Part shown: positions 1 to 64,000 of the stretch, one piece after another | Layout: every line of letters starts with the position of its first letter | How positions within the stretch are numbered: the stretch's first letter is position 1 | Assembly: GCA_950295325.1 (NCBI GenBank) | Contig: OX485809.1 | Location: 36,027,081-36,091,080, forward strand | DNA length: 64,000 bases | Direction of reading: 5' to 3' | DNA from: Polytrichum commune | Taxonomy: Eukaryota; Streptophyta; Polytrichopsida; Polytrichales; Polytrichaceae | Notes under the pieces: model-generated | The model's input: only the letters and a program-made list of their open reading frames with translations | The model's database searches: none | What the model was told of the DNA's origin: nothing | Translations under genes and position numbers: made by a program

Positions 1-216
1 AAAATAGAATCATTCACATTAATTCCTTTGGGTTAGTGAGTTGCATTTCACCTTGATGAGGAATTAAATAGGTAAAGTTAATGATCTAGATATTGGGGAA
101 TGAAATGTACATTTACATAGTTGAATTATTAATTTAAGAAGAAGAGATAATAGCTTGTGTTTGAGAATTAAGAAGGGTATACCAAAGAAGCAGTCCAAGG
201 TCTTCTAACCCTTGAT

Positions 217-778
217 CACGGGTAGGTCACTTAGTGCATTTTAAAAACGACGTGCGGCATAATATAGAGAGGATTAAAATCATTTGAAATAAAAATTATA
301 AAGGAATTCCAAATAACGAAGGGGCCATTAAATGTAGACAATCCCATTATAAGTAAGTTAGATGGACATAAAATGTGGGCCATTATTTTTTTGTAAAATT
401 AATATAGGGGCTGAAGATAAGGATCCTAGAAGGTATGTTTAGTATGTTTGCTATGGTCTCCTATGTGTTTTCTTCATAACTTTGTTTGCAATGATATTAT
501 TGTTTGCACCCTTCTTTGTTTCCATGGTTTCCCTTAACACTCGTCAATGCGTTAGGAAGTAGATTAGCTTTTATTACTTAAAAGGAATATAGAGTACAAA
601 AAATTGCAGTGACTTGGACAATATAAGTAATGGAAGGGTGCAAACAAATGGGCCATTTTTGAAATTTAAGTAATTATAGGGAGGCTTTAATTCAACCCTT
701 GAAGGTAAATAGCCCCAAAACAAAAAAAACCCCAGCCGCACGTGGTGCACAAAAATGCCTTAGAGTGACCTACCCGTG
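217..778. mobile_element. Non-autonomous TIR DNA transposon with 8-bp TSD
   Basis: The ends are inverted: the left end reads CACGGGTAGGTCACT and the right end is its reverse complement. Similarity continues inward through a GCATTTT run and an ACGTGCGGC block, giving a TIR of about 45 bp with small differences. The 8 bases CCCTTGAT lie directly outside both ends (209-216 and 779-786), a perfect target site duplication. Eight-base duplications are typical of hAT and P superfamilies. There is no transposase frame inside, so it must be moved in trans. An inner inverted pair (GTTTGCACCCTTC near 506, GAAGGGTGCAAAC near 634) may mark a nested older element. Confidence 0.85.
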
Positions 779-786
779 CCCTTGAT

Positions 787-2309
787 GGTGTGTTGGATTA
801 TAGTAATGTTGGGAACATGTGTAAATGCTATGGACATTATGCAACAAAACACTATTGAGTGACCTGTCACGGTATGCGGCGTTGGTGGCATACCTTATCC
901 GTGGGATTTCATCCATTTAGAATGGATGATCTTAGAAGTTGGAGAGATGTTCCTAAGTGAGGAACCTCCTCGGCTTGGCATTCTTGCCAAGTGAGAAGGA
1001 AGAGAGTCAAACCCTTGTAAGAGCTCTAATTCTCTCTTCAAATGCACACAATGAGTCAAGTTATCTCTCACTCCACCACAGGAGAATCCAAGAGTGTAAG
1101 TAAGGGGAGAATAACTCAAGATTTATTGCAAAAACATGCAATTTGTGGAGGTGTGTTGTTTATGTGTGTTTTTGCCATGTTTTAGTTTTATTTGTTAGTG
1201 GTGGTTGGTACTCGAGTTGCACTGACACACGATCGCTATTTACACGACAGACCGCAAACTCATATAAAGGATTGATTAAAGAACATTGCTCACCCTGAGT
1301 GGGTAACTATATTGACATTTCAAGTTACATTAAAAATGTTTGATTAGCATGAGACAATTGACTATATCAAATTGCCCTTGGCTTTGGCAAAGAGATTAAA
1401 ATGGGATACTATATGCAAGACAATTGTCAATGACTGTGGCTATACTTTTGCACCGCACAAGGTCAAATTAAAATGAACCCACTACCATATTATTATCAAG
1501 GAAATTAGTGTGAGGTATGTGACCTTCACAAATGCATGTACCGAGGTCAAGTGATTCCCAACCCCTCTTATGTTTGTATAAATGAATGAATTGTTAATTT
1601 ATATTATGAATAACTTGAAATAAACGGGTGTTTGCCCTAATTAAACTTATTTGAAACACCTAGGTGATACCAAAAAAACACCTTTTAAATCTTCCTTGAG
1701 TGTTTCCTTGGGTTTTGTCTTTTCTAAAATCTAAGCTACATAAGCCCTCAAGTTATCTCATGAAGCTCCAACTTAAACAAACATGTGTTCAAGTTCATTA
1801 TGTACATGAAACATAATATCTTTTCTTAACATGATATATTTGTGTAGAATTGGTCTCGCTCAACATTGAGTGACAATGCTTTGTTCATATCCTCGTGATT
1901 CAACCATACATGCCAAGTGAGAAATGTTGTCTTAACATGATCCGGGAAGCCAAGTTCGTTTAATATTTCCTAGCTCCTTAGAACCCCTCATTGTCCGAGT
2001 TGCATCATCTTTCTTGGTGGCACTCTCGTGAAGACATTCGAGCCTTTGAACTATTCCAAGTACTTTTAAAGCGATTGAATGAACAAAGGACAATATATTG
2101 CACGAACAATACCATTGCCGTAAATTTCAAGGGGTTGTTCTTGTACATAAATTTTGGTTGCATTTGTTGGAGCTGTGTCATTTCTACCGACTTCCTTCAT
2201 CGGAGGCACATGGATAAGATGGCCTCAAGTTCATCAAGTCACCCTAAGTTGTTTTTAGCTAGCAATATAGTTTGTCTTCAGCCTAACCAAAAAGACTACC
2301 TATCCACGC
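787..2309. other. Intergenic DNA without a supported gene
   Basis: Low-complexity AT-rich DNA. Short open frames on both strands (for example 895-1119 minus and 1991-2314 plus) have no recognisable domain and no splice or start context. I see no RNA gene. It ends at the 5-bp duplication CACGC of the next LTR. Confidence 0.5.
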
Positions 2310-3854
2310 TGTGAGGCCAAACCCACCACCCTTAAGCGTCCTAGTCCGGGTGATGGTTTTGAGAATCACATTCACTTCATAACATCATAATGTGAATTGC
2401 TATGTGGCTCTCATGCCCAAGGTACTCACTTTATCTTAACTCAACTTGTTACATTATTTTGAATCTCTTGGCGTGTGGTGGAATTTGATTTCTCAAGGGT
2501 CCAACCCGCGGCCTTGGCCACGCATGCCCTTAAAGAGATTCCCCTAGCACCCTTGATCTTTACTTCCCTTGTATTGCCCTTGCCAGGATCCTCCACATTC
2601 TCCATTCGTTGCACACGTGATCTTATTTTGACAAAAAAGAGTGCAAGTGTTAAAAAACACTTTTCTCAATAGTCAATATTTGAACACAATCACTTGTGAC
2701 ACCACACATGACACTGCCTAACCTAATGAATCTAACACTTGTCTATAAACTAATCTAATCTAAGATGGTCTAATGCGTCTATAATTATTTTGGTAATGCC
2801 ACCCACTTAAACTATGCCTTGGCTAATGAAACGAGCTCCCGGCTGCGGTTGTCTAATGCAGTCAGCCTCAGCTAATTAAACCAGATTCCAGGGCCTTCGT
2901 CTAACCGGTCCCAGCTGCAGTCCAGCAGCAGAGTCTCTACCCAGTCTCGGGGCCTTCGTCTAACCGGTCCCAGTTGTAGTCCAGCAGCAGAGTCTCCCAG
3001 TCCAGGGGCTTTTGTCTTAACCGGTCCCAGCTGCAGTCCAGCAGCAGAGTCTCTACCCAGTCTCGGGGCCTTCGTCTAACCGGTCTCAGCTGCAGTCCAG
3101 CAGCAGAGTCTCACAGTCCAGGGGCCTTCGTCTAACCGGTCCCAGCTGCAGTCCAGCAGCAGAGTCTCCTAGTCTAGGGGCTTTTACTCAATCTTTTCTC
3201 TTTGTGCCTTAATCAATAAACTAATCTATTCCTATAATGAACTAATCCCACCCACTAATTCCACTAAAGGGCTACCTAATCCCCACACATTGTCTCAAGC
3301 TCTAGGAGCTCACTCTACTTGAGAAGTATTGAGAGAGAGAGCTTAACTAATTAACTTCACTAAAACTAATAACCCACACACGTGGCTCAAGCTCTTAAGA
3401 GCTTGCTCCCTTGAGAGCGCTTGATGGAGAGAGAGGTAAATGAGAGAAAAAACACCTTAAGAAGCAAAGAGGGAGAGAGGGAGAGAGAGGTGAGGATAGG
3501 GTGAGAGGATTAGCACCTCCAATCACAATCCCTTAACCTTCTCCTCCAAAGTAGGGACTAATCCCCATCCACCAAGCTTCCTTCTTCCTAAACTAACAAG
3601 GTGGATCCAAAAGTGGGCATTTAACCCGCAGAGCTCACCTTGCTTCACCTTACCCCCTACTCACATTATCAAGGCATACTCTTATTGAAATCAAACCTTG
3701 AAATAATCACACAACACCACCTAATGCCTACAGTTAAATCCACACCACTCTTCACTCTTTTTATGTTTTGTGAATAATCATAACACATCAAAGTCAAACT
3801 AAAATTGGTTTCGAAGAGTTAATCACCACATGTGGGCACCATTTTGGGCTCACA
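2310..3854 (-). mobile_element. Solo LTR (minus orientation) with 5-bp TSD
   Basis: The block begins TGTGAGGCC and ends GGGCTCACA, and is flanked on both sides by CACGC (2305-2309 and 3855-3859), a perfect 5-base target duplication. Read on the minus strand it starts TGTGAGCCCAAAA and ends GGCCTCACA, the same as the LTR at 61285-63031 and close to the one at 36739-37962. No primer-binding site or coding sequence follows, so it is a solo LTR left by recombination. Its middle holds a private minisatellite (2885-3180). Confidence 0.88.
2885..3180. repeat. 57-60 bp minisatellite inside a solo LTR
   Basis: Five tandem copies carry GGGCCTTCGTCTAACCGGT, then a CAGCTGCAGTCCAGCAGCAG block, then AGAGTCTC. 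Two unit types alternate, one ending CTCTACCCAGTCTC and one ending in a shorter CAGTCCA or CTAGTCTA form, which suggests expansion as a dimer. Confidence 0.85.
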
Positions 3855-3974
3855 CACGCCAATGGGCAAGTAAATATTAACAAAAACTCTTAACATATAT
3901 AACACCGGTTTCGTTAAAAGTGCAATTCAATATGTAAAAGTGCACATGAACAAATTATTGCAAACGCATAGATT

Positions 3975-4240
3975 TCAATTAAAATATGACCATATGCCCC
4001 ACCCCCTTAAAACTTGAAAAAAAAAACTAATTATTGCTTCACAAGGTGAGGTATATGCCCCACCCCCTTAAAACTTGAACAAAAACTAATTACGGCTCCA
4101 CAAGGTGAGGCATATACCCCACCCCCTTAAAACTTGAACAAAAATTAATTACGGCTCCACAAGGTGTGGCATATGCCTCACCCCTTTAAATATTGAAAAA
4201 ACCAGTTAAGGCTCCACAAGGTGTGGCATGTGCTTCATCG
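3975..4240. repeat. Diverged palindromic repeats, about 58-60 bp period
   Basis: Four to five copies of a unit with GTGAGGCATATGCCCCAC-like palindromes separated by CCTTAAAACTTGAA and ACTAATTACGGCTCCACAAG. The core is a diverged form of the palindrome in the 5090-6465 array of the same element. Confidence 0.7.
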
Positions 4241-5089
4241 CTCTAAAATATGTAAGGGTAAATACCAAACACATGAGAATATAATATAAACAGTCTCCCG
4301 TTACCCCTAAGTTAAAATGAGCAATACTTGAATTGAATTTGAACAAATATGGATATTGATGTGAATATGTTTTTATAATATATATTACAATAAATTATAT
4401 TTTGAAGTTGTATTATAATATTTATGTAAATTAAATTAAATAATTATATAAATTCTATTTTATTTCCAAAAAACTAAAAACATTGCTACGTATGAGTAGA
4501 ATAGTGCCACTGACCCACCTAAAAAAAATTCAAGTGTAAATTCTTAAATTTGTGCATGATAGACCAATACAAAGTTTTTCCACACATATAAGATTAAAAA
4601 ATAAACGTTTGAACTAACCTAAAACGCCGCTTAGGGTTACGTCAAATTTTTCAGCCATCATTCTTTTCCAACGCCACTCTTCTCCACTGCCGCCATTTTC
4701 CAACGCCTTTCTTTTCCAACGCCGCTCTTTTCCAATGCCTCACTTCTCCAACACCGATCTACTTCGGCGCCTCTTAGTCTTGCAACTCTTACTCCAACAC
4801 CTTCTTGTTTCTCTCTGATGGTACCTCTTTATTCTTTCTAATTGTTATTTCTCCAAAGTTTAGAAGTTTTTCTAGTACTACAACATCTAACCTATTGCTG
4901 CATATTTTTTATCCTTCAGCTCTCTATCATCTTATTGCGTTCAATCCACTATCCAATAACTCTAATATCTTCATTTGCACCTCAACTGATCTTCGACTCT
5001 ACTTTCTACTTATATAAGCGCTTCAATACCAACTCTTATTCAATATTCAAATACCATCTTATTTTAATATGAATTTCTTCTTAAGCTTG

Positions 5090-6465
5090 TACTTAGAGCC
5101 TCACCCTTATCAAACAAAATTCTATGTTTTGAATTTATTTCTTTAGAGTGAGGCACATGCCTTATCCTCCTTGAAAGATCTGAATTTCTCTTTAAGCTTG
5201 CGCTAAGAGGTAAGGCACATGCCTCACCATCCTTAAGAAATCTGAATTTCTACTTAAGTTTGTATTTAGAGATGAGGCACGTGCCTCATTCTTATGAAAC
5301 AAAATTCTATATTTTGAATTTGTTTTCTTGGAGTGAGGCACATGCCTCACCCTCCTTGAAAAATCTAAATTTCTCAATAAGCTTATGCTTAGAAGTGAGC
5401 CACATGCCTCACCCTTATGAAACAAAATTCTATGCTTTGAATTTGTTTTTTTTTGGTGAGGCTCATGCCTCACCCTCCTTAAGAAATCTAAATTTCTGCT
5501 TAAACTTGTGCTTAGAGGTGAGGCACATGCCTCACCCTCCCTAAGAAATCTAAATTTATTCTTAAGTTTGTGCTAGAGGTGAGGCACATGTCTCACCCTT
5601 ATAAAACAAAACTTTATATTTTGAATTGGTCTTTTTGGGATGAAACACATGCCTCACCCCCTTTGAGAAATCTAAATTTCTCCTTAAGCTTGTGTTTAGA
5701 GCTTAGGCACATGTCTCATCCTTATAAAACAAAATTTTATATTTTGAATTGGTCTTTTTTGGGGTGAAACACATGCCTCACCCCCTTTGAGAAATCTAAA
5801 TTTCTCCTTAAGCTTGTGTTTAGAGCTTAGGCACATGTCTCACCCTTATGAAACAAAATTTTATATTTTGAATTTATGTTTTTGGGTGAGGCACATGTCT
5901 CACCTTTTTGAACCAAAATTCTATGTTTTGAATTTGTTTTCTTGGGGTGAGGCACATGCCTCACCCTCCGTGAAAAATCTAAATTTCTTCTTAAGGTTGT
6001 GCTTAGAGGTGAGGTACATGCCTCACCTCCTTAAGAATTCTGAATTTCTCCTTAAGCTTGTGCTTCAAGGTGAGGCACATGCCTCACCTTTATGAAACAA
6101 AATTCTATGTTTTTAATTTGTTTTTTTGGGTTGAGACACATATGTCACCCCCTTTGAGAAATTTGTATTTTTCCTTAAGCTTGTGCTTAGAGCTGAGGCA
6201 CATGCCTCATCCTTATGAAATAAAATTATATGTTTTGAATTTGTGTTTTTGCGGTGAGACAAATGGCTCACCCCCTTTGAGAAATCCAAATTTCTCCTTA
6301 AGCTTGTGCTTAGAGCTGAGGCACATGCCTCACCCTTATGAAACAAAATTTTATGTTTCGAATTTGTGTTTTTGGGATGAGGCACATGCATCACCCTCCT
6401 TAAGAAATCTGAATTTTTCCTTATGCTTGTGTTTAGAAGTGAGGCACATGCCTCACCCTTAGTGA
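5090..6465. repeat. Tandem array of about 22 palindromes (GTGAGGCA / TGCCTCAC)
   Basis: Near-perfect palindromes with arms GTGAGGCA and TGCCTCAC around CA occur every 60-63 bp from about 5146 to 6460, some decayed (GAAACACATGCCTC, GGCACATGTCTC). Two spacer types largely alternate, one with TTATGAAACAAAATTC and one with TCCTTAAGAAATCTGAATTT. Because the period is near a multiple of three and the palindrome reads through on both strands, it creates spurious 70-130 residue open frames. They show no sign of being genes. Confidence 0.85.
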
Positions 6466-6553
6466 GAAAATCAAATTTTATTGTGATTGCATAAAATGTA
6501 ATGTGTTTAGAGGATATTTTTATGTCCTTGAAATGGTTTATGTGTGCTTGTAG

Positions 6554-6920
6554 GAAGTGAGGTTGGAGGTGATATCATGTGGGACAAGGGGGTGGGCTTT
6601 CCAAGGCCCCCCGAATAAATATTTGAAGCCTTCGAATGCTTATAAGGATTATGAATGGTTTCTCACACGCGATGACAGACATGTGCTCCTAAATATTTAT
6701 ACTTATCCGTGGATGGAAAACAAGTATGGTGTTCTAAAGCATGGTCCAAAGGAGAAATTGTTCAAGAAGTTATTACTCATGTCTATAGAGATGATATGGA
6801 TTTTTGCGAGATATTCGTTGTTTCAAAAGCCTCAAATGCAATTTCTTCTTATGTTTTGAAATGCGCCAACATCATTGGAGATGTTGTTGAAAAGTTTTTA
6901 TATAGTTTGGAAAAAAAATG
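6554..6920 (+). pseudogene. Degraded coding exon of unknown function
   Basis: An acceptor-like TGTGTGCTTGTAG precedes an open frame starting EVRLEVISCG and containing NAYKDYEWFLTRDDRHV and IYTYPWMENKYGV. From about 6740 the better frame shifts by one and continues as IVQEVITHVYRDDMDF, then SYVLKCANIIGDVVEKFL, before stops. The two halves read like one coding sequence broken by a frameshift. I do not recognise the family. Its place right after the palindrome array matches the DUF7869-type gene at 56293, whose coding exon also follows a palindrome array. Confidence 0.35.
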
Positions 6921-7412
6921 TTTGTTATATTACATATTGATATTTCAATATAAGGTGACACAAGTATGTTGTTATTTTCTTTGGAACCATCAACTTCAAT
7001 ATTATTACTTCTATGGTGAAGCAAATGTTATGTCACTTAGTTTCAATTTATTTTCATGTGTTTGGTCCAAGGGTGAGGTGTATGTATCGCATTTTTCATT
7101 AGGTTTAGAAATAATGTATTTTAAGCTATGCACAAACGGATGTGTTTTATTCCTTTGATTTATTTCATAACCTGAATTTTTTTACTAAAGAAGTGAAACA
7201 CAATATAAATATGATGGTCATATATTGTATAAGCCTTGTCTTGGAATTATTTGAAACTAATAATATTTGAAAATATTTGTGTCAAAGTACGAATTTATTG
7301 CGCAATCATTCCAAAAGTTGAGAATAAAATATTAAAAAATAATTCCCCCAAAAAATGCACATGCTAATGTGCACTTTTAACGAAACCGGTGTTATATGTG
7401 ACTATAGAGAAG

Positions 7413-7700
7413 GCGTAAGTAAGTAAATAAATAACCAACATCAAAGAATCCGACGTGAATTTGAGTCTGTTGGTCCTACCCTGCTCAAGAATCCTCTTGG
7501 TGAAGGGTGAGGTCTGCTGCCTACCTTGCAGTGGGTGGGCTCTTGGCTTCCTACCTACCTACCTAGTTTTTTTTATCAAGTAAAGAGAAGATTTCACAAT
7601 TGGGATCGAACCGCCAACCACTTCATTTGAAAATGGATACCTCTCCACTATCACCTGATAGTTTAGGGTTATCTCGAACTGAGAGAAGACATAGTCTTCT
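7413..7700 (-). mobile_element. tRNA-derived SINE, minus orientation
   Basis: On the minus strand the head reads ACCCTAAACTATC, then an A-box-like TGATAGTGGAGAGG, then a perfect B box GGTTCGATCCC (7602-7612). The body includes AGGTAGGTAGGTAGG, GCCCACCCACTGCAAGG and GAGCAGGGTAGG, and it ends in a TTATTTATTTACTTAC tail at 7413-7430. The copy at 19290-19556 matches along its whole length in the opposite orientation. RNA polymerase III A and B boxes followed by an unrelated body and simple tail are typical of plant SINEs. It is not a functional tRNA gene. Confidence 0.8.
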
Positions 7701-7847
7701 GGAAACACTACACTACTTTTGCACTTGTTGCACACCAACCTTACTTGTGGACTTATAGGCCGCCCACACATATTGGTGGTGGGTAGCAGTGAACGGGCGA
7801 ACTCCGTTCACTGCCGCCAGTAAGTGTGGGTAAGAACTAGGGAGAAC

Positions 7848-8282
7848 TGGCGGTTAGTTACAGATGAACTGGTTGATTTTGAGAAATAACCTAGTTGAAG
7901 TTCGAGACCTCACGATAATTTGGTACTTTAAGTTACAAAGATGCACTGGTTGATTTTGAGATATAACCCGGTTCAAGTTCAAGACTTCACGATAATTTTG
8001 TTCTTTAAGTTACAAAGATGAACTGGTGAGTTTCAAAAATAACCCGGTTGAAGTTTGAGACTTCACGATAATTTTGTACCTTAAGTTACAAATATGAACC
8101 GGTGAATTTGAGAAATAACCCGGTTGAACAAGACCTCACAAAACTTATCAAGCGTTCTAGAGGAATATAGAGAATATACCTCAAATTAATAAAGGAAAAA
8201 CCGAAAGTTCACGCAACATGTAACCAATCGGACCTGGAAAGAATAGAATTTTAACCGATCATGCCAAAAAATCCTCCATGGA
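7848..8282 (+). repeat. Dispersed repeat family (GAACTGGCGGTTAGTTAC...), with internal tandem units
   Basis: It starts near GAGAACTGGCGGTTAGTTAC and ends near ATGCCAAAAAATCCTCC. The first part has four imperfect 80-bp units (GAACTGGTTGATTTTGAGAAATAACCCGGTTGAAGTT-type, split over positions 7865-8130). Other copies are at 17728-18420 (plus, interrupted), 15990-16203 and 19770-20010 (minus), and fragments are near 19655-19770, 20025-20095 and 25150-25280. No coding sequence is evident; probably a non-autonomous element. Confidence 0.65.
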
Positions 8283-8289
8283 CGATTAG

Positions 8290-8505
8290 TCAAATATGAT
8301 ATTTAGTGTGACTTACTATTTAGATTTACAAGGTGCTATATCCTTTTACTAATGAAACTAATTTTTAGCAAGTAAAGTTGTCAATGTTTTATAATGTCCA
8401 AACTATCAATTTAACATTGTTGGCAAAATATGAGATGTACAGTAAATAGATATAGCATTGCATAATTCCACATAATAAGCTTTGCCTAAATATCATATTC
8501 AGTGT
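8290..8505. mobile_element. MITE, TIR type AATATGATATTTAGTGT
   Basis: The left end, CAAATATGATATTTAGTG followed by TGACTTACTA, is mirrored by a right end CTAAATATCATATTCAGTG. The middle (GCAAGTAAAGTTGTCAATG, TAATGTCCAAAC) matches the copy at 21400-21645. About 215 bp, no coding potential. Confidence 0.65.
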
Positions 8506-11500
8506 AGTTATAGAGAGATATGAATTCGTGGCCTCTATGTAGACTCACTCATTGCGTAGGTGAAAACGTAGTGATTTATCTCACTTGAAATTATCTAGAA
8601 GTGAGAAATTATCTCGCTCGATATATTTTGTAGTAGTGCGGAATTATCTCACTCAAAATTATCTAATAATGTGCAATTATCTCGCTCGAGATTTTCTAAT
8701 AGGATGAAATCATCCGGGCATGTGAAATTACCGATTGTAGTAGCGAACGAGCAAGTGGCAGGACTGATGCGACCAGTCGTTGCCACTGCTATAAAGTTAT
8801 TAAAAAGTTCAACTCTGTTGGTGGGAGTCGCCGAGTGGCCTCACCACCACCATGTGTGGAGAGGCTATTACACGCACCCCCCTTACTACACTAAATATGA
8901 TATTCAGTGTCGTATGGTATTCTATGTCACTATGGTAACTTTCCTAGTGACGGTTCTTATGAATAAGTGTACAAATATTGTCATGGATGATGGATGACTA
9001 AGTGCATCCATTTTCCAAAACCCTAGTTGTGGATCGATTTCTTCACTTCCATCTTCTTCCTTAAAGAGACTCCCTTTATTCTGCACCATAACATCTATGT
9101 AATGAAACATTGTCATGGATGATTGAAATATGGGTGAAAAATCACTTAGTAAGTAATAGTAAATGCAACACTGTAAATATAGAATCCCCTAAAAAATTCA
9201 CAAGGAATGACAAATGATGTTGGGTTAACATTTAGTGTTGGTGACACTACACGGCGGTTTACAATTAGTATTGAGCAAGACAATTAGAATTGGTGACACT
9301 AAATATCATGGTAGTGTAGTAATTGCTTCACTAAATTGGGTGGGAACAAATATGCTCGAAGGATGTTCCAACCAACCACTTTCACTTGTGATTGAGTGAA
9401 TGCAACACCGAAGGGATATTGCCATCCATGTGGCTATGTTAAACTAGGAGAAAGCTTGTCCATTCCAACCATTCATGGCAACTTATCCACTACAACTCAT
9501 GGCAAGAAAATGCATAAATAAAACATATTGGTTGTCCACTGGAGGTTTTCGGTTGCCAATTCTCCCACTTCTACAACTAACATTGCTGGTTGGAAACTAA
9601 AATGGTCATTTGGACATTTCCTAGCCATGAGTTGCGATGGACAAGTTGCAACAGATGGTACGAGTGAACAAGTTCTTCTCCTAGTGGTTGCCCTAACACC
9701 TTCAATGGCTCCACAAGCAAAGGTCATATGTGGGCAACTAGAACATCATTGGGTGGGACCATGTATTGCTATAGCACACATTGGGTGCATCAATGCACCA
9801 TTTGTTGAGATAAAGGAATCTTGATGAAGGCCCTATCGATCACTAAAGAAGGGCGAAATGTACCAAGAGCTGCAATAACTCCTTCAATGAAGCATATTCT
9901 TTTAGAAGTTGGAAAATGCTACAAATCGCACACTCATATGAGCAACTTCATTAAGGGAGTTGAGGGATGGAATAATTTGGGGTCTTTGATGCCACTTTCT
10001 AAAGCAAACTTGGTTACAAACAACAATCCCTAGGATATAAAATAGTTCGTTGTGCCGACACCTTCCCTGGCCTTTTAAGGCTAGGGATTTGTGGTGCCTT
10101 CTACATAAACTCATCCATTAGGAAAGTGAAAACGCAACACATTATTCATTCATAACATGAAAATGACTATTCGACTACAAATGTACCATCAAATGCCCTG
10201 TGAATTAGTCTCAACTGGAGTCCAGATGGAATGAATCGGCGTTTAACCTTTGTAAGTTATAGAGACTTTAGGAAACAAAAATTGAAGCAGCCTCTTCATC
10301 CACAATGAATGAGTTTCCTTGGACGCCATGAACCCCAAGCCACCTTTTGGAGGCTTGGGCCCGGGTGAATGTGAAGGCAAGAGGAGAGTAATTTTAACTC
10401 ATGTGCATGGGCCCAATGGGCCTCCTTTCTTATAATTATCATCCTCGTCATCCATCATCATTCATCCGCTCACCACCATTATTTCGAAGAGATTCGGACT
10501 TTCAAATCCTCGACTGGACAGTTTACAACAGCCTGGTTTTAGAGGGTGTGCCGTCCTTGTCTCTGAGTGGGCCCTTGTATAATAACCAAAGCAAACTTAA
10601 TGCATGTGTGTGTACCCTTTGATGGATGGATGGATGGATGGATGGATGGATGACTATCATTACATGTCCTAGATGCGCTATGTGGTCCCCTATTCCCACC
10701 CAATTTCACATCCAAAGAAACAAGAGGCCGGCCACTCTTTTCGAAATCGAGATCAGTTGGAGATTAATTGTCCGTAAGTACTTAAACATAAAGGTGGATG
10801 GGTCTTAAATGGTTACTTTTGCCGAATAGCCCACTTCTCCTAGGATTTGAAACATGCGATTAGTACACTCAACTATAGGTGCTCAATTAAGAAGAGTGAC
10901 CAAAATAAGCACGTCTACCATACTTCTTACTCTACTCTATTGCACAAGCTTACATAGGAGACAAGTTTGTGGCAGCCGTGTAAGTTGAAGATGGAAACAT
11001 TGAGAATTTCTTATAGCGAAGAAAAATTGTTTTAAATAACATGACTTCAAAAATATTATTAAAAACAATGATTTAATATTGAAAAGTGTTGGCACGCAAG
11101 TCAAAATTACTTAAAACAAGAGATATTGTCCACATCAACATCTACAACTTTTACCAATTCTATCATAAGACCCGCCAATACAACTGCATGTACATACAAA
11201 CCCCGTTACGCCCAAGAATTCATGTACATGTTTAGATACACTTAGTACCTAAGATAGATTCACCTAATTTGATTCATGATCTGAAACAAACACCTATGTT
11301 TGATTGGCATATGGTTGGGTGTGAATCTAAGAATAGACACTAACTAAAAAGACCCGTGTTGAAAAAAGATTGAACTATGTAATCAAAATTCCTTCACCAT
11401 TATGGAAAAAATAACCAACATGATTGAAAGAGAGGGTGGGGGGGACCTATGCAACACATTAATGAACATGAGGAATCTTCACTTTGACAAATAATATGAA

Positions 11501-12218
11501 ATTCATATGAACTCCGAAATTCACAAGGAAGGTGGCTATAAGCATGATTTGGATTTGCTAATCATCTTGTGACACTAAATCATATGTTTCATTGTCCTAC
11601 GAGACGTGGGTGCATATATATAGCGAGCAAGAGAGAGAGAGAAGCGTGTCCGTTTAAGGCCCGCTTACTCTAAAGGTTTTTGCTTAGTACATTCTTCGAC
11701 GGGCCTTTGCCGGTGCACTCCACCGGTGAAGTTAAAGCGCCAGGCGAAGTGATGGTGAAGGTGGGTACATTTGGCCGGGTCGAAGCCTTTGTTTGGTTCC
11801 ACAGTGACAGAGTGGCCCAAATAATAATGGCCTGCGAAGGCAAAGGGAAGTGAAGTGAAGTGAGGGGGAAACAAACATGCCCGAAAGTCATCAATTATTT
11901 CGGACCGCCCGGCCGCCCGCCCGTCATGCGGGGCCCATACAAGACACAGGTGGGGCCCATTGACAGCCCTGCCTAATTTCCTTATTACTTACTCCTCCTG
12001 TCCGGCTGCCCATCCGGGCAGCACCGTGGGCAAAAGGGCGAGGAGAAGAATAATAATAATCTAATCTGACAAAACCTGGGTGGCTTTACTACTGCAACTC
12101 CAGTACATGTATAATAAATGATTGGTTTCCTGCTCCCGACCTCACGTGAAGCACCAACAGACACTTTGCTCGGTAAGTCATAATATATATATATATATAT
12201 ATGACTTTTTACCAACTA
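8506..12218. other. Intergenic DNA without a supported gene
   Basis: Contains AAATTATCTCRCTCG-type tandem units (8550-8700), a GATG microsatellite (10621-10650) and a GC-rich patch (11690-11960). Short open frames (8671-8997, 9528-9824, 11665-11894) lack known domains, and overlapping frames on both strands are equally open. MITE-like remnants with GTGACACTAAATATCAT lie around 9230-9320. I see nothing I can call a gene. Confidence 0.5.
10621..10650. repeat. (GATG)n microsatellite
   Basis: About seven GATG units in tandem. Confidence 0.9.
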
Positions 12219-12735
12219 CACCGCTTATCCCAATTACTGCATGTTACTATGTGGAGTTACGTTGTGCCATAATGTCTTACTCGGGAGTTCAATATTTTAC
12301 TAATGAAAGTTCAATAGGTTGTTTGGACATTATCGAACATAAACGACTTTGCTTGGTCAAATACTGCATCCTCGTTAAGTGGCTATAGCACTACATAACT
12401 TCGAATAGGAACACACATTGGTTCAAGGAATCAATGAAGCCTACTTCGCCTAGGATATGTAATGCGTGATTAGTACATGGTGATTATCTCAATTATTGCA
12501 TGTTATTATGTGGAGTTACGTTGTTCGATAATGTCTTACTCGGGAGTTCAAGTTTTTACTAACGAAAGTTCAATAGGTTGTTTGGATATTATCGAACATA
12601 AATGACTTTGCTTGATAAAAGATTACACCTTCATTAAGTAGTCATAGCACTGCGTAACTTCAAATAGGAACACGCACTAGTTCGGATGATCAATGTAGCC
12701 TACTTCGCCTAGGATATGTAACGTGTGAGTAGTAG
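12219..12735. mobile_element. Foldback MITE in tandem duplicate
   Basis: Two head-to-tail copies of about 260 bp (12219-12478 and 12479-12735). Each runs from TTATCYCAATTAYTGCATG through GTGGAGTTACGTTGT to a reverse-complementary end (CACTGCGTAACTTC, AATAGGAACACGCACT), and both share the flank CCTACTTCGCCTAGGATATG. Because flank and element are duplicated together, this is a local tandem duplication, not two insertions. Related single copies lie at 16921-17135, 18790-19005 and 60875-61085. An (AT)n run precedes it at 12183-12202. Confidence 0.7.
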
Positions 12736-15700
12736 GTGGTGGTTGGAGAATTCATATTGAGGCTTCCCTCATAATTTTCAAAGCTCATATGAATATCTTA
12801 TTCATTGACAAAGGGAAATATTGCCATGCTCATTAAGTGGTCATATAGGGATCCCTCCTCATCGCCCCTCCGAATTATGTTGGCTATTGAGTCTAGAATG
12901 GCTATCATGTTTTGAGCATGTAGTTCAATCTCTTTTGAACAAATGTCCTTTTACTATCCGTTCTTTGAAGGGGGGCACATTTAACCACATACCACTCAAA
13001 TATAGGTGTCTTGTGAAGTATAGTGACCAAATTAGGCAAATGTACCTTAACGAGTCGTGGCCCACCACGTTTATGGGAGGAGGGAATATTTTATGAATTA
13101 TGTGGTCTTCATACTATTATTTCCACAATAATTGATAAAATAATACTTAGTCTATGAAATTTTATTTTTATTTGAATGCAACTATGGACCAATAGGAAGC
13201 AACGCTATGATCATATGTGACAATGGTGATTGGATGTACTTACTTTGTATGTTTTGTAAACAAACCACATATTCACACAAGGATGTACAACCAAGGATAC
13301 GGAGTCTGCGTAAACTCATCCATTAGGAAGGTAGAAGCACATTTTATAGCATGTAAATGTTCATTTCAAGGAAATTTCACTTTGGAAAAAGCATCAAGGA
13401 GGTCCCAAATTAATCTATTGGAGCCCACTTGAAATGATACGGACCTCAATCTCATAGGAGAGTTTTGTTTTTTTTTTTTTTTTTTTTTTAAGAACTGGAA
13501 ACTTTTTTATATGTAATGAAGGAGAAGAAGAACTCCGGTCTTGGGGGGAGGGTGGAGGGGGACCGGAGTGAATAACATGTCTATTTGTAAAACATCTATG
13601 GTCATGCCCATGGGTAGTGACATTGGATGTAGAACTATTTCGCCATGTATAAGGGATGGACAATATGTGGTTACCAGTAATTGTATCATGCTTTTGATAA
13701 AGCCATGTGTGATGATCTACGATGGGTTGTGAAGGTTTGCAACAAATTTTTGGATTTTTTGTTGTCTTTTATGGATAAGTATAGACTGCAAATATTGTGT
13801 GGCAATTGTTCGAATGTAATTTTAGTTTTAGTAATTGAGTTCTTAAAAAAAAATTGTTTGTTCAAGAATTCATTGATGGTGTGGGCGTAGCTGCTTTTGC
13901 GTTCGCTACAATTACCTTGAGGAGGGGCTACTTTCCATCTTTTCCCTTTTATTCATTCCATCCGTGATGAATATATTTACATCGACACCATGAAGCCCAA
14001 GCAATGGAAGTGTCTAGATCTCTATTTACATATGGTAACCTCCCCTATTTGTTCCTTTAAAGGATTTGAGCGCAGTTTAAGTTGTTATCTCATCTTATTT
14101 TTGTTGCTAGTTGAACAAGGACTCCAACACATTTCAATGTAGCATTTTTCAACTTCGCATGAATAAACTATGAGCTTCAAAGCATGGATTATAGATGTGT
14201 CCGATACAAACCGTAGGTTGTCATGTAAATCATGTTCACTTTAGGGAGGAATCTATAGGGGTCACTTTTAGGGGAAGTGCCACAATTATGTGCGGTTGAC
14301 ATTCATACATATTGGACTTAGAGAGGGCACTCATTGTAGCCCGTACAATACCACATGGGTGTACAAAATGAAGCTTATTGAGAATTTGGCCTACAAAGTA
14401 TACATATGGGATCCGTATTGTTCCATTTAATTTTGTAGAAATAAACAGGGTAGTATAAATAATGAAGGAGAGGTAAGGGTGTCCTAATCAACCCCCCCCC
14501 CCTCCCCCAAAGGATTCTTACAAGAGGAGTTTATCTCATTTAAAGATACCCTCTACCTGACCAAAAATTCATATGTCTTCATCCATGAAGCAATAGTTTT
14601 CATCCCTTTGGCACACTTCAATGGCTTTGTCAATCAAAAGCGATTTATGAGCATATATACAAGGAATGTCTTCTTCTTTTTCTCACTTCTTAGTTGCTTG
14701 TATCTTGTCTACATAGTTGAGTCAATTTTATCCTAGAATTTAAAAATTGCATATACATTTGAGCAAAAATGAGACTTTTATGTGTCTACCATTGCACCTA
14801 CATCCAAAAACTATGTATCACAACCATACATCTGGGGGCTTCAAATGCATGATTTGATCATTTTGTTTTTAGGATCATTTTTACATTATATGGCCAGAGG
14901 TCATGATCATGAAGGTTTGAGGGCCCTTGAAACTCATTCGAGAGGCCATACTATAAAAAAATTGAATCAAAATTTGGGAGGTCACGGGCCTTCAAGTGTA
15001 GTGTAAAGTCATACATGACCTGACTTTGAGTTGGTTGCTATCTCATTACCATCCTACTCATGTGAGCCCATTACACAGTAACTTAGTTAGATTGATAGAT
15101 AGGAACGCGAGCCCTAATGGAGCAAGTGTGGATGAAGAGTCAAATTCCTTTGCCCGCCCACTATTGTCCTCTTTCAAGGAAATGCTCTCTACTAGGAACA
15201 ACACCTGGCCAACCAGGACATCAACGAAATGTGGGGTGGGTATGAAGGTGTGTGTGGAGCGTCAAGTTGTTCAGGTGGTGAGGTTGGGGCACATTGGAGC
15301 TAAGTAAGTTGGTTGGTTTGTGTTGTGATTTATTGTATGGGAGGTTCAGGCTTAACACAATAAGTTTTAATAGAGTTATGTGTAAACTCTTGGCATCAAA
15401 TCCCCATTCCCCTCCTGTTGAGTTGGCTAAACGTGAGTTTGAGAGCATAACAACCATAAAGTCCCAAGGTTTTTGTAAGGCTTAAATGAATATGTCCAAA
15501 TGTAGTGGTGGGCAATCAAGAACTAAATTCGTAGCTTGTCATACTAGATTGGGTGGGTCAAGCTAGCCTTGCATAGGCCAATCCGGGATTTAGGGTGGCG
15601 GGACCCATTAGAAAAAACTTGTTTAAAATCCTAAAAATATCTTTAAAGTTTTAAGGATAGCAAGAGAAAGTCCAAAGAGTTTCACCCAACTTTCAAAACA

Positions 15701-15985
15701 AACTCCAACACACATTGAACTAATGAACTTTTGATAGAAAGTTCTCCCATAAAAGGATCAAACCCACAATTTTGTCCCTCTGTAAGAGACTTTACACATA
15801 ACTCTAATAAATCAAAATTTGTGAGAATTTGGAGTGACATGGGTCTCCCAAGTTAGTTTGGGCTTACAAACAAAATCGGATTGACCATGCAACAACTTCC
15901 ATTGCCTACCATGTGAGAGTCCATGTAGGTTTCTCATCCTTTAAAACTTCCTTAATCCCTGAAGCCCTGAAGTTCTAGTTTTGTA
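12736..15985. other. Intergenic DNA without a supported gene
   Basis: Holds a poly-T tract near 13467-13489, a poly-C tract near 14492, and short frames (12821-13096, 15026-15307 and others) with no recognisable family. No RNA gene seen. Confidence 0.45.
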
Positions 15986-15989
15986 AAGT

Positions 15990-16203
15990 GAAGGGTGCAA
16001 TGTCAAGGTAGATTTTTGGGCATAATTAGTTGAGATCCTAGTGCTTCCAAGACCAACCAATTACATGTTCGCATCTTTTGGTTTTTTTTCTTTATTAAAA
16101 TTGAGGAATATTATGTAAATTCTTCTAAATGGAACAATCATTTTCATGAGGTTTTCAATTTGCACCAGTTATTTCTCAAACTCAACCAGTTCATCTATAA
16201 CTA
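15990..16203 (-). repeat. Truncated copy of the 7848-type dispersed repeat
   Basis: From TTTTTGGGCATAATTAGTTGAGATCC to CAACCAGTTCATCTATAACTA (quoted in parts; positions about 16012-16203) it is the reverse complement of the 7848-8282 family. It is cut off at its distal end, where the TA-flanked element at 16204 was inserted. Confidence 0.6.
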
Positions 16204-16918
16204 AGGTAGAGGGTGCTAAAACCAACACCCCACCCAAAACCAACATCTATAAATTGTCAACACTTTATTACCTTAAACCATTTCCCGTGATGTAGGAGTG
16301 TCCGGTCCCACAGAGTAAGGGTTTTAGGTGCCATTAGTGATGCCACCTCATAGTGGCCTTCACTACCTCCATGTAGGGTAGGTAACGGGCTCCACTCTAT
16401 CTCGGGTTGGTTCAAGGTGGGATTAGTGTGGCTTGTCAATGCCTTTTCTAGCCATTCTAATCACAAAGCCAAGGAGGTTAAGTCCACAAAGCACAAAAGG
16501 GTCATTTCCCAGGATGGTGTAAGGGGGTTGGTTCCTGAGATGCAAGGTGATGGTTTTGCAAGCAAACTAGGTGGGATCATGAAGGTGGCCATGTGGCTTT
16601 GCGTATCATTACTACTTGGGCTTTGATGTAGTTTGGGTCTAGTACCCAACTATGTTGTGTTGGTTCTAGGCAATGAGAGTGGGGATCCTCATCATATCCA
16701 AGGTTGTCATACGTGGGGCCTATATATTGATGTAAGGAAGCTAGTGGTTTTGACTTTGAATATTCATCAAATATCTAATTGAGGATAAAAATAATTTCTT
16801 TCTTTCTTTATACCTATGTTTAGAACAAAGGCTAATATGAATATATATTTTTTATATCAACGATGTAGCCATATGTATGTGCAATAGCTTAAAGTGTTGG
16901 TTTAAGCACCCTCTACCT
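16204..16918. mobile_element. TIR element flanked by TA (mariner/Stowaway-like)
   Basis: The left end AGGTAGAGGGTGCT, then AAAACCAACAC, is mirrored at the right by GTGTTGGTTTAAGC and ACCCTCTACCT, with a single difference over about 25 bases. The dinucleotide TA occurs on both sides (16202-16203 and 16919-16920), the target duplication expected for Tc1/mariner-type elements. No transposase frame inside. Confidence 0.75.
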
Positions 16919-16920
16919 TA

Positions 16921-17135
16921 CACTGATTATCCAAATACCGTGTGTTATTATTCGGGGTTACGTAGTGCTTAACTATTTAGCGAGAGTGTAACAATTTACC
17001 AAGCAAAGTCATTTATGTTTTATAACGTTCGAGCAACCCATCGAACTTTCATTAATAAAAATCGAACTCTTGAGTAAGATGTTATTGCATTGCGTAACTC
17101 CAAATAGCAACATGCACTAATTGGAATAAACAATA
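16921..17135. mobile_element. Foldback MITE (CACTGATTATCC type)
   Basis: Starts CACTGATTATCC, with GTGTGTTATTATTCGGGGTTACG inward (read in two parts), and ends with the inverted partner GCGTAACTCCAAATAGCAAC and TTGGAATAAACAATA. It lies directly against the TA element. Family members are at 12219, 18790 and 60875. Confidence 0.7.
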
Positions 17136-17369
17136 TAGCAGTTGATTCACCCTATTCATTGAAAGGGTGATGGTCTTAGCCTTTTCCACTACATCATTTA
17201 TGGTATTTTGTGTGATGTACATTGTTTGCGATGGGCCTAAACTAGATGCCTAGAAGTCTCAAGTGTCATGCTTGCTAATTGCCAATATGATTCCATTCAT
17301 CAACATAAATAACTTCTTCAAGTGAAAAAACATCTACATTATGACATTTAGAGTAGCACATTGGAATAC

Positions 17370-17530
17370 TTTAGATGATAGTCTCAATGTGTTCTAGTAT
17401 GCAAGGACAAGATCTTTTTGAGCGTACTAATGGCAAGTGTCATGTGTTGACAGTTTAGTATGCAAGAGGAAGATATTCTTGAGCATACTAATCCCAAGTG
17501 TCATTTGTGTACACTTTAGTCAACTTGTAG
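17370..17530. repeat. 64-bp imperfect direct duplication
   Basis: The phrase TAGTATGCAAGRRVAAGAT, CTTGAGCRTACTAAT and CAAGTGTCAT occurs twice in a row (about 17396 and 17458). No coding potential. Confidence 0.6.
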
Positions 17531-17727
17531 GCCATTGTGTAACATAGGCATGCACCTCGACACACTATTGAATATACTCATGCCAAGATAAGTGCACTTG
17601 AACACCAAGTGTCAATAGGTGACACTTCTGGCGAAGTTGTTAACCACTAATGTAATCTTGCATACGCCTCAAAACAGGGTAAGTGACACTATTACGCATG
17701 TGACACTAAGTATCATAAACCAATGCT

Positions 17728-18420
17728 CGGGAAGAACCGGCAGTTAGTTACATATGAACTGGTTGAGTTTGAGGAATAAACGGTTGAAGTTGGAGACTTC
17801 ATGAGAATTACACTCTAAACTCCGTAGTGTCACACATGTGGCAACCAAAGTGCACGTGATATTACATAGTTTTGTAGTGGTAACATGGATGTGTGATACT
17901 ATAAAATTAGTGTAGCATGTGACATTATGGAATAACACAACGGAGATTTGAGGACAATTTGAATTTGTTCTCCTGTCACCTACACTAGTGTGGTCCACTT
18001 CACTTGGCCTTCCTAGGTGATGTGGTGGACGCGTGCACCAACATTCAACAAGTGCCTTAAGGAGAAGAAGAAGAATAAGAGGGTGACACTCCACATGTTG
18101 ACACATGGCGCAATGCAAGGGTGTGGGTTGACTTCTTTGGTGGTTTGCAATAAAGACAAATTTTGTGATATAAGGGAGAGAAATGTGACAATAAGGAGTG
18201 AGGTTTGAACTATGAACATCCGTTCCCTAGGGTTTCGGGATATTAGAGAATGTGTGACATTATGGAGGTTGATATTACAGAGTTTAGGGTGTACTGATCG
18301 TTTTAACGGAATCTCTAGAATATACCCCAAATGAATGAAAGCAAAACTGGAAGATGTCAACATGGAACCGGCTGGATTTAGAATCACTAGCATCTTGACC
18401 GACTATGCCCAAAAATTTCC
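17728..18420 (+). repeat. 7848-type repeat interrupted by a nested MITE
   Basis: The left part (GAACCGGCAGTTAGTTAC to GAGACTTCATGAG, 17728-17803) and right part (CTAGAATATACCCCAAATG to GACTATGCCCAAAA, 18310-18415) are the two halves of the dispersed repeat family. The roughly 490 bp between them are a separate TIR element (17804-18296). Confidence 0.6.
17804..18296. mobile_element. MITE with TIR TACACYCTAAACTC, nested
   Basis: The left end TACACTCTAAACTCCGTAG is mirrored by a right end ending GAGTTTAGGGTGTA. The interior has GCATGTGACATTATGGAATA and GTGTGGGTTGACTTCTTTGG. Related pieces are at 24312-24470 (left half), 26400-26750 (right half) and 60440-60812 (nearly complete). Antisense frames across it (18013-18393) are incidental. 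Confidence 0.65.
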
Positions 18421-18789
18421 TGGGCACTGCCATAAAACGATGCAATGAAAGACTGTTTCAGAACTTAATTGTCATGATGGGCCCTGTAGCTTGGGACGTA
18501 AAGTGCAGGACTGCAGTAGAATAACTAACAACATTGTTCCTTGTCCAGCCTGGACTTTTCCCAGTAGTCCTGACTTCCATACAGTGTATGTTGCATTTAA
18601 CACATCATATATATATATATATATGCTACTCACGTATCATCGTTAAGGTATGCATGTGTTGTTCGGTTAATTTGTTATTTGGACACCTATATTTGATTGG
18701 TTCGTGGTTAGGGTGAGGATCAAAGAACAAACACCATAAAGACATGTGTTTAGAATAGTTTGGACAACGCTTTCAAATGATAACAACGA

Positions 18790-19005
18790 CATTGATTATC
18801 CCAATTACTGTGTGTTACTATGTGGAGTTACACAATGTTCTAACTATACATTAATGAGGATGTAATATTTTAGCAAGCAAAGTCATGTATGTTTTATAAT
18901 GTCCAAAGAACCTATTGATCTTTTGTTACTTAAAATTTAACTCCTGAGTAAGACATTATCGCACTACGTAACTCTGGATAGCAACATGCATTAACTGGGA
19001 CGATT
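18790..19005. mobile_element. Foldback MITE (CACTGATTATCC type)
   Basis: From ATTGATTATCCCAATTACTG to the inverted partner AACTCTGGATAGCAACATG and CTGGGACGATTAGTG. Same family as 16921 and 60875. An (AT)n tract lies upstream (18606-18626). Confidence 0.65.
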
Positions 19006-19289
19006 AGTGTACTCCACACTCAATAATAGCGAACACAACTGGGAGGACTTGTGTACTCAGTTAAAGAATCAACATGCATGCAATTCCAAAAACCATAACT
19101 AAATCAAGGGGGAGGGGGGGGGGGTCCGGTTTTTGAATTAGAATACTTTTTTTGCTGATGCTTCATCATTGTAGATTTGCTGATCATGCAACACAAGTGT
19201 CACTATATTGAATCTAATTGGTAGTAGTTGGAGATTCACATGAAAAATAAACTGAACAACACCGTCCGCATACCTTTCTTAATACTATG

Positions 19290-19556
19290 GTCTGAGATGA
19301 CCCTAAACTACCGAGGTGATAGTGGAGAGGTACCCATTTTCGAATGGAGTGGTTGGCGGTTTGATTCCCACTGTGAAACTTTCTCTCTACTTGACGGAAA
19401 GAACTAGGTAGGTAGGTAGGAAACCAAGAGCCCACCCACCGCAAGGTAGACAGTAAATCCCACCCTGCACCAAGAAGATTCTTGAGCAGGGTAGGGCCAA
19501 CGGGCTCAAATCCACGTCGGATTGCCCGACATTGGTTATTTATTTATTCATTCTTA
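19290..19556 (+). mobile_element. tRNA-derived SINE, plus orientation
   Basis: A-box-like TGATAGTGGAGAGG at 19317-19330 and B-box-like GGTTTGATTCC at 19358-19368, then the same body as the 7413-7700 copy (AGGTAGGTAGGTAGG, GAGCAGGGTAGGG, CCACGTCGGATTG) and a TTATTTATTTATTC tail. The B box here has one base changed from the consensus kept at 7602. Confidence 0.8.
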
Positions 19557-19654
19557 GTACTACCTGCTTGTAACCGGCTAGTTTCTGAATTGTCACTCTG
19601 CAGTTCAGGAGAAACCGAGAAAGAGAGAAGCTTCAACGCGGAGAACCGACCGCT

Positions 19655-20095
19655 CGTTGTAGTCTACAGATGAACTGGCTGAAGCTCAAAGACTTCAGTA
19701 AAATTACCGATCATTTCAGAGGGAATTTCGAAAGAAAAACCGGAAGATGTGAACCAGTGCTCGGGAAGCTTTTGGGCATAATATATAGTCGGTCAAGATC
19801 CCAGTGATTCCAAACCCAGCCGGTTGGTAACATGTAGACATCATCTTCCAGTTGTGCCTTCATTCATTGGAGGTATATTCTTCCCTAGATTCCTCTCGAA
19901 TGACCGGTAACTCTCCTGAAGTCAGTCTCCAACTTCAACCACTGGTTATTCCTCAAACTCAACCAGTTATTTCATCTGCAACTAACTATCTACCCGTCAG
20001 TTCTTCCCAGACATAGATGGTGAACCCGTTTGAACCAGTTGGACTTGGAAATACACTCGGATCTTGACCGATTATGTCCAAAAATCTCCCCCCAG
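19655..20095. repeat. Opposed fragments of the 7848-type repeat
   Basis: 19655-19770 and 20025-20095 are plus-orientation pieces. 19770-20010 is a minus-orientation piece (GCTTTTGGGCATAATATATAG to AACTAACTATCTACC). The result is an inverted, partly palindromic repeat cluster. A CAA-repeat microsatellite follows at about 20113-20137. Confidence 0.6.
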
Positions 20096-20149
20096 GACAT
20101 GGCCAGCCTCATCAACAACAACAACAACAACAACAACGTAGTGTATAAT

Positions 20150-20800
20150 ATATGTTCATGGAACTGTGGTGTCAGGGCCTGTTGTCGGATGAATCGATCG
20201 TTCTGAGATGCAAGAAGACCAGAGTCCTTGGAATCTCACAGGGGAGGGGCAGGGCAGGGCAGGGCAGGGCTGGGCCTCCAATCATGGCATCCCCAAAGCG
20301 ACGCAAATTAAGGCAGGGAAGGCTTTCAGAAGTCTTGGTGGGTCATGCACCAGCAGTAGCGGTTGTTGTTGTTGTAGTAAGTTGGCGAGCGAGGTTGTCG
20401 TTGTTGCATCATCGATATCAAGCAAGCAATCAGCTCCAAGTTGTCAAGTTGTGTAAATGTGGCCCTTGGTTCGATCCAATCTCCTGCATTATCAAGCAAT
20501 CACTGCAGCGGCTTCCTTTTGGAGTTGGGTGCATATATATGATGCCTTCGTTTGATTTGTGCACATATATAGATGCCTTCGTTCGATCCGATCTCCAATA
20601 ATCTCGTTCGATCCCCTTTTGTCGGCGGCACTTTCAACTCCACGAACGATTTCGACCCTTGGATTGAGATTAAGAATTCTTCCCTCACTACAAGCGTGTG
20701 TGTGTTGTGCAAAGCTACGAATGATTGCCATGGTGGATCCTATGTGGTGAGAAAAAAGGTGTGCTGAATTTCTTTGTCGGCAAGCATGCCAATTCACGTA
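20150..20800 (+). other. GC-richer patch with an unplaced open frame
   Basis: An open frame of 149 codons (20152-20601) runs through a GGGCA repeat (20241-20270) and a GTTGTTGTTGTT stretch, so its residues are mostly simple sequence. A second frame contains VCVLCKATNDCHGG, a C-x2-C pair that hints at a zinc finger, but no ligand set follows. Four frames are open here, so I do not call a gene. Confidence 0.25.
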
Positions 20801-21399
20801 ACTCCAAATGCAAGGTGGCTAGCCTATTGTGGTTCGCACATTTTGACATGAGAATTTGTGGAAGTGCTTAATGATTGAGTTGTTCGCATCTAGTGAATCA
20901 CATGAGCATTCCGCTCACTTTCCAGGTTAATTTGATTGGTCACAGGTTGTTTTGGGGGGGGGGCATAAATATGACATTTTCTAGTGCATCCCCACCTTCC
21001 ATTATCATGATTTAAAAATCCAAAGGATTCTTCATGCCCAATTTCCCCTAAAATAGCTCGTCTTCCATGTTTCAAGATCCTATGGATAAATCCCATTTCA
21101 ACCTGAAGAGTTGTCCATGAAATCTCCACAACCAACATTGGGGAGTGAGATGCAATCAAAATAACCTTGTCCTAGGGTTGGGAAGTTAAGGGTTCATTAG
21201 TCACAAACCCAGATTTAGCCTTCCAGTAGAAGCAGCTGATGGCATTGGGACTTAAGCGAGGTAAGGAAACTCAATGATTCAAAGGCTCTTAAAAGGGCTG
21301 GCCAATGGATGCACATCCTTGCAGCTTAAGTTTAATCAGTGTTACTTATCCTCTCCGCTTAGTAGTCCAGCCAGCTAGGCTTGGAATGCCATGTGGAAC

Positions 21400-21456
21400 T
21401 ACAGTCGATATTTTTTTTAGTGTCACTTACTATTTGGATTTACACAGTGCAACATC

Positions 21457-21487
<31 letters not shown>

Positions 21488-21645
21488 TATGTGTTTATTT
21501 TACTAAGTGAAGTTAACGTTCTGTAATGTCCAAACAACCAATATTATGTTTGTCGGTAGAATACGAGATATACATACAATAAATAGATATAGTATTATGT
21601 AATTCCAACTAGTAAGTGACACTAAATAGCATATTTACTGCAGCG
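21400..21645. mobile_element. MITE, TIR type TTTAGTGTCACTTACTA
   Basis: Left end CTACAGTCGATATT and TTTAGTGTCACTTACTATTT; the right end mirrors it (TAGTAAGTGACACTAAATAG, CATATTTACTGCAG). An (ATT)n tract (21457-21487) sits inside. Paralogue of 8290-8505. Confidence 0.7.
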
Positions 21646-21827
21646 TCCTACACCCTGACACCATCCACAGCTGCCACCACTCACGAACTCGGTTGAGTTA
21701 ATATATAGACCAAGACTGCTGGCAATCTGACTGGGCCCCCAGACCGAGGAAGGGCCTGCAGCAACCGGCGACAGCAGGTGGCTTGGGACGACATCCAAGG
21801 GCCACTTTACAACACGAGACTGAGAGC

Positions 21828-22320
21828 CCGTGACCAATGCACTTCAAGCACTCTCGTTGGTGGAAAAGGAGGCGGAGCCGGTCCAAGTCCGAGCTTCACA
21901 CTACGCTTGAGGGGCCAACGGAGTATGTGAAATGCAAGGTGGATGTAAAGTCTACATGGATTCGTATATGGCATCATATGGATCGTGTTTTATGGTCATT
22001 GGGACTATTTCCAAAAACCATTTTCTTGGAGGTAGGCCTAACACAAAACTGGTGGGAGACCACGGCACTCAGAAGGCTCACAACCGTTGGTTTGATTTAT
22101 TTTATCACGTGTGAGGACCCGCATGAATGTAAATTCATTGAGATAGCACTTGGTGGAGGGCCCGACCACATATGGCTTCACACTACACTCGAGGATCCAT
22201 GACCACACTACACGATTTTGAAAGTGTTGTGGGACAACCTTTGAACACTTTCGTTCGGGCTCTCACAATCTCACGGTCACGGCTCTTGGCTCATGTGTGA
22301 AGTGGCCCTAAAGATGAGGA
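21828..22320 (+). repeat. Dispersed repeat, copy 1 (paralogue at 31500-31970)
   Basis: From CGTGACCAATGCACTTC to GTGTGAAGTGGCCCTAAA it matches 31500-31970 in the same orientation along its length, with shared blocks such as GGAGGTAGGCCTAACACAAA and GGTCACGGCTCTTGGCT. No coding sequence is conserved between the copies, so the open frames over it (21837-22202) are incidental. Confidence 0.75.
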
Positions 22321-23082
22321 GACCTACGAACAAGACTACTAGTGAAACATAGTGGCCACTGACTTCCAACTAATCGACCCGTACACTGGTTCCTCGGAGG
22401 CAAAGGTTTTGACATCCAACCCAAAACGAGCGTATGAGTTGGTCCGCCCAACCCGCTCCACTCCCTATGATGAACGAAAACAAACGGGCCCACATGTTCA
22501 TGAGCCACAGCTGAATACAGCGATGTCATGTTCATTGCAACACTCATATAATTGTTGCACGCCGCCCCAGAATCGAGTAAACTACTGTAGTGTAGTTCCC
22601 GATCACTTAGAAATGCGAGGGAGGCACTGCCTGCCTGCCTTCCAACAACCTGGTTGCAGGCAGCAGGGGCCCCATGAGAATCCAGCGAGACCATGTCGAA
22701 TTATGTGCCTGAGCTGAGGAGCTTACAGTAAGTACTTATCCACTCTATCATCTTACATATGTTCTGTGTGCTATGCTATCCTATCCTGTGCTCTGCTATG
22801 CTAAGGACATACTGTAGCTGTGACAGAAGAGCCAGCAAGAGAGCCCAAGAAAGAGCAAGCGAGCGAGCGAGCTCCCATCCATAAGTTAAGCCTCGTGCCA
22901 GCTCCCAGTGAGTGACTTAAGAAGAAGCCCTGGTCCGGGGTCTGACGACTGGCCCTGCTGACGGGTTCAATAGAAAATGAGCAGGCTGGCAGTGGACCCA
23001 ACTCCCAGCTCGGCTAACTTGCCTTCCCGTGACGTAAGTTAGAAGGGTTTGATGCAGACATTGGACAACTGACTAAAATTTT

Positions 23083-23611
23083 GGGGCATTCCCACTTGAC
23101 ATTAGTTAGAAGTAGTTTTAGTCTAAAAGCGGTTTTAGTTATCTAGGGTTCACACATACGGCTCTTTTTAGTGCCGAGCCTAGGTGGCAAATGATGTGGC
23201 ATGGCTTAAAAGTGGAGGTTTTAAGCCTCAACCACCGACCCTCCCATCGGTACCTAAACATGAGGCAAGAATATAGGAACTTTAAAAGTGTTGCCTCCCA
23301 CCCTTGTGATTGGTTGCTTTTTAGTCTTAGCTATGAGGGCACGAGGAGCTTCATTAACAAAAACCGATGGCAAGATAGGTGAGTAGTAAGGCATTTGGGG
23401 ATGGGACAAAAACTACCCAACATTCATTGCTTGGTAGATAAAACCATGAACATGTGTGAAAGCTACTTAACTAAAACCTACTTGAAAATCTCCGGAGCAA
23501 GTTCTTGTAGGTGCATTGGGATAGTCGGATGCCTCCGCTATAACCGAGGGAGCTTTACCCGGTTCTTAGGAAATACTTTGGGTCTTAACTAAAGTCAGGT
23601 GGGAATGCCCC
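23083..23611. mobile_element. TIR element GGGGCATTCCCAC
   Basis: The left end GGGGCATTCCCACTTGAC and right end GTCAGGTGGGAATGCCCC are inverted copies with one mismatch. Inward homology continues weakly around TTAGTTA. I could not find a clear target duplication. No gene inside. Confidence 0.65.
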
Positions 23612-23832
23612 ATAAGTGGCCAACTAAGCTACTTAGCTAGCTAAAAGCTCCGACTAGCTAAAGCTACGCAGGACATCCGGTGCCTCGAAAGAATGGCGAG
23701 CTACAACGAAGAAATGCCATGATCGGGGCGAGGGAAGTTAGCGAGCTGGGATCTGAATGTGATCTCGGTGGGATGAATGATGTTGTTGTACCCTAACGGT
23801 CGTTTCTCAGACCCGGACTTGTTGAAGCAACG

Positions 23833-24036
23833 ATGTTTTTGAAACTAAACATGGGCTTGATTCTTGTTAATCCAGTAGATGTCGCGGAATCTCCGATTCG
23901 GGACACCTTGATTCCATCTCGTCTTGAATTGCCAAATGACATCGTCGATTCCCATGATAATGAAAATGATGAAGAAGATGATGATGATCTATCACCAATG
24001 CTAGTCGAAAGTGAGGAAGCTGACTATACGTGTTGA
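23833..24036 (+). CDS. Short acidic open frame, unknown
   Basis: 67 codons from ATG, with an N-terminal part containing VDVAESPIRDTLIPSRLELP and an acidic run DNENDEEDDDD, ending ADYTC. It has the look of a transposase or nuclear-protein C terminus. It lies between AGCTAG-rich inverted sequences (about 23630-23680 and 24220-24300) that may be the ends of a small DNA element. I do not recognise a family, and it may be only a fragment. Confidence 0.25.
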   Translation: MFLKLNMGLILVNPVDVAESPIRDTLIPSRLELPNDIVDSHDNENDEEDDDDLSPMLVESEEADYTC

Positions 24037-24311
24037 TTTTAAGCATTTCAATCTCCTTGTGCAACAACATGCAAATACAAAGCCAACCAAGAGCAAGACG
24101 ACAAATATATATATATATAGTTTGGTTTTGTTTGAATAGATTTCTCTATGGTTTAGAATGAATATGCATGTCACACAACTTCTTAGCTAGTCGAAACTGA
24201 GTGAAAATGAGGGTTCCAAAAAAGTTAGCTAGCTAAAGCTAAGTGACAAATAGGGGCCTGGAAATTTTAGCTAGGTGATGCTAGTTGGCTAGCTGTCCAA
24301 GGTCTAGATTG

Positions 24312-24470
24312 ATGTACACTTTAAACTCCATCATATCACACTTGTGGCAACCACAGTGCACTTGATATTACGGAGTTTTGTAGTGTTAACATGGATCCAT
24401 TGATAACAGAGAATTAGTGTAGCATGTGACATTATGTAATAACACAAAGTGCAACATTGTAATGTTGAAA
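24312..24470. repeat. Left half of the 17804-type MITE
   Basis: TACACTTTAAACTCCATC through GTAGCATGTGACATTATG matches the left half of 17804-18296. The right half is missing and the acidic frame below begins in it. Confidence 0.6.
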
Positions 24471-24865
24471 TTGATGATTTCATACATGGGACACGGATAA
24501 TCTCCCAAAATTGCACACATGCACAAAGCTTATGGTACGATCGGGTAGTCCAAAAAGTTGAGAAACACTTTGAACAGAACCTTGGTGCAAGACCCCAACA
24601 TGGAGCAACTCAGGAAGATTATGAAGAGGGCGGTGGGGAGAATGATACAATTATGGATCTACTACACTTTGGAGACAATGAAGAATGGTTAGGTGTACTG
24701 GTGCGTGGGCAACCGGATGATCTTGATTATGGGTTAAGTGAAGATACGGGAGCTTTGAATGTAGGAGGGATGCAGTTTGGTAGCCAGGAAACTCAATGTG
24801 GGCTTTATGAAGACAATGAAGAAGAATATGAACTTGATGATTTTTGGACAACAACAATTGTGTAG
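24449..24865 (+). CDS. Acidic 138-codon open frame, unknown
   Basis: The frame contains WYDRVVQKVEKHFEQNLG, an acidic GGGENDTIMDLLHFGD section and ends EYELDDFWTTTIV. The antisense frames here are short and fragmented. The acidic, tryptophan-containing tail resembles the C-terminal extension of transposase-type proteins, but I cannot assign it. The first 7 or so codons lie in a MITE fragment, so the true start, if the gene is real, may be at an upstream exon or a later codon. Confidence 0.35.
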   Translation: MQHCNVEIDDFIHGTRIISQNCTHAQSLWYDRVVQKVEKHFEQNLGARPQHGATQEDYEEGGGENDTIMDLLHFGDNEEWLGVLVRGQPDDLDYGLSEDTGALNVGGMQFGSQETQCGLYEDNEEEYELDDFWTTTIV

Positions 24866-25149
24866 TGGACTTTTGTTGTGTATGTGTCCACATAAATGAA
24901 CCTTTTTGAGAAGTTGGATTTCACTTCTTTGTTTTGCCTTCAAGCAAAACACTTTGTAGATTTGAATCTTAGTAGAAAATTGCAATGGTTTAAATGGTGA
25001 AAGGGAGCTTGCTAGCACTACTAATTTATGTCATGTGTGGACCGGAATGAAGTCATGATACTGAAATTTGTGCAGAAATTAGACAGTAAAGACAAGAAGC
25101 TCAAGATGCAGTAGTACCAATTTAGGAGAGAAAAGAAGGACTTTACTTC

Positions 25150-25280
25150 GATCTAATCCATTTACATGAATTTATAGAGTATTCCTCAATTTAGCAAAGA
25201 AAAACTCAAAGATATCAAAATGTAACCAATTGGTCTTGGAAACACTAGGATCTTGACCAATTATGCCCAAAATCCTCGGG
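25150..25280 (+). repeat. Fragment of the 7848-type repeat
   Basis: Contains AACCAATTGGTCTTGGAAAC and GATCTTGACCAATTATGCCC, the right end of the family, followed by a poly-G tract of 12 at about 25279. Confidence 0.6.
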
Positions 25281-25317
25281 GGGGGGGGGGTAGTCATTGG
25301 TTGGAGTAGCAATATAC

Positions 25318-25579
25318 GTGCGAACAAATGATAGGGTATTTTAAAAACATGGGAGCTAAAAATTATAAATGGACTTAAGAGTAATATAGGGTATCAAAAA
25401 TGGCACTAGACATCTTTAAAGTACTATAGGGTATGGAATAATAGGTAATTTGGAATTATAAGTAATGCAAGCCATTTTTCTATTAACCCAAAGTAGAAAT
25501 TTACATAATGATAGCATGTGAAAAAAAGAAGAGAATTGAAAGTAATACCCCCCTATAAAATAGTGGTTGTTCGCACCTA
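25318..25579. mobile_element. Possible small inverted-repeat element (GTGCGAACAA ends)
   Basis: GTGCGAACAA at the left is mirrored by TTGTTCGCAC at the right, with ATAGGGTATT and ACCCCCCTATAAA just inside. The TIR is only about 10 bp and I see no target duplication, so this is tentative. Confidence 0.35.
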
Positions 25580-26399
25580 TATCCTTAATTTTTTAACACA
25601 CTGCCCCCCCCCCCCCGAGCCAAAATCCTCCCAGACATTGGCAACCCTATATGCAGAATGGTTGAAACTTTGAGTCATAAACCCCCCTATAACGAGCCTA
25701 TAATTTGGCACCACATCAGCCCTCATGCAAAAAATATTCATTTTTTTCACAGATTGATCGACGAGTATGAAGTACATACAGTCTACACATTTTTTGTCAC
25801 TAGAAATTCATCTCAAGAAACATACATGGAAAAGAAATATAATCACAAGGAACATAAACCAAATGCAAACATGAACACAACCCACCTCGTCTGCCCTTTC
25901 AAATTTCAAAGAGATGGCGTTGCAAAGGTTAGCAAAGTCTTCCTAGGTCATATGGAGACAACCAACGCATCGAATTCCTAACATGAACAAATTCCAAACA
26001 TATGGTGATGAATTTCATTGTTTGCTAAGAAGATATTTACAATAACAAAAAATCATGGTACAAAAACGAACCTTGAAGTCACCACTGTTGTCCAATGCAT
26101 AAAGATTACTTCTATATCTTCATTAGCAATTGATGGAAGAGTCTTGCAACAATACCAATTTTGTGGTGCTCAATCTTAGATTCAAAACAACTCAACTTCT
26201 AAAGATATGTAGAAAGCATAATTAATAGGGCTTGCATTTTAGATTAGCAAGTGGTGATCTTCACAACGATTCATTCACGCACTTGTACATATTCAATTTC
26301 TTAAAGCGCTTTCCATATTGGTGGATTGAATCATCAAGAGATGTGCAACATAGGTGAGAGGGAGAATACTAGGGTTCAGGATTAAGGTTTAGGGTTTGA

Positions 26400-26750
26400 A
26401 AGAAATCCTCACATGGAAAATGTACGGTATCACAACACATGATCCATGTTCACATGTCAACCTACCACTTGGCCTTCCCAGGTCATGTGGCAAATCCATT
26501 CACCAACTATTCAACAAGTGGCATAAGAAGAGGAACAAGAACAAGACACTCCACATATTTACATGTGACGCAATGCGAGGGTGTGGGTTGACTTCTTTGA
26601 TGGTTTGCATTATTGGCAAAAACTTGTGATATAAGAGAGAGAAATGTGACAATAAGGGGGTGAGATTTAAATTAAGAACATCCGTTCTCTAGGGTTTTGG
26701 GATATTAAAAAGTGAATGACATTATGGATGTTAATATTACATAGTTCAGA
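26400..26750. repeat. Right half of the 17804-type MITE
   Basis: ACGCAATGCGAGGGTGTGGG, TTGACTTCTTTGATGG and CATCCGTTCTCTAGGG match the right half of 17804-18296. Confidence 0.6.
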
Positions 26751-28601
26751 AAATATTCAAATGCCAATATGTACCAATGCACCAAGGTGATTAAGGTACG
26801 CGGGTGTTATTTGGTTGTTTTTCTTAATCGGCGGCGATCTAAGCTATATTTGATTGGTATGTGGTTAGGTGAGAGATCCAAGAACAAACACCATAAAGAC
26901 ACATGTTTACAGGAGAATGGGCTACGTCTTCAAATTTTTAGTAATTACTCCACACTCAACAATAGACACGATTGGGAGAACTTATGTATTTTAGTGAACC
27001 CTTAAAGGATGCGGGATAAAAATATACGCCCATATACATAATTTATACATGCTTCACCAAGGTCAAAATTCATTTTCTATATATTTATGTGTCTGAAACC
27101 TTATCATATACATTTTTTTACGTCGAGGAGAAAATAAGATTATACTTGTACTAGACATATAAGTATGAATCTATACACGTAATTTTTTCATTTAATAAAT
27201 TCATATTGGACATTTACATCAAAACACAACACACGTATTTGCATCCAAGGGCACTCATGCTACGTATTTGAACTTAAATGTTCAACAACATCATAGTATT
27301 TACATAGGGAGGTCATTAGCTATATACTTTTGTAAACCACGTGCAGTTGGGGGTTATTTAAAGGTGGGCTATATATCTAAACTTCTTGAATAATTGGCAC
27401 TCTATTAGTAGATACAATGGTACTTTGAGGTTATTTTCAAGACCCTATAGGTAAATATAATACACACCATGAACTTATTTAATAGACTTTATTTTATTTG
27501 TAAAGTGTACTATTTATCAAGATCTTGAAAAATATTGACATAAATTGACGTTAATCTATGACAAAATGACAACAATACATCATCAAAAATTTCAATCAAT
27601 AACAACTGTGCTCAATGCCTACATTGTTGCAATTTGACGTGGTTACCTTCAAAACATGAACAAATGAAATAATTAGATGGTTCTCACATTCAAGTAAGGT
27701 GTTCAAAAATACAACCAAATGAACCTACAAGATGAGTCAAATATCCAGTATTTATTGTATGCAAAAAATCGAATGCCAACAATATTGTCTATAAGGGGCA
27801 AGTGTTCAAGCAACAACAATGATCAACAACAATGCAATTCTTACAACTATGAATTTCCCACAAATTCATCTAAGCTCTTAGCATCTACAGAATCAAATGA
27901 ATAAATCTTCCTAATTGATTCATACTCCATTGTCACATTTGACATAATTGAATTTGCATCTACCCACTTACAAAATGTTTGATCATAGGGGAATTAGAGG
28001 TGTTGTGGAGGGGGAAAACAATACATCATGATTTCAAAAGTTGACATTGCATCTCCCTTTTCAAATGCAGCTTCTTGTCATTTCTAGAGGTTGATGGGTT
28101 GCATGCACAATTCCCATCTTGCGCCAAATTTCCTCTGCATCATTTAAACCCGCCCACTTCATCACGTACCATTGTCAACTCCTTGGAAGACTAAAGTTGG
28201 GTGTTGTTCTTGGGTAGTCTCCCTCTGCGGCGTTTCTTGGTAGCTTCAATTATTGAAAAAATTCTAGTTGAATTTCTAGACACAAAAATATGCCCACATC
28301 AAATCCCACTCCGGCCGACATGGAAGTGGGCAAGGAGGAGGTCTTGATATAATCATTGTTGTTATTGAAGTAGATTGAATTTTTAATTCGAGTAAGCATG
28401 TCCTTAGAAAAAAAAATGAGTTGGGATTAAGTTGAGAAATCAAAGTGACCTTCAAGATTTGATGTCCATCAGACTCCACCGTCGGCATAACTTTCATGAT
28501 TTCAATACTAGATTCTCCAAACACTTCCTCACAATCAACATATTTGAAATATCATGTTGTGTTTCATCTTCAATAATGGCACAATCTCCTTCATGACTTT
28601 G
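26751..28601. other. Intergenic DNA without a supported gene
   Basis: AT-rich, with no open frame of note on either strand and no repeat that I could pair within the window. The frames 27719-27904 (plus) and 28276-28524 (minus) have no recognisable features. Confidence 0.5.
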
Positions 28602-31169
28602 TGTCGTAGCACGGTGGTGGCGTATTCATTAAATTAACCTGATAAACGCGTAACACGTCACAGCCGCGCCAAGTTCGTTTCCACGAAGAACCTGCGGCCG
28701 TTCACAACACAGAGGGAAGAAAACTTTCACTAACACACACACACAAGAAACACCAGAAACTAAGACAACACGGATCAGATTAAGAAATCCGGGATATTAC
28801 GGAAAGTATGACATGGATATTTCCGTCTTTCCGGTAGTGGACCGAGGTAAGGAACACAACACAAAATATGGACAAGCTCCAACCTTAGAGTAGTAACAAC
28901 AATAGACTCAGCGTCCCGAATCCATAGTATAACAACTATATACACTCCATTCTAAGATTCCTTATTACGGGTCATGACTTCCGGGATATGGTTTCTACGA
29001 TAGAGGTAGCGGATCGGACCTGTATTTCCACTATCCGCTAGATTTTCGACTGTGTCACAAGGACCATAATTCTAGTGGTTTAGGCTAGAATGCTCAGAGA
29101 GACTTGGTAGTTGTTCATCAGGATTTCACCCTTTGAGTAGATTTCTTGAGGTTGTCTCCCTATCTCCACTTCCTCTTTCTAACTACTACTCCCTTAGACT
29201 AGTGTTACGATGGGGGCAACCCTCCCTCGGGAAGGTGTCCCACTCAAGTATCCGACGCTTGCCACCCCTTTTGACAGGGGAAAAAGTGGAAGAAGTTTTG
29301 GGTCTACAAAACCAGCTTGATCCGGTTTCCGTGATGGCACAGTTTCCACTATACCGCACGCGGAAACCGAATCCTCCCTCGAGAAAGGTAGAAACACAAC
29401 ATCTTCACTCCTATCCTCACAATGGGTAGCTTGTGCTGTTCCACATGTCACACAAGATAGAACTTAAGATCTGTTGTTTTCCGTAACGGCGGGGCTACCA
29501 CGCCTACCATCCACGGTGGGAGCCAAGCGCCAGTTGCGGCATGTGCATGAATGTTCTGGACCAGTCCGTTAATGCTGATCGGTGTGATCCACCTCCAGGT
29601 CACGGCAAGCGGAAGGCGTAAACCAGAACTCTCCCCCTACTATTGGACAAGTTTATCCACTGCTGCTCATTGTCGGTCCCTAGTTGGACGGAGTAAGTGG
29701 GGAAGAACCTACCGTGTGTGTGGAATTTCCCTTGCCCAACAACCCCACGGTGGGGTTCTTTCCCCTTGCTCGGCCAATCCTTTCCTCATTTCCGCACTTA
29801 AGATTCCTCCGCCCATCACCTACTCATACAGGGGCGTTTCAACCACACGCACCTCGGGGTGTTACCGTCTCCCTGTCCTATCACGGAAGACTAATCTAAC
29901 CAACTTACACAATGATAGAGAATGGCGGAAAACTCGGAAATCTCAAGTAGGGGAAGGACGGACCATTTGCATTACACATGGACTTAAGACTCAACTCAAA
30001 CCGAAGGTGGAGTAAAGCATAAGGTCTGAATTGAACAAAAGAACGTTTGCATTGCAAAATGATCAGAGAAACACCGAAGTGTTCTCCCTTTAAAACCAAA
30101 CTAACACCCACATGCCATGGTTCCTATGCTGGAAATCGCGGGCCACGTGGCAGTCTTGACAATCCACCTCATGGAGAGGTCAAAACCCAAACAAAGAAAA
30201 TGACGAGGTGCACAATCCAGGCCAACTAATTACTTGCCCAAAACAACCCAAAATGGAATCCTAACTAAAATCTACTCCTTATCCTTCCGCTCCTCGCGGC
30301 GGTCCACTCTGTCCGTTGCCAAAGATGGAGCACGTGGTGGTGGCACTGACACCTCGTGTCCATCGGGTCCGGGAATTGCTCCCACGCGGTCCACCGTTTC
30401 CGCCGCATCCAGTGCCAGTGGTGCAGACAGTTGGTTGTCCGGCGGAAATCCCGGAGCAAGAATTGCAAGTGGCGGCGGATCCCGGGCAACCACTTGGAAG
30501 TCCGTGGCAAGGCTCGGTGTTGAGACCTCGGCCATCTGGCAATCACCCAAGGTTTCCTCCCCAACCGCGGCGGAAACTGGGGAGGCATTGGAAACTAACA
30601 CCTCAGTGGTGGAAACCGGCAGGGCCGTGATCGCCGTGATGTCCTCCACCTGGTCCACCTCTTCCGCATTCCACCGATCTGGTCGGCCCCGGATGGTGGA
30701 AGCCTAAACATGGTCCACCTTCCCAGTGACTAACTCCCTTACCATCTCCTCACAGCGTACTCTCGAAGATTTTTCCCATAACCCGAGACAGTCCATGCAC
30801 CTAAAGTCCGCCTCCAACTCATTGCTCTCCTCTCGACCAGTGGGGGTGACCACGTGCACCTTGCGGAGGGTTAGCGGCTTGTCCGCGATCCTCTTCCGTG
30901 TTTGGGTCGCCATGGTGGTTGCGGCCCGCCGTCGCCTGTGCGGTCCGCTCCGCTCTAAGGTTTCCGAGTCGAAACGGAATTCCTAACATTAACTCAATTC
31001 GATATTTTTAACTACTTTAAGGATTTTAATTTTTCTTCTCAATTCTAAATAACCTACCTAACAATCTACCTATAAAGTACTCTACTTATTATGTTTTTAT
31101 TGGTCAAACCTATTCTTTAAATTCAAAACAAGGTTTCTTAAGATTTTAAGAAAAATGCGGGCCGCGACA
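28602..31169 (-). mobile_element. 2.57-kb TG...CA element with 5-bp TSD (solo LTR or LARD-like)
   Basis: The ends are TGTCGTAGC and GCCGCGACA, imperfectly inverted, and the 5 bases CTTTG lie outside both (28597-28601 and 31170-31174). TG...CA ends plus a 5-base duplication are the signature of LTR retrotransposon integration. I find no direct repeats at the two ends, so either the whole block is one very long solo LTR or the LTRs have diverged beyond recognition. The interior is GC-richer than its surroundings and holds a degraded reading frame on the minus strand (30272-30913). Confidence 0.75.
30272..30913 (-). pseudogene. Minus-strand reading frame with one in-frame TAG, unknown
   Basis: Starts MATQTRKRIADKPLTLRK, has a C-x2-C pair in FRCMDCLGLW, reaches a TAG at 30704-30706 and continues in the same frame as ASTIRGRPDRWNAEEVDQ into a proline/alanine-rich acidic tail ending DRREERKDKE (213 codons without the stop). 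It starts about 250 bp inside the right end of the 28602-31169 element. A plus-strand frame (30234-30707) is also open but has a low-complexity S/T/A/G composition like an antisense shadow. I do not know the family; a captured host fragment or a retrotransposon leader protein are possible. Confidence 0.4.
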
Positions 31170-34100
31170 CTTTGTCTTCAAGAACACCCCTTAGAGTTTC
31201 CAATCCCTTCTTCCATTTCAATCCTCAAAATTTTTGCATTGTCATCATCCGCCTTCATAGGTATACTGCTCAGTTTGTACTCTTGATGAATTAACTTGGT
31301 TTGTTCTAAGGTCCACAAAACGTGGAACCATGTTTGCTATAAAGAGGGGGCTATGACTTGTGTCTCAAACTTGGTTAGCGTCATGTCAAACTTGCAAATA
31401 TGCTTGCAAATCCAAAACCAGGTCACATGAACCCCCTTCATGATCCAAAACACATCCTCCAATAACACTACTTCCTCAAAAGCATGCACAAGGCTCAAGG
31501 TCCGTGACCATTGCACTTCTAGCACTCTCATTTGTGGGAGAGGTGGAGCCGGTCTAAGTTCGCTTCATACTATGCTTGAAGGACCAATGGAGTAAGTAAA
31601 TGCAAGATTAATAAAGTCTACATGAATTTCTACATGGTATCAAATGGATCATGTTTCATGGACACTTGGATTATTTTCAACAACCACCTTTTGGAGGTAG
31701 GCCTAACACAAAACTGGAGACCATGGCACTCCGCAATCTTACAATTGTTAAGTTATTATATTTTATCATGTGTGAAGACCCTACATAAGTAGAAATTTCT
31801 TGAAATAGCGTTTGGTTGAGGGCCTGTGCACATATGATTTTCCATTACATTTGAGGACATGTGACCACACTACATGATTTTGGAAGTGTCTTGGGACAAC
31901 CTTTGAACACTTCTTTTGGGCTCTCACGATTTCATGGTCACGGCTCTTGGCTTGTGTGTGAAGTGGCCCTAAACCAAGCTATCCAGTGTCAACTTCTAAA
32001 TTGGAGGACTTTTGGTCAATTGAAGCAAACTTTCATCCAATCTAAATACATTTGTTGAACCTCACATAAATTCTTTGTTTGTCCAATAATTACATACCCT
32101 ACTTTATAAATAAAAATTAAATACCACCTATAATTTTCACCTACCCTACTATAGATATAATATTGTATGGGGCATTTTATCCAAGCTATAGTATTTCCAA
32201 TATTTTTATAAGTTAATTTTTCTCTACTGATTTAAAGTTACCCTATATTCTTTCTCACATGGTTTAATAAATTTTCAATAATAACCTCCATGTGAGTAGT
32301 GCTTCTACAAATTGTTTGGTGGAAATCCATGTGGTTGTTCTAGCACACTTGTGACACCTACTTTGAAAGGAATTTGTCACCAATGGCAAAATTATGTCCT
32401 TGGGAGACTCTAGATCCTTGCAAACAAATCCACATGTATATATCCCTAACACATAACATTATTCAACTTCATGTAGGATTTCCATGGCTATGAACACACA
32501 TTCTATTGTACAAATGGATGAAAAAGAAATCATGACAATTTTGTCAATCCTATACCCCATAGACCAAATGTCATTCCATTCTAAGTATGGTTTTAGTTGA
32601 AAATAGATGTCAACATGTCCAAGATTTGTCTTGAATTATACTCTGCCCACAAAACTTCAACAAGAGATTGAATGACACTATACAAAGGACTAGATAACCA
32701 CCAAGAAGAGAGTGGATGACTCCGCCGCTCCCACAGCTGGTCATCCACCTACTCGAGCTGACTATGAACCATAACAAATCAACTCATGGGAGACAATGGC
32801 TAAATTATGGATGATATCGCGTCTTCATGGGTGCAAATTCACGACACATTACAATAATTCTTCAGCTCTTGAATGACTGGTCTCATCAATGCGATCGAAA
32901 AACCTAAAAGTAACTTCGCCTTCGACTCAACTTGCCGAAACGGTAAGGAAAGGATCCGCGTCCAAACAAGGTTGTGATGAGCTCAGGGCCCATTTCCTTG
33001 TCCTACTTCATACATATCATCATACGTGTGCATTATTATCACATTGCCGAATGTATTGAAAGATGTGCACATTTGACTCTATTCTGCAATTATAACTTTG
33101 CATCACAACACAACACTAACTTACGCAACGTTTCGTTGGTTTCTTTTAATAAGTGGTGGCAATTTATAAAGCACAAGCCATAGCATTCAACGTCTCTTAT
33201 GTAGCGGCGGTCGTATGTGGGTGTGGCCTGTGAAGCTTACCCATTATTTATAAGTGGGTCCGAAATCATCAAAGGCTAGTTGGACGTGGAAAGCAGGATC
33301 TTATTACATACGTCCTTCTTCATGCTTTCCAAGCCCGTACGAGGCGAGGCCAAGAGTCAAACATATATGAACTTGGTACTTTAAGTCCAGTGTATGTGAT
33401 CCCACACTCACTGTACAGTACATGCTTTCATGCTCGAGGGACAAACAGCAAAAGGCCGATCCGTGGCATAGTAAGTAAGGAAAATGGGTGTTAAATGGAC
33501 ACTTTTGGCTCATCAAAACCTTCCCTTGGTGGGATCCCTGAAATTTTCAAACGGCACTGGACTCAGGTAGAAATACCATAAACCGTGAAAATAAGGTGAT
33601 TCGCATTGAAGATATGGTCTTAGAAATCATGAGATGATTTTCCAAGATAGAATAGAAGGATTCATGAAGAATGCAAGTTGTTTCGTATTTTGATGCTCTG
33701 TAGAAAAAAATATCTACAATGTTTCAAAGTGGAAAGTTTGTCAAACCCCCTCCTCGTTCACTAGATTCTCCTTACACCGAACATGGTAATGCTCATTTCC
33801 ACACAAGAGCATCACCTAAACCGGTTAACTCATGAGTACATTAAACTATGATTGATGATAGTCGAACATGACTAAATTTGGCTAAACTGACTGTACACAC
33901 ATTTGAAGTTGTTAATCTTGCAATTATTGGATTTCAGAAATGGCACTTCACTATTCTGACGGAAGTCTACTGCACGAGTAGATGGTAGTTCATCGGTTCG
34001 GGTATTTCTACCTTAGCAAACCTGTGAGTGCAATCCTCCAATAATGAAATGATTTTTCACAGTTTTCCTGTCATTGTTATGAATTTATGAAGTTCCTGAC

Positions 34101-34469
34101 ACCCAATTCCGAAAACGAGATTATAGACCTCCTCAGAAAGGGGGCACTCCTCATGCTGCTCTCTGTGGTGATGCCCATGGTATAAGGTGCTGGCATGAGC
34201 CTTAAATGGCTATTGAAAGCTTGGTGGTTAGAGAAGAATCTCATCTAGTGACACTTGGCTTGAAACCTCAAAAAAGCCGGCTTTTCAATGCAAGCATGGC
34301 CCAGGCCCAAGGTGGCACGAGTGTTCAAAGATTGAAGTCTTCAATGCCCATCAAACACGATTTGGCCCTTCAAAATATACTTCTCTCAAAACAACCCTTC
34401 AAAACGCAATCCCAAATTGAAAATGAAGACATCACTTGAAGTCCTCAATATAACATGCCGCCACAAGAA
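31170..34469. other. Intergenic DNA with one dispersed repeat; no supported gene
   Basis: Apart from the repeat at 31500-31970, this stretch has only short frames. A 13-bp inverted repeat GGTAGAAATACC (about 33574 and 34005) may bound a small element, but no target duplication supports it. The frame 34206-34439 has no recognisable features. Confidence 0.45.
31500..31970 (+). repeat. Dispersed repeat, copy 2 (paralogue at 21828-22320)
   Basis: Direct-orientation match to 21828-22320, with several short deletions relative to it. The boundaries coincide (CGTGACCATTGCACTTC start, GTGTGAAGTGGCCCTAAA end), so a defined unit was copied. Confidence 0.75.
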
Positions 34470-35193
34470 CTCGGGGGGTGCACTGTACTAAACATGTATG
34501 AGTATACGTGAGTGCACATGAGGGGTATTGATTTGAACCTTGCCGTATTACGTATACATATGGTATACATGTTATAATTTATAGTTACGTACATATATGG
34601 AAGGCCTTTAAAAAATATACAATAATTGTACTTGTATGGTACTGTTACTATACTACATATCATAAGTTTTCATATTGGATGAAATCGTTTGGAAATCATT
34701 TGGTAATCGTTGGGTGGAGTATAGGGATCCAATTGACTTGATGGACCGTTCATCAAACGTGGAGATTGGTTTATGTTGGTATCAAAAAGGGGCTAACAAC
34801 AAGTGGACATATGATCTTACTGATCATTTGATGGTAGACTTAGAGACAATAATTGCATTGGCTACAATGACATATATTGGTGAATCAAATGTTTATGAGT
34901 TACATCCGGGAGATGAAAAGGTTTTCAACGACTTTGCTTATGAAAGTTAGGATATTTTGTTATACATATTATAGGGGTTGATTATTGTTCAAAAGTATAT
35001 TTGTATACTTATGTTAATGACTATATATGAATGGATGTTTTTTTGTGTATACATATTGTCACTTGTATATTTCTTGTTGCAATTGTATGTGTATTACTTC
35101 ATTTCACAAAAAATAACTTGTATATAGGGGGTTTTTAGAGTATGCAGTGAACGCACGTGATTCTAGGTTTTAATGAAAGGTGCACCCCCCGAG
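34470..35193 (+). mobile_element. TIR DNA transposon with perfect 8-bp TSD and internal ORF
   Basis: The ends are exact inverted copies, CTCGGGGGGTGCAC at the left and GTGCACCCCCCGAG at the right. The 8 bases CACAAGAA lie directly outside both (34462-34469 and 35194-35201). Eight-base duplications point to hAT- or P-type transposition. The interior is AT-rich with GTATACATATGG-type simple sequence around one 91-codon frame. Confidence 0.88.
34675..34950 (+). CDS. 91-codon ORF inside the 34470 transposon, unknown
   Basis: An ATG-started frame with an even amino-acid mix including WKSFGNRWVEYRDPIDLMD, VEIGLCWYQKGANNKWTYD and YIGESNVYELHPGDEKVFND. This is far less repetitive than its surroundings, and the antisense is not open. 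It could be a remnant or the last exon of the transposase, or a small passenger gene. No catalytic motif is visible, the protein family is unknown to me, and the upstream TTTTCATATTGG has no clear acceptor. Confidence 0.45.
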   Translation: MDEIVWKSFGNRWVEYRDPIDLMDRSSNVEIGLCWYQKGANNKWTYDLTDHLMVDLETIIALATMTYIGESNVYELHPGDEKVFNDFAYES

Positions 35194-35201
35194 CACAAGA
35201 A

Positions 35202-36234
35202 CCAACAAGCATAGGGCATTGTCATCACAAAAAATGGAGTTAGATGGTCGATTCTTAATTCTTCACATTATATTGAAAACATGTATCATATAATTCATGT
35301 ACAAGCTTAATATGAATTTTGAATTTCATTTCCATAGTCTTGGATTAACGTCTGGATTTGAACCAACTTTTCAACTGAAAGGCTAAAATTTGAGAGTGCT
35401 TCAAAATGAAACTCATATGAGGGCTTCAATCTTGAACATTGGTGACACCTAGCCAGGCGAAACCGGCACAGCATCTACATCGCAAGTGGTGGGACATCCT
35501 CTCCAAGAGGCTAGGGTAATAATTTAACTAGCCTATACCCTCTTACCTGCGGCGGCCGGCGGCTCATTGCGGCAGTCAGCGGCAGTCAGCGGCAGCATAC
35601 AATGCCAAGCCCTTTCTGATCCAGTGCACTTCAAAGCAACCTTTGTGACTTCTTGCCTTCCTCACCTCACAAGTAAATGTTCTACAAATCATGCTTCCTC
35701 ATACTGCAATCGTGATCACTCTTTAAAACCAGAAGTCATACCACACATATCACTTCCAAGGTCATTAAGACAATGACCTTTAAGAAGAAGAAGAAGAAGA
35801 AAAAAAAAAATACTTGCTCAACACAAACTACATGGGGTAGGTACCATTGTGGTGTCAAGTAACTTATGCATTGACGATCCTCCCATTGCTAATTACTCGG
35901 GCTCTACCTCACACAATGCGAATTCAGTCGGTGTGGTCATGGGGTGTGCTTGTAGCCCCAACTCGCCTCCACCATTTGACATCCATCAATTGGCAACCCT
36001 GCTTTACGCATCTTCCTCTTTGCAATAGTTGTTTTCATATTGTGCTTACAACTATATAGCATGACTCCACAATATGGGCCATGTAACCCGATATTGATAT
36101 TTGGCCGCTTTGAGTTTTCCTAATTGCCTTGTGCAAAGCTTCTCCGATCCAACCTCCTTGCACCTCTTTACTGTTCAAGCCTCGTTGAACTTCTTCTTTG
36201 CTTGCTGATCCAAGCCCCCCCCCCCCCCCCTCCC
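35202..36234. other. Intergenic DNA without a supported gene
   Basis: Contains a GGCGGC/GGCAGTCAGC patch near 35550-35592 and an (AAG)n microsatellite near 35784. The short plus-strand frames have no recognisable domain. A poly-C/CCT tract ends it at about 36213-36245. Confidence 0.45.
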
Positions 36235-36738
36235 CCTCCCCCTCCTTTTTATTTCTCCTTCTCCTTCTCTAGTTTCTTGGCTTGTCTCTTGAGCTTGCTC
36301 CACTCCATTTCCTCCTCTGCAATTCTCTCCGCCTCCGCCTCATCCTTCGACCTTGTATTTTTCTCTAATTGTGCCAAGTAGTCGTTATTTGTCATGATGC
36401 AATACTTGGAGTACTCTATGATGGGAGTGGATGTGTTTTTGTACTGTGTGGATGGAGCCAGTAACAAAGGAACTTAAGGAAGTGTGAGGAATTTGGCAAT
36501 GTTGCTTGACTCAACCTCTAGGGGCATTGCATACACCTCTCCACAACATGTGTCCATGTCACCTTCCTCATTACATGTACCTCATGTGTGATTATCTTCC
36601 TCATCAACATGACCAAAGTAATGACATGTATTTGATGCAACACCCTCATCTTCGCCAAGAACATGAACTAGCTCCTCCACCTCCACCTCTTGGCTCCCAA
36701 TCTCCTCACCCACATGAGCATATGATTCATTAGGTTAC

Positions 36739-37962
36739 TCTGAGGCCAAACCGCCCACCCTTAAGCGTCCTAGTCCGGGTGAGGGCATGGGGATCACATT
36801 CATCCTAGCCTAGCTAAATCATTCCAATGCCATTGACTTCCATTGCATCTCACATCATTGGTAGGTACCCCAAATTATTCCACAACAAGATTACAAGTGT
36901 TAAGAAACACTCTTTTCTATTATGGCATTATTGGCTCCCTCCCTTACAAGTCCACACAACACAACCACAAGTCCACCCCCTAATACCACCTTCTAATGCC
37001 AGTGTTCACCTAACTTGCTAATGAGCTATCTACCTACATAAATATTATGTAATGACTAATTTACTAACTAAACATAAGCTAGTAAAACCTATTAGTTCCG
37101 TCAACTCCCACATTCGGCCCTTGACCAGCTGCCTCACCATATCAGGCCCTTGGCCGACTGCCTCCAATATCAGGCCTTCGGTCTTAGACCAGCTGCCTCA
37201 CCATATCAAGCCTTCGGTCTTAGACCAGCTGCCTCACCATATCGGCCCTTGGCCGACTGCCTCCAATATCAGGCCTTCGGTCTTAGACCAGCTGCCTCAC
37301 CATATCAGCCTTTGGCCGACTGCCTCCCATATCAGCCTTCAGTCTTAGACCAACTGCCTCACCATATCAGGCCCTTGGCCGAGCCTTCAAATCCCACATT
37401 AATCAACTATATTTCTAAGTTTCCCCTAATCAACTATAATTCTAAGTTCCCCCTAATCAACTATATTTCTAAGTTCCCCCTAATCAACTATATTTCTAAG
37501 TTACCCCTAATCAACTATATTTTTAAGTTCCCCCTAATCAACTATATTTCCTACCACACTACACCACACACATACACACACACACACACACACACCCAAG
37601 AGAGAGAGAGAGAATGAGAGAGGGCATCCCACAACCACGACCTCTCTAACCTTTTCCTACTTAGTAGGACCTTATCCTATCCACTAACTCCTTACCCCCT
37701 AAACCAACAAGAACGTGGTCTAATTCAAACATTTAAGCCAAGGCCCTTCCCCTTGCTTCATCAAACACTACTCCTCTAATCAAAACACTCCCTAATGCCA
37801 CTAATCCTCTACTTAACCACACAAAATGGCTTAAGGCCTAAACATAAATCCACACTAAGCCTCACTCTTTTTATACTTTTGATTGTTTCAATAACACTCC
37901 AACTGCAATTCTAAATAAATTCTAAACATAAAACAAATATGAGCACTCATTTTGGGCTCATA
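36739..37962 (-). mobile_element. Solo LTR nested in the pogo pseudogene, 5-bp TSD
   Basis: The left end TCTGAGGCCAAACC and right end TTTTGGGCTCATA are slightly mutated versions of the LTR ends at 2310-3854. GTTAC lies directly outside both (36734-36738 and 37963-37967). Internal landmarks shared with the other copies include CCCACCCTTAAGCGTCC and CTAGTCCGGGTGA. A poly-CA then GAGA tract is at 37565-37612. No coding sequence. Confidence 0.87.
37080..37555. repeat. Two minisatellites inside the nested solo LTR
   Basis: 37110-37390 repeats TTGGCCGACTGCCTCCAATA, TCAGGCCTTCGGTCTTAGAC and CAGCTGCCTCACCATATCAG in mixed order. 37395-37550 has six copies of a 28-bp unit, CCCTAATCAACTATA followed by TTTCTAAGTTCCC. 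Neither sequence matches the minisatellite at the same position in the LTR at 2310-3854. Confidence 0.8.
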
Positions 37963-38918
37963 GTTACATATTCCCATCCATGGCCGATGGGTTGAGAGGC
38001 CATATCCCGCTTATCATGAATGTTTTGGTGATGTTGTTATGTGTTAATGCCTTCTTCAACCCCCATGACATCCACCTTGCCAAATCTTCTTTCTTTGCTT
38101 CCCTCCCTTCGTTGGCCAAAGACCAAATGTCCCTACATTCACAATATGCCGATTTGAATGGTTTTGAAACATGCCACATCCAATGGTTGAAGGGCATGTG
38201 AAGTGTGGGAAGGAAGAGTGACGAAATCCAACCCAACATCAAAGGCCTGGAGCACAACCTCCACGGTCACATAAACTGTGGCCGTCCATGATGAGAAGAT
38301 GCCGGTTTGCTTATGACATGTCTCCTCTCACAATGTTTGATGTAATTGCATCTAAGTTGCTTCCCCTTGAAGATGTAAAAATTGAGGATGCCCTCTCCGA
38401 CGGCATTGATAAAACTTAACACCAAGAGGTGCTCTCACTCATCGTGTGTTATTGTGTGCACTTGTCTCACACCACGCAATGCAAGTACAAGTGCACCACC
38501 ATTCCAATCCACTTGAGCACCATATTCATCTACATTCCATATTTGAGACGGTAAGTAACTGTGTTTGCCACACGTTTCCATGAGATTGTGGTAGAGAGAT
38601 TGCACATTCTCCAGACACAAGCATCCTGCTCTTTCCATCTCCAATTCTTGTGGCACACAAAGTGAGAGGTTTGGATGCCAAATGCGAAACCATCTCACCC
38701 AACTCCAACCCGACAAGCAACCGGCCCGTGGTGTCAACCATTTTTGAGTGATCTCCGCCACTTCAATACGAAGTTTGGGGTGTGGAGACCAAGCTCCCAA
38801 GCTCTAATCTTGAAAGCAACGGCAATGAGGGAAACCCATTTGGTAGCCCAAGGGCTCAACTACCCAACAATGGGCCTTTCAAAGACATCGTCCATAGCAT
38901 ACAACTACCAAAGAGCTC

Positions 38919-39305
38919 GTGGCCAAGGCAACCTACAAACGGTGCAACTGTGAGGGAAACTATTGGTGTTGCAGCGAATACACAGTCCAGTTCATTGAAT
39001 TCACATATTGTCACGATAGATTCCTAGAACAAGCCCTCACACACAAACACACCAAATACGACCCACTAATCAACACCATACAAAACAAGGGGTGGAAAAC
39101 CAACCCCCTTATTACCATCACCGCCGGAGTAAGAGGCACTATACACGAACACTCCATTGAACAATTAAACAAACTGAAAATCTCGAAAGTCAGAGTTAAA
39201 ACCCTCATGAAAAATATACACCAGAATGCCATCAAATACCTCACATACCTTGTCCTAAATAAAAGAAAATTAGACAATGGACAACCCCCTGTCCCCCCAC
39301 CCTAA
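38919..39305 (+). pseudogene. C-terminal fragment of a LINE (non-LTR) reverse transcriptase protein
   Basis: The frame contains VQFIEFTYCHDRFLEQALTH, KYDPLINTIQNKGWKTNPLI, TITAGVRGTIHEHS and HQNAIKYLTYLVLNKRKLDN. In LINE polyproteins of this type, the zinc-binding segment after the RNase H domain is followed by just such an IQFIEFTYC ... ITAGVRGT ... NKRKL ending. The stop (TAA at 39303-39305) fits the natural C terminus. Upstream RT and RNase H parts are absent here, as expected for 5-prime truncated LINEs. The same family is present in the opposite orientation at 41640-42810. Confidence 0.55.
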
Positions 39306-40469
39306 TAGAAGGGACTAACCTGTAAAAACACCAGAGCCCACCTCCCAAAGGAGGCATAACACCCTATGTTGCTTCACGGGACATTGCGATCAGCAAAGGG
39401 CCAACGGGCTCATATTCATGCCTATATAACAGGACTGGAGTTATTTTTTCTTTTTCTTGTTGCAGCAAACAACAATGGGTGGGCACCAAGAGGGGGGTCT
39501 ACAACTTCCAGGAGCGAGTACAAGTGAGATTCTACCCTCCGATTCACAACCTCTCCCTCAAATTTGGAACCTAGTGCTACAAGCCGCAACTCGCAAATTG
39601 CTAGTGTCGCAACCTACAACTCGCAATTTTCGGAGTTGAATTAGGAGTTGAGTCAAGAGTAGAGTCTTTGGACTTCGATCAAAAGTTGAAATGGGTTGAA
39701 TAAGGAGTTCTCGGGAGACTTATGAATTGAGTCATAATTTTTTTGAAGTTGTATCAGGTTGAATCATGACTTTTTTTTCTGGTTGGATCAGGAGTTGAAT
39801 TTCCTATGTTGAATCAGAAGTTGCATCAGGCCAATTCATGAGTTTTGAGGTTGAATTGTGTGTTGAATTAGTAGTTGAATTCCTGAAGTCGAATAAAAAA
39901 TTGTTTCAGTTGAATCAAGAGTTTTCGCTTGAATTCGTAGTTATTTGGCTAAATCAAAGGTGACTGAGAGTTGAATTAGAGTGGGCACCTGCTGGCTAAG
40001 GCACAGTTTTACGGAGGGGTCCCAACAAGGCATGGATAAGTTATATAGTGGATCCACTAAGTTAAGTTATAACGAGGCCAAAAAGATGTGTGGTGGGAGG
40101 AATTAATGCAGGGTTTGCACAAGGGTTCTTGGAGGCTAGGCTACTGGGACCCTTGCTCCAAGGTTAAGCCTCTTAACTTAATCACACTCAACAGCAACAA
40201 AGTAAAGTATGAGACTGTCATAGCCAATGTTGAGCAGTCCGTGTGGAGACAAGGCAACTCACACCGGGCCACTAATTAAGTGGTTGTAATGGGATAGTGA
40301 AGGGTATGGATTCCCCCACCATTCAATTTGAGGTTAATCTTACGATCCTTCCTGGACCCCTCTCCAAGTTCGTGGACACGCGACACTCCGGTCAATGAGA
40401 CAAATGGGAGGAAGTGCACAAAGGTGAGAAAGAATTAAAGAAAAAAAATGGGAATTGGAGTGACAAGCA
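39306..40469. other. Intergenic DNA with imperfect GTTGAATCAGGA repeats
   Basis: 39620-39980 consists of many imperfect 20-35 bp units based on GTTGAATCAGGAGTTGAAT. The remaining sequence holds no supported gene; the frame 40088-40279 lacks a known domain. Confidence 0.5.
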
Positions 40470-41620
40470 ACTCAAGCGAGCATTGATGGTAATAGATGGA
40501 GGTTCTAAAGTTTTTGAAGGTACCAAAGGAGTTTTGTATTCTGCTTAGTACATTGAGGAATCACCTATTTAGAATCACCATAGGGAGAAAGAGTGGGGGG
40601 AAAGGTGTACTCACTTCGATTGAAGAAGATGAGATTGTCGATTTCGTGGAAAAAGATGGCGAATATCAACCACCCCGTGTCATTGGCTCAACTCGGATTA
40701 AAGTTGTGGAGATCACCCGAGAGCGTCCCACGCCTTGGGCTGTATGCTTGCCGGTTTGGAGTTGGGTGAGACGGTTTTGTGTTTGACATCCCCATCTCTC
40801 ACTCAGTGTACCTCAAGAATTGGAGATGATGAGGCTTGTGTCTGGAGAATGTGCAATCTCTTTACCACAATCTCACCGTCATGTATGGGAAGAACAACTA
40901 CCCACGATCTCAAATTTGGAACGCAAATGAATCCGGTGCTCAAGCGGATCGCAATGGTGGAGCATTTGTGTTTGCTTCACATGGAGTGAGGCAAGTTCAA
41001 ACCATTAGTCCTTATGAGCGAGAGCACCTTTTGGTGCTAAGTTGTATCAATGCAGTTGGAGGGAGCATGCCAATTTTTATACCTTCAAGGGCAAGCAATT
41101 TAGGTGCAATTACATCAAGCATGTGAGGCCAGAGAGTTGCATGGCTATGAAACTGAAGGCATGGATGACGTTGTTCCTTTTTCCAAGTGGATGTCTCCCT
41201 TTATTGCTTGTGTTTAATAAAAAGGAGGAAACATGTCAAGAGACAACCAACATCCTATCATCATAGATGACCACAACTCACATGTGATGATGGAAGTTGT
41301 GCTTCAAGCGTGATATGTAGGATTGGACTTGGTCACACTCCCTTTCCATATTTCTTATGCACTCCAACCATTGAATATGGCATGCTTCAAGCCATTCAAA
41401 GCGGTGCTCCAAGCATGTAGGGACATTTGGTCATTGGCCAACAGTGACAAAGGAGCCAAGAAAGAGGACTTGGCATGGTGGATTTCATGGGGATTGAAGA
41501 AGGCATTGACACACAACATCACAAAGGGCTTCAAGTCAACTAGCATATGCTCTCTCAAATTTTCAGCTACGGATGTGAAGATGCAACCAAGCAAAGCCTA
41601 TGCACAAGCGGACACGTAGG
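40470..41620 (+). pseudogene. pogo/CENP-B-like DDE transposase pseudogene, plus strand
   Basis: A helix-turn-helix-like N terminus (RKSGGKGVLTSIEEDEIVDF), then ENVQSLYHNLTVMYGKNNYP and IWNANESGAQADRNGGAFVF of the DDE_1 domain. A frameshift near 41070-41090 follows, then FYTFKGKQF, a second-D region IIIDDHNSHV (about 41252-41281), and HISYALQPLNMACFKPFKA. The first catalytic aspartate, D in the NVDE form of the other copy, is N here (NANESG), and the last position (usually QPLD) is N. With frameshifts and stops it is dead. Sister of 36235-38810. Confidence 0.72.
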
Positions 41621-41639
41621 GCCAAGAAGCTTTTCTTGG

Positions 41640-42810
41640 TTCCATCTTCACATCCATCTAGTGTATGCATTTGATTGTAGTAGGTTGGTAAGTTGGTGGG
41701 CAGCGGCAATGTGTCTTGCGATTCTTAGTCATTTAAGAAACCTATTGTTGCATAGAGAGAATAAGTGCGGCCAAGTAAATATGTCGTTAATTTGGCATAA
41801 TATGCAGTTGGGGTTGATGTGTGTGTGTGGCCAAAAGAATTTTTTCCTATGATTGCCCATGTATTGGGCAAATTGGAACTTGAGGAGTTGTATGATTTGT
41901 GAATCTGTAGTTTGTGGGGTTTTGCAAAAGTGGTTAAACAGTTTGTGGGGAGCCATTTTTCTACACATGTAGATTTTATGGCTCTTTCTTTGTGAGCCTA
42001 TTGTGTTTTGTTTTTATGAATATTTGTAGGTTCCTTGTTATGCTTGTTAGGTTGGTGTTTGAGGGAGGTTTAGATCATCTTTATGGTATGGTGTGGGCTA
42101 CATGTATGCGCGGTATGAGTGTTATGGTGTCTTTTGAGGTGCCGTCATTTGCCAATGAGTCGGCCATGTCATTTCCCTTAATTCATGTGTGAGCCCTAAC
42201 TTTTTGGATTGTTAGTTTGTGTCGGAACCATGTTATGTGTTGAACTATAGATGTTATTAGCAGTTTGTCCGGGTGCTTATGTTGGGAGGATAGGTTGTTG
42301 ATGAGGTCGATGCTATCGAGGCTATCCGTAAACTTATGTATGTCATGATCGACTTCTTGTGTGTTGGCAAGTGCTAACCAAATAGCATATAGTTCTACTC
42401 TAAGAATGTTCTAAAATCCTAGAGTCTTCATGCTATTTGCATGTTGTTGAGTTGGCTATATACTCCTGATCCTACGAGGCTTCCGTTTCCTTTACCGCTT
42501 GGTGGGATAATGGACCCATCTGTATAGATGCTTTAGGATGGATTCCATTTTGTGGCTGAGGGGTATAGAGCTCGGTTGGTATCTGGTGGATTTGTGCTAG
42601 AGGTGATGTGGGTAGTGGGTAAGATGTTTTGGGGGAATTCATCCATTTGTCCGGTATGTTAAGTTTATATGGCTTAATGATATGTCTGGGGTTATGTGTG
42701 GGTATGTGTAGGTTGTGAGCTTCTTGAATGATTTGTTGGAGTTGCTAGTTACCGCCGTTTGCCACACCCTAACACCGGTTTGGATCACAATCGGACCATC
42801 GTTAGGCTTC
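41640..42810 (-). pseudogene. LINE RNase H and zinc-binding segment, degraded
   Basis: Reading the minus strand from about 42530: LYTDGSIIPP (first catalytic D of RNase H), then ELYAIWLALANTQEVDHDIH (catalytic E), FTDSLDSIDLINNLSSQHKH (third D), and VRAHT-stop-IKGNDMADSLA (the late H and D of the fold). It is followed by FWPHTHINPNCILCQINDIF and TWPHLFSLC, a C-x2-C...H-x3-C zinc-type motif (41968-41729). Upstream AVTSNSNKSFKKLTTY (about 42780) belongs to the linker before RNase H. Several stops and one frameshift. The matching C-terminal part of this family is the 38919-39305 fragment on the other strand. Confidence 0.62.
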
Positions 42811-43389
42811 GTAGGCAACACCTTAGCAAGTGCAAGTGTACCATTCCACTACTTGCGGATGTACCATGGTGACATGGTTAGGATTCATCCAAGGCCGGCC
42901 AAATATATGAATACAAAGGCCATACATTCCTTAAGAGATAGTTACCAATTATTTATTAGTATCCACATCTTTAATGACCATTTAAGGCTTTTTTCCTTTA
43001 ACACAAAAAGGACACGTAGGCCCAAAGTACAACAACTAATCCTTCTTTATAGGGGGTGGGGGGCTACAAAGGCATTTACAGAATCAGGTCAGTGGTATTT
43101 TGAAAATTCTTAAAAATTTCAAAAAAAAATCCAACCAACTCGTTTTTCAATCTTGTGGTGCCGTTATGGATTTACTAATGTGGTGTGAATTTCCTTTCAG
43201 GAAACCAGCTAGGACAATAGCAATCAGCAACTACACTAAATAGGAACACTATATTCGTTAAATTGAGACTTTTTGGGCATTTTGAGACATTCACATAAAT
43301 AAGAACAAGGATAAATGGAACACATATTGGAGAAAGTTGTAAGATGCGAACACTTTGAAGCAGGTGTTTAGACCAAGAACCCCATAAAT
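42811..43389. other. Intergenic DNA without a supported gene
   Basis: Contains a GGGGGTGGGGGGC patch (about 43051). The open frame 42715-43113 is largely antisense to the LINE remnant. Nothing else recognised. Confidence 0.45.
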
Positions 43390-43680
43390 AACTCATATTT
43401 GTGATGGTTTAGGGTGGGCAATCCAAATCTTAGACCACATTTAAGGGGAAACCTTAAAACATTCATATTATTGCACACAAAATATTAGAGCTTGTATGAA
43501 TATGGTTTAGGTAGGGCAATCCAAACCATAGATCTTATTGAAGGGTTAATATGTTAACCAATATAATATTGCATACAAAATATTCCAAACTCATATTTGT
43601 GATGGTTTAGGTAGGGCAATCCAAACCTTAGACCATATGGAAGGGGAAATCATGTCTAACTTGTATTATTGCAAAAAAAA
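43390..43680. repeat. About 95-bp tandem repeat, three copies
   Basis: Three units contain CATATTTGTGATGGTTTAGG, TAGGGCAATCCAAACC and TTAGACCATA-AAGGGGAAA. It lies just left of the gene-rich block and may mark its edge. Confidence 0.7.
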
Positions 43681-43792
43681 ACATACAAAGTGTGGCATGT
43701 AAAATGCATATCATGCTAACACCACACATGCATTGGATAGTGCGACCCAAAATGTTCTTGCCTATGGCCCAAAACCCTACGCCTACTATGGC

Positions 43793-44635
43793 CTATCTAG
43801 CCTCGGATACTACCTCTTTTTCTTTTGCTTCATTTTCTTTTGCTTTTTTTTCTTTTGCCTCTTTTTCTTTTGCTGCAGCTTCTTTTGCTCGCATTGCTTC
43901 AACATTCCTGAAAATCTCCGCCCCGCGACTATAGCCATTCTTGGGGTGAACACCATCAATAACACATTTTGTATTCCGTCGGCCGCCCGAATTATACGAC
44001 GAAGAATTCGAATACGATGAAGTGGACTGTCTTGCATTTCTGGTCATGGAGTAGAAACGCTCCAACTCGATGGACGCACTAGACCGCATAGGTTTACGGG
44101 TGGGAGCAACCTGCAACGCATCAACGCAAGAACACATGTGTTAGTTTAGGGAGGAAGACCCAAACGTGTCACACGTTCATTTTTTAAGTGCAAAATGATT
44201 GTAATGCGCGGATAACCATGTTTTTTGGGGGGGTTGGGGGGGGTTCACCTTGTCACCGGGGGCGTTCCCGTCGGAGTTGGCGAGGAGGGGCAAGGCATCC
44301 CGCAAAGGAATAGGAAGGGTTCCACTCTTCGTAGGCCGAGCGTCCATCCATAGCCGCCGTTGAGGTGTACTACTGCCGCCGGGCCGAGAGGGGGATGTCC
44401 GGACGCATTTGCGATTTATGCCTTTGAGCGGTGACGGGGACGCAGATCGCCGGAAGATTTGCTTGGGTGGGGGGCTATCGACGACGCCGGCGTCAAGAGG
44501 CTCCTTGGAGTAGTCGATGGTTGACGCGGCGTCGTAAACGGTCTCGTAGAAGAAGCTCCCCAAGTCTGACTCGCTGACGACGTCAATCGAGGGCTCCAAA
44601 CGCTGGAGCCAAAATTGGAACAAAACAAAACCCAA
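43793..44635 (-). CDS. Two-exon gene of unknown function
   Basis: Exon 1 ends at about 44249 with GACAAG/GTGAAC and exon 2 starts at about 44111 after GTTGCAG/GTTGCTCC. Joining the two keeps one frame: NSDGNAPGDK then VAPTRKPMRSSASIELERFY. A CTCCAG acceptor (44606-44611) just upstream of LEPSIDVVSESDLG suggests the listed first codon at 44635 may lie in an intron and the true start in an exon further upstream. The protein is rich in S, P and R in the middle. The C terminus has an 18-bp DNA repeat giving AKEKEAKEKKAKENEAKEKE, a basic/acidic coiled-coil-like tail. No enzyme domain is recognised. It follows the phosphatase-like gene on the same strand after about 110 bp. Confidence 0.5.
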
Positions 44636-44745
44636 GGAAAAGGGGGGAGATAGAGCGCGTGAAAATCAAGATACATATGAAGCGTAAATTACACAAAATG
44701 GGCAGGCGCATATACACACACACACATACAAACACACGTACTGTC

Positions 44746-45558
44746 TCAAATGAGCTTGTTAAATTTCGCGTGAGATAACAACTCTCTGTACAAATGGTCT
44801 CGTGGATCCAAGTATCTCTCGCCTATGGGATTATTCCTAACAAAATTGTTTACGGGAAGTCCGCTTCCCCAGAGCGCCTGGAGGTATTTACTAAGGTCTA
44901 ACAAAAATCGGTCCCGGACCTTCTCGACCGTCCACGTAGGGCACACTATGAAGTTGGCTGTCGGGTTCAACATGTTCTTTGCGGCGCTGTCGTCCACCAT
45001 GAGCGTGTTCTCGCGGGTGGGGCGGACGTCGTAGGGGACGCCTATCAAGGACGGTCGCTGGTCCCAAAAAATGGGCTTCAAGACCTTGAGGTATTGGGGG
45101 GAAGCGGGGTTGTTTGGTTTTTTGACGACTTTGCCGTCCTGTGTGTACAATATTCTACAGGCTTCCTGTGCTAGGACCATGCAAGGGGGCTCGATGCCCT
45201 TGAAGATGAACTCCACGACCGCATTGGTGTTCTCGGCCGTCATGGAGCTCCACACGACCACCCACCATCGTTGTTGGGCGATCTGGAGGAAGGTCCGAAG
45301 CCACGGGCGGAGGTGAACTAGCTTGCTCTTTATGAACGTGGGCGGCCCGTCGTAATTAGCGTCCTCGGGCTTGCAAAAGGGCACTGTGGGGGCCCTAGGG
45401 CAATGAACGCACTGCACGAGGACACCGTTCAGGTCTAACACCAGGAATCGTTTCTTCGGCAGCGGGGGCGGGGCGGGTAAAACCGGGGGGGCCGCCGTGC
45501 TGCCCTCTGCGCTCCTTGGAGAAGAGCGTCGGGGAGCCGCTACGCTATGCTCCGAGCC
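44746..45558 (-). CDS. FCP1/HAD-like phosphatase domain, terminal exon
   Basis: The exon begins after an ATCCGCAG acceptor at 45558 and runs 270 codons to TGA. A proline-rich lead (APPVLPAPPPLPKKR) precedes FLVLDLNGVLVQC, the HAD motif I of the FCP1/NIF family at about residue 42. WWVVVWSSMTAENTNAVVEF is the motif II-like segment and TLMVDDSAAKNM the motif III-like D-D pair. FCP1-type enzymes remove phosphate from proteins such as the RNA polymerase II tail using DxDx(T/V). Here the second D is N (DLN), a variant I associate with plant FCP1-like proteins, so activity is uncertain. The start lies in an upstream exon that I could not fix (a GC-rich candidate leader lies at 45830-46020). It may be a captured or a resident host gene. 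Confidence 0.72.
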   Translation of the reverse strand, partial: GSEHSVAAPRRSSPRSAEGSTAAPPVLPAPPPLPKKRFLVLDLNGVLVQCVHCPRAPTVPFCKPEDANYDGPPTFIKSKLVHLRPWLRTFLQIAQQRWWVVVWSSMTAENTNAVVEFIFKGIEPPCMVLAQEACRILYTQDGKVVKKPNNPASPQYLKVLKPIFWDQRPSLIGVPYDVRPTRENTLMVDDSAAKNMLNPTANFIVCPTWTVEKVRDRFLLDLSKYLQALWGSGLPVNNFVRNNPIGERYLDPRDHLYRELLSHAKFNKLI

Positions 45559-46026
45559 CTGCGGATACGATCGAGAGAAAACGGTGGGCGACTTATGTCA
45601 TGCTATGTCCAAACGAAGCATTAAGGAAACGAGTGTTCTTGGTGCAAACACAAAACCAATTGATTCATTTTGGAGGGGGTGCAACAAGGGATACAAGAGA
45701 GACAAGAGCATACAAAATACATTCAAACACAATATACAAGTATATAGGAGTCAAAAATGGTGATTGTATTGTATACAATGCTCTATGTACATTTTGATTG
45801 GGGGAAGCCGCGTTGAACGATGCGTTCAAACTAGCCTACTTCTAAATCTAAGAAAATTTGAAGAGACGGGCCGCCGTGATGAAGACTTCGTCGCAAGCCG
45901 GGGTAGGTGGACGAACGAATGGTCGGGGGGATGTGGCGAAGGGCGCGAGTGCCGGGGGGGCGACGTGTGTGTGAGTTTAGGGTAGCTAGGGGACACGACC
46001 AAGGCAAGAAGACAAAGACCCATGGA

Positions 46027-46048
46027 GTTTGGGTCGACCGACCCAAAC
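46027..46048. repeat. Palindrome just downstream of the ParB-methyltransferase-like stop codon
   Basis: Arms GTTTGGGTCG and CGACCCAAAC around AC. It lies 10 bp past the stop codon, at the presumed upstream border of the phosphatase-like gene, and is the leftmost copy seen. Confidence 0.9.
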
Positions 46049-46057
46049 TGAGTGGGG

Positions 46058-47542
46058 TCAGTGCATTATCTCGCCTTGGTCGTGCCTTGACGACGTTGAT
46101 GCCGGCATCGCCTGCGCTGCCCCACCTCTGTCACCGCCGCCTCCGACGACGACGTCAGCCGCAACCTGCTCCTGCAAAGGCTGACTGTCAGGCCTTTGTC
46201 CCAACCCAACCTCCGCATGCGCATCATGCATTGGTTCATCGACTGGGTTAGGAGTAGAGGTATCACCAGGCCCTTGCGGGCCTTCAACGTCTAACATGCC
46301 CTCGTCCACCGGGGTCTGGTCGGGGACGGGGTTTGGGTCGGCTGACCCAAACCCTGCTGCTTGGCGAGCGTCGCTCTGGGACGCTGCAACGTGGGCACTG
46401 TTTGGGTCGGACGACCCAAACATGTGGGGGTCGTCCCGCTGGTGTTGTGGGGGTGAGAGGATGGGAGGCCGGAGCGGCGGGGGCGCCAACGAGCTGGACG
46501 CTCCGGCGACGCGCCAAAGGTTGGGGTCGTCCACCTGCTGGACGGGCGCGTAAGGGCGGGCGTGCGGCTGCAGCAACTGCGTGAAGCTGAAGGAATGCTG
46601 CAGCGTGGGCCGCGGGGCGATATCCTGTGGCGGGAAGCCTGCGGGCAAGTGCGGGAATGAACTCGGGGGAGCCATCACCAATCCCTGCGCCAGCATGCCC
46701 TGGATCACTTGCGTGATGAGCTCCGCTTGGGACGGAGTTTGGGCCATCGCCCTTTGCCGCTCCTGCTCCAACAGGAGAGCCCTCAACTCCGCGACTTCGT
46801 TGCGGACCGAGGGTTCCTCGGCGGCAACCCTCTGCAGTCGCACACGCTGCTCCTCGTCTCGGAGCATTTTTGCGTTCGCCTCCTCCACGGTGAGGACCTC
46901 CGGTTTCACCCTCACATTCCCGGCGAACGCTCTGGGGGAGGCAGGATCCGACCTCAGCCTCTTGGCGAGTTCCATGTCGTCCTCGTCCTCTGAGCTTATT
47001 GCGATTGTCTCCTCCACCGCATAGTCCCCGTACAGCTTCTTCCCCTTCATCCTTCTCCGCTCCCTGAAGGTGGCCGTCGCGTCCCTCGAGTACATGTCCT
47101 TCGCGTCGTCCACCGTCAACGCGGGCACCAGCCTGCTTTGCGGCGTGGCAGCCCGCATGGCCTTCTTCCGCTGAGGGGCCTCGGATTCTTGAGTGAATCC
47201 TGTTGCCCCTTCCTCCACCTCCCCCTCCACTTTCTCTGCTTCCTCCTCCTCCTCCTCCTCCCCCCCCTCCTCCCCAACCTCGCCACCTCCTCCCATCGAC
47301 GGATTGCCCGGATGCAACCCGATGAGCGGCTCTGGCAATTGAACGGGGGCACGCATGGCGAATTCACCTGGGTTGATTCGCCTCGCCATATCCAAAGGAT
47401 TCTCGCCCCCCTCGACTATCTCTTCAACGTAGGATCCGGGTATCCAGTCAAGGATGTCCATTTTCTTGGCCAGTGCCTTCTGGGTCCTGTAAAATTGAAC
47501 ATCGGCATCCTCCACATAGGAGTAGATGTTCAACCCAGACAT
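46058..47542 (-). CDS. Exon 3 of the ParB-methyltransferase-like gene: acidic, coiled and proline-rich tail
   Basis: 495 codons including TGA, uninterrupted, starting MSGLNIYSYVEDADVQFYRT, which completes the methyltransferase-like fold. Next come an acidic run (EEGGEEEEEEEAEKVEGEVE), a basic patch (RERRRMKGKKLYGDY), a coiled-coil-like stretch (EANAKMLRDEEQRVRLQRVA, ELRALLLEQERQRA) and a P/S/G-rich tail ending RHDQGEIMH. Two genomic palindromes (46331-46352 and 46400-46421) are translated here as FGSADPN and FGSSDPN. Like the other exons it is clearly GC-rich against the flanking DNA. The plus-strand frames 46581-47024, 47138-47563 and others are antisense shadows. Confidence 0.62.
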   Translation of the reverse strand: MSGLNIYSYVEDADVQFYRTQKALAKKMDILDWIPGSYVEEIVEGGENPLDMARRINPGEFAMRAPVQLPEPLIGLHPGNPSMGGGGEVGEEGGEEEEEEEAEKVEGEVEEGATGFTQESEAPQRKKAMRAATPQSRLVPALTVDDAKDMYSRDATATFRERRRMKGKKLYGDYAVEETIAISSEDEDDMELAKRLRSDPASPRAFAGNVRVKPEVLTVEEANAKMLRDEEQRVRLQRVAAEEPSVRNEVAELRALLLEQERQRAMAQTPSQAELITQVIQGMLAQGLVMAPPSSFPHLPAGFPPQDIAPRPTLQHSFSFTQLLQPHARPYAPVQQVDDPNLWRVAGASSSLAPPPLRPPILSPPQHQRDDPHMFGSSDPNSAHVAASQSDARQAAGFGSADPNPVPDQTPVDEGMLDVEGPQGPGDTSTPNPVDEPMHDAHAEVGLGQRPDSQPLQEQVAADVVVGGGGDRGGAAQAMPASTSSRHDQGEIMH

Positions 47543-47752
47543 CTGCACAATCCAAATCAATAGTATTAGTATAAACTAATGAAGAGTAAGGAAAAATGAC
47601 ATCCAAAATAAAATAAGAATAGTTAGTTTGGGTCGAGCGACCCAAACTAGGGCATGCACAGTTTGGGTCGCTCGACCCAAACTATGGGCATACCCAGTTT
47701 GGGTCGCTCGACCCAAACCGTCCGTATAGGGCTTTCAGGGTTCTTTGCTTAC
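47543..47752 (-). repeat. Intron 2 of the ParB-methyltransferase-like gene with three palindromes
   Basis: Palindromes at 47626-47647, 47661-47682 and 47697-47718 (centres AG, CT, CT) are spaced 35-36 bp apart within a 210-bp intron whose donor is GTAAGC and acceptor TTGTGCAG. The spacers share GGCATGC or GGGCATACCCA. Confidence 0.85.
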
Positions 47753-49084
47753 CATTGCTGCAAAAATCGGTTTGGATCCCCCGAAAACGTTGAAGATGCA
47801 GTCCCCTCTCTTGGTGAGGGTCCTCATCATCCACAGGTAGAACTCCATGCGCAGCTCATCTGCGGGGTAGTTGGCGTACTTCGCCTCGTCATACAAGCTC
47901 CTGCTGGTACCCAAGCCTTCTTGGACTTGGAAGAGCTTTTCCATCCTGGCTATAGGATGGTTGGGCACCTTAAGTAGATCAGCTTTGTACACGAAGTACA
48001 AGCACAACACGTTGACGATCTTCGTCTTCTTGTCTTTCAACGTGCTGTACGCCCCCTCCGCCGGTGCAGCAACGTAGTGAGATTTCGAGACGGCATACTC
48101 CGGCTGCAATTTGCGCACGATCTCGTAAACATGCTCTGCCCTCCTATCCTCGACAATCTAGAGCCAGACGTCGACCTCCCTGAATTTGGGGCTGGCGTAG
48201 TCCACGAACTTCGACAAGAAAGCATCGTAAAAAGGGGTGCTCATAGTCCCCTCGAATGAGGCTCCAGGGATATTCCTGAAGTCTATCATTCCGAAGGGGA
48301 AGCGGTCCCCGGCTTTAGTCCTGATCGCCTTCCTGGACTCAGAGCCCGGCCAACCTTGGATCCTGAGAGGCTCGACGGTGACCATGTTGAATTGCGCATC
48401 GCCTTCGAAACTGACGATCTTCTTCTCCTTTATGAAGTTGGAGAAGGCCCGCGCTGAGTGTTCGGGAAGCACCCGGTTCCTCCCCCCCTTCACGAGCTTG
48501 GATCTGAGGAAGTCGTCTCCCGCCTCCCTCATGAGTGCCGCCATGGATGCACTGGTGAACTTATATTCGGCTTTGAAGGCCCTCCAGTGCGCCTCGTCGA
48601 CCTCTCCGTCCACGATGAGCTTCTTCTCGGGCACCAGCTTGTGCAGCTCTTGGACGATGGTCGTCTTCTTCTTCCTGTTCTCCGTCCATTCCTTCATGGT
48701 GTAGCATGAAGGGACGAAGATCTTGGGTTTGGTGAAGACGATCTTGGGGTGGACCCAGCATCTCTTCGCCGTCGTCTCCACGTGTAGGATGTGGGACGCC
48801 GCTTTTCCCATCTCTGTCTCGGAAAGACCTTGAAGCGCTCTGAAGAACTCCCTCACCAGAGGCTTCATTTGCTTGAAGCGCGTAGTCTGGTTGAAGAGCA
48901 TGCCGGTGTCGGGGTCCATAAGGTCCCCCGTCTCGTGTTTTTAAAAAACACTCCTCCATTTTTCCCACACGGAGTCGGACGCGGTGATCAAATATATTTC
49001 TCCTCGCAACTCGTTATATTTTTTTTGCTTGTGGCTAGCATTGTCTATCGAGGAGAATTTATTGATCATCTGATATTTGAAGTC
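47753..49084 (-). pseudogene. Exon 2 of the ParB-methyltransferase-like gene
   Basis: 444 codons from DFKYQMINKFSSIDNASHKQ to GGSKPIFAAM. TAA at 48941-48943 (after WEKWRSVF) and TAG at 48158-48160 (between REVDVWL and IVEDRRAEHVYEIV) are the only breaks. The open pieces 48158-48919 and 47735-48118 are parts of this one exon in the same frame. The exon holds a helical central region (MKEWTENRKKKTTIVQELHK) and the methyltransferase-like fold with the glycine motif near its end. Antisense frames 48237-48704 and 48791-49096 are shadows. Confidence 0.62.
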
Positions 49085-49290
49085 CTGCACACGTAGCCAA
49101 CAATTCATGTTAGACAACATCTCATGGAATAACAAATGTAACATTAGTTTGGGTCGATCGACCCAAACTATAAACCTGGTAAAGACAACAAAGCCATGCA
49201 AGAGTTTGGGTTGACTGACCCAAACTATGAATTTGTTGAAGACACTAAAACAATGAAAGAGTTTGGGTCGGTCGACCCAAACATACTCAC
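49085..49290 (-). repeat. Intron 1 of the ParB-methyltransferase-like gene with three palindromes
   Basis: Palindromes at 49147-49168, 49204-49225 and 49261-49282, exactly 57 bp apart; the middle one has one arm base changed (GTTTGGGTTG). Intron length is 206 bp, donor GTGAGT, acceptor GTGTGCAG. Confidence 0.85.
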
Positions 49291-50616
49291 CTCCCATTTG
49301 GGGTTCTTATCTTTAGCATTCTCCCTTTCCCTGAGAGGCCTGCCATAAAACTCCCACACCTCCCTCGAGGCCATGATGTTTTTGATCCACGATGCCTGAT
49401 AGGCCCTCTTTTTGTTCCCCATGTTGAAGAACCTGGAGATGTCGCTGAGGACCGTCTCGTTGTCCGACCAAACCACCAAAGCCTTCCAAACTTTTAGTTT
49501 CTCCTTCTGGTTGTTCGGGTCGTTTCACTCGGTCATCAACTGGATTTTTTTTTATGCCTCCACACTGTGCTGCCCGTCAATCAACCAGAAGTCTCCTTTG
49601 GAGATTGTCGGCCACATATCAGGCGTCGGCATTCTCTTCAACCCTTGTGGCATGACAACAATCGTCTGCCTGTCGTCCTTGAACTGCCCGCCCAAGATTT
49701 GAGCGACCATCCAGTCGACGTAGGCGTCTTCCTTGGCTCGGACACATTTCTCGGGTGGCGCAAGGTGGCACTGCGCAATGTTGACCTCGAACTTGAAGTC
49801 CCTGCCCATGAAGAAGCAGTGCAGGCATTTTGTTTCGAAGTTGGTGTTTATTTTTTGTATTTCGCCTGCATCCACCTCCTGGCCAGGCTTCGGCATCCGG
49901 AGCTCCGGGGAAACAGGCTCGTCAGTCATCACCGATGACTCTCTTCCCCTTTTGGAAGGGGTCGTTTGACGGCTTGTTGATGGCGTTGGCGTCTCGCTAT
50001 CAGCCGGCGTTGTTGTAGTACTTGTCCGTCTCGACTCCACAGGGACCGCCCGCGGTTTCCTCACAGTTTGTGGTCTTGAGGACCCTGCGCCTTCTTCCGT
50101 CGTTGCCTTCCGCCTCACAGGTTGTTGTGTTTTGGGTTTGCTTTGCAGCGCCTTGTTTAGAACCGTGATGGCCTGTTTTAACTTCGTGAACCTGCTCGCA
50201 ACCTTCATGTTGGTTACACTGCCATCTATGAATATGGCCTCCGGTTGTATGGTTTCAGGGTCGACGCAGGTCTCCTTGGCGTACAGGGGGTCGAAGGGCT
50301 CGGAGAACTGGTGCATGAACATGTGGACGTTCTGCACGGCGGAGTTCTCCAGTATGACGTCTACATAGTCCCCGAGAGACTGGACAGACGCAACCTCCCA
50401 TCCCGTCAGCGTTGCCCAGGTGTGCTGCTCGTGGGTCCCCACCTTCACCACGAATAGCAGCTTGAACATGGATGCCTTCACCACCTGAACGGACCATGCC
50501 AGAACGACGCCATCTTTTGGGACGTAAGAATCGTCCTGTGGAGTTTCATACTCCTGCCAAAGGTGGTCTGGCGCGAGCATGAACCACCTTTCACCTGGTC
50601 TCTTTTTAGGGGCCAT
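49291..50616 (-). pseudogene. Exon 1 of the ParB-methyltransferase-like gene
   Basis: The start codon (cat at 50614-50616) follows GGTTGCAG directly, so a leader intron ends exactly at the ATG and the protein begins MAPKKRPGERWF. Residues 1-180 form an unrecognised domain (LTGWEVASVQSLGDYVDVIL). Residues 185-265 are a low-complexity S/T/P/R linker with a basic run (TPSKRGRESS) that could act as a nuclear signal. The ParB-like domain follows. Two stops, TAA 49552-49554 and TGA 49525-49527, interrupt it just after the DGQH motif. Beyond them the same frame continues as NDPNNQKEKLKVWKALVVWS and REVWEFYGRPLRE to the donor. The frame open only downstream (49225-49479) is this same exon after the stops. 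Confidence 0.6.
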
Positions 50617-51824
50617 CTGCAACCCAAGAAATCGAAACTGTGAGTTTCGGTCGATCGACCCAAAGTATTGCAATGTGCATTTAACATTTGGAGGATTGAC
50701 TCAAACATTACTTAATTTTCAAAGTCGTTTTAAAAGATCTTTTAGATTTTAAATTGTGGTTTAGGTGGTCACCCTGCAATGTTTGAGTCGAGCGACCCAA
50801 ACATGATGAGGCTGCAAATTTAGGTAGTTTAACCCATTCATTTCAGAGTGCAATGTTTGGGTCGAACGACCCAAACATTTACTTAATTTTCAAAGTTCTT
50901 TTATATTTTACAATGTGTTTTAGTTCTTCTCCGTGTAATGTTTGGGTCGACCGACCGAAACATGTTAGGCTGTAAATTTAGGTAGCTCAACCCAATCATT
51001 TCAGACTGCATTGTTTGGATCGCACGACCCAAATATTTACTTAATTTTGAATGTTCTTTTATATTTTACAATGTGGTTTGTTCTTCTCCCTGTAATGTTT
51101 GGGTCGAGCGACCCAAACATGATGAGGCTGCAAATTTAGGAAGCTCAACCCATTCATTTCAGACTGCAATGTTTGGGTCGAACGACCCAAACATTTACTT
51201 CATTTTCAAAGTTCTTTTATATTTTACTATGTGGTTTGTTCTTCTCCCTGTAATGTTTGGGTCGAGCGACCCAAACATGATGAGGCTGCAAATTTAGGTA
51301 GCTCAACCCATTCATTTCAGACTGCAATGTTTGGGTCGAACGACCCAAACATTTACTTCATTTTCAAAGTTCTTTTATATTTTACAATGTGGTTTGTTCT
51401 TCTCCCTGTAATGTTTGGGTCGAGCGACCCAAACATGATGAGGCTGCAAATTTAGGAAGCTCAACCCATTCATTTCAGACTGCAATGTTTGGGTCGAACG
51501 ACCCAAACATTTACTTAATTTTCAAAGTTCTTTTATATTTTACAATGTGGTTTAGTTCTTCTCCCTGTAATGTTTGGGTCGAGCGACCCAAACATAATGA
51601 GGCTCCAATGTTTGGGTCGCTCGACCCAAACATTTAGTTCATTTTAGGCTGCAATTCAAATATTTATTATATTTTAATATGAGTTTGGGTCGTCTCCCCA
51701 AACTACTGTGTTTCCAGATGCATGTTTAATGCTTGGGCAACATATACAATGCTTATGCATTGTATATGTAACAAGAACCTAAAGGGAATGATGCAAATTG
51801 TGTGCACTGATACAAATTGCTTAC
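50617..51824 (-). repeat. Leader intron with a 158-bp dimeric palindrome array
   Basis: The intron runs from donor AAG/GTAAGC (51824) to acceptor TTGCAG (50617), 1208 bp, directly before the ATG. Palindromes start at 50644, 50781, 50855, 50940, 51013, 51097, 51171, 51255, 51329, 51413, 51487, 51572 and 51610. From 50781 to 51572 the spacing alternates 73-74 and 84-85 bp, so the unit is a 158-bp dimer, and the centres mostly alternate AG and AA. Spacers share TGATGAGGCTGCAAATTTAGG and TCAACCCATTCATTTCAGACTGCAATG (read in parts). A last degenerate palindrome is near 51682. Repeated 74-82 codon open frames here are artefacts of the array. Confidence 0.85.
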
Positions 51825-52455
51825 CTTGTCTTTCAAACTCTTGAAAGTTGCTCTCACAATCTGCTTCTTACAACCAGACTCAGAAACTCTGTTGTGGCAC
51901 TAAAGAACAACTCTCACAAAGACCTCAGAAACACAATGAATCTCTCAAGCACCCTAAAACTTTCTCACAAACCCCCTGATTCTTGCAAACTCAGGCCTAA
52001 TTTGAAAGACCTCTACCTTTCTATCACACTCGACCGTGCTCACTTCTACTCAACCTAAAATCACTCCATGCATGAAATTTACAAAACAAGTAAGGAGTTC
52101 AACACAATAAACCGCTCCGAACTCACTCAAAGCTAACACTCTGGACCAAGAAGAGAGAATAACAAGAGGAAGACAATAACAAGAGGAATAGAATGAGAGA
52201 AGAGGAGGAGAAGCATCAGAGAGGAGGACAGGAATGAAGGAGAAAGAAGAATGAAAGGAAGCGGCGCGACCAAGACAAAAGCAAAAGGTGCGAAAGGAAG
52301 CGTTTGGCGCGGCGCTATGGAAAGCGGCGGCAGCGTTTCCAAGAGCGGCGCTTGGCGTGGAGGAAGAGAGGAAGAAAAAGAGAGAAAGAAAAAAGAGGAG
52401 GGGAGAGAAGGAGAGAGCGGAAGGGGTCACCCTAAACCCTCGAATCCGGGCCATT
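51825..52455 (-). other. Probable 5-prime leader exon of the ParB-methyltransferase-like gene
   Basis: Read on the minus strand it is rich in CT (CTCTCTCCTTCTCTCCCCTC at about 52395-52415), like many plant leaders, and ends at the GTAAGC donor at 51824. A 134-codon minus-strand frame (52050-52454) consists mainly of S, F and L from the CT-rich sequence and is unlikely to be a real protein. The exact transcription start is not determined. Confidence 0.45.
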
Positions 52456-52486
52456 AGATTGCGCCGGGCCCATCAACGGCTCAGAA

Positions 52487-52567
52487 GCCTCGCGGGCCAA
52501 CACCCTGCCAGGTGTCGACACCTCCTTGGTTAAGGTGGTTGCCCGCGAGGCTTGTGGTGTTGACACC
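52487..52567. promoter_or_regulatory. Palindrome cluster in the divergent promoter region
   Basis: GGTGTCGACACC (52511-52522) and GGTGTTGACACC (52556-52567) are 12-bp palindromes. Interleaved with them, GCCTCGCGGGC (52487-52497) and GCCCGCGAGGC (52541-52551) are exact inverted copies. The cluster lies just upstream of the presumed leader of the minus-strand gene, within a GC-rich island (52440-52680), and could bind a dimeric regulator. The function is inferred from position and symmetry only. Confidence 0.45.
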
Positions 52568-53202
52568 TGCCACCCTGGGCAAATTGCCTTCCTGGTTGTC
52601 CTTGCCCCTAGGTGCGGGACATAGGAGGGCCGGCGCCTCTCTTGGCCGCCCGGCCCCGGCCTTCTAACCCGCTATTCATTAGCGGCAATTCAATACCACT
52701 CAAAAACCTACGTGGACTAAGGTATTCCACAAAATTAACACCATCGCCAACTCATATTTTAATGGTGTTCAATTGAATGATCACCCGTTGGAATTGATAA
52801 CATCGTAGAATGTAGCCATTATCGTTTTGGTGTATGAATAATGTAATTTATGGAATCATATGAGAGTGTTACAAAGTCTAAGAGGAGTAAGTCATAATTA
52901 TATTGCAATCCACAAAGGCAATTACACGGTGCAATAATATAAATATGGTAACCATTCACATGGTTAACAGTTTAGGATTATGTATTGTAATTTATATGAT
53001 GGTTGTTGGTAGAGGACAATGCTCTAGTCTATAATGGATACCCTAACAAGTAGCATTAGAGTGAACATTAATATATGTACTTAGAAGTTCACATTTGAAG
53101 TACATGGGAGAAACAAATGATTACAAATGTATCTACTGCAACCCCATGGAGTTCACATATCATATGAAGTCATTTAAACATTCAATTTGATGTTTGATGA
53201 TG

Positions 53203-53230
53203 CCTAAACCCTAAACCCTAAACCCTAAAC
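53203..53230. repeat. Interstitial telomeric repeat (CCCTAAA)n
   Basis: Almost exactly four CCTAAAC units in a row, the plant-type TTTAGGG repeat on the opposite strand. The flanks are unique AT-rich DNA. Confidence 0.9.
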
Positions 53231-54067
53231 AACACAAACCATAAATGGATGGCACATAGGTCAAATGACATGGGCCTTGGTGCTTGTAGTTTCCAATACA
53301 AATGTATAATGTCATCACAACATCCTAATTCACAAACGTGAAAGATGGATGTGTGGTTTTTCACGAATGAACGCACTAAAGGAAATAAATGATATTGTGC
53401 TCACAAGTAGGTGATACAATATTAACCTATAACCTTGTCACCTGGTAAGAAGAGCATAAGAACTAGATTATAATAGATAGGATGTTGTTCATGTTAACAT
53501 GTTATTTGGAATAGTGAAATATTATATATTAATTTAAGGTAGATTTCATGTTGTGAATGATATGAGGACATACCTTTTGAACTTTGCATGTTTTGCTCAC
53601 ACACATTGCTAGAGTTCAAGGGACTTCACGATAGGTTCAAACATCATTGAAACATTGAATGTGCCAAATGTCATTTGTGGTTTATGGTTCCATTAATGAC
53701 TTCCACATAGGTACTAGGTTATTGTCACACTTGGAGCCTTGAGGATGAAGCAATATTGGGTGCACACATTACAACACAACAGATGTTCTTTTAACTAGCG
53801 GAAATTGAAAGTTGGCCAAATTATTCAAGTTTGTCATGGCATTAATTATTTGTTTTCAAAATATAAGTCCTCATGTGAGAGTGTAAGTAATTGCATTAAC
53901 TATTATATTTAGTGACTTTTAGTGACTTTTAGTATATGAAGTTTTGTAATACATGCACATCTTTTGTCAATATATTGTTTGAAATATACCATAATGTTTG
54001 ACTACAAGTAGAGTAAAACCCCTTAATAGATATAATCTTACATATTGTCACAGGGTTATTGGTATTC

Positions 54068-54415
54068 AGTGTATGCGTTCATATGTAGTGTATCAAAATC
54101 TTTATATCCTTTTTAGTTATATGATAGTTAGTGTTTGATACACTTAAAACGAACGCATACACTTCCTATTACTAACCCTATGAGAGTAAGTAACATTAAA
54201 TGTAAACTCAAACACTAAATATCCACTGTGGTGATATATGGAAGTTACATATAGGAATTTAGTATTAGTAAGGATGTGAGAAAAAAATACAACAATGATA
54301 AAAGGAGAAAGGAGATGGCAATAGGGAAGGTGGTGGTGTATTCATGTATAAAACTAATTATGAAAGAGTTGAAGAATAGTGTTGACCAAGTTAGGGTGGT
54401 AACAACTTTAAATAA
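54068..54415. repeat. Repeat copy 1 left of the palindrome array (partner at 59865-60190)
   Basis: GTTAGTGTTTGATACACTT, GAACGCATACAC and TAAATGTAAACTCAAACACT through ATGATAAAAGGAGAA recur at 59865-60190 in the same orientation. The block starts with a hairpin (GTGTATGCGTTC at 54069, GAACGCATACAC at 54150). The two copies flank the array and the DUF7869-type gene. Confidence 0.7.
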
Positions 54416-54586
54416 TATATGTTGAATTATTCATTTGATGGTTGGGGCAACGAAGAGCCAAGCTAAATATACATTGTCTATTATTGACAAGAAGCGGGAA
54501 ATTGAGTCAGAAGGTTTGAATTAACGTCCAAAGGAGACCAGGCGGGAAAGGCATCCAAAGAGGATGCCCAAAGCGGAGGCAGGTAG

Positions 54587-54593
54587 TATAAAG
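54587..54593 (+). promoter_or_regulatory. Candidate TATA box of the DUF7869-type gene
   Basis: TATAAAG lies in a GC-richer context (GGAGGCAGGTAG upstream, AGCCCAACC downstream), about 25-35 bp before a likely start and a leader that would run toward the palindrome array. Confidence 0.45.
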
Positions 54594-54807
54594 AGCCCAA
54601 CCCCCCCAAATGCTGGTTCTTTCTTTCATGTCCCAATCCTGAGATTGCTGCAAGCTCTCTAAGTTGGAGCTGTAATACACGGTTTGTGTACGTTTCCATT
54701 CATGAGCAGCTAATTACAACAAATATCTACGAGTTCAGTTGTTCCAAATAGGTTATATATAGATTAATAGAGAATCACCCGAATAAATAGGCGGATTTTG
54801 CGGAATT

Positions 54808-56079
54808 GTTTGGGTCGGTCGACCCAAACCCAGCCTTACAGTGTGGGTGCTCTCTGTTGTGAGCCTGAACCCATCCTGCCTCAAGGTTTGGGTCGATCGA
54901 CCCAAACCCAGCCCTACAGTGTGTGTGCTCACTGATGTGAGCCTGAACCCATCCTGCCTCAAGGTTTGGGTCGATCGACCCAAACCCAGCCCTACAGTGT
55001 GTGTGCTCACTGATGTGAGCCTGAACCCATCCTGCCTCAAGGTTTGGGTCGATCGACCCAAACCCAGCCCTACAGTGTGGGTGCTCACTGTTGTGAGCCT
55101 GAACCCATCCTGCCTCAAGGTTTGGGTCGATCGACCCAAACCCAGCCCTACAGTGTGGGTGCTCACTGTTGTGAGCCTGAACCCATCCTGCCAAAAGGTT
55201 TGGGTCGGTCGACCCAAACCCAGCCCTACAGTGTGTGTGCTCACTGTTGTGAGCCTGAACCCATCCTGCCAAAAGGTTTGGGTCGGTCGACCCAAACCCA
55301 GCCCTACAGTGTGGGTGCTCACTGTTGTGAGCCTGAACCCATCCTGCCAAAAGGTTTGGGTCGGTCGACCCAAACCCAGCCCTACAGTGTGGGTGCTCAC
55401 TGTTGTGAGCCTGAACCCATCCTGCCAAAAGGTTTGGGTCGGTCGACCCAAACCCAGCCCTACAGTGTGGGTGCTCACTGTTGTGAGCCTGAACCCATCC
55501 TGCCAAAAGGTTTGGGTCGGTCGACCCAAACCCAGCCCTACAGTGTGGGTGCTCACTGTTGTGAGCCTGAACCCATCCTGCCAAAAGGTTTGGGTTGGTC
55601 GACCCAAACCCAACCCTACAGTGTGGGTGCTCACTGTTGTGAGCCTGAACCCATCCTGCCAAAAGGTTTGGGTCGGTCGACCCAAACCCAGCCCCAAAGT
55701 GTGGATGCTGTGTGTAGTGAGCCTGAACTCATCCTGCCTCGAGGTTTGGGTCGCTCGACCCAAACCCAGCCCTCTAAGTGTGGGTGTTGTCTTTAGTGAG
55801 CCTGAACCCATCCTGCCAGAAGGTTTGGGTCGATCGACCCAAACCCAGCCCCCTAAGTATGGGTGCTCATTATCGTGACCTTAAACCCATCCTGCCAAAA
55901 GGTTTGGGTCGCTCGACCCAAACCCAGCCCCCTAAGTATGGGTGCTCCTTGTCGTGACCTTAAAGTCATCCTCCCAAAAGGTTTGGGTCGCTCGACCCAA
56001 ACCCAGCGCCTAAGTGTGGGTGCTCTCTGTATTGAGCCTGAAACCTCCTCCCAAAAGGTTTGGGTCGCTCGACCCAAAC
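54808..56079. repeat. 78-bp tandem array of 17 palindromes in the leader region of the DUF7869-type gene
   Basis: Palindromes with arms GTTTGGGTCG and CGACCCAAAC start at 54808, 54886, 54964, 55042, 55120, 55198, 55276, 55354, 55432, 55510, 55588, 55666, 55744, 55823, 55902, 55981 and 56058. The step is exactly 78 bp for the first 13 copies, then 77-79. Centres are GT, AT or CT, and arm bases are almost invariant. Spacers read CCAGCCCTACAGTGTG, GTGCTCACTGTTGTGAGCC and TGAACCCATCCTGCC, and the right-hand copies are more diverged. Because 78 is a multiple of three, long repetitive open frames appear on both strands (up to 352 codons). They are not genes. Confidence 0.92.
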
Positions 56080-56292
56080 CCAGCCTCTAAGTGTGGATGG
56101 GATCTGGATGACAGTGTGGCCACTGGCCATCCAAAACCTTTACGAACCCAATGGCATATTAGTCATATGAACTTGTATGAGCACTGAGTATTTGCAATTT
56201 TGTTTATATATGATGGTTTTTGTGGTCTTCGATTTGAACCTACAATTTTTGTGATTTTTTGACAATGTTCAATGTTCATGTGTGTAGGCAGA

Positions 56293-59200
56293 ATGGATGG
56301 GTTTAGTGAAATTGGGGATTGGTCATCTGATGACATGGCCACTTGGCCATCTGCATCTGATGATGACTTAGACATTGTCGGGGAGGCTACTATGGCTGAC
56401 AGTGCGGATGAAGATCATTTGGATTTACCTTCGTCTTCCGTACTGCAGTGTCCCATTGTTGAATGTACGGGACTTTCAAGGGCTTCGTGGGTGAATTTGG
56501 AGGTGATACTTCTTAACGATAGTGGAGTTGTTGTGGCGGAGGGGATTTGCCGTAACACCCATCCGCAAGATTGCATTGATGAAAACCCGCTTGGCACCGA
56601 GGACGTTGGGGTTGTCATATTGGAGTCGGTCGTTCATTCCGAGGTGGATCCCACTCATAGGTTCTCCCTCCGCAGGTGGCCGTTGAGGAATGTCACAATT
56701 GATGGAGTTAGCTTGCGTGAACATGAGCAACGACACATGCAAATCGAAAAGGAGGTGCAAGCAAACATGCGGCCGCGCAAGGGTCAAAGAAAATACGATA
56801 CATTGGCACGTCCTGCTCCGTCTGCAACTGATTGTAAACGTCAAAGGTTGCTCGGGGAGGAGTCCATTAGAGAAGTTGCCACAAAGGATTGTTGTGTGCA
56901 TCGTTGTTGCCAATTGTTTCCAAGGGATAAATTGAAGGCCATCCGCGAAGAAATGTGGCTTGGAGATTTCCGTCTAAGATCCACAAGAAAACTTGATGTC
57001 CATAGGGCGATACATGTGAATGGGATGGGTCGCAAGGTCATCACCATTGAAAGCATGGACGTGTGTTGTAAGGCATGGTACACCATTCACGGTGTGTCGA
57101 AAGCGGACTTTTATCGACAAGCTGCTTATGCCAAGGAAGGCCGCCGGTCCCGTCACCATGGTAATGTGGGTTTAAAGAAGCCTAGGGAAGCAACAAGGCA
57201 AGCAACGGCCACTCTAGCAACCATCATTGTCCCCCTTGCCGATGCAATGCCGCACAAAACACGCACGCTCACAACCGGTGAAAAGGTTGTGGAGAAAGTT
57301 CTTCCCACAGGCACAAAATGGAAAGACATATTGTTGGACGTGAATGCAGTTGGCGAGAAGATTGGGTTGGAGCCAATTTCATTGTCAAAATTGAGTGCAA
57401 TTAAGAAACAAAACTTTAGCGAATACATTACAAAAAGACGAGGGGACAAATTTGCCAGGTGCTCTAATTGCGAGAAGTTGAAGCGCCTCCGGGATGCACA
57501 CACGATGGGTACCGAGTCATATGCAGCGCATCAATTGAACTATTTCAAGCACGTAAACATGCAAGAGGCACACCATAATGATTATTACACAAATAGAGCT
57601 TTGTCCATCTCCAGGCCCTTGGAGGTTCTTACGGTCATCCATGACAAAATGGACCATGCCAAAACAGCCTCTTCATGTTTTGCAAATCGAATCAAGGCCA
57701 CGGATGGGTTTTTTAAGTTGTCTGTATCGGTTACAGGTGAACTTCGAAACAATGTCATGACATATCTTAAATGTTGTGGTTTTTTATTCCGTGATGTACT
57801 TGAGAACATGGATTCACTCAAAATGGTTTAATTATATCTAATCACGTTGGGTTGGCATTGCAGGAATGATTGCACATGAACACGGTGATGTCAAGTTTGC
57901 TCATTATGTTCTTGATTTGTATCCAGCGGATTCAAACCACACAATAGGGTCATTTGCAAGGCTTTTACGTGATTTAGAGAAACCGCCAGCCTATTCTTCA
58001 GGATTGTTATTTGAAAACACGGGTTCAACACCTCTATATGAAGCGTTGTTGGATGGAAAAGATGTATGCTTTCATTCGTTGCCAGAGCCACCCAGTGATC
58101 CCGTGATTGCCAAAAAGTTGCCTCCCACTTTGCGTGTCCAATTGGACAATTGTGCCAAGGACAATAAAAGTAGATATGTTTTTGCATATTGGTCGTTGTT
58201 GGTTGCGAAAGGCATTTTCAAGGAGGTTTTTGTGTCCTTCCTATTGGTAGGCCACACGCACGATGATATTGATGCATCTTTTGGGCGGTGGAGCATGAAG
58301 TTGCGGGAGGAGGATTTCCCTACAATCCCGTTATTGATGAAGTTGTACATGGATTTGGATAACGTTCCGGTCATCCCCCATATGATTGAGGAGGTGCCAG
58401 ACTTCAAGGCATTTATAGAACCTTATATTCGAAGTGGAGCTCACCGATTGATCGGGCATACGAAGGCACAACAATTCCGCTTCTATATGCGTGACGATGG
58501 TGTCCCGGCCATGCAATACAAGTTGTTGTGCACGACACAAGACTGGAGCCCGCCGGAGGGTCTTCTTGTGTGGCGCGTGGATGCGGATGGAAAGACCATG
58601 TTACCGGATGGGGAACCTAGGCCTTGCAAGCCAATAGCCATGAAGAATTTGGAGGATATTTTGAAAGGTATATCAGGCTTCATACAATATTGGGAGAGTT
58701 TGAAAATAGCGGATGTTGGCGGATCATGTTGGCATCATTATGGGAGTTGGATACATTATTGGACACGTGTTCGTGCCGCCTTGGCAGACCTCCACCAAGA
58801 TAGCCCTCATACTTTGAGGCATGGATTTTGGCCACAAACACGAGTCGATGTACAAGCTTCGGAGCCTAGTCTTTTGGGAAATGGAGAGGTTCGAGAGGAG
58901 TTTGATGTGGACGACCATTACGTGGGGCCGGCTAGTAGTCGTCCCCCACCATCTTTCCGCATTGCAGTGGATTGTCATGAAGGTTATATGCTCATTTTAC
59001 GTCCTGGAGACGAGACATATGCAAAGCCAGTGTGGGTGGCAAGAACTTTGTCCAAACCCAATTTTGTAACTTCCAGCCCTCATTTTCGACAGATACAAGT
59101 GGAGTACTATCGACCGACAGCAAGGAATGAAGATGTGATTCGGCATTATACAGGCTGGGATACAAACCCTAACTTTCGGTGGAAGGTGGATTCTGAGCAC

Positions 59201-59350
59201 GGTCCATCTTGGGTAGATACAGATTCCATATTCATAGCATGGAAACCACGGAAAAACCATAGTGGATTAGTGTCCATCCCTCAAAAGTACATAACTTTTG
59301 CAAAAGACAACCTTGCTCGGATTGCACAAGAAGCAACCCACGTTGAATGA
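56293..59350 (+). CDS. DUF7869-type transposase-like protein, two exons, apparently intact
   Basis: Exon 1 56293-57736 and exon 2 57864-59350 join at ACAG/GTGAAC and TTGCAG/GAATG (phase 1), giving 976 codons. The junction reads SVSVTG then MIAHEHGDVKFAHY, and the frame beyond the donor has no such continuity. An acceptor-like GTGTGTAG at 56288 precedes the chosen ATG; an earlier in-frame ATG (56272) lies before it. Features: acidic N terminus, C/H-rich CVHRCCQLF (about 199-207), ARCSNCEKL (about 388), then the DUF7869 core with VQLDNCAKDNKSRYVFAYW (D576) and LLVGHTHDDIDASFGRWSM (GHTHDDID at 611-618). These D and H/D residues suggest an RNase H-like, DDE-type nuclease, typical of transposable elements in plants, fungi and animals. 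It diverges from the ParB-methyltransferase-like gene. No stops or frameshifts, so it may still be functional. Confidence 0.78.
57737..57863 (+). other. Intron of the DUF7869-type gene
   Basis: 127 bp from GTGAAC to TTGCAG. Reading on from exon 1 without splicing gives a TAA at 57829-57831, so the unspliced frame ends there. Splicing restores the family's continuous VTG-MIAHEHGD sequence. Confidence 0.75.
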
Positions 59351-59864
59351 GAAGTTGGTAGGATTGTGTTAGCATGATTATAGTTTAATACGTAATTATA
59401 GCAATATAAATTACACATATGTGTGCTCTTCAAAATTGGGGCAGAGTTTGGGTAGAACTTACGAATACTATATTGTTTGGAGTTGGATGAATATCCATTT
59501 ACTATATTTCAAAAAAAAATGAAGTTCATCTTATTATTATGTTTGGGACTATATTGTCGAATGAAGAAATATGCATTTATTACATGCACTTTGTATGTTG
59601 CAATGTCTATATTCTATTGTGCATGCTAATAATAGAAATCAGTTTATATGTTTTTTGGGTGAAACTTGTTTGGAGTGCTCTACCCAATGTGTTTTTGTTG
59701 ATGAAGTTGGTGTCGAGTGCTCTACCATATGTGCTTATGTCCGCACATCATAGATTTGGGATATTAGAACATATAATATAATTGAGATTGTTGACAATAT
59801 AGTTTCGGGCCTCTTCAAGTTCTTTGATCCATATATTAATTTGAGACTAGAGAAAGTCTCAATT
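59351..59864. other. 3-prime flank of the DUF7869-type gene
   Basis: AT-rich, no gene. GTGCTCTACCMWATGTG occurs twice about 50 bp apart (about 59675 and 59717). No palindrome of the 46-56 kb type is present here. No clear polyadenylation signal could be fixed. Confidence 0.45.
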
Positions 59865-60190
59865 TAACGAATATAGTGTTTAGGGTGTTTAGTGTTTGAT
59901 GCACTAAATATGAACGCATACACAAAATATCAATCACCTTTGAAAGTAAGTAACAATAAATGTAAACTCAAACACTATATATCAACTATGAAATATGTGG
60001 AAGTTACATGTTTGAATTTAGTGTCAATAAAGACATGAAAAAAAATTTAGCAATGATAAAAGGAGAATTTCAACATATCTTCTAGCAAATCTTCTAACAC
60101 TAAGTATCAAAGAATCAGAAATTAGTGTTGAGCAATGTAGGGTGGTAACAACATTGAGTATGATCAAACACTAAATATCCTATTTAGTGT
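59865..60190. repeat. Repeat copy 2 right of the DUF7869-type gene
   Basis: Direct copy of 54068-54415 (GTGTTTAGTGTTTGATGCAC, GAACGCATACAC, TAAATGTAAACTCAAACACT, GCAATGATAAAAGGAGAA). It extends at the right to AAACACTAAATATCCTATTT and AGTGTAGTG, which mirrors its left end, so the unit is probably a MITE. Confidence 0.65.
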
Positions 60191-60439
60191 AGTGCCTGTT
60201 TAACACACATTTGCCTTACCCTAAAGGGTAGCACAAGGGAACGTTATGGGAGCTCCGCAAGCCCAATGACCACTTAATTAGGCCAAATATTAGATGATCA
60301 GAGACTCCTCTTTATGAGCTGAAAAGCCATGAATTTTTTTTAAGTCTACTACAGGCTATGTTGGATGAAACTCAAAAGCCATGGACAAAGACTTTCTCCA
60401 CAAACACATTTTGGGGTAATAGCTGCCAAAACACACTAC

Positions 60440-60812
60440 TTAGACACTCCAACCTCTGTAATATTACGCTTGTGGTAACCAAAGTGCACGTGATATAAAG
60501 GATTTTTGTAATGTTAACATGGATGCGTGATATAAATAAATAAATAAATAGTGTAGCATGTGACATTATGGAATAAGACAAAGTCAACACTGCAATAATG
60601 ATAATAATTTTAATGATGACAACATGATGCGTGTGGACTTGCAGTTTGAGTTCTTTGGTGATTTACTTTAATGTCAAAACCCATGATATATGGGAGGGAA
60701 GCGTGACAACAAAAAATGAGATTTAAATTGAGAGTATCCCTTCTCTAGGGTTTCGGGATATAAGAGGAGGAGTGACATTAAGGAGGTTGGTTGTATGGAA
60801 TTTAGAGTGTAC
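60440..60812. mobile_element. 17804-type MITE, nearly complete
   Basis: GACACTCCAACCTCTGTAAT through GTAGCATGTGACATTATG, then TTGAGTTCTTTGGTG, to GGAATTTAGAGTGTACTG. It is shorter than the 17804 copy because of internal deletion, and contains an (AAAT)n tract at 60534-60550. Confidence 0.6.
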
Positions 60813-60874
60813 TGCCCTTACATTTTGGGGTCCACGTTTAGGTGTGTACAATATTATGAGCCCAGTTGCACTGA

Positions 60875-61085
60875 TTATCCCAATTAGTGCGTGTTACTAT
60901 TCGGAGGTATGGAGTCCTATAACTATTTAATGAGAATGTAATATTTTGCCAAGCAAAGTCGTTTATGTTCTATAATGTCTAAACGACTTATTAAACTTTT
61001 GTTAGTAAAAATTTGAACTCCTGAGTAAGATGTTATTGCACTGAATAGTTTTGAATAGTAACAATCACTAATTGGGATAAGCAGT
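60875..61085. mobile_element. Foldback MITE (CACTGATTATCC type)
   Basis: CACTGATTATCCCAATTAGT at the left is mirrored by CACTAATTGGGATAAGCAGTG at the right (split at 61065). Best preserved ends of this family in the window. Confidence 0.7.
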
Positions 61086-61284
61086 GTAGTGAACTCGTCA
61101 TTTAGCTCCTTCCCTGCCGGTAGCAAGAGCTTACTAACCAATAGAATTTGAACCATGACCATGTTTCTTGGGCAAATGCCCCTATTAGTCTTGAGCCCAC
61201 AAACTAAAAATTGAAGGAGAAAGTGAAGGGGAGGCCACATATGTTCGAAAATGCCGGTTTTGGAACGGATTTGGTAGGCCAAGG

Positions 61285-63031
61285 TGTGAGCCCAAAAGGG
61301 TGCCCACATTTAGTCTTAGACCCTTGAAACGTTAGTTGATGCACTTTGAAGTAGCATGTTACTTCACAAAAATATAAAAAGAGTGAAATGTTAGTCTTAG
61401 AAGTACCATGTTGTAAGAGGCTAGGATGTGAGTTGTTATTGTGTTTTTACCTTCGGAAGGATTTGAGTGAATGAGGATAGGTAAGGAGAACTTGGATTGA
61501 GTAGTTAGTGAGTAGGCTAGTACAAATGGATGGAGACAACCAAAGTGACTCAAGAGGCAAGTGCATTCGAATTGGGATGAATGGAGGATCACATGGAGCG
61601 CACAAGTGGACCACCTCATCATGGCCACTTAATGGGGAAGGCCCAAGGAAGAATGCAAGGTGGAGGATAAGCAAATTCTCAAAGCACCAATCAAATCACG
61701 AGTTAAGCATCGTGGTTTGAATTAAGTGGTGAGCGACGATTTGGGAAAGTAAGGGGAGAAAGTTATGGCGGCGGAAAGCGAAGGAGGCTAAGTTTGGGTT
61801 GAAGCATCCCAAGTTTGGTAAAGTGTGGTAGGTAGAAAGCCAAGGCTAGTTAAATGTTCGAATTAGGATCCTTGTTGATCATTTGAGGGAGGAAGGCTTA
61901 GAAGATAGGATTGGCGCCTACTAAGTAGGAGGAAATCTCAAGGGCTTATCGTGAGCCTTGAGGGTGCTCACCCCCTCAAGCTTACTATATAATCCCTCAT
62001 TCTTCCCTCACTCATCCTCTCTTTCCTTTGTGCTCCAAGGCACCCCACGAGTTATAAGTGTGGGTGTGGGAAGCCATATTGGAGCACATGTGTGTGCTTA
62101 GTTTTTAGTTTGAGAGCCAAGGCTTGTTAGCCTTGAAGAGGGCTTGACCTCTTGGTAGAATTAGTGTTGACGTGAAGGATTTTAAAGTTAATTCATGATT
62201 CCAATTTGTGGTACTTAAAGTTCATGTTTTGAATACACGTGGTTGCAAGTTCCATGTTTAAGAGTTGAGCACTTGATGTTGTGATGAGTGCAAAAATATA
62301 CTTGTGTGGATTAGTTAGTCTTAGTGAAGTTAGGAAATTCTCTCTCCCCCTCTCCTCTAGGATTTTAGGATTTTAGGATTAGAGAAGAATTGTGTGATTA
62401 GAAAGGGGTTGTTAGTAGAATTAGGGAAATTAGGTAGGAAGATTAGTTAAGGGCTTGAATAATTAGTGAGGTAGTTGGGGATTACAACTACAAAGTTGTG
62501 GGTTCATGAAGGAGCTGGGTTTGTTTAGTTAGAAAGTAAAGAGCTGGGTTTATGAAGGAGCTGGGTTTGTTTAGTTAGAAGCTAAGAAGCTGGGTTTATG
62601 AAGGAGCTGGGTTTATGAAGGAGCTAGGTTTATGTAATTAGAAAGTAAAGAGATGGGTTCATGAAGGAGCTTAGTAGATAGCCTACCTAATTAGCTCATA
62701 GACAAGTAGTTAGTTACATTATGCTAGTTAGTGTTATGTGTGGCTTTCACAAGTAAATGTATTTGAGATTGACTATAGAGAATAGTGTTTTTTTAACACT
62801 TGCATCCTCTCTTTAAAAATAAACCACGTGCACAACTTAATGGAGAATGTGGAGCACTCTCGCGATGGCAAGACAAAGGAAGCAAAGACCAAAGTTAAAT
62901 CCAAGACCACTTGAAGGGTGAACCTTGCACTATGGACTCATCCAAGTCCAAATCCAATACCGCGGAGGAATGTGAGCCCAAACCCACTACTCGGACTACG
63001 GACGCTTAAGGGTGGGGGGTTTGGCCTCACA
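61285..63031 (+). mobile_element. 5-prime LTR of an LTR retrotransposon
   Basis: Starts TGTGAGCCCAAAAGGGTGCC and ends TTTGGCCTCACA. It matches the two minus-orientation solo LTRs (2310-3854, 36739-37962) at both ends and at CTTAAGGGTGG, near 63004. The size is 1747 bp. CTATATAATCCC at 61985-61996 is the probable promoter TATA. 62500-62690 is a private minisatellite (GAGCTGGGTTTATGAAG units). The primer-binding site directly after it identifies it as the 5-prime LTR of an element that continues past the window. Confidence 0.85.
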
Positions 63032-63035
63032 TAAT

Positions 63036-63055
63036 TGGTGCGTCCGCCGGGAGCG
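63036..63055 (+). promoter_or_regulatory. Primer-binding site of the LTR retrotransposon
   Basis: TGGTGCGTCCGCCGGGAGCG begins 5 bp after the LTR end, the place and TGG start expected of a tRNA primer-binding site. The tRNA is not identified here. The same TGGTGCCG/GCCGGG-like style is common in plant Ty3/gypsy elements. Confidence 0.7.
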
Positions 63056-64000
63056 AAGCGGAAGGTAGTTACAAGACTTGGAGGCGACTAGGAGACTTGG
63101 AGGCAACTAGGAAAAATTGGAGACACAAACTTGAGAGAAGGGAAGGAGCACCCGAAACTCGGTAAGTATTCTCTCTTTGGGTTACATTTGAATTCATTGT
63201 ATTTCAACTATTCCTTGGAATGAATTGCATTGTCAATTACGCAAATTCATTTTTGAGGAAGGAGCGCGGCGAAGGTACGTCCTCAACCTTTTTGGGGATT
63301 TGCTAAGAACTTAAAAGGAACCTATAACCGAGTAGCTCATTAAAACATTAGAGGGTAAATTCACCTTAGGACATTGAACTTTGACACTCACCTCGGGGTG
63401 AGTCTCAAAGTTTTGGGAGTTGTCATTTCATGCTCTAGATTAAATTAATATTTCACAAAGTTTATGGTGTTGTTACATTGAGTCACGATTGAGGGGAGTG
63501 CTAACTCACAGGGGGATGCGATTGCTCAAGGTATGTTTATTTCTTCAAAGTGAACTCATTAACTAATTAAGGAATGCCTTTTGTACTCGTGATTGTTGTT
63601 ATCCGTTGTAGAGGGTAATTTCCGAATTGTGGATGGTGTGAGAAGTTGAAGGGTGAAGCCTCGACTTTTAACATAATCTACTCGGAAGGTCACCCCCTCA
63701 CAATCGGTATTGTGGTGAGTGTTAATTTGCGGGAAGGTGCGGAGGTGATGCTCCGACTTAACCAAAAAATTAACATGAACATGCCTATCCCCTATTGGGA
63801 TTCTTTCACCTAAGTGGGCTTGCAGGTTCTTTTCCTCACCTCCTAAAAAAATTATAACCACACCAAGACAAGTGAAAATATTAAGAGGAGAATTGCTAGG
63901 ATTATGTGTGGTCAAGTGAGGGTCGATCGATTCTTATGGAATGCAAGGTAGGACTCGCTCACAAAAACCAAGTTTGATAGTAGGACTAGAGAAATCTACT
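63056..64000 (+). mobile_element. Start of the internal region of the LTR retrotransposon (cut by the window edge)
   Basis: Leader-like sequence with GACTTGGAGGCRACTAGG repeats (63072-63115), followed by AT-rich DNA. No gag or pol motif is reached before the window ends. The minus-strand frame 63559-63915 has no recognisable domain. Confidence 0.55.

Follow-up and report, generated by a model that had tools for sequence, protein, structure and literature searches.

The palindrome and its distribution

Why should one short palindrome be repeated 39 times in a small part of a moss contig and be missing from the sequence around it? In the window, by which we mean the whole 64,000-nucleotide stretch of Polytrichum commune DNA that was analysed, the 22-letter palindrome GTTTGGGTCG-NN-CGACCCAAAC has 39 matches at up to three mismatches, 32 of them exact, for a chance expectation of 0.00 (100 shuffles of the window). 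All 39 lie within 46027–56079, and at the same threshold there are none in the other ~54 kb. A sequence-only reading that preceded this analysis had described about 39 copies confined to a 10-kb block, which is right for the window but not for the genome (408 Mb), where there are 9,231 exact copies and none of the pattern read backwards. Within the block, the leader of a transposase gene holds 17 palindromes and the leader intron of a gene on the minus strand 13, and two inner introns have three apiece, the introns being recognised from splice-site letters alone; two more are in frame within an exon (46331 and 46400) and one is outside the recognised exons (46027). All of these locations agree with those given in the earlier reading (Table 1). 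The exact palindrome is absent from the contigs of IMG/VR and GTDB, with records of the same or a very near genome possibly excluded, and a prokaryotic or viral source was set aside on this ground.

The host transposon

The 10-kb block is the middle of one copy of a young cut-and-paste transposon, here called A; the earlier reading had noticed neither this nor the unrelated second family described below. Six further copies were fetched beside the window, and the shared block, 16.6 kb long, is bounded by 28-bp terminal inverted repeats. Among the six copies with both ends (a seventh, whose left end was unread, was left out), the 4-bp flanks, compared by eye, are identical in five, namely TAGG (window), CCTA, ATTG, AAAT and CATG, and imperfect in the sixth (CTTA/CTTT, three of four bases). 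Because of these shared edges, inverted repeats and 4-bp duplications, we place the palindrome block inside a single element, which has two marks of a DDE cut-and-paste transposon, namely inverted repeats at its ends and a target duplication of fixed length. Counting the window, five of these six copies have no palindrome (at up to three mismatches) in their flanks; the flanks of the other copy hold four, which belong to a separate decayed array. Near C4:166 kb (L019–L021 joined, 26687–26990), seven palindrome-like sites form a decayed array some 4.6 kb outside an A element and upstream of an unrelated 445-aa frame.

Table 1. Features of the A element in the window
Feature	Position	Strand	Basis
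Whole transposon copy, 16,636 bp, TAGG target duplication	43245..59880	.	edges of the block common to five other copies with both ends, terminal inverted repeats, flanks
Left terminal inverted repeat, 28 bp, AACACTATATTCGTTAAATTGAGACTTT	43245..43272	+	letter comparison of copy ends
Subterminal tandem repeat, three degenerate palindromes (GTTTAGGTAGGGCAATCCAAAC type)	43407..43626	+	two of three identical in subfamily B
FCP1/NIF-type phosphatase-like coding region	44746..45597	-	Pfam NIF, 56 bits
Palindrome outside recognised exons, kept in subfamily B	46027..46048	+	
Proline-rich open frame of minus-strand gene, two in-frame palindromes (46331-46352, 46400-46421)	46058..47575	-	
Three palindromes in intron of minus-strand gene	47626..47718	+	splice sites inferred
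Three palindromes in intron of minus-strand gene, last one 8 bases from inferred 5' splice site	49147..49282	+	
First coding exon of minus-strand gene: N-terminal region (weakly PH-like), basic linker, ParB/Srx-fold domain	49291..50616	-	
Leader intron of minus-strand gene, 13 palindromes, 158-bp compound units	50617..51824	-	splice sites inferred
78-bp tandem array, 17 palindromes, inferred leader intron of transposase gene	54808..56079	+	motif search, splice letters
DUF7869 transposase gene, two or more exons	56293..59350	+	DUF7869 143 bits; homologue's integrase-like fold; at least 85 copies
Right terminal inverted repeat, 28 bp	59853..59880	-	letter comparison of copy ends

The minus-strand gene and the DUF7869 transposase gene form a divergent pair. 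The open frame of the latter (57842–59350) is present in at least 85 copies that are 96% or more identical (of 1,862 candidates, 85 were scored), an integrase-like fold is found for a homologue of its protein, and among the matches listed the homologues bearing organism names are from Ceratodon and Physcomitrium. DUF7869 is not mentioned in the open-licence PMC literature, nor does that literature hold anything joining ParB-like, transposable element and moss. Six open reading frames of the minus strand gave no convincing Pfam match except for NIF in one; this phosphatase-like frame, a possible captured host gene, is also present in subfamily B, a relative that is 77.5% identical to A over 7.5 kb of the left part. 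In the window copy, the first coding exon of the minus-strand gene has a stop at 49549–49551.

ParB-like and DUF7869 genes occur as pairs across the genome, and they are found together with the palindrome in all eight elements read (the window, six A copies and one B copy). The earlier reading had raised the counter-possibility of a satellite spread over the genome and unconnected with these genes; the motif is indeed genome-wide, but it is not unconnected with them.

Degenerate relatives of the palindrome, with 4–6 of the 20 arm positions changed, stand near the left end of the element at 43407, 43505, 43605 and 44144, the last three with letter-identical counterparts in B. They raise the question of whether the palindromes are transposase binding sites, an enlarged set of the subterminal type that serves transposition. 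In CACTA/EnSpm elements, whose ends begin with CACTA and which make a 3-bp target duplication, the element protein TNPA binds subterminal repeats; A likewise has repeated sites, and the letters CACTA occur within its terminal inverted repeat. However, A ends in AACACTA, makes 4-bp duplications and encodes a DUF7869 protein, and its exact palindrome arrays are internal, in leader introns. Although degenerate versions do lie 160–380 bp from the left end, with two of three identical in B, the palindromes at up to three mismatches come no nearer to the two ends than 2.8 kb and 3.8 kb. Moreover, the same palindrome is carried by a second family, S (see below), in 9 kb of which the proteins of the window found no match at E <0.2 besides translated palindromes (best E 0.22). 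We therefore regard service in transposition as quite unlikely to be what the palindromes are for.

Constraint on the arms and turnover of the arrays

The earlier reading had the arms constant and the centre variable, and proposed selection on the arms or gene conversion. Both parts of the first statement can now be quantified: in the 78-bp array (90 units from seven copies) 0.39% of arm cells are off consensus, against 9.4% in the spacers and 29% in the centre, and in the 64-bp array of subfamily B (12 units) the figures are 1.25%, 22% and 29%. Spacers are thus ~20-fold more variable than arms in both arrays. The 78-bp arrays are evenly spaced throughout, so that decayed sites have not been silently lost from these counts, and the B array has one decayed unit, at its end. 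The 158-bp array (25 units) shows little contrast, with arms at 1.8% and spacers at 2.6%, the latter figure taking in the second palindrome of the compound unit; this slight difference counts against the functional reading that we prefer.

Palindromes are found at matched positions in two introns of A and B, where the arms are identical at 57 of 60 and 39 of 40 positions, as compared with 76 of 127 and 48 of 105 other aligned intron columns; one of the six A intron sites is without a partner in B. Although the spacers of the 78%-identical B can hardly be aligned, its arms persist. At the same time, near-identical copies differ in array size: seven copies have between 11 and 17 sites in the 78-bp array, and six copies have between three and six in a 36-bp array.

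Could this be a selfish or neutral palindromic repeat, spread by slippage and conversion and without function for the element? The high turnover of the 78-bp arrays, the decayed arrays elsewhere and the small contrast in the 158-bp array are what such a repeat would produce, but the ~20-fold difference between arms and spacers of the same unit and the positional matching of A and B intron sites are not, and we consider the idea improbable. Since homogenisation acts on the arms and spacers of one unit alike, it is insufficient to explain their contrast. The comparison of units and of subfamilies thus supports selection on the arms, as proposed, whereas gene conversion as the sole cause does not account for the difference outside the 158-bp array, and a pure satellite as a sufficient cause was rejected on the same variability and on the A versus B arm identity.

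DNA site or RNA stem

Among 384 sites (at up to five mismatches, from the window, six A copies, B and the loci L039, L001 and C1:461–481k), 227 arm changes are one-sided and 3 compensatory, which favours reading of the sequence as DNA over an RNA stem. RNA hairpins in the leader introns that regulate splicing or small-RNA production would agree with the position of the main arrays within inferred introns and of one site beside a 5' splice site. They would also agree with the behaviour of the first base pair outside the 22-mer: of 94 distinct contexts, 64 have it complementary, for 33.7 expected (0 of 5,000 shuffles as high), and A-T, G-C and T-A are all used. However, what is kept in the arms is sequence and not pairing, and with compensatory changes nearly absent, a hairpin as the main function was rejected and is in our view very improbable. 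The co-variation of the flanking pair, seen in contexts that are related by descent, at most hints at a half-site of 11 bp or at some structural component; a simple model of two half-sites does not predict it.

A second family with the same palindrome

The 100 genomic palindrome places listed, all in C1:0–2.16 Mb, fall into nine clusters, all of which we attribute to A/B-type elements or to the second family, S. The cluster at C1:1.18M was sequenced and is subfamily B; that at C1:616–626k was attributed from A's site spacing and a ParB-like match, and that at C1:2.12M solely from B's spacing pattern. The other six belong to S, which is dispersed and has proteins unrelated to those of A. At L039 and L001, S has the palindrome both in a leader array of 32-bp units and in a stretch that resembles an intron. 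The minus-strand gene of S finds at least 132 matches in the genome and its leader gene at least 153, some of the latter being pieces of one copy or distant relatives. In the first 64 leader-gene rows, a divergent minus-strand gene lies within 20 kb in 46 and the opposite arrangement is seen in 2. The clusters at C1:462.9–478.0k read as a single leader array of S that nested insertions have broken up, directly followed by pieces of the leader gene. One insertion there (L005/L007, C1:475–478k) splits a palindrome and has ACGAC, five bases read by eye, on both sides.

The sharing of one motif by two families with unrelated proteins, together with its nearness to promoters, could be accounted for by a site of a host transcription factor, with two transposon families having independently gathered the same enhancer in their leader introns. 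We find this unlikely, as all 100 places listed are in clusters attributed to elements (two of the nine without sequencing) and some homologues have altered motifs. In addition, 20 fixed positions are long for a plant transcription factor.

Candidate binding proteins and co-change with the site

The minus-strand gene of A does encode a ParB/Srx fold, in line with the ParB-like gene noted earlier near the palindromes, and its protein is the leading candidate for a binder. At its presumed CTP-binding site it reads DGQHS, where we take ParB to have GERR. Beyond this fold, no DNA-binding domain was identified in the candidate proteins, which counts against the preferred reading; a helix-turn-helix was not recognised in the P0124 model, which is made without the later exons and has residues 413–463 at pLDDT <50. 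Searched against PDB sequences, the two main profiles and that of S found nothing convincing. A likeness of 47735–48940 and of L039:8619–8999 to amino-methyltransferases, seen by eye, was dropped for want of support from Pfam, PHROGs and NCBIfam, and PDB searches with two of these pieces were likewise unsupportive.

In S, a ParB-like motif (FFIWDGNHRFFAWK; WDGNHR, L039:6066–6827) was read by eye in the leader gene, but the profile of its protein has no significant similarity to that of the A ParB-like protein, with 33 of 150 decoys scoring as high. A leader gene ~40% identical to that of S was fetched at two places, where its leader array has no canonical site at up to five mismatches. The arrays instead hold 9 and 12 copies, mostly not fully symmetric, of the near-palindrome GG(T/G)TTCGG-GA-CC(G/A)AA(A/C)CC, of whose symmetric form, with the centre left free, the genome has 267 copies (reversed control 1).

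Of 55 homologues found for A's ParB-like protein, whose source species are not given and some of which may be from near relatives of this genome, 16 hold a translated palindrome (VWV.RPK, FGS.DPN or LGR.TQT), as against 0 of 205 reversed proteins. It lies towards the C-terminal end in 15 of the 16 and at the N-terminal end in one, and 14 of the 15 C-terminal ones are visibly beyond the last conserved coding residues (alignment A1). Six further homologues have changed palindrome peptides, three of them VSGDRPK; no translated palindrome is present in 120 DUF7869 homologues or 30 homologues of the S leader gene. The pattern is that expected of a protein and site that co-evolve, in what is a small sample. 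This pattern is double-edged, because A and S share the site and their candidate proteins have no detectable similarity. Taken with the different palindrome of the 40%-identical relative, this sharing points either away from a ParB-like binder or to one family that borrows the protein of the other, which leaves open a host factor or the exploitation of one family's protein by the other.

Proposed mechanism and known systems

We propose that the palindromes are dyad sites for a trans-acting protein, most likely encoded by the element, arrayed in non-coding parts of the transposon in the manner of VANDAL elements and their VANC proteins. Binding is putative, and we give this reading a probability of about one half. 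A homodimer would read two half-sites of 10–11 bp across the free 2-bp centre, and the leader-intron arrays of both divergent genes would load many dimers next to both promoters. The loaded dimers may keep the promoters expressed, either by shielding them from silencing, as VANC does for VANDAL, or by autoregulation. Arrays would grow and shrink as tandem repeats while selection retains the arms. The absence of significant profile similarity between the candidate proteins of A and S speaks against this proposal.

In Arabidopsis, VANDAL21/VANC21 has a 9-bp motif, reported to be rare in other transposable elements, that is tandemly repeated in introns and upstream of the element's own genes and turns over fast (PMC5735166; PMC10398659). 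The A element is alike, with a short motif arrayed in its own non-coding regions, fast turnover and concentration of the motif in the element, and it differs in that the motif is a 22-bp near-perfect dyad common to two unrelated families. A differs further in its 28-bp terminal inverted repeats, 4-bp target duplication and DUF7869 transposase. If our proposal is true, arrays of self-binding sites against silencing arose outside VANDALs too, in a distant plant lineage and with a different protein fold, and one site is common to two transposon families. With its thousands of identical sites next to known genes, the system lends itself to clean tests of self-marking by transposons.

The earlier reading had likened the palindrome to bacterial parS. 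The encoded ParB/Srx fold and the short palindrome with GTTT...AAAC ends uphold the comparison in part. The arms differ from the parS consensus, so that identity of the motif with parS is not supported, and the context is a eukaryotic transposon; no helix-turn-helix was recognised in the part of the protein that was modelled. A stronger version, which is possible but on balance doubtful, is that two unrelated plant transposon families carry a eukaryotic counterpart of parS: an element-encoded ParB-fold protein would load on the leader-intron arrays, spread from them and hold the promoters open. Site and protein would then change in step, and one family might parasitise the protein of the other. 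The same system may serve to test whether ParB-type loading works in eukaryotic chromatin.

Other repeats in the window

At 4045–6457 stands a second array, degenerate and built on a different palindrome, GGTGAGGCA-NN-TGCCTCACC, which likewise has a centre of 2 bp. It has 24 sites at up to three mismatches, three of them exact, and a period of ~62 bp; around it, in 1–16000, there is no match to A or S proteins. Part of a further repeat, which looks like an LTR element, lies at 61285–63031, and it recurs close to two other A copies; C1:461–481k has two directly repeated copies of it.

Follow-up and report, generated by a model that had tools for sequence, protein, structure and literature searches.

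The window, a 64,000-nucleotide stretch of a Polytrichum commune contig, contains a spliced gene on its minus strand (46058-50616; hereafter gene2) that forms part of a 16.6 kb DNA transposon at 43245-59880. A gene encoding a DUF7869 protein lies in divergent orientation within the same element, in agreement with the first-pass annotation, which had described an intron-bearing nuclear gene linked to a transposase-like gene and palindromes. The features of the element, in window coordinates, are as follows.

43241..43244, no strand: target site duplication TAGG, 4 bp, left copy; TAGG flanks both sides
43245..59880, no strand: whole DNA transposon, 16.6 kb, set by the limits of similarity to seven other copies
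43245..43272, plus strand: left terminal inverted repeat, 28 bp, a perfect inverted match to the right end
44749..45597, minus strand: NIF/FCP1-like phosphatase open reading frame (ORF) inside the element, 283 aa (PF03031 E=4e-15)
46058..47542, minus strand: exon 3 of gene2, starting with methyltransferase-like sequence followed by a low-complexity tail; in-frame palindromes at 46332 and 46401
47543..47752, minus strand: intron 2 of gene2, with three palindromes (47627, 47662, 47698)
47753..49084, minus strand: exon 2 of gene2, containing the middle of the protein and its methyltransferase-like C-terminal part; stop codons at 490 and 751
49085..49290, minus strand: intron 1 of gene2, with three palindromes (49148, 49205, 49262)
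49291..50616, minus strand: exon 1 of gene2; the ParB-like block falls in residues 241-442, its aligned core at ~316-409; stop codons at 355 and 364
50645..51632, no strand: palindrome array A, upstream of gene2, 158-bp period with two palindromes per unit
54808..56096, no strand: array B of 17 palindromes with a period of 78 bp, located upstream of the DUF7869 gene
56263..57831, plus strand: N-terminal ORF of the DUF7869 gene, kept in other families
57842..59350, plus strand: DUF7869 ORF, likely transposase (PF25273 E=8e-42)
59853..59880, minus strand: right terminal inverted repeat, 28 bp, a perfect inverted match to the left end
59881..59884, no strand: target site duplication TAGG, 4 bp, right copy; TAGG flanks both sides

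The left limit of similarity falls at 43244-43245 in all seven fetched copies and the right limit at 59880-59882 in six of them, the right end not being present in the seventh. Both ends were read in the window copy and six others, and each of the seven has a 4-bp target site duplication, in one case within a run of A. Sola1 elements have 4-bp target site duplications, and this feature of the Sola1 type, along with terminal inverted repeats (28 bp), is present here. The same duplication length is reported for Sola2 (PMC3627910). The DUF7869 protein is the likely transposase, and openly accessible papers found by literature search did not mention DUF7869. At least 115 copies of gene2, 150 of DUF7869 and 137 of the phosphatase were listed in the genome. 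Among the 115 listed gene2 copies, 80 have a divergent DUF7869 copy at most 30 kb away, compared with a mean of 2.8 and a maximum of 7 in 200 trials of random placement.

The gene consists of three phase-0 exons, each with a length divisible by three, joined across GT-AG introns. Alignments of its relatives are interrupted at the same two intron positions, and the exon model is therefore right, as is the earlier description of a spliced gene with phase-0 joins. The sequence FWLIDGQHSVEA at residues 343-354 (D347) and FGGS at 876-879 were also found where the first-pass annotation had placed them. The single 1380-codon frame that it proposed is not intact in the window: in-frame stops at codons 355, 364, 490 and 751 indicate that this copy of gene2 has decayed. 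Exon 1, the only exon read in the listed copies, has an open frame of at least 458 aa in 93 of the 115, which suffices to pass the window stops at 355 and 364; the corresponding frame in the window is 382 aa.

We searched for relatives of gene2 at ten other DUF7869 copies picked for diversity, taking ~10 kb of upstream sequence from each, and found them at L021, L022, L023, L025, L026 and L027, with a further relative at L019 adjoining a nested insertion. No relative was found within 10 kb upstream of DUF7869 at L020, L024 and L032, and a scan of viral contigs with sequence patterns revealed none. The more distant L031 has a weak profile match to gene2 (E=4e-4, in a small set) and scores 40.3 against it in profile comparison, with a shuffle maximum of 23.4. 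Exon 2 of gene2 is under purifying selection among the relatives. Synonymous change could be measured in seven pairs, and exceeded 1.1 per site in three of these; dN/dS was 0.09-0.16 in six of the seven and 0.36 in the other. Three further pairs were saturated. The gene2 relatives share 21-43% identity by segment. Between gene2-bearing families, the DUF7869 protein is 56-72% identical over the parts compared, in contrast to about 21-43% by segment for gene2, and the palindrome differs. The N-terminal DUF7869 ORF alone is 56-65% identical in other gene2-bearing families and 39% identical in L020 and L024. On these sequence comparisons, the faster divergence of gene2 than of DUF7869 is what would be expected of a specificity partner.

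The ParB-like block announced in the first-pass annotation was recovered by comparing profiles with each other (hhalign). Against six ParB sequences the score was 30.6, and against thirteen (partly overlapping the first set) it was 27.3, with none of 200 column shuffles as high in either test (maxima of 21.9 and 18.8, respectively). The alignment places RQTI-V-P and GEFWIIDGQHS-EA of gene2 on the two boxes of ParB. This recognition, which relies on a small reference set, supports the presence of a ParB-like block in gene2. Sub-threshold HMM matches fell on the DGQHS motif (PHROG 1033 ParB, E=0.017; TIGR03187 DGQHR, E=0.22), and comparable E-values came from unrelated families elsewhere in the gene2 proteins (YEATS, 0.015). 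Single-sequence searches gave nothing significant for gene2, a Pfam search gave no family above cut-off, sequence and profile searches of the PDB gave no matches, and whole-genome searches with PF02195 and PF14072 did not have gene2 among their matches. We identified no DNA-binding domain in gene2, of the helix-turn-helix type or otherwise. Single-sequence AlphaFold2 models of the ParB-block stretch of the window (pLDDT 33) and of a second window stretch (pLDDT 38) were both too poor for a fold search. The box II arginine of ParB-fold proteins is described in the literature as needed for nucleotide binding. This arginine is missing from gene2: a serine occupies its place in all seven gene2 sequences that include the site, those of the window and of six relatives; the L019 sequence does not reach it. 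L031 has a valine there and gave no match to the ParB profile, with 193 of 200 shuffles scoring at least as well.

The methyltransferase homology proposed for the C-terminal part did not hold up statistically. The METHYLTRANSFERASE part scored 13.8 against the methylase profile, with a shuffle mean of 15.0; an enlarged reference (93 sequences, partly overlapping) gave 17.0 with 23 of 200 shuffles as good, and the C-terminal part alone scored 15.0 against the methylase reference with 11 of 200 as good. One of these references comprised the 59 of 71 candidate sequences that were kept by a length filter, plus four added. Pfam, NCBIfam and PDB searches found no methyltransferase match for gene2, and shuffles were as good in 91 of 100 and 35 of 100 cases against L031 alone and L038 alone, respectively. 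The best alignment to the methylase profiles falls on motif I (GDCIFNVFGGSKPIFAAMMSGLNIYSYVEDAD versus G-VLDPF-GSG---AA---GR---G-E), yet against L038 or L031 alone it falls elsewhere. This motif-I-like stretch reads NV(F/C)GG(S/T/N)K across the window copy and the seven relatives for which it was read, none of which has an FxGxG motif I or a DPPY-like motif IV. The earlier suspicion that motif IV is degenerate is consequently borne out, provided that the protein descends from a methyltransferase at all; in that case, its sequence suggests that it has lost the chemistry of both motifs. A clear N6_N4 methylase domain does occur elsewhere in the same genome, in another family, L038 (PF01555 E=1e-7).

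The palindrome of the window element consists of two arms around a two-base centre, TTTGGGTCG-NN-CGACCCAAA. All 39 occurrences in the window (at most two mismatches) are inside the element, with none in the other 47 kb. Array B contains 17, array A 12 (spanning 50.8-51.6 kb), each intron of gene2 three and exon 3 two, while the two remaining palindromes are located just upstream and just downstream of gene2. No family palindrome out of the 39 is in the DUF7869 ORFs or at the right end of the element. The density within gene2 is 10-14 per kb in introns and 0-1.4 per kb in exons. Of palindromes with 9-base arms the element contains 41, whereas 30 first-order resamplings averaged 2.2 and never exceeded 5, which confirms that the palindrome array noticed earlier is real. 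When the window palindrome was extended by one base pair on either side, a genome-wide search found 9,231 exact matches to it and no match to its backward control. Among the first 100 places listed, C1:616-626 kb repeats the window layout around a listed gene2 copy, and other palindromes form clusters away from any listed gene2 copy.

The arm-NN-arm geometry of the dominant palindrome was found in all 17 sources scanned, with letters that are set by family; the scan excluded arms of at least 85% A+T and used the rest of the window, rather than a random genome stretch, as control. There are seven palindrome types in all, three of which adjoin a gene2 relative. In addition to the window type, the seven comprise TTACGAACG in L019, L022, L023 and L027, TTACGGACG in L021, L025 and L026, CCACGGGTG in L020, CCACGGGCG in L024, GGTGAGGCA in L031 and L032, and TTTGTGCGC in L113. 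The family's own palindrome is present in all 11 introns checked in relatives and in both window introns (13 of 13). The seven relatives have 14 introns, of which the two of L019 and the second of L027 were left out, and the limits were set by hand from alignments with 12 bases of slack. L020 and L024 have palindrome arrays upstream of DUF7869 and no gene2 relative found in the 10 kb upstream. The palindromes at L113 occur alongside a methylase gene that has a DGNH motif, and no DUF7869 match was found at L113 or L038. The DGNH stretch of L113 was considered as a possible ParB and was not confirmed by profile (12 of 100 shuffles as good against ParB, and 18 of 100 against gene2). The decayed state of the gene, the terminal inverted repeats, the target site duplications, the more than 100 copies, the family specificity of the palindrome and its presence in introns had no place in the first-pass annotation.

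The general plan of the element has a published counterpart. KDZ elements were also considered on account of the palindromes, and a literature search of open papers found no report of family-specific palindromes in Sola1 or KDZ elements. According to PMC12477816, algal Sola1 elements have a ParB-methylase gene opposite the transposase, and the encoded proteins were proposed there to bind and modify their own element, with target sites unnamed; the string 'palindrom' is absent from its main text. Since a ParB and DNA methylase protein opposite a Sola1 transposase has already been described in algae, the moss element is not the new kind of mobile system that had been suggested. Both are giant DNA transposons in which the transposase and an accessory gene lie on opposite strands, and both accessory genes have a ParB-like domain. 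The algal gene adds a DNA methylase, whereas moss gene2 has only a methylase-like part that is degenerate and statistically unrecognizable. The algal element is also longer (21.5 kb versus 16.6 kb), and the one described here has a NIF phosphatase gene and resides in a LEAFY-bearing plant genome. Four matches to LEAFY SAM-domain genes in that genome mark the host as a streptophyte. ParB-N6_N4 methylase fusions of phages and bacteria (PMC12704722) similarly combine a ParB-like block with a methylase part, yet the fusion L035 keeps GGRR (box II), DPPYG and FAGSG, none of which gene2 keeps.

Two further systems resemble the moss element in how DNA would be recognized. In Arabidopsis, VANC proteins bind tandem motifs that are specific to the family and located in the non-coding sequence, including introns, of their own VANDAL element (PMC5735166). 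As in VANDAL, introns and intergenic regions of the moss elements hold repeated short motifs that differ between related families, and the repeated motif is mainly non-coding, with two of 39 in exon 3. In contrast to the same-orientation 9-mers of VANDAL, the motifs here are palindromes; the likeness is one of layout and family specificity, and an anti-silencing role in the moss is a proposal by analogy. DndB, a ParB-like regulator, binds the palindrome TACG-N10-CGTA (PMC4507180), which is contained in the same register in TTTACG(A/G)ACG-NN-CGT(T/C)CGTAAA, representing two palindrome types here. This overlap in two related families may be a coincidence. Gene2 is likewise ParB-like, and palindrome binding, a property of DndB, is proposed for it; unlike gene2, DndB is bacterial, its family PF14072 has no match in the genome, and the Arg of DGQHR is Ser in gene2.

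We propose that the gene2 protein would bind DNA through a ParB fold, its enzymatic residues having decayed, and that it would recognize, as a dimer, the palindromes of its own family. Reading them may mark the element's own copies, so as either to regulate the divergent gene pair or to oppose silencing by the host, in the way VANC acts for VANDAL, and family-specific palindromes would stop related families from reading each other's sites. Gene2 would probably encode a sequence-specific self-recognition factor and not a methylase. For the reading as a whole, in which gene2, decayed in the window, is the accessory gene of a Sola1-like DNA transposon and encodes a ParB-fold reader of the family's own palindromes, we see evenly balanced chances. 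A more far-reaching version is possible but tentative: a catalytically dead ParB-methylase descendant that would read family-rewritten palindromes in the arrays and in its own introns, and would protect or activate only its kin.

The main doubt comes from L020 and L024, where palindromes without a detected gene2 mean that the DUF7869 protein could be the reader. The palindromes would then be internal binding sites of the transposase, serving the transposition complex or autoregulation, and gene2 would have another role. The arrays of these two loci are upstream of DUF7869, as is the large array B of the window, directly before the gene. We nevertheless find this account rather unlikely, given that window palindromes are concentrated in the introns of gene2 and in the intergenic region that both genes share, while the DUF7869 ORFs and right end have none of the 39, and that L113 has palindromes alongside its DGNH-motif methylase gene with the DUF7869 match absent there, as in L038. 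It is improbable that gene2 is instead an active N4/N6 DNA methyltransferase marking the element's own palindromes. The published algal element, the clear methylase domain of L038 in the same genome and the repeated alignment of the C-terminal part of gene2 on motif I all speak for such an enzyme, but the methylase scores lie within those of shuffles, the alignment shifts against L038 or L031 alone, and motif I is degenerate, with no DPPY-like motif IV, in all eight gene2 sequences read.

Equally improbable, in our assessment, is an origin of the palindromes as sites of a host factor or as a side effect of repeat turnover, in which case the element would encode no reader. Tandem arrays can expand unaided, and the binding of the palindromes by a reader is a proposal of ours; however, their geometry and their placement in arrays and both introns stay constant while the letters vary by family, which is difficult to account for unless an element-encoded reader changes along with them. 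Plasmid sopC arrays offer a parallel for a partition site, and the occurrence of a ParB-like block together with tandem palindromic sites could be taken for a partition or tethering system of this type. We consider this very improbable, as a Pfam search of the element's ORFs gave no ParA-like match and the box II arginine is absent from the window copy and from all six relatives that cover its site.

If the more far-reaching version holds, with a catalytically dead reader that protects its kin, sequence-specific anti-silencing would have arisen a second time, independently of VANC, from a DNA-modification protein of prokaryotes. The sequence itself offers candidate target sites, as the seven palindrome types share a common arm-NN-arm geometry with different letters, and this makes the self-recognition idea directly testable. 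The moss families would thereby provide a natural series of candidate protein-site pairs for studying the co-evolution of DNA specificity.

At G000 C6:37591682-37610862 (loci L007 and L008), a related element has its DUF7869 gene interrupted by a nested copy of the window's element. This interrupted element shares 67-68% DNA identity with the window's element, and its relative of gene2, the accessory gene with the ParB-like block, lies in L019. Within gene2 of the window, the two palindromes of exon 3 (window 46332 and 46401) are in frame and encode FGSxDPN, so the palindrome is found in coding sequence too. The phosphatase ORF of the same element (window 44749-45597) has DLNGVLV at the usual DxD site, as in some plant HAD-type proteins, and is perhaps a captured host gene.

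Features outside this element are as follows:

Window 4045-6438 and 6532-6891: second palindrome family and adjoining piece of an L031-type gene
L114, about 2595-3011, minus strand: gene2-like reading frame, likeness by eye
L113 and L038 (G000 C1:9654600-9664297), also L037 and L039: repeated gene family bearing a methylase domain

The two window segments are leftovers of another element family. Here, 19 copies of GGTGAGGCA-NN-TGCCTCACC, a palindrome distinct from that of the main element, are adjoined by a decayed fragment of a gene like L031, a distant gene2 relative. The frame in L114, which resembles part of the gene2 relatives, lies immediately outside the L020/L114 element, on its right-hand side, and is perhaps a fragment of a neighbouring element.

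Genes for ParB and methylase of bacterial look, including a ParB-methylase fusion (L035), are found on small contigs (G000 C10, C12 and C23) that are probably contaminant or symbiont DNA. In the L113/L038 gene family, where the palindromes of L113 are TTTGTGCGC-NN-GCGCACAAA, kinase-like pieces (judged by eye) and a DGNH motif accompany a clear N6_N4 methylase domain (PF01555, E=1e-7) that keeps its DIPY motif. This family may represent an active methylase counterpart.
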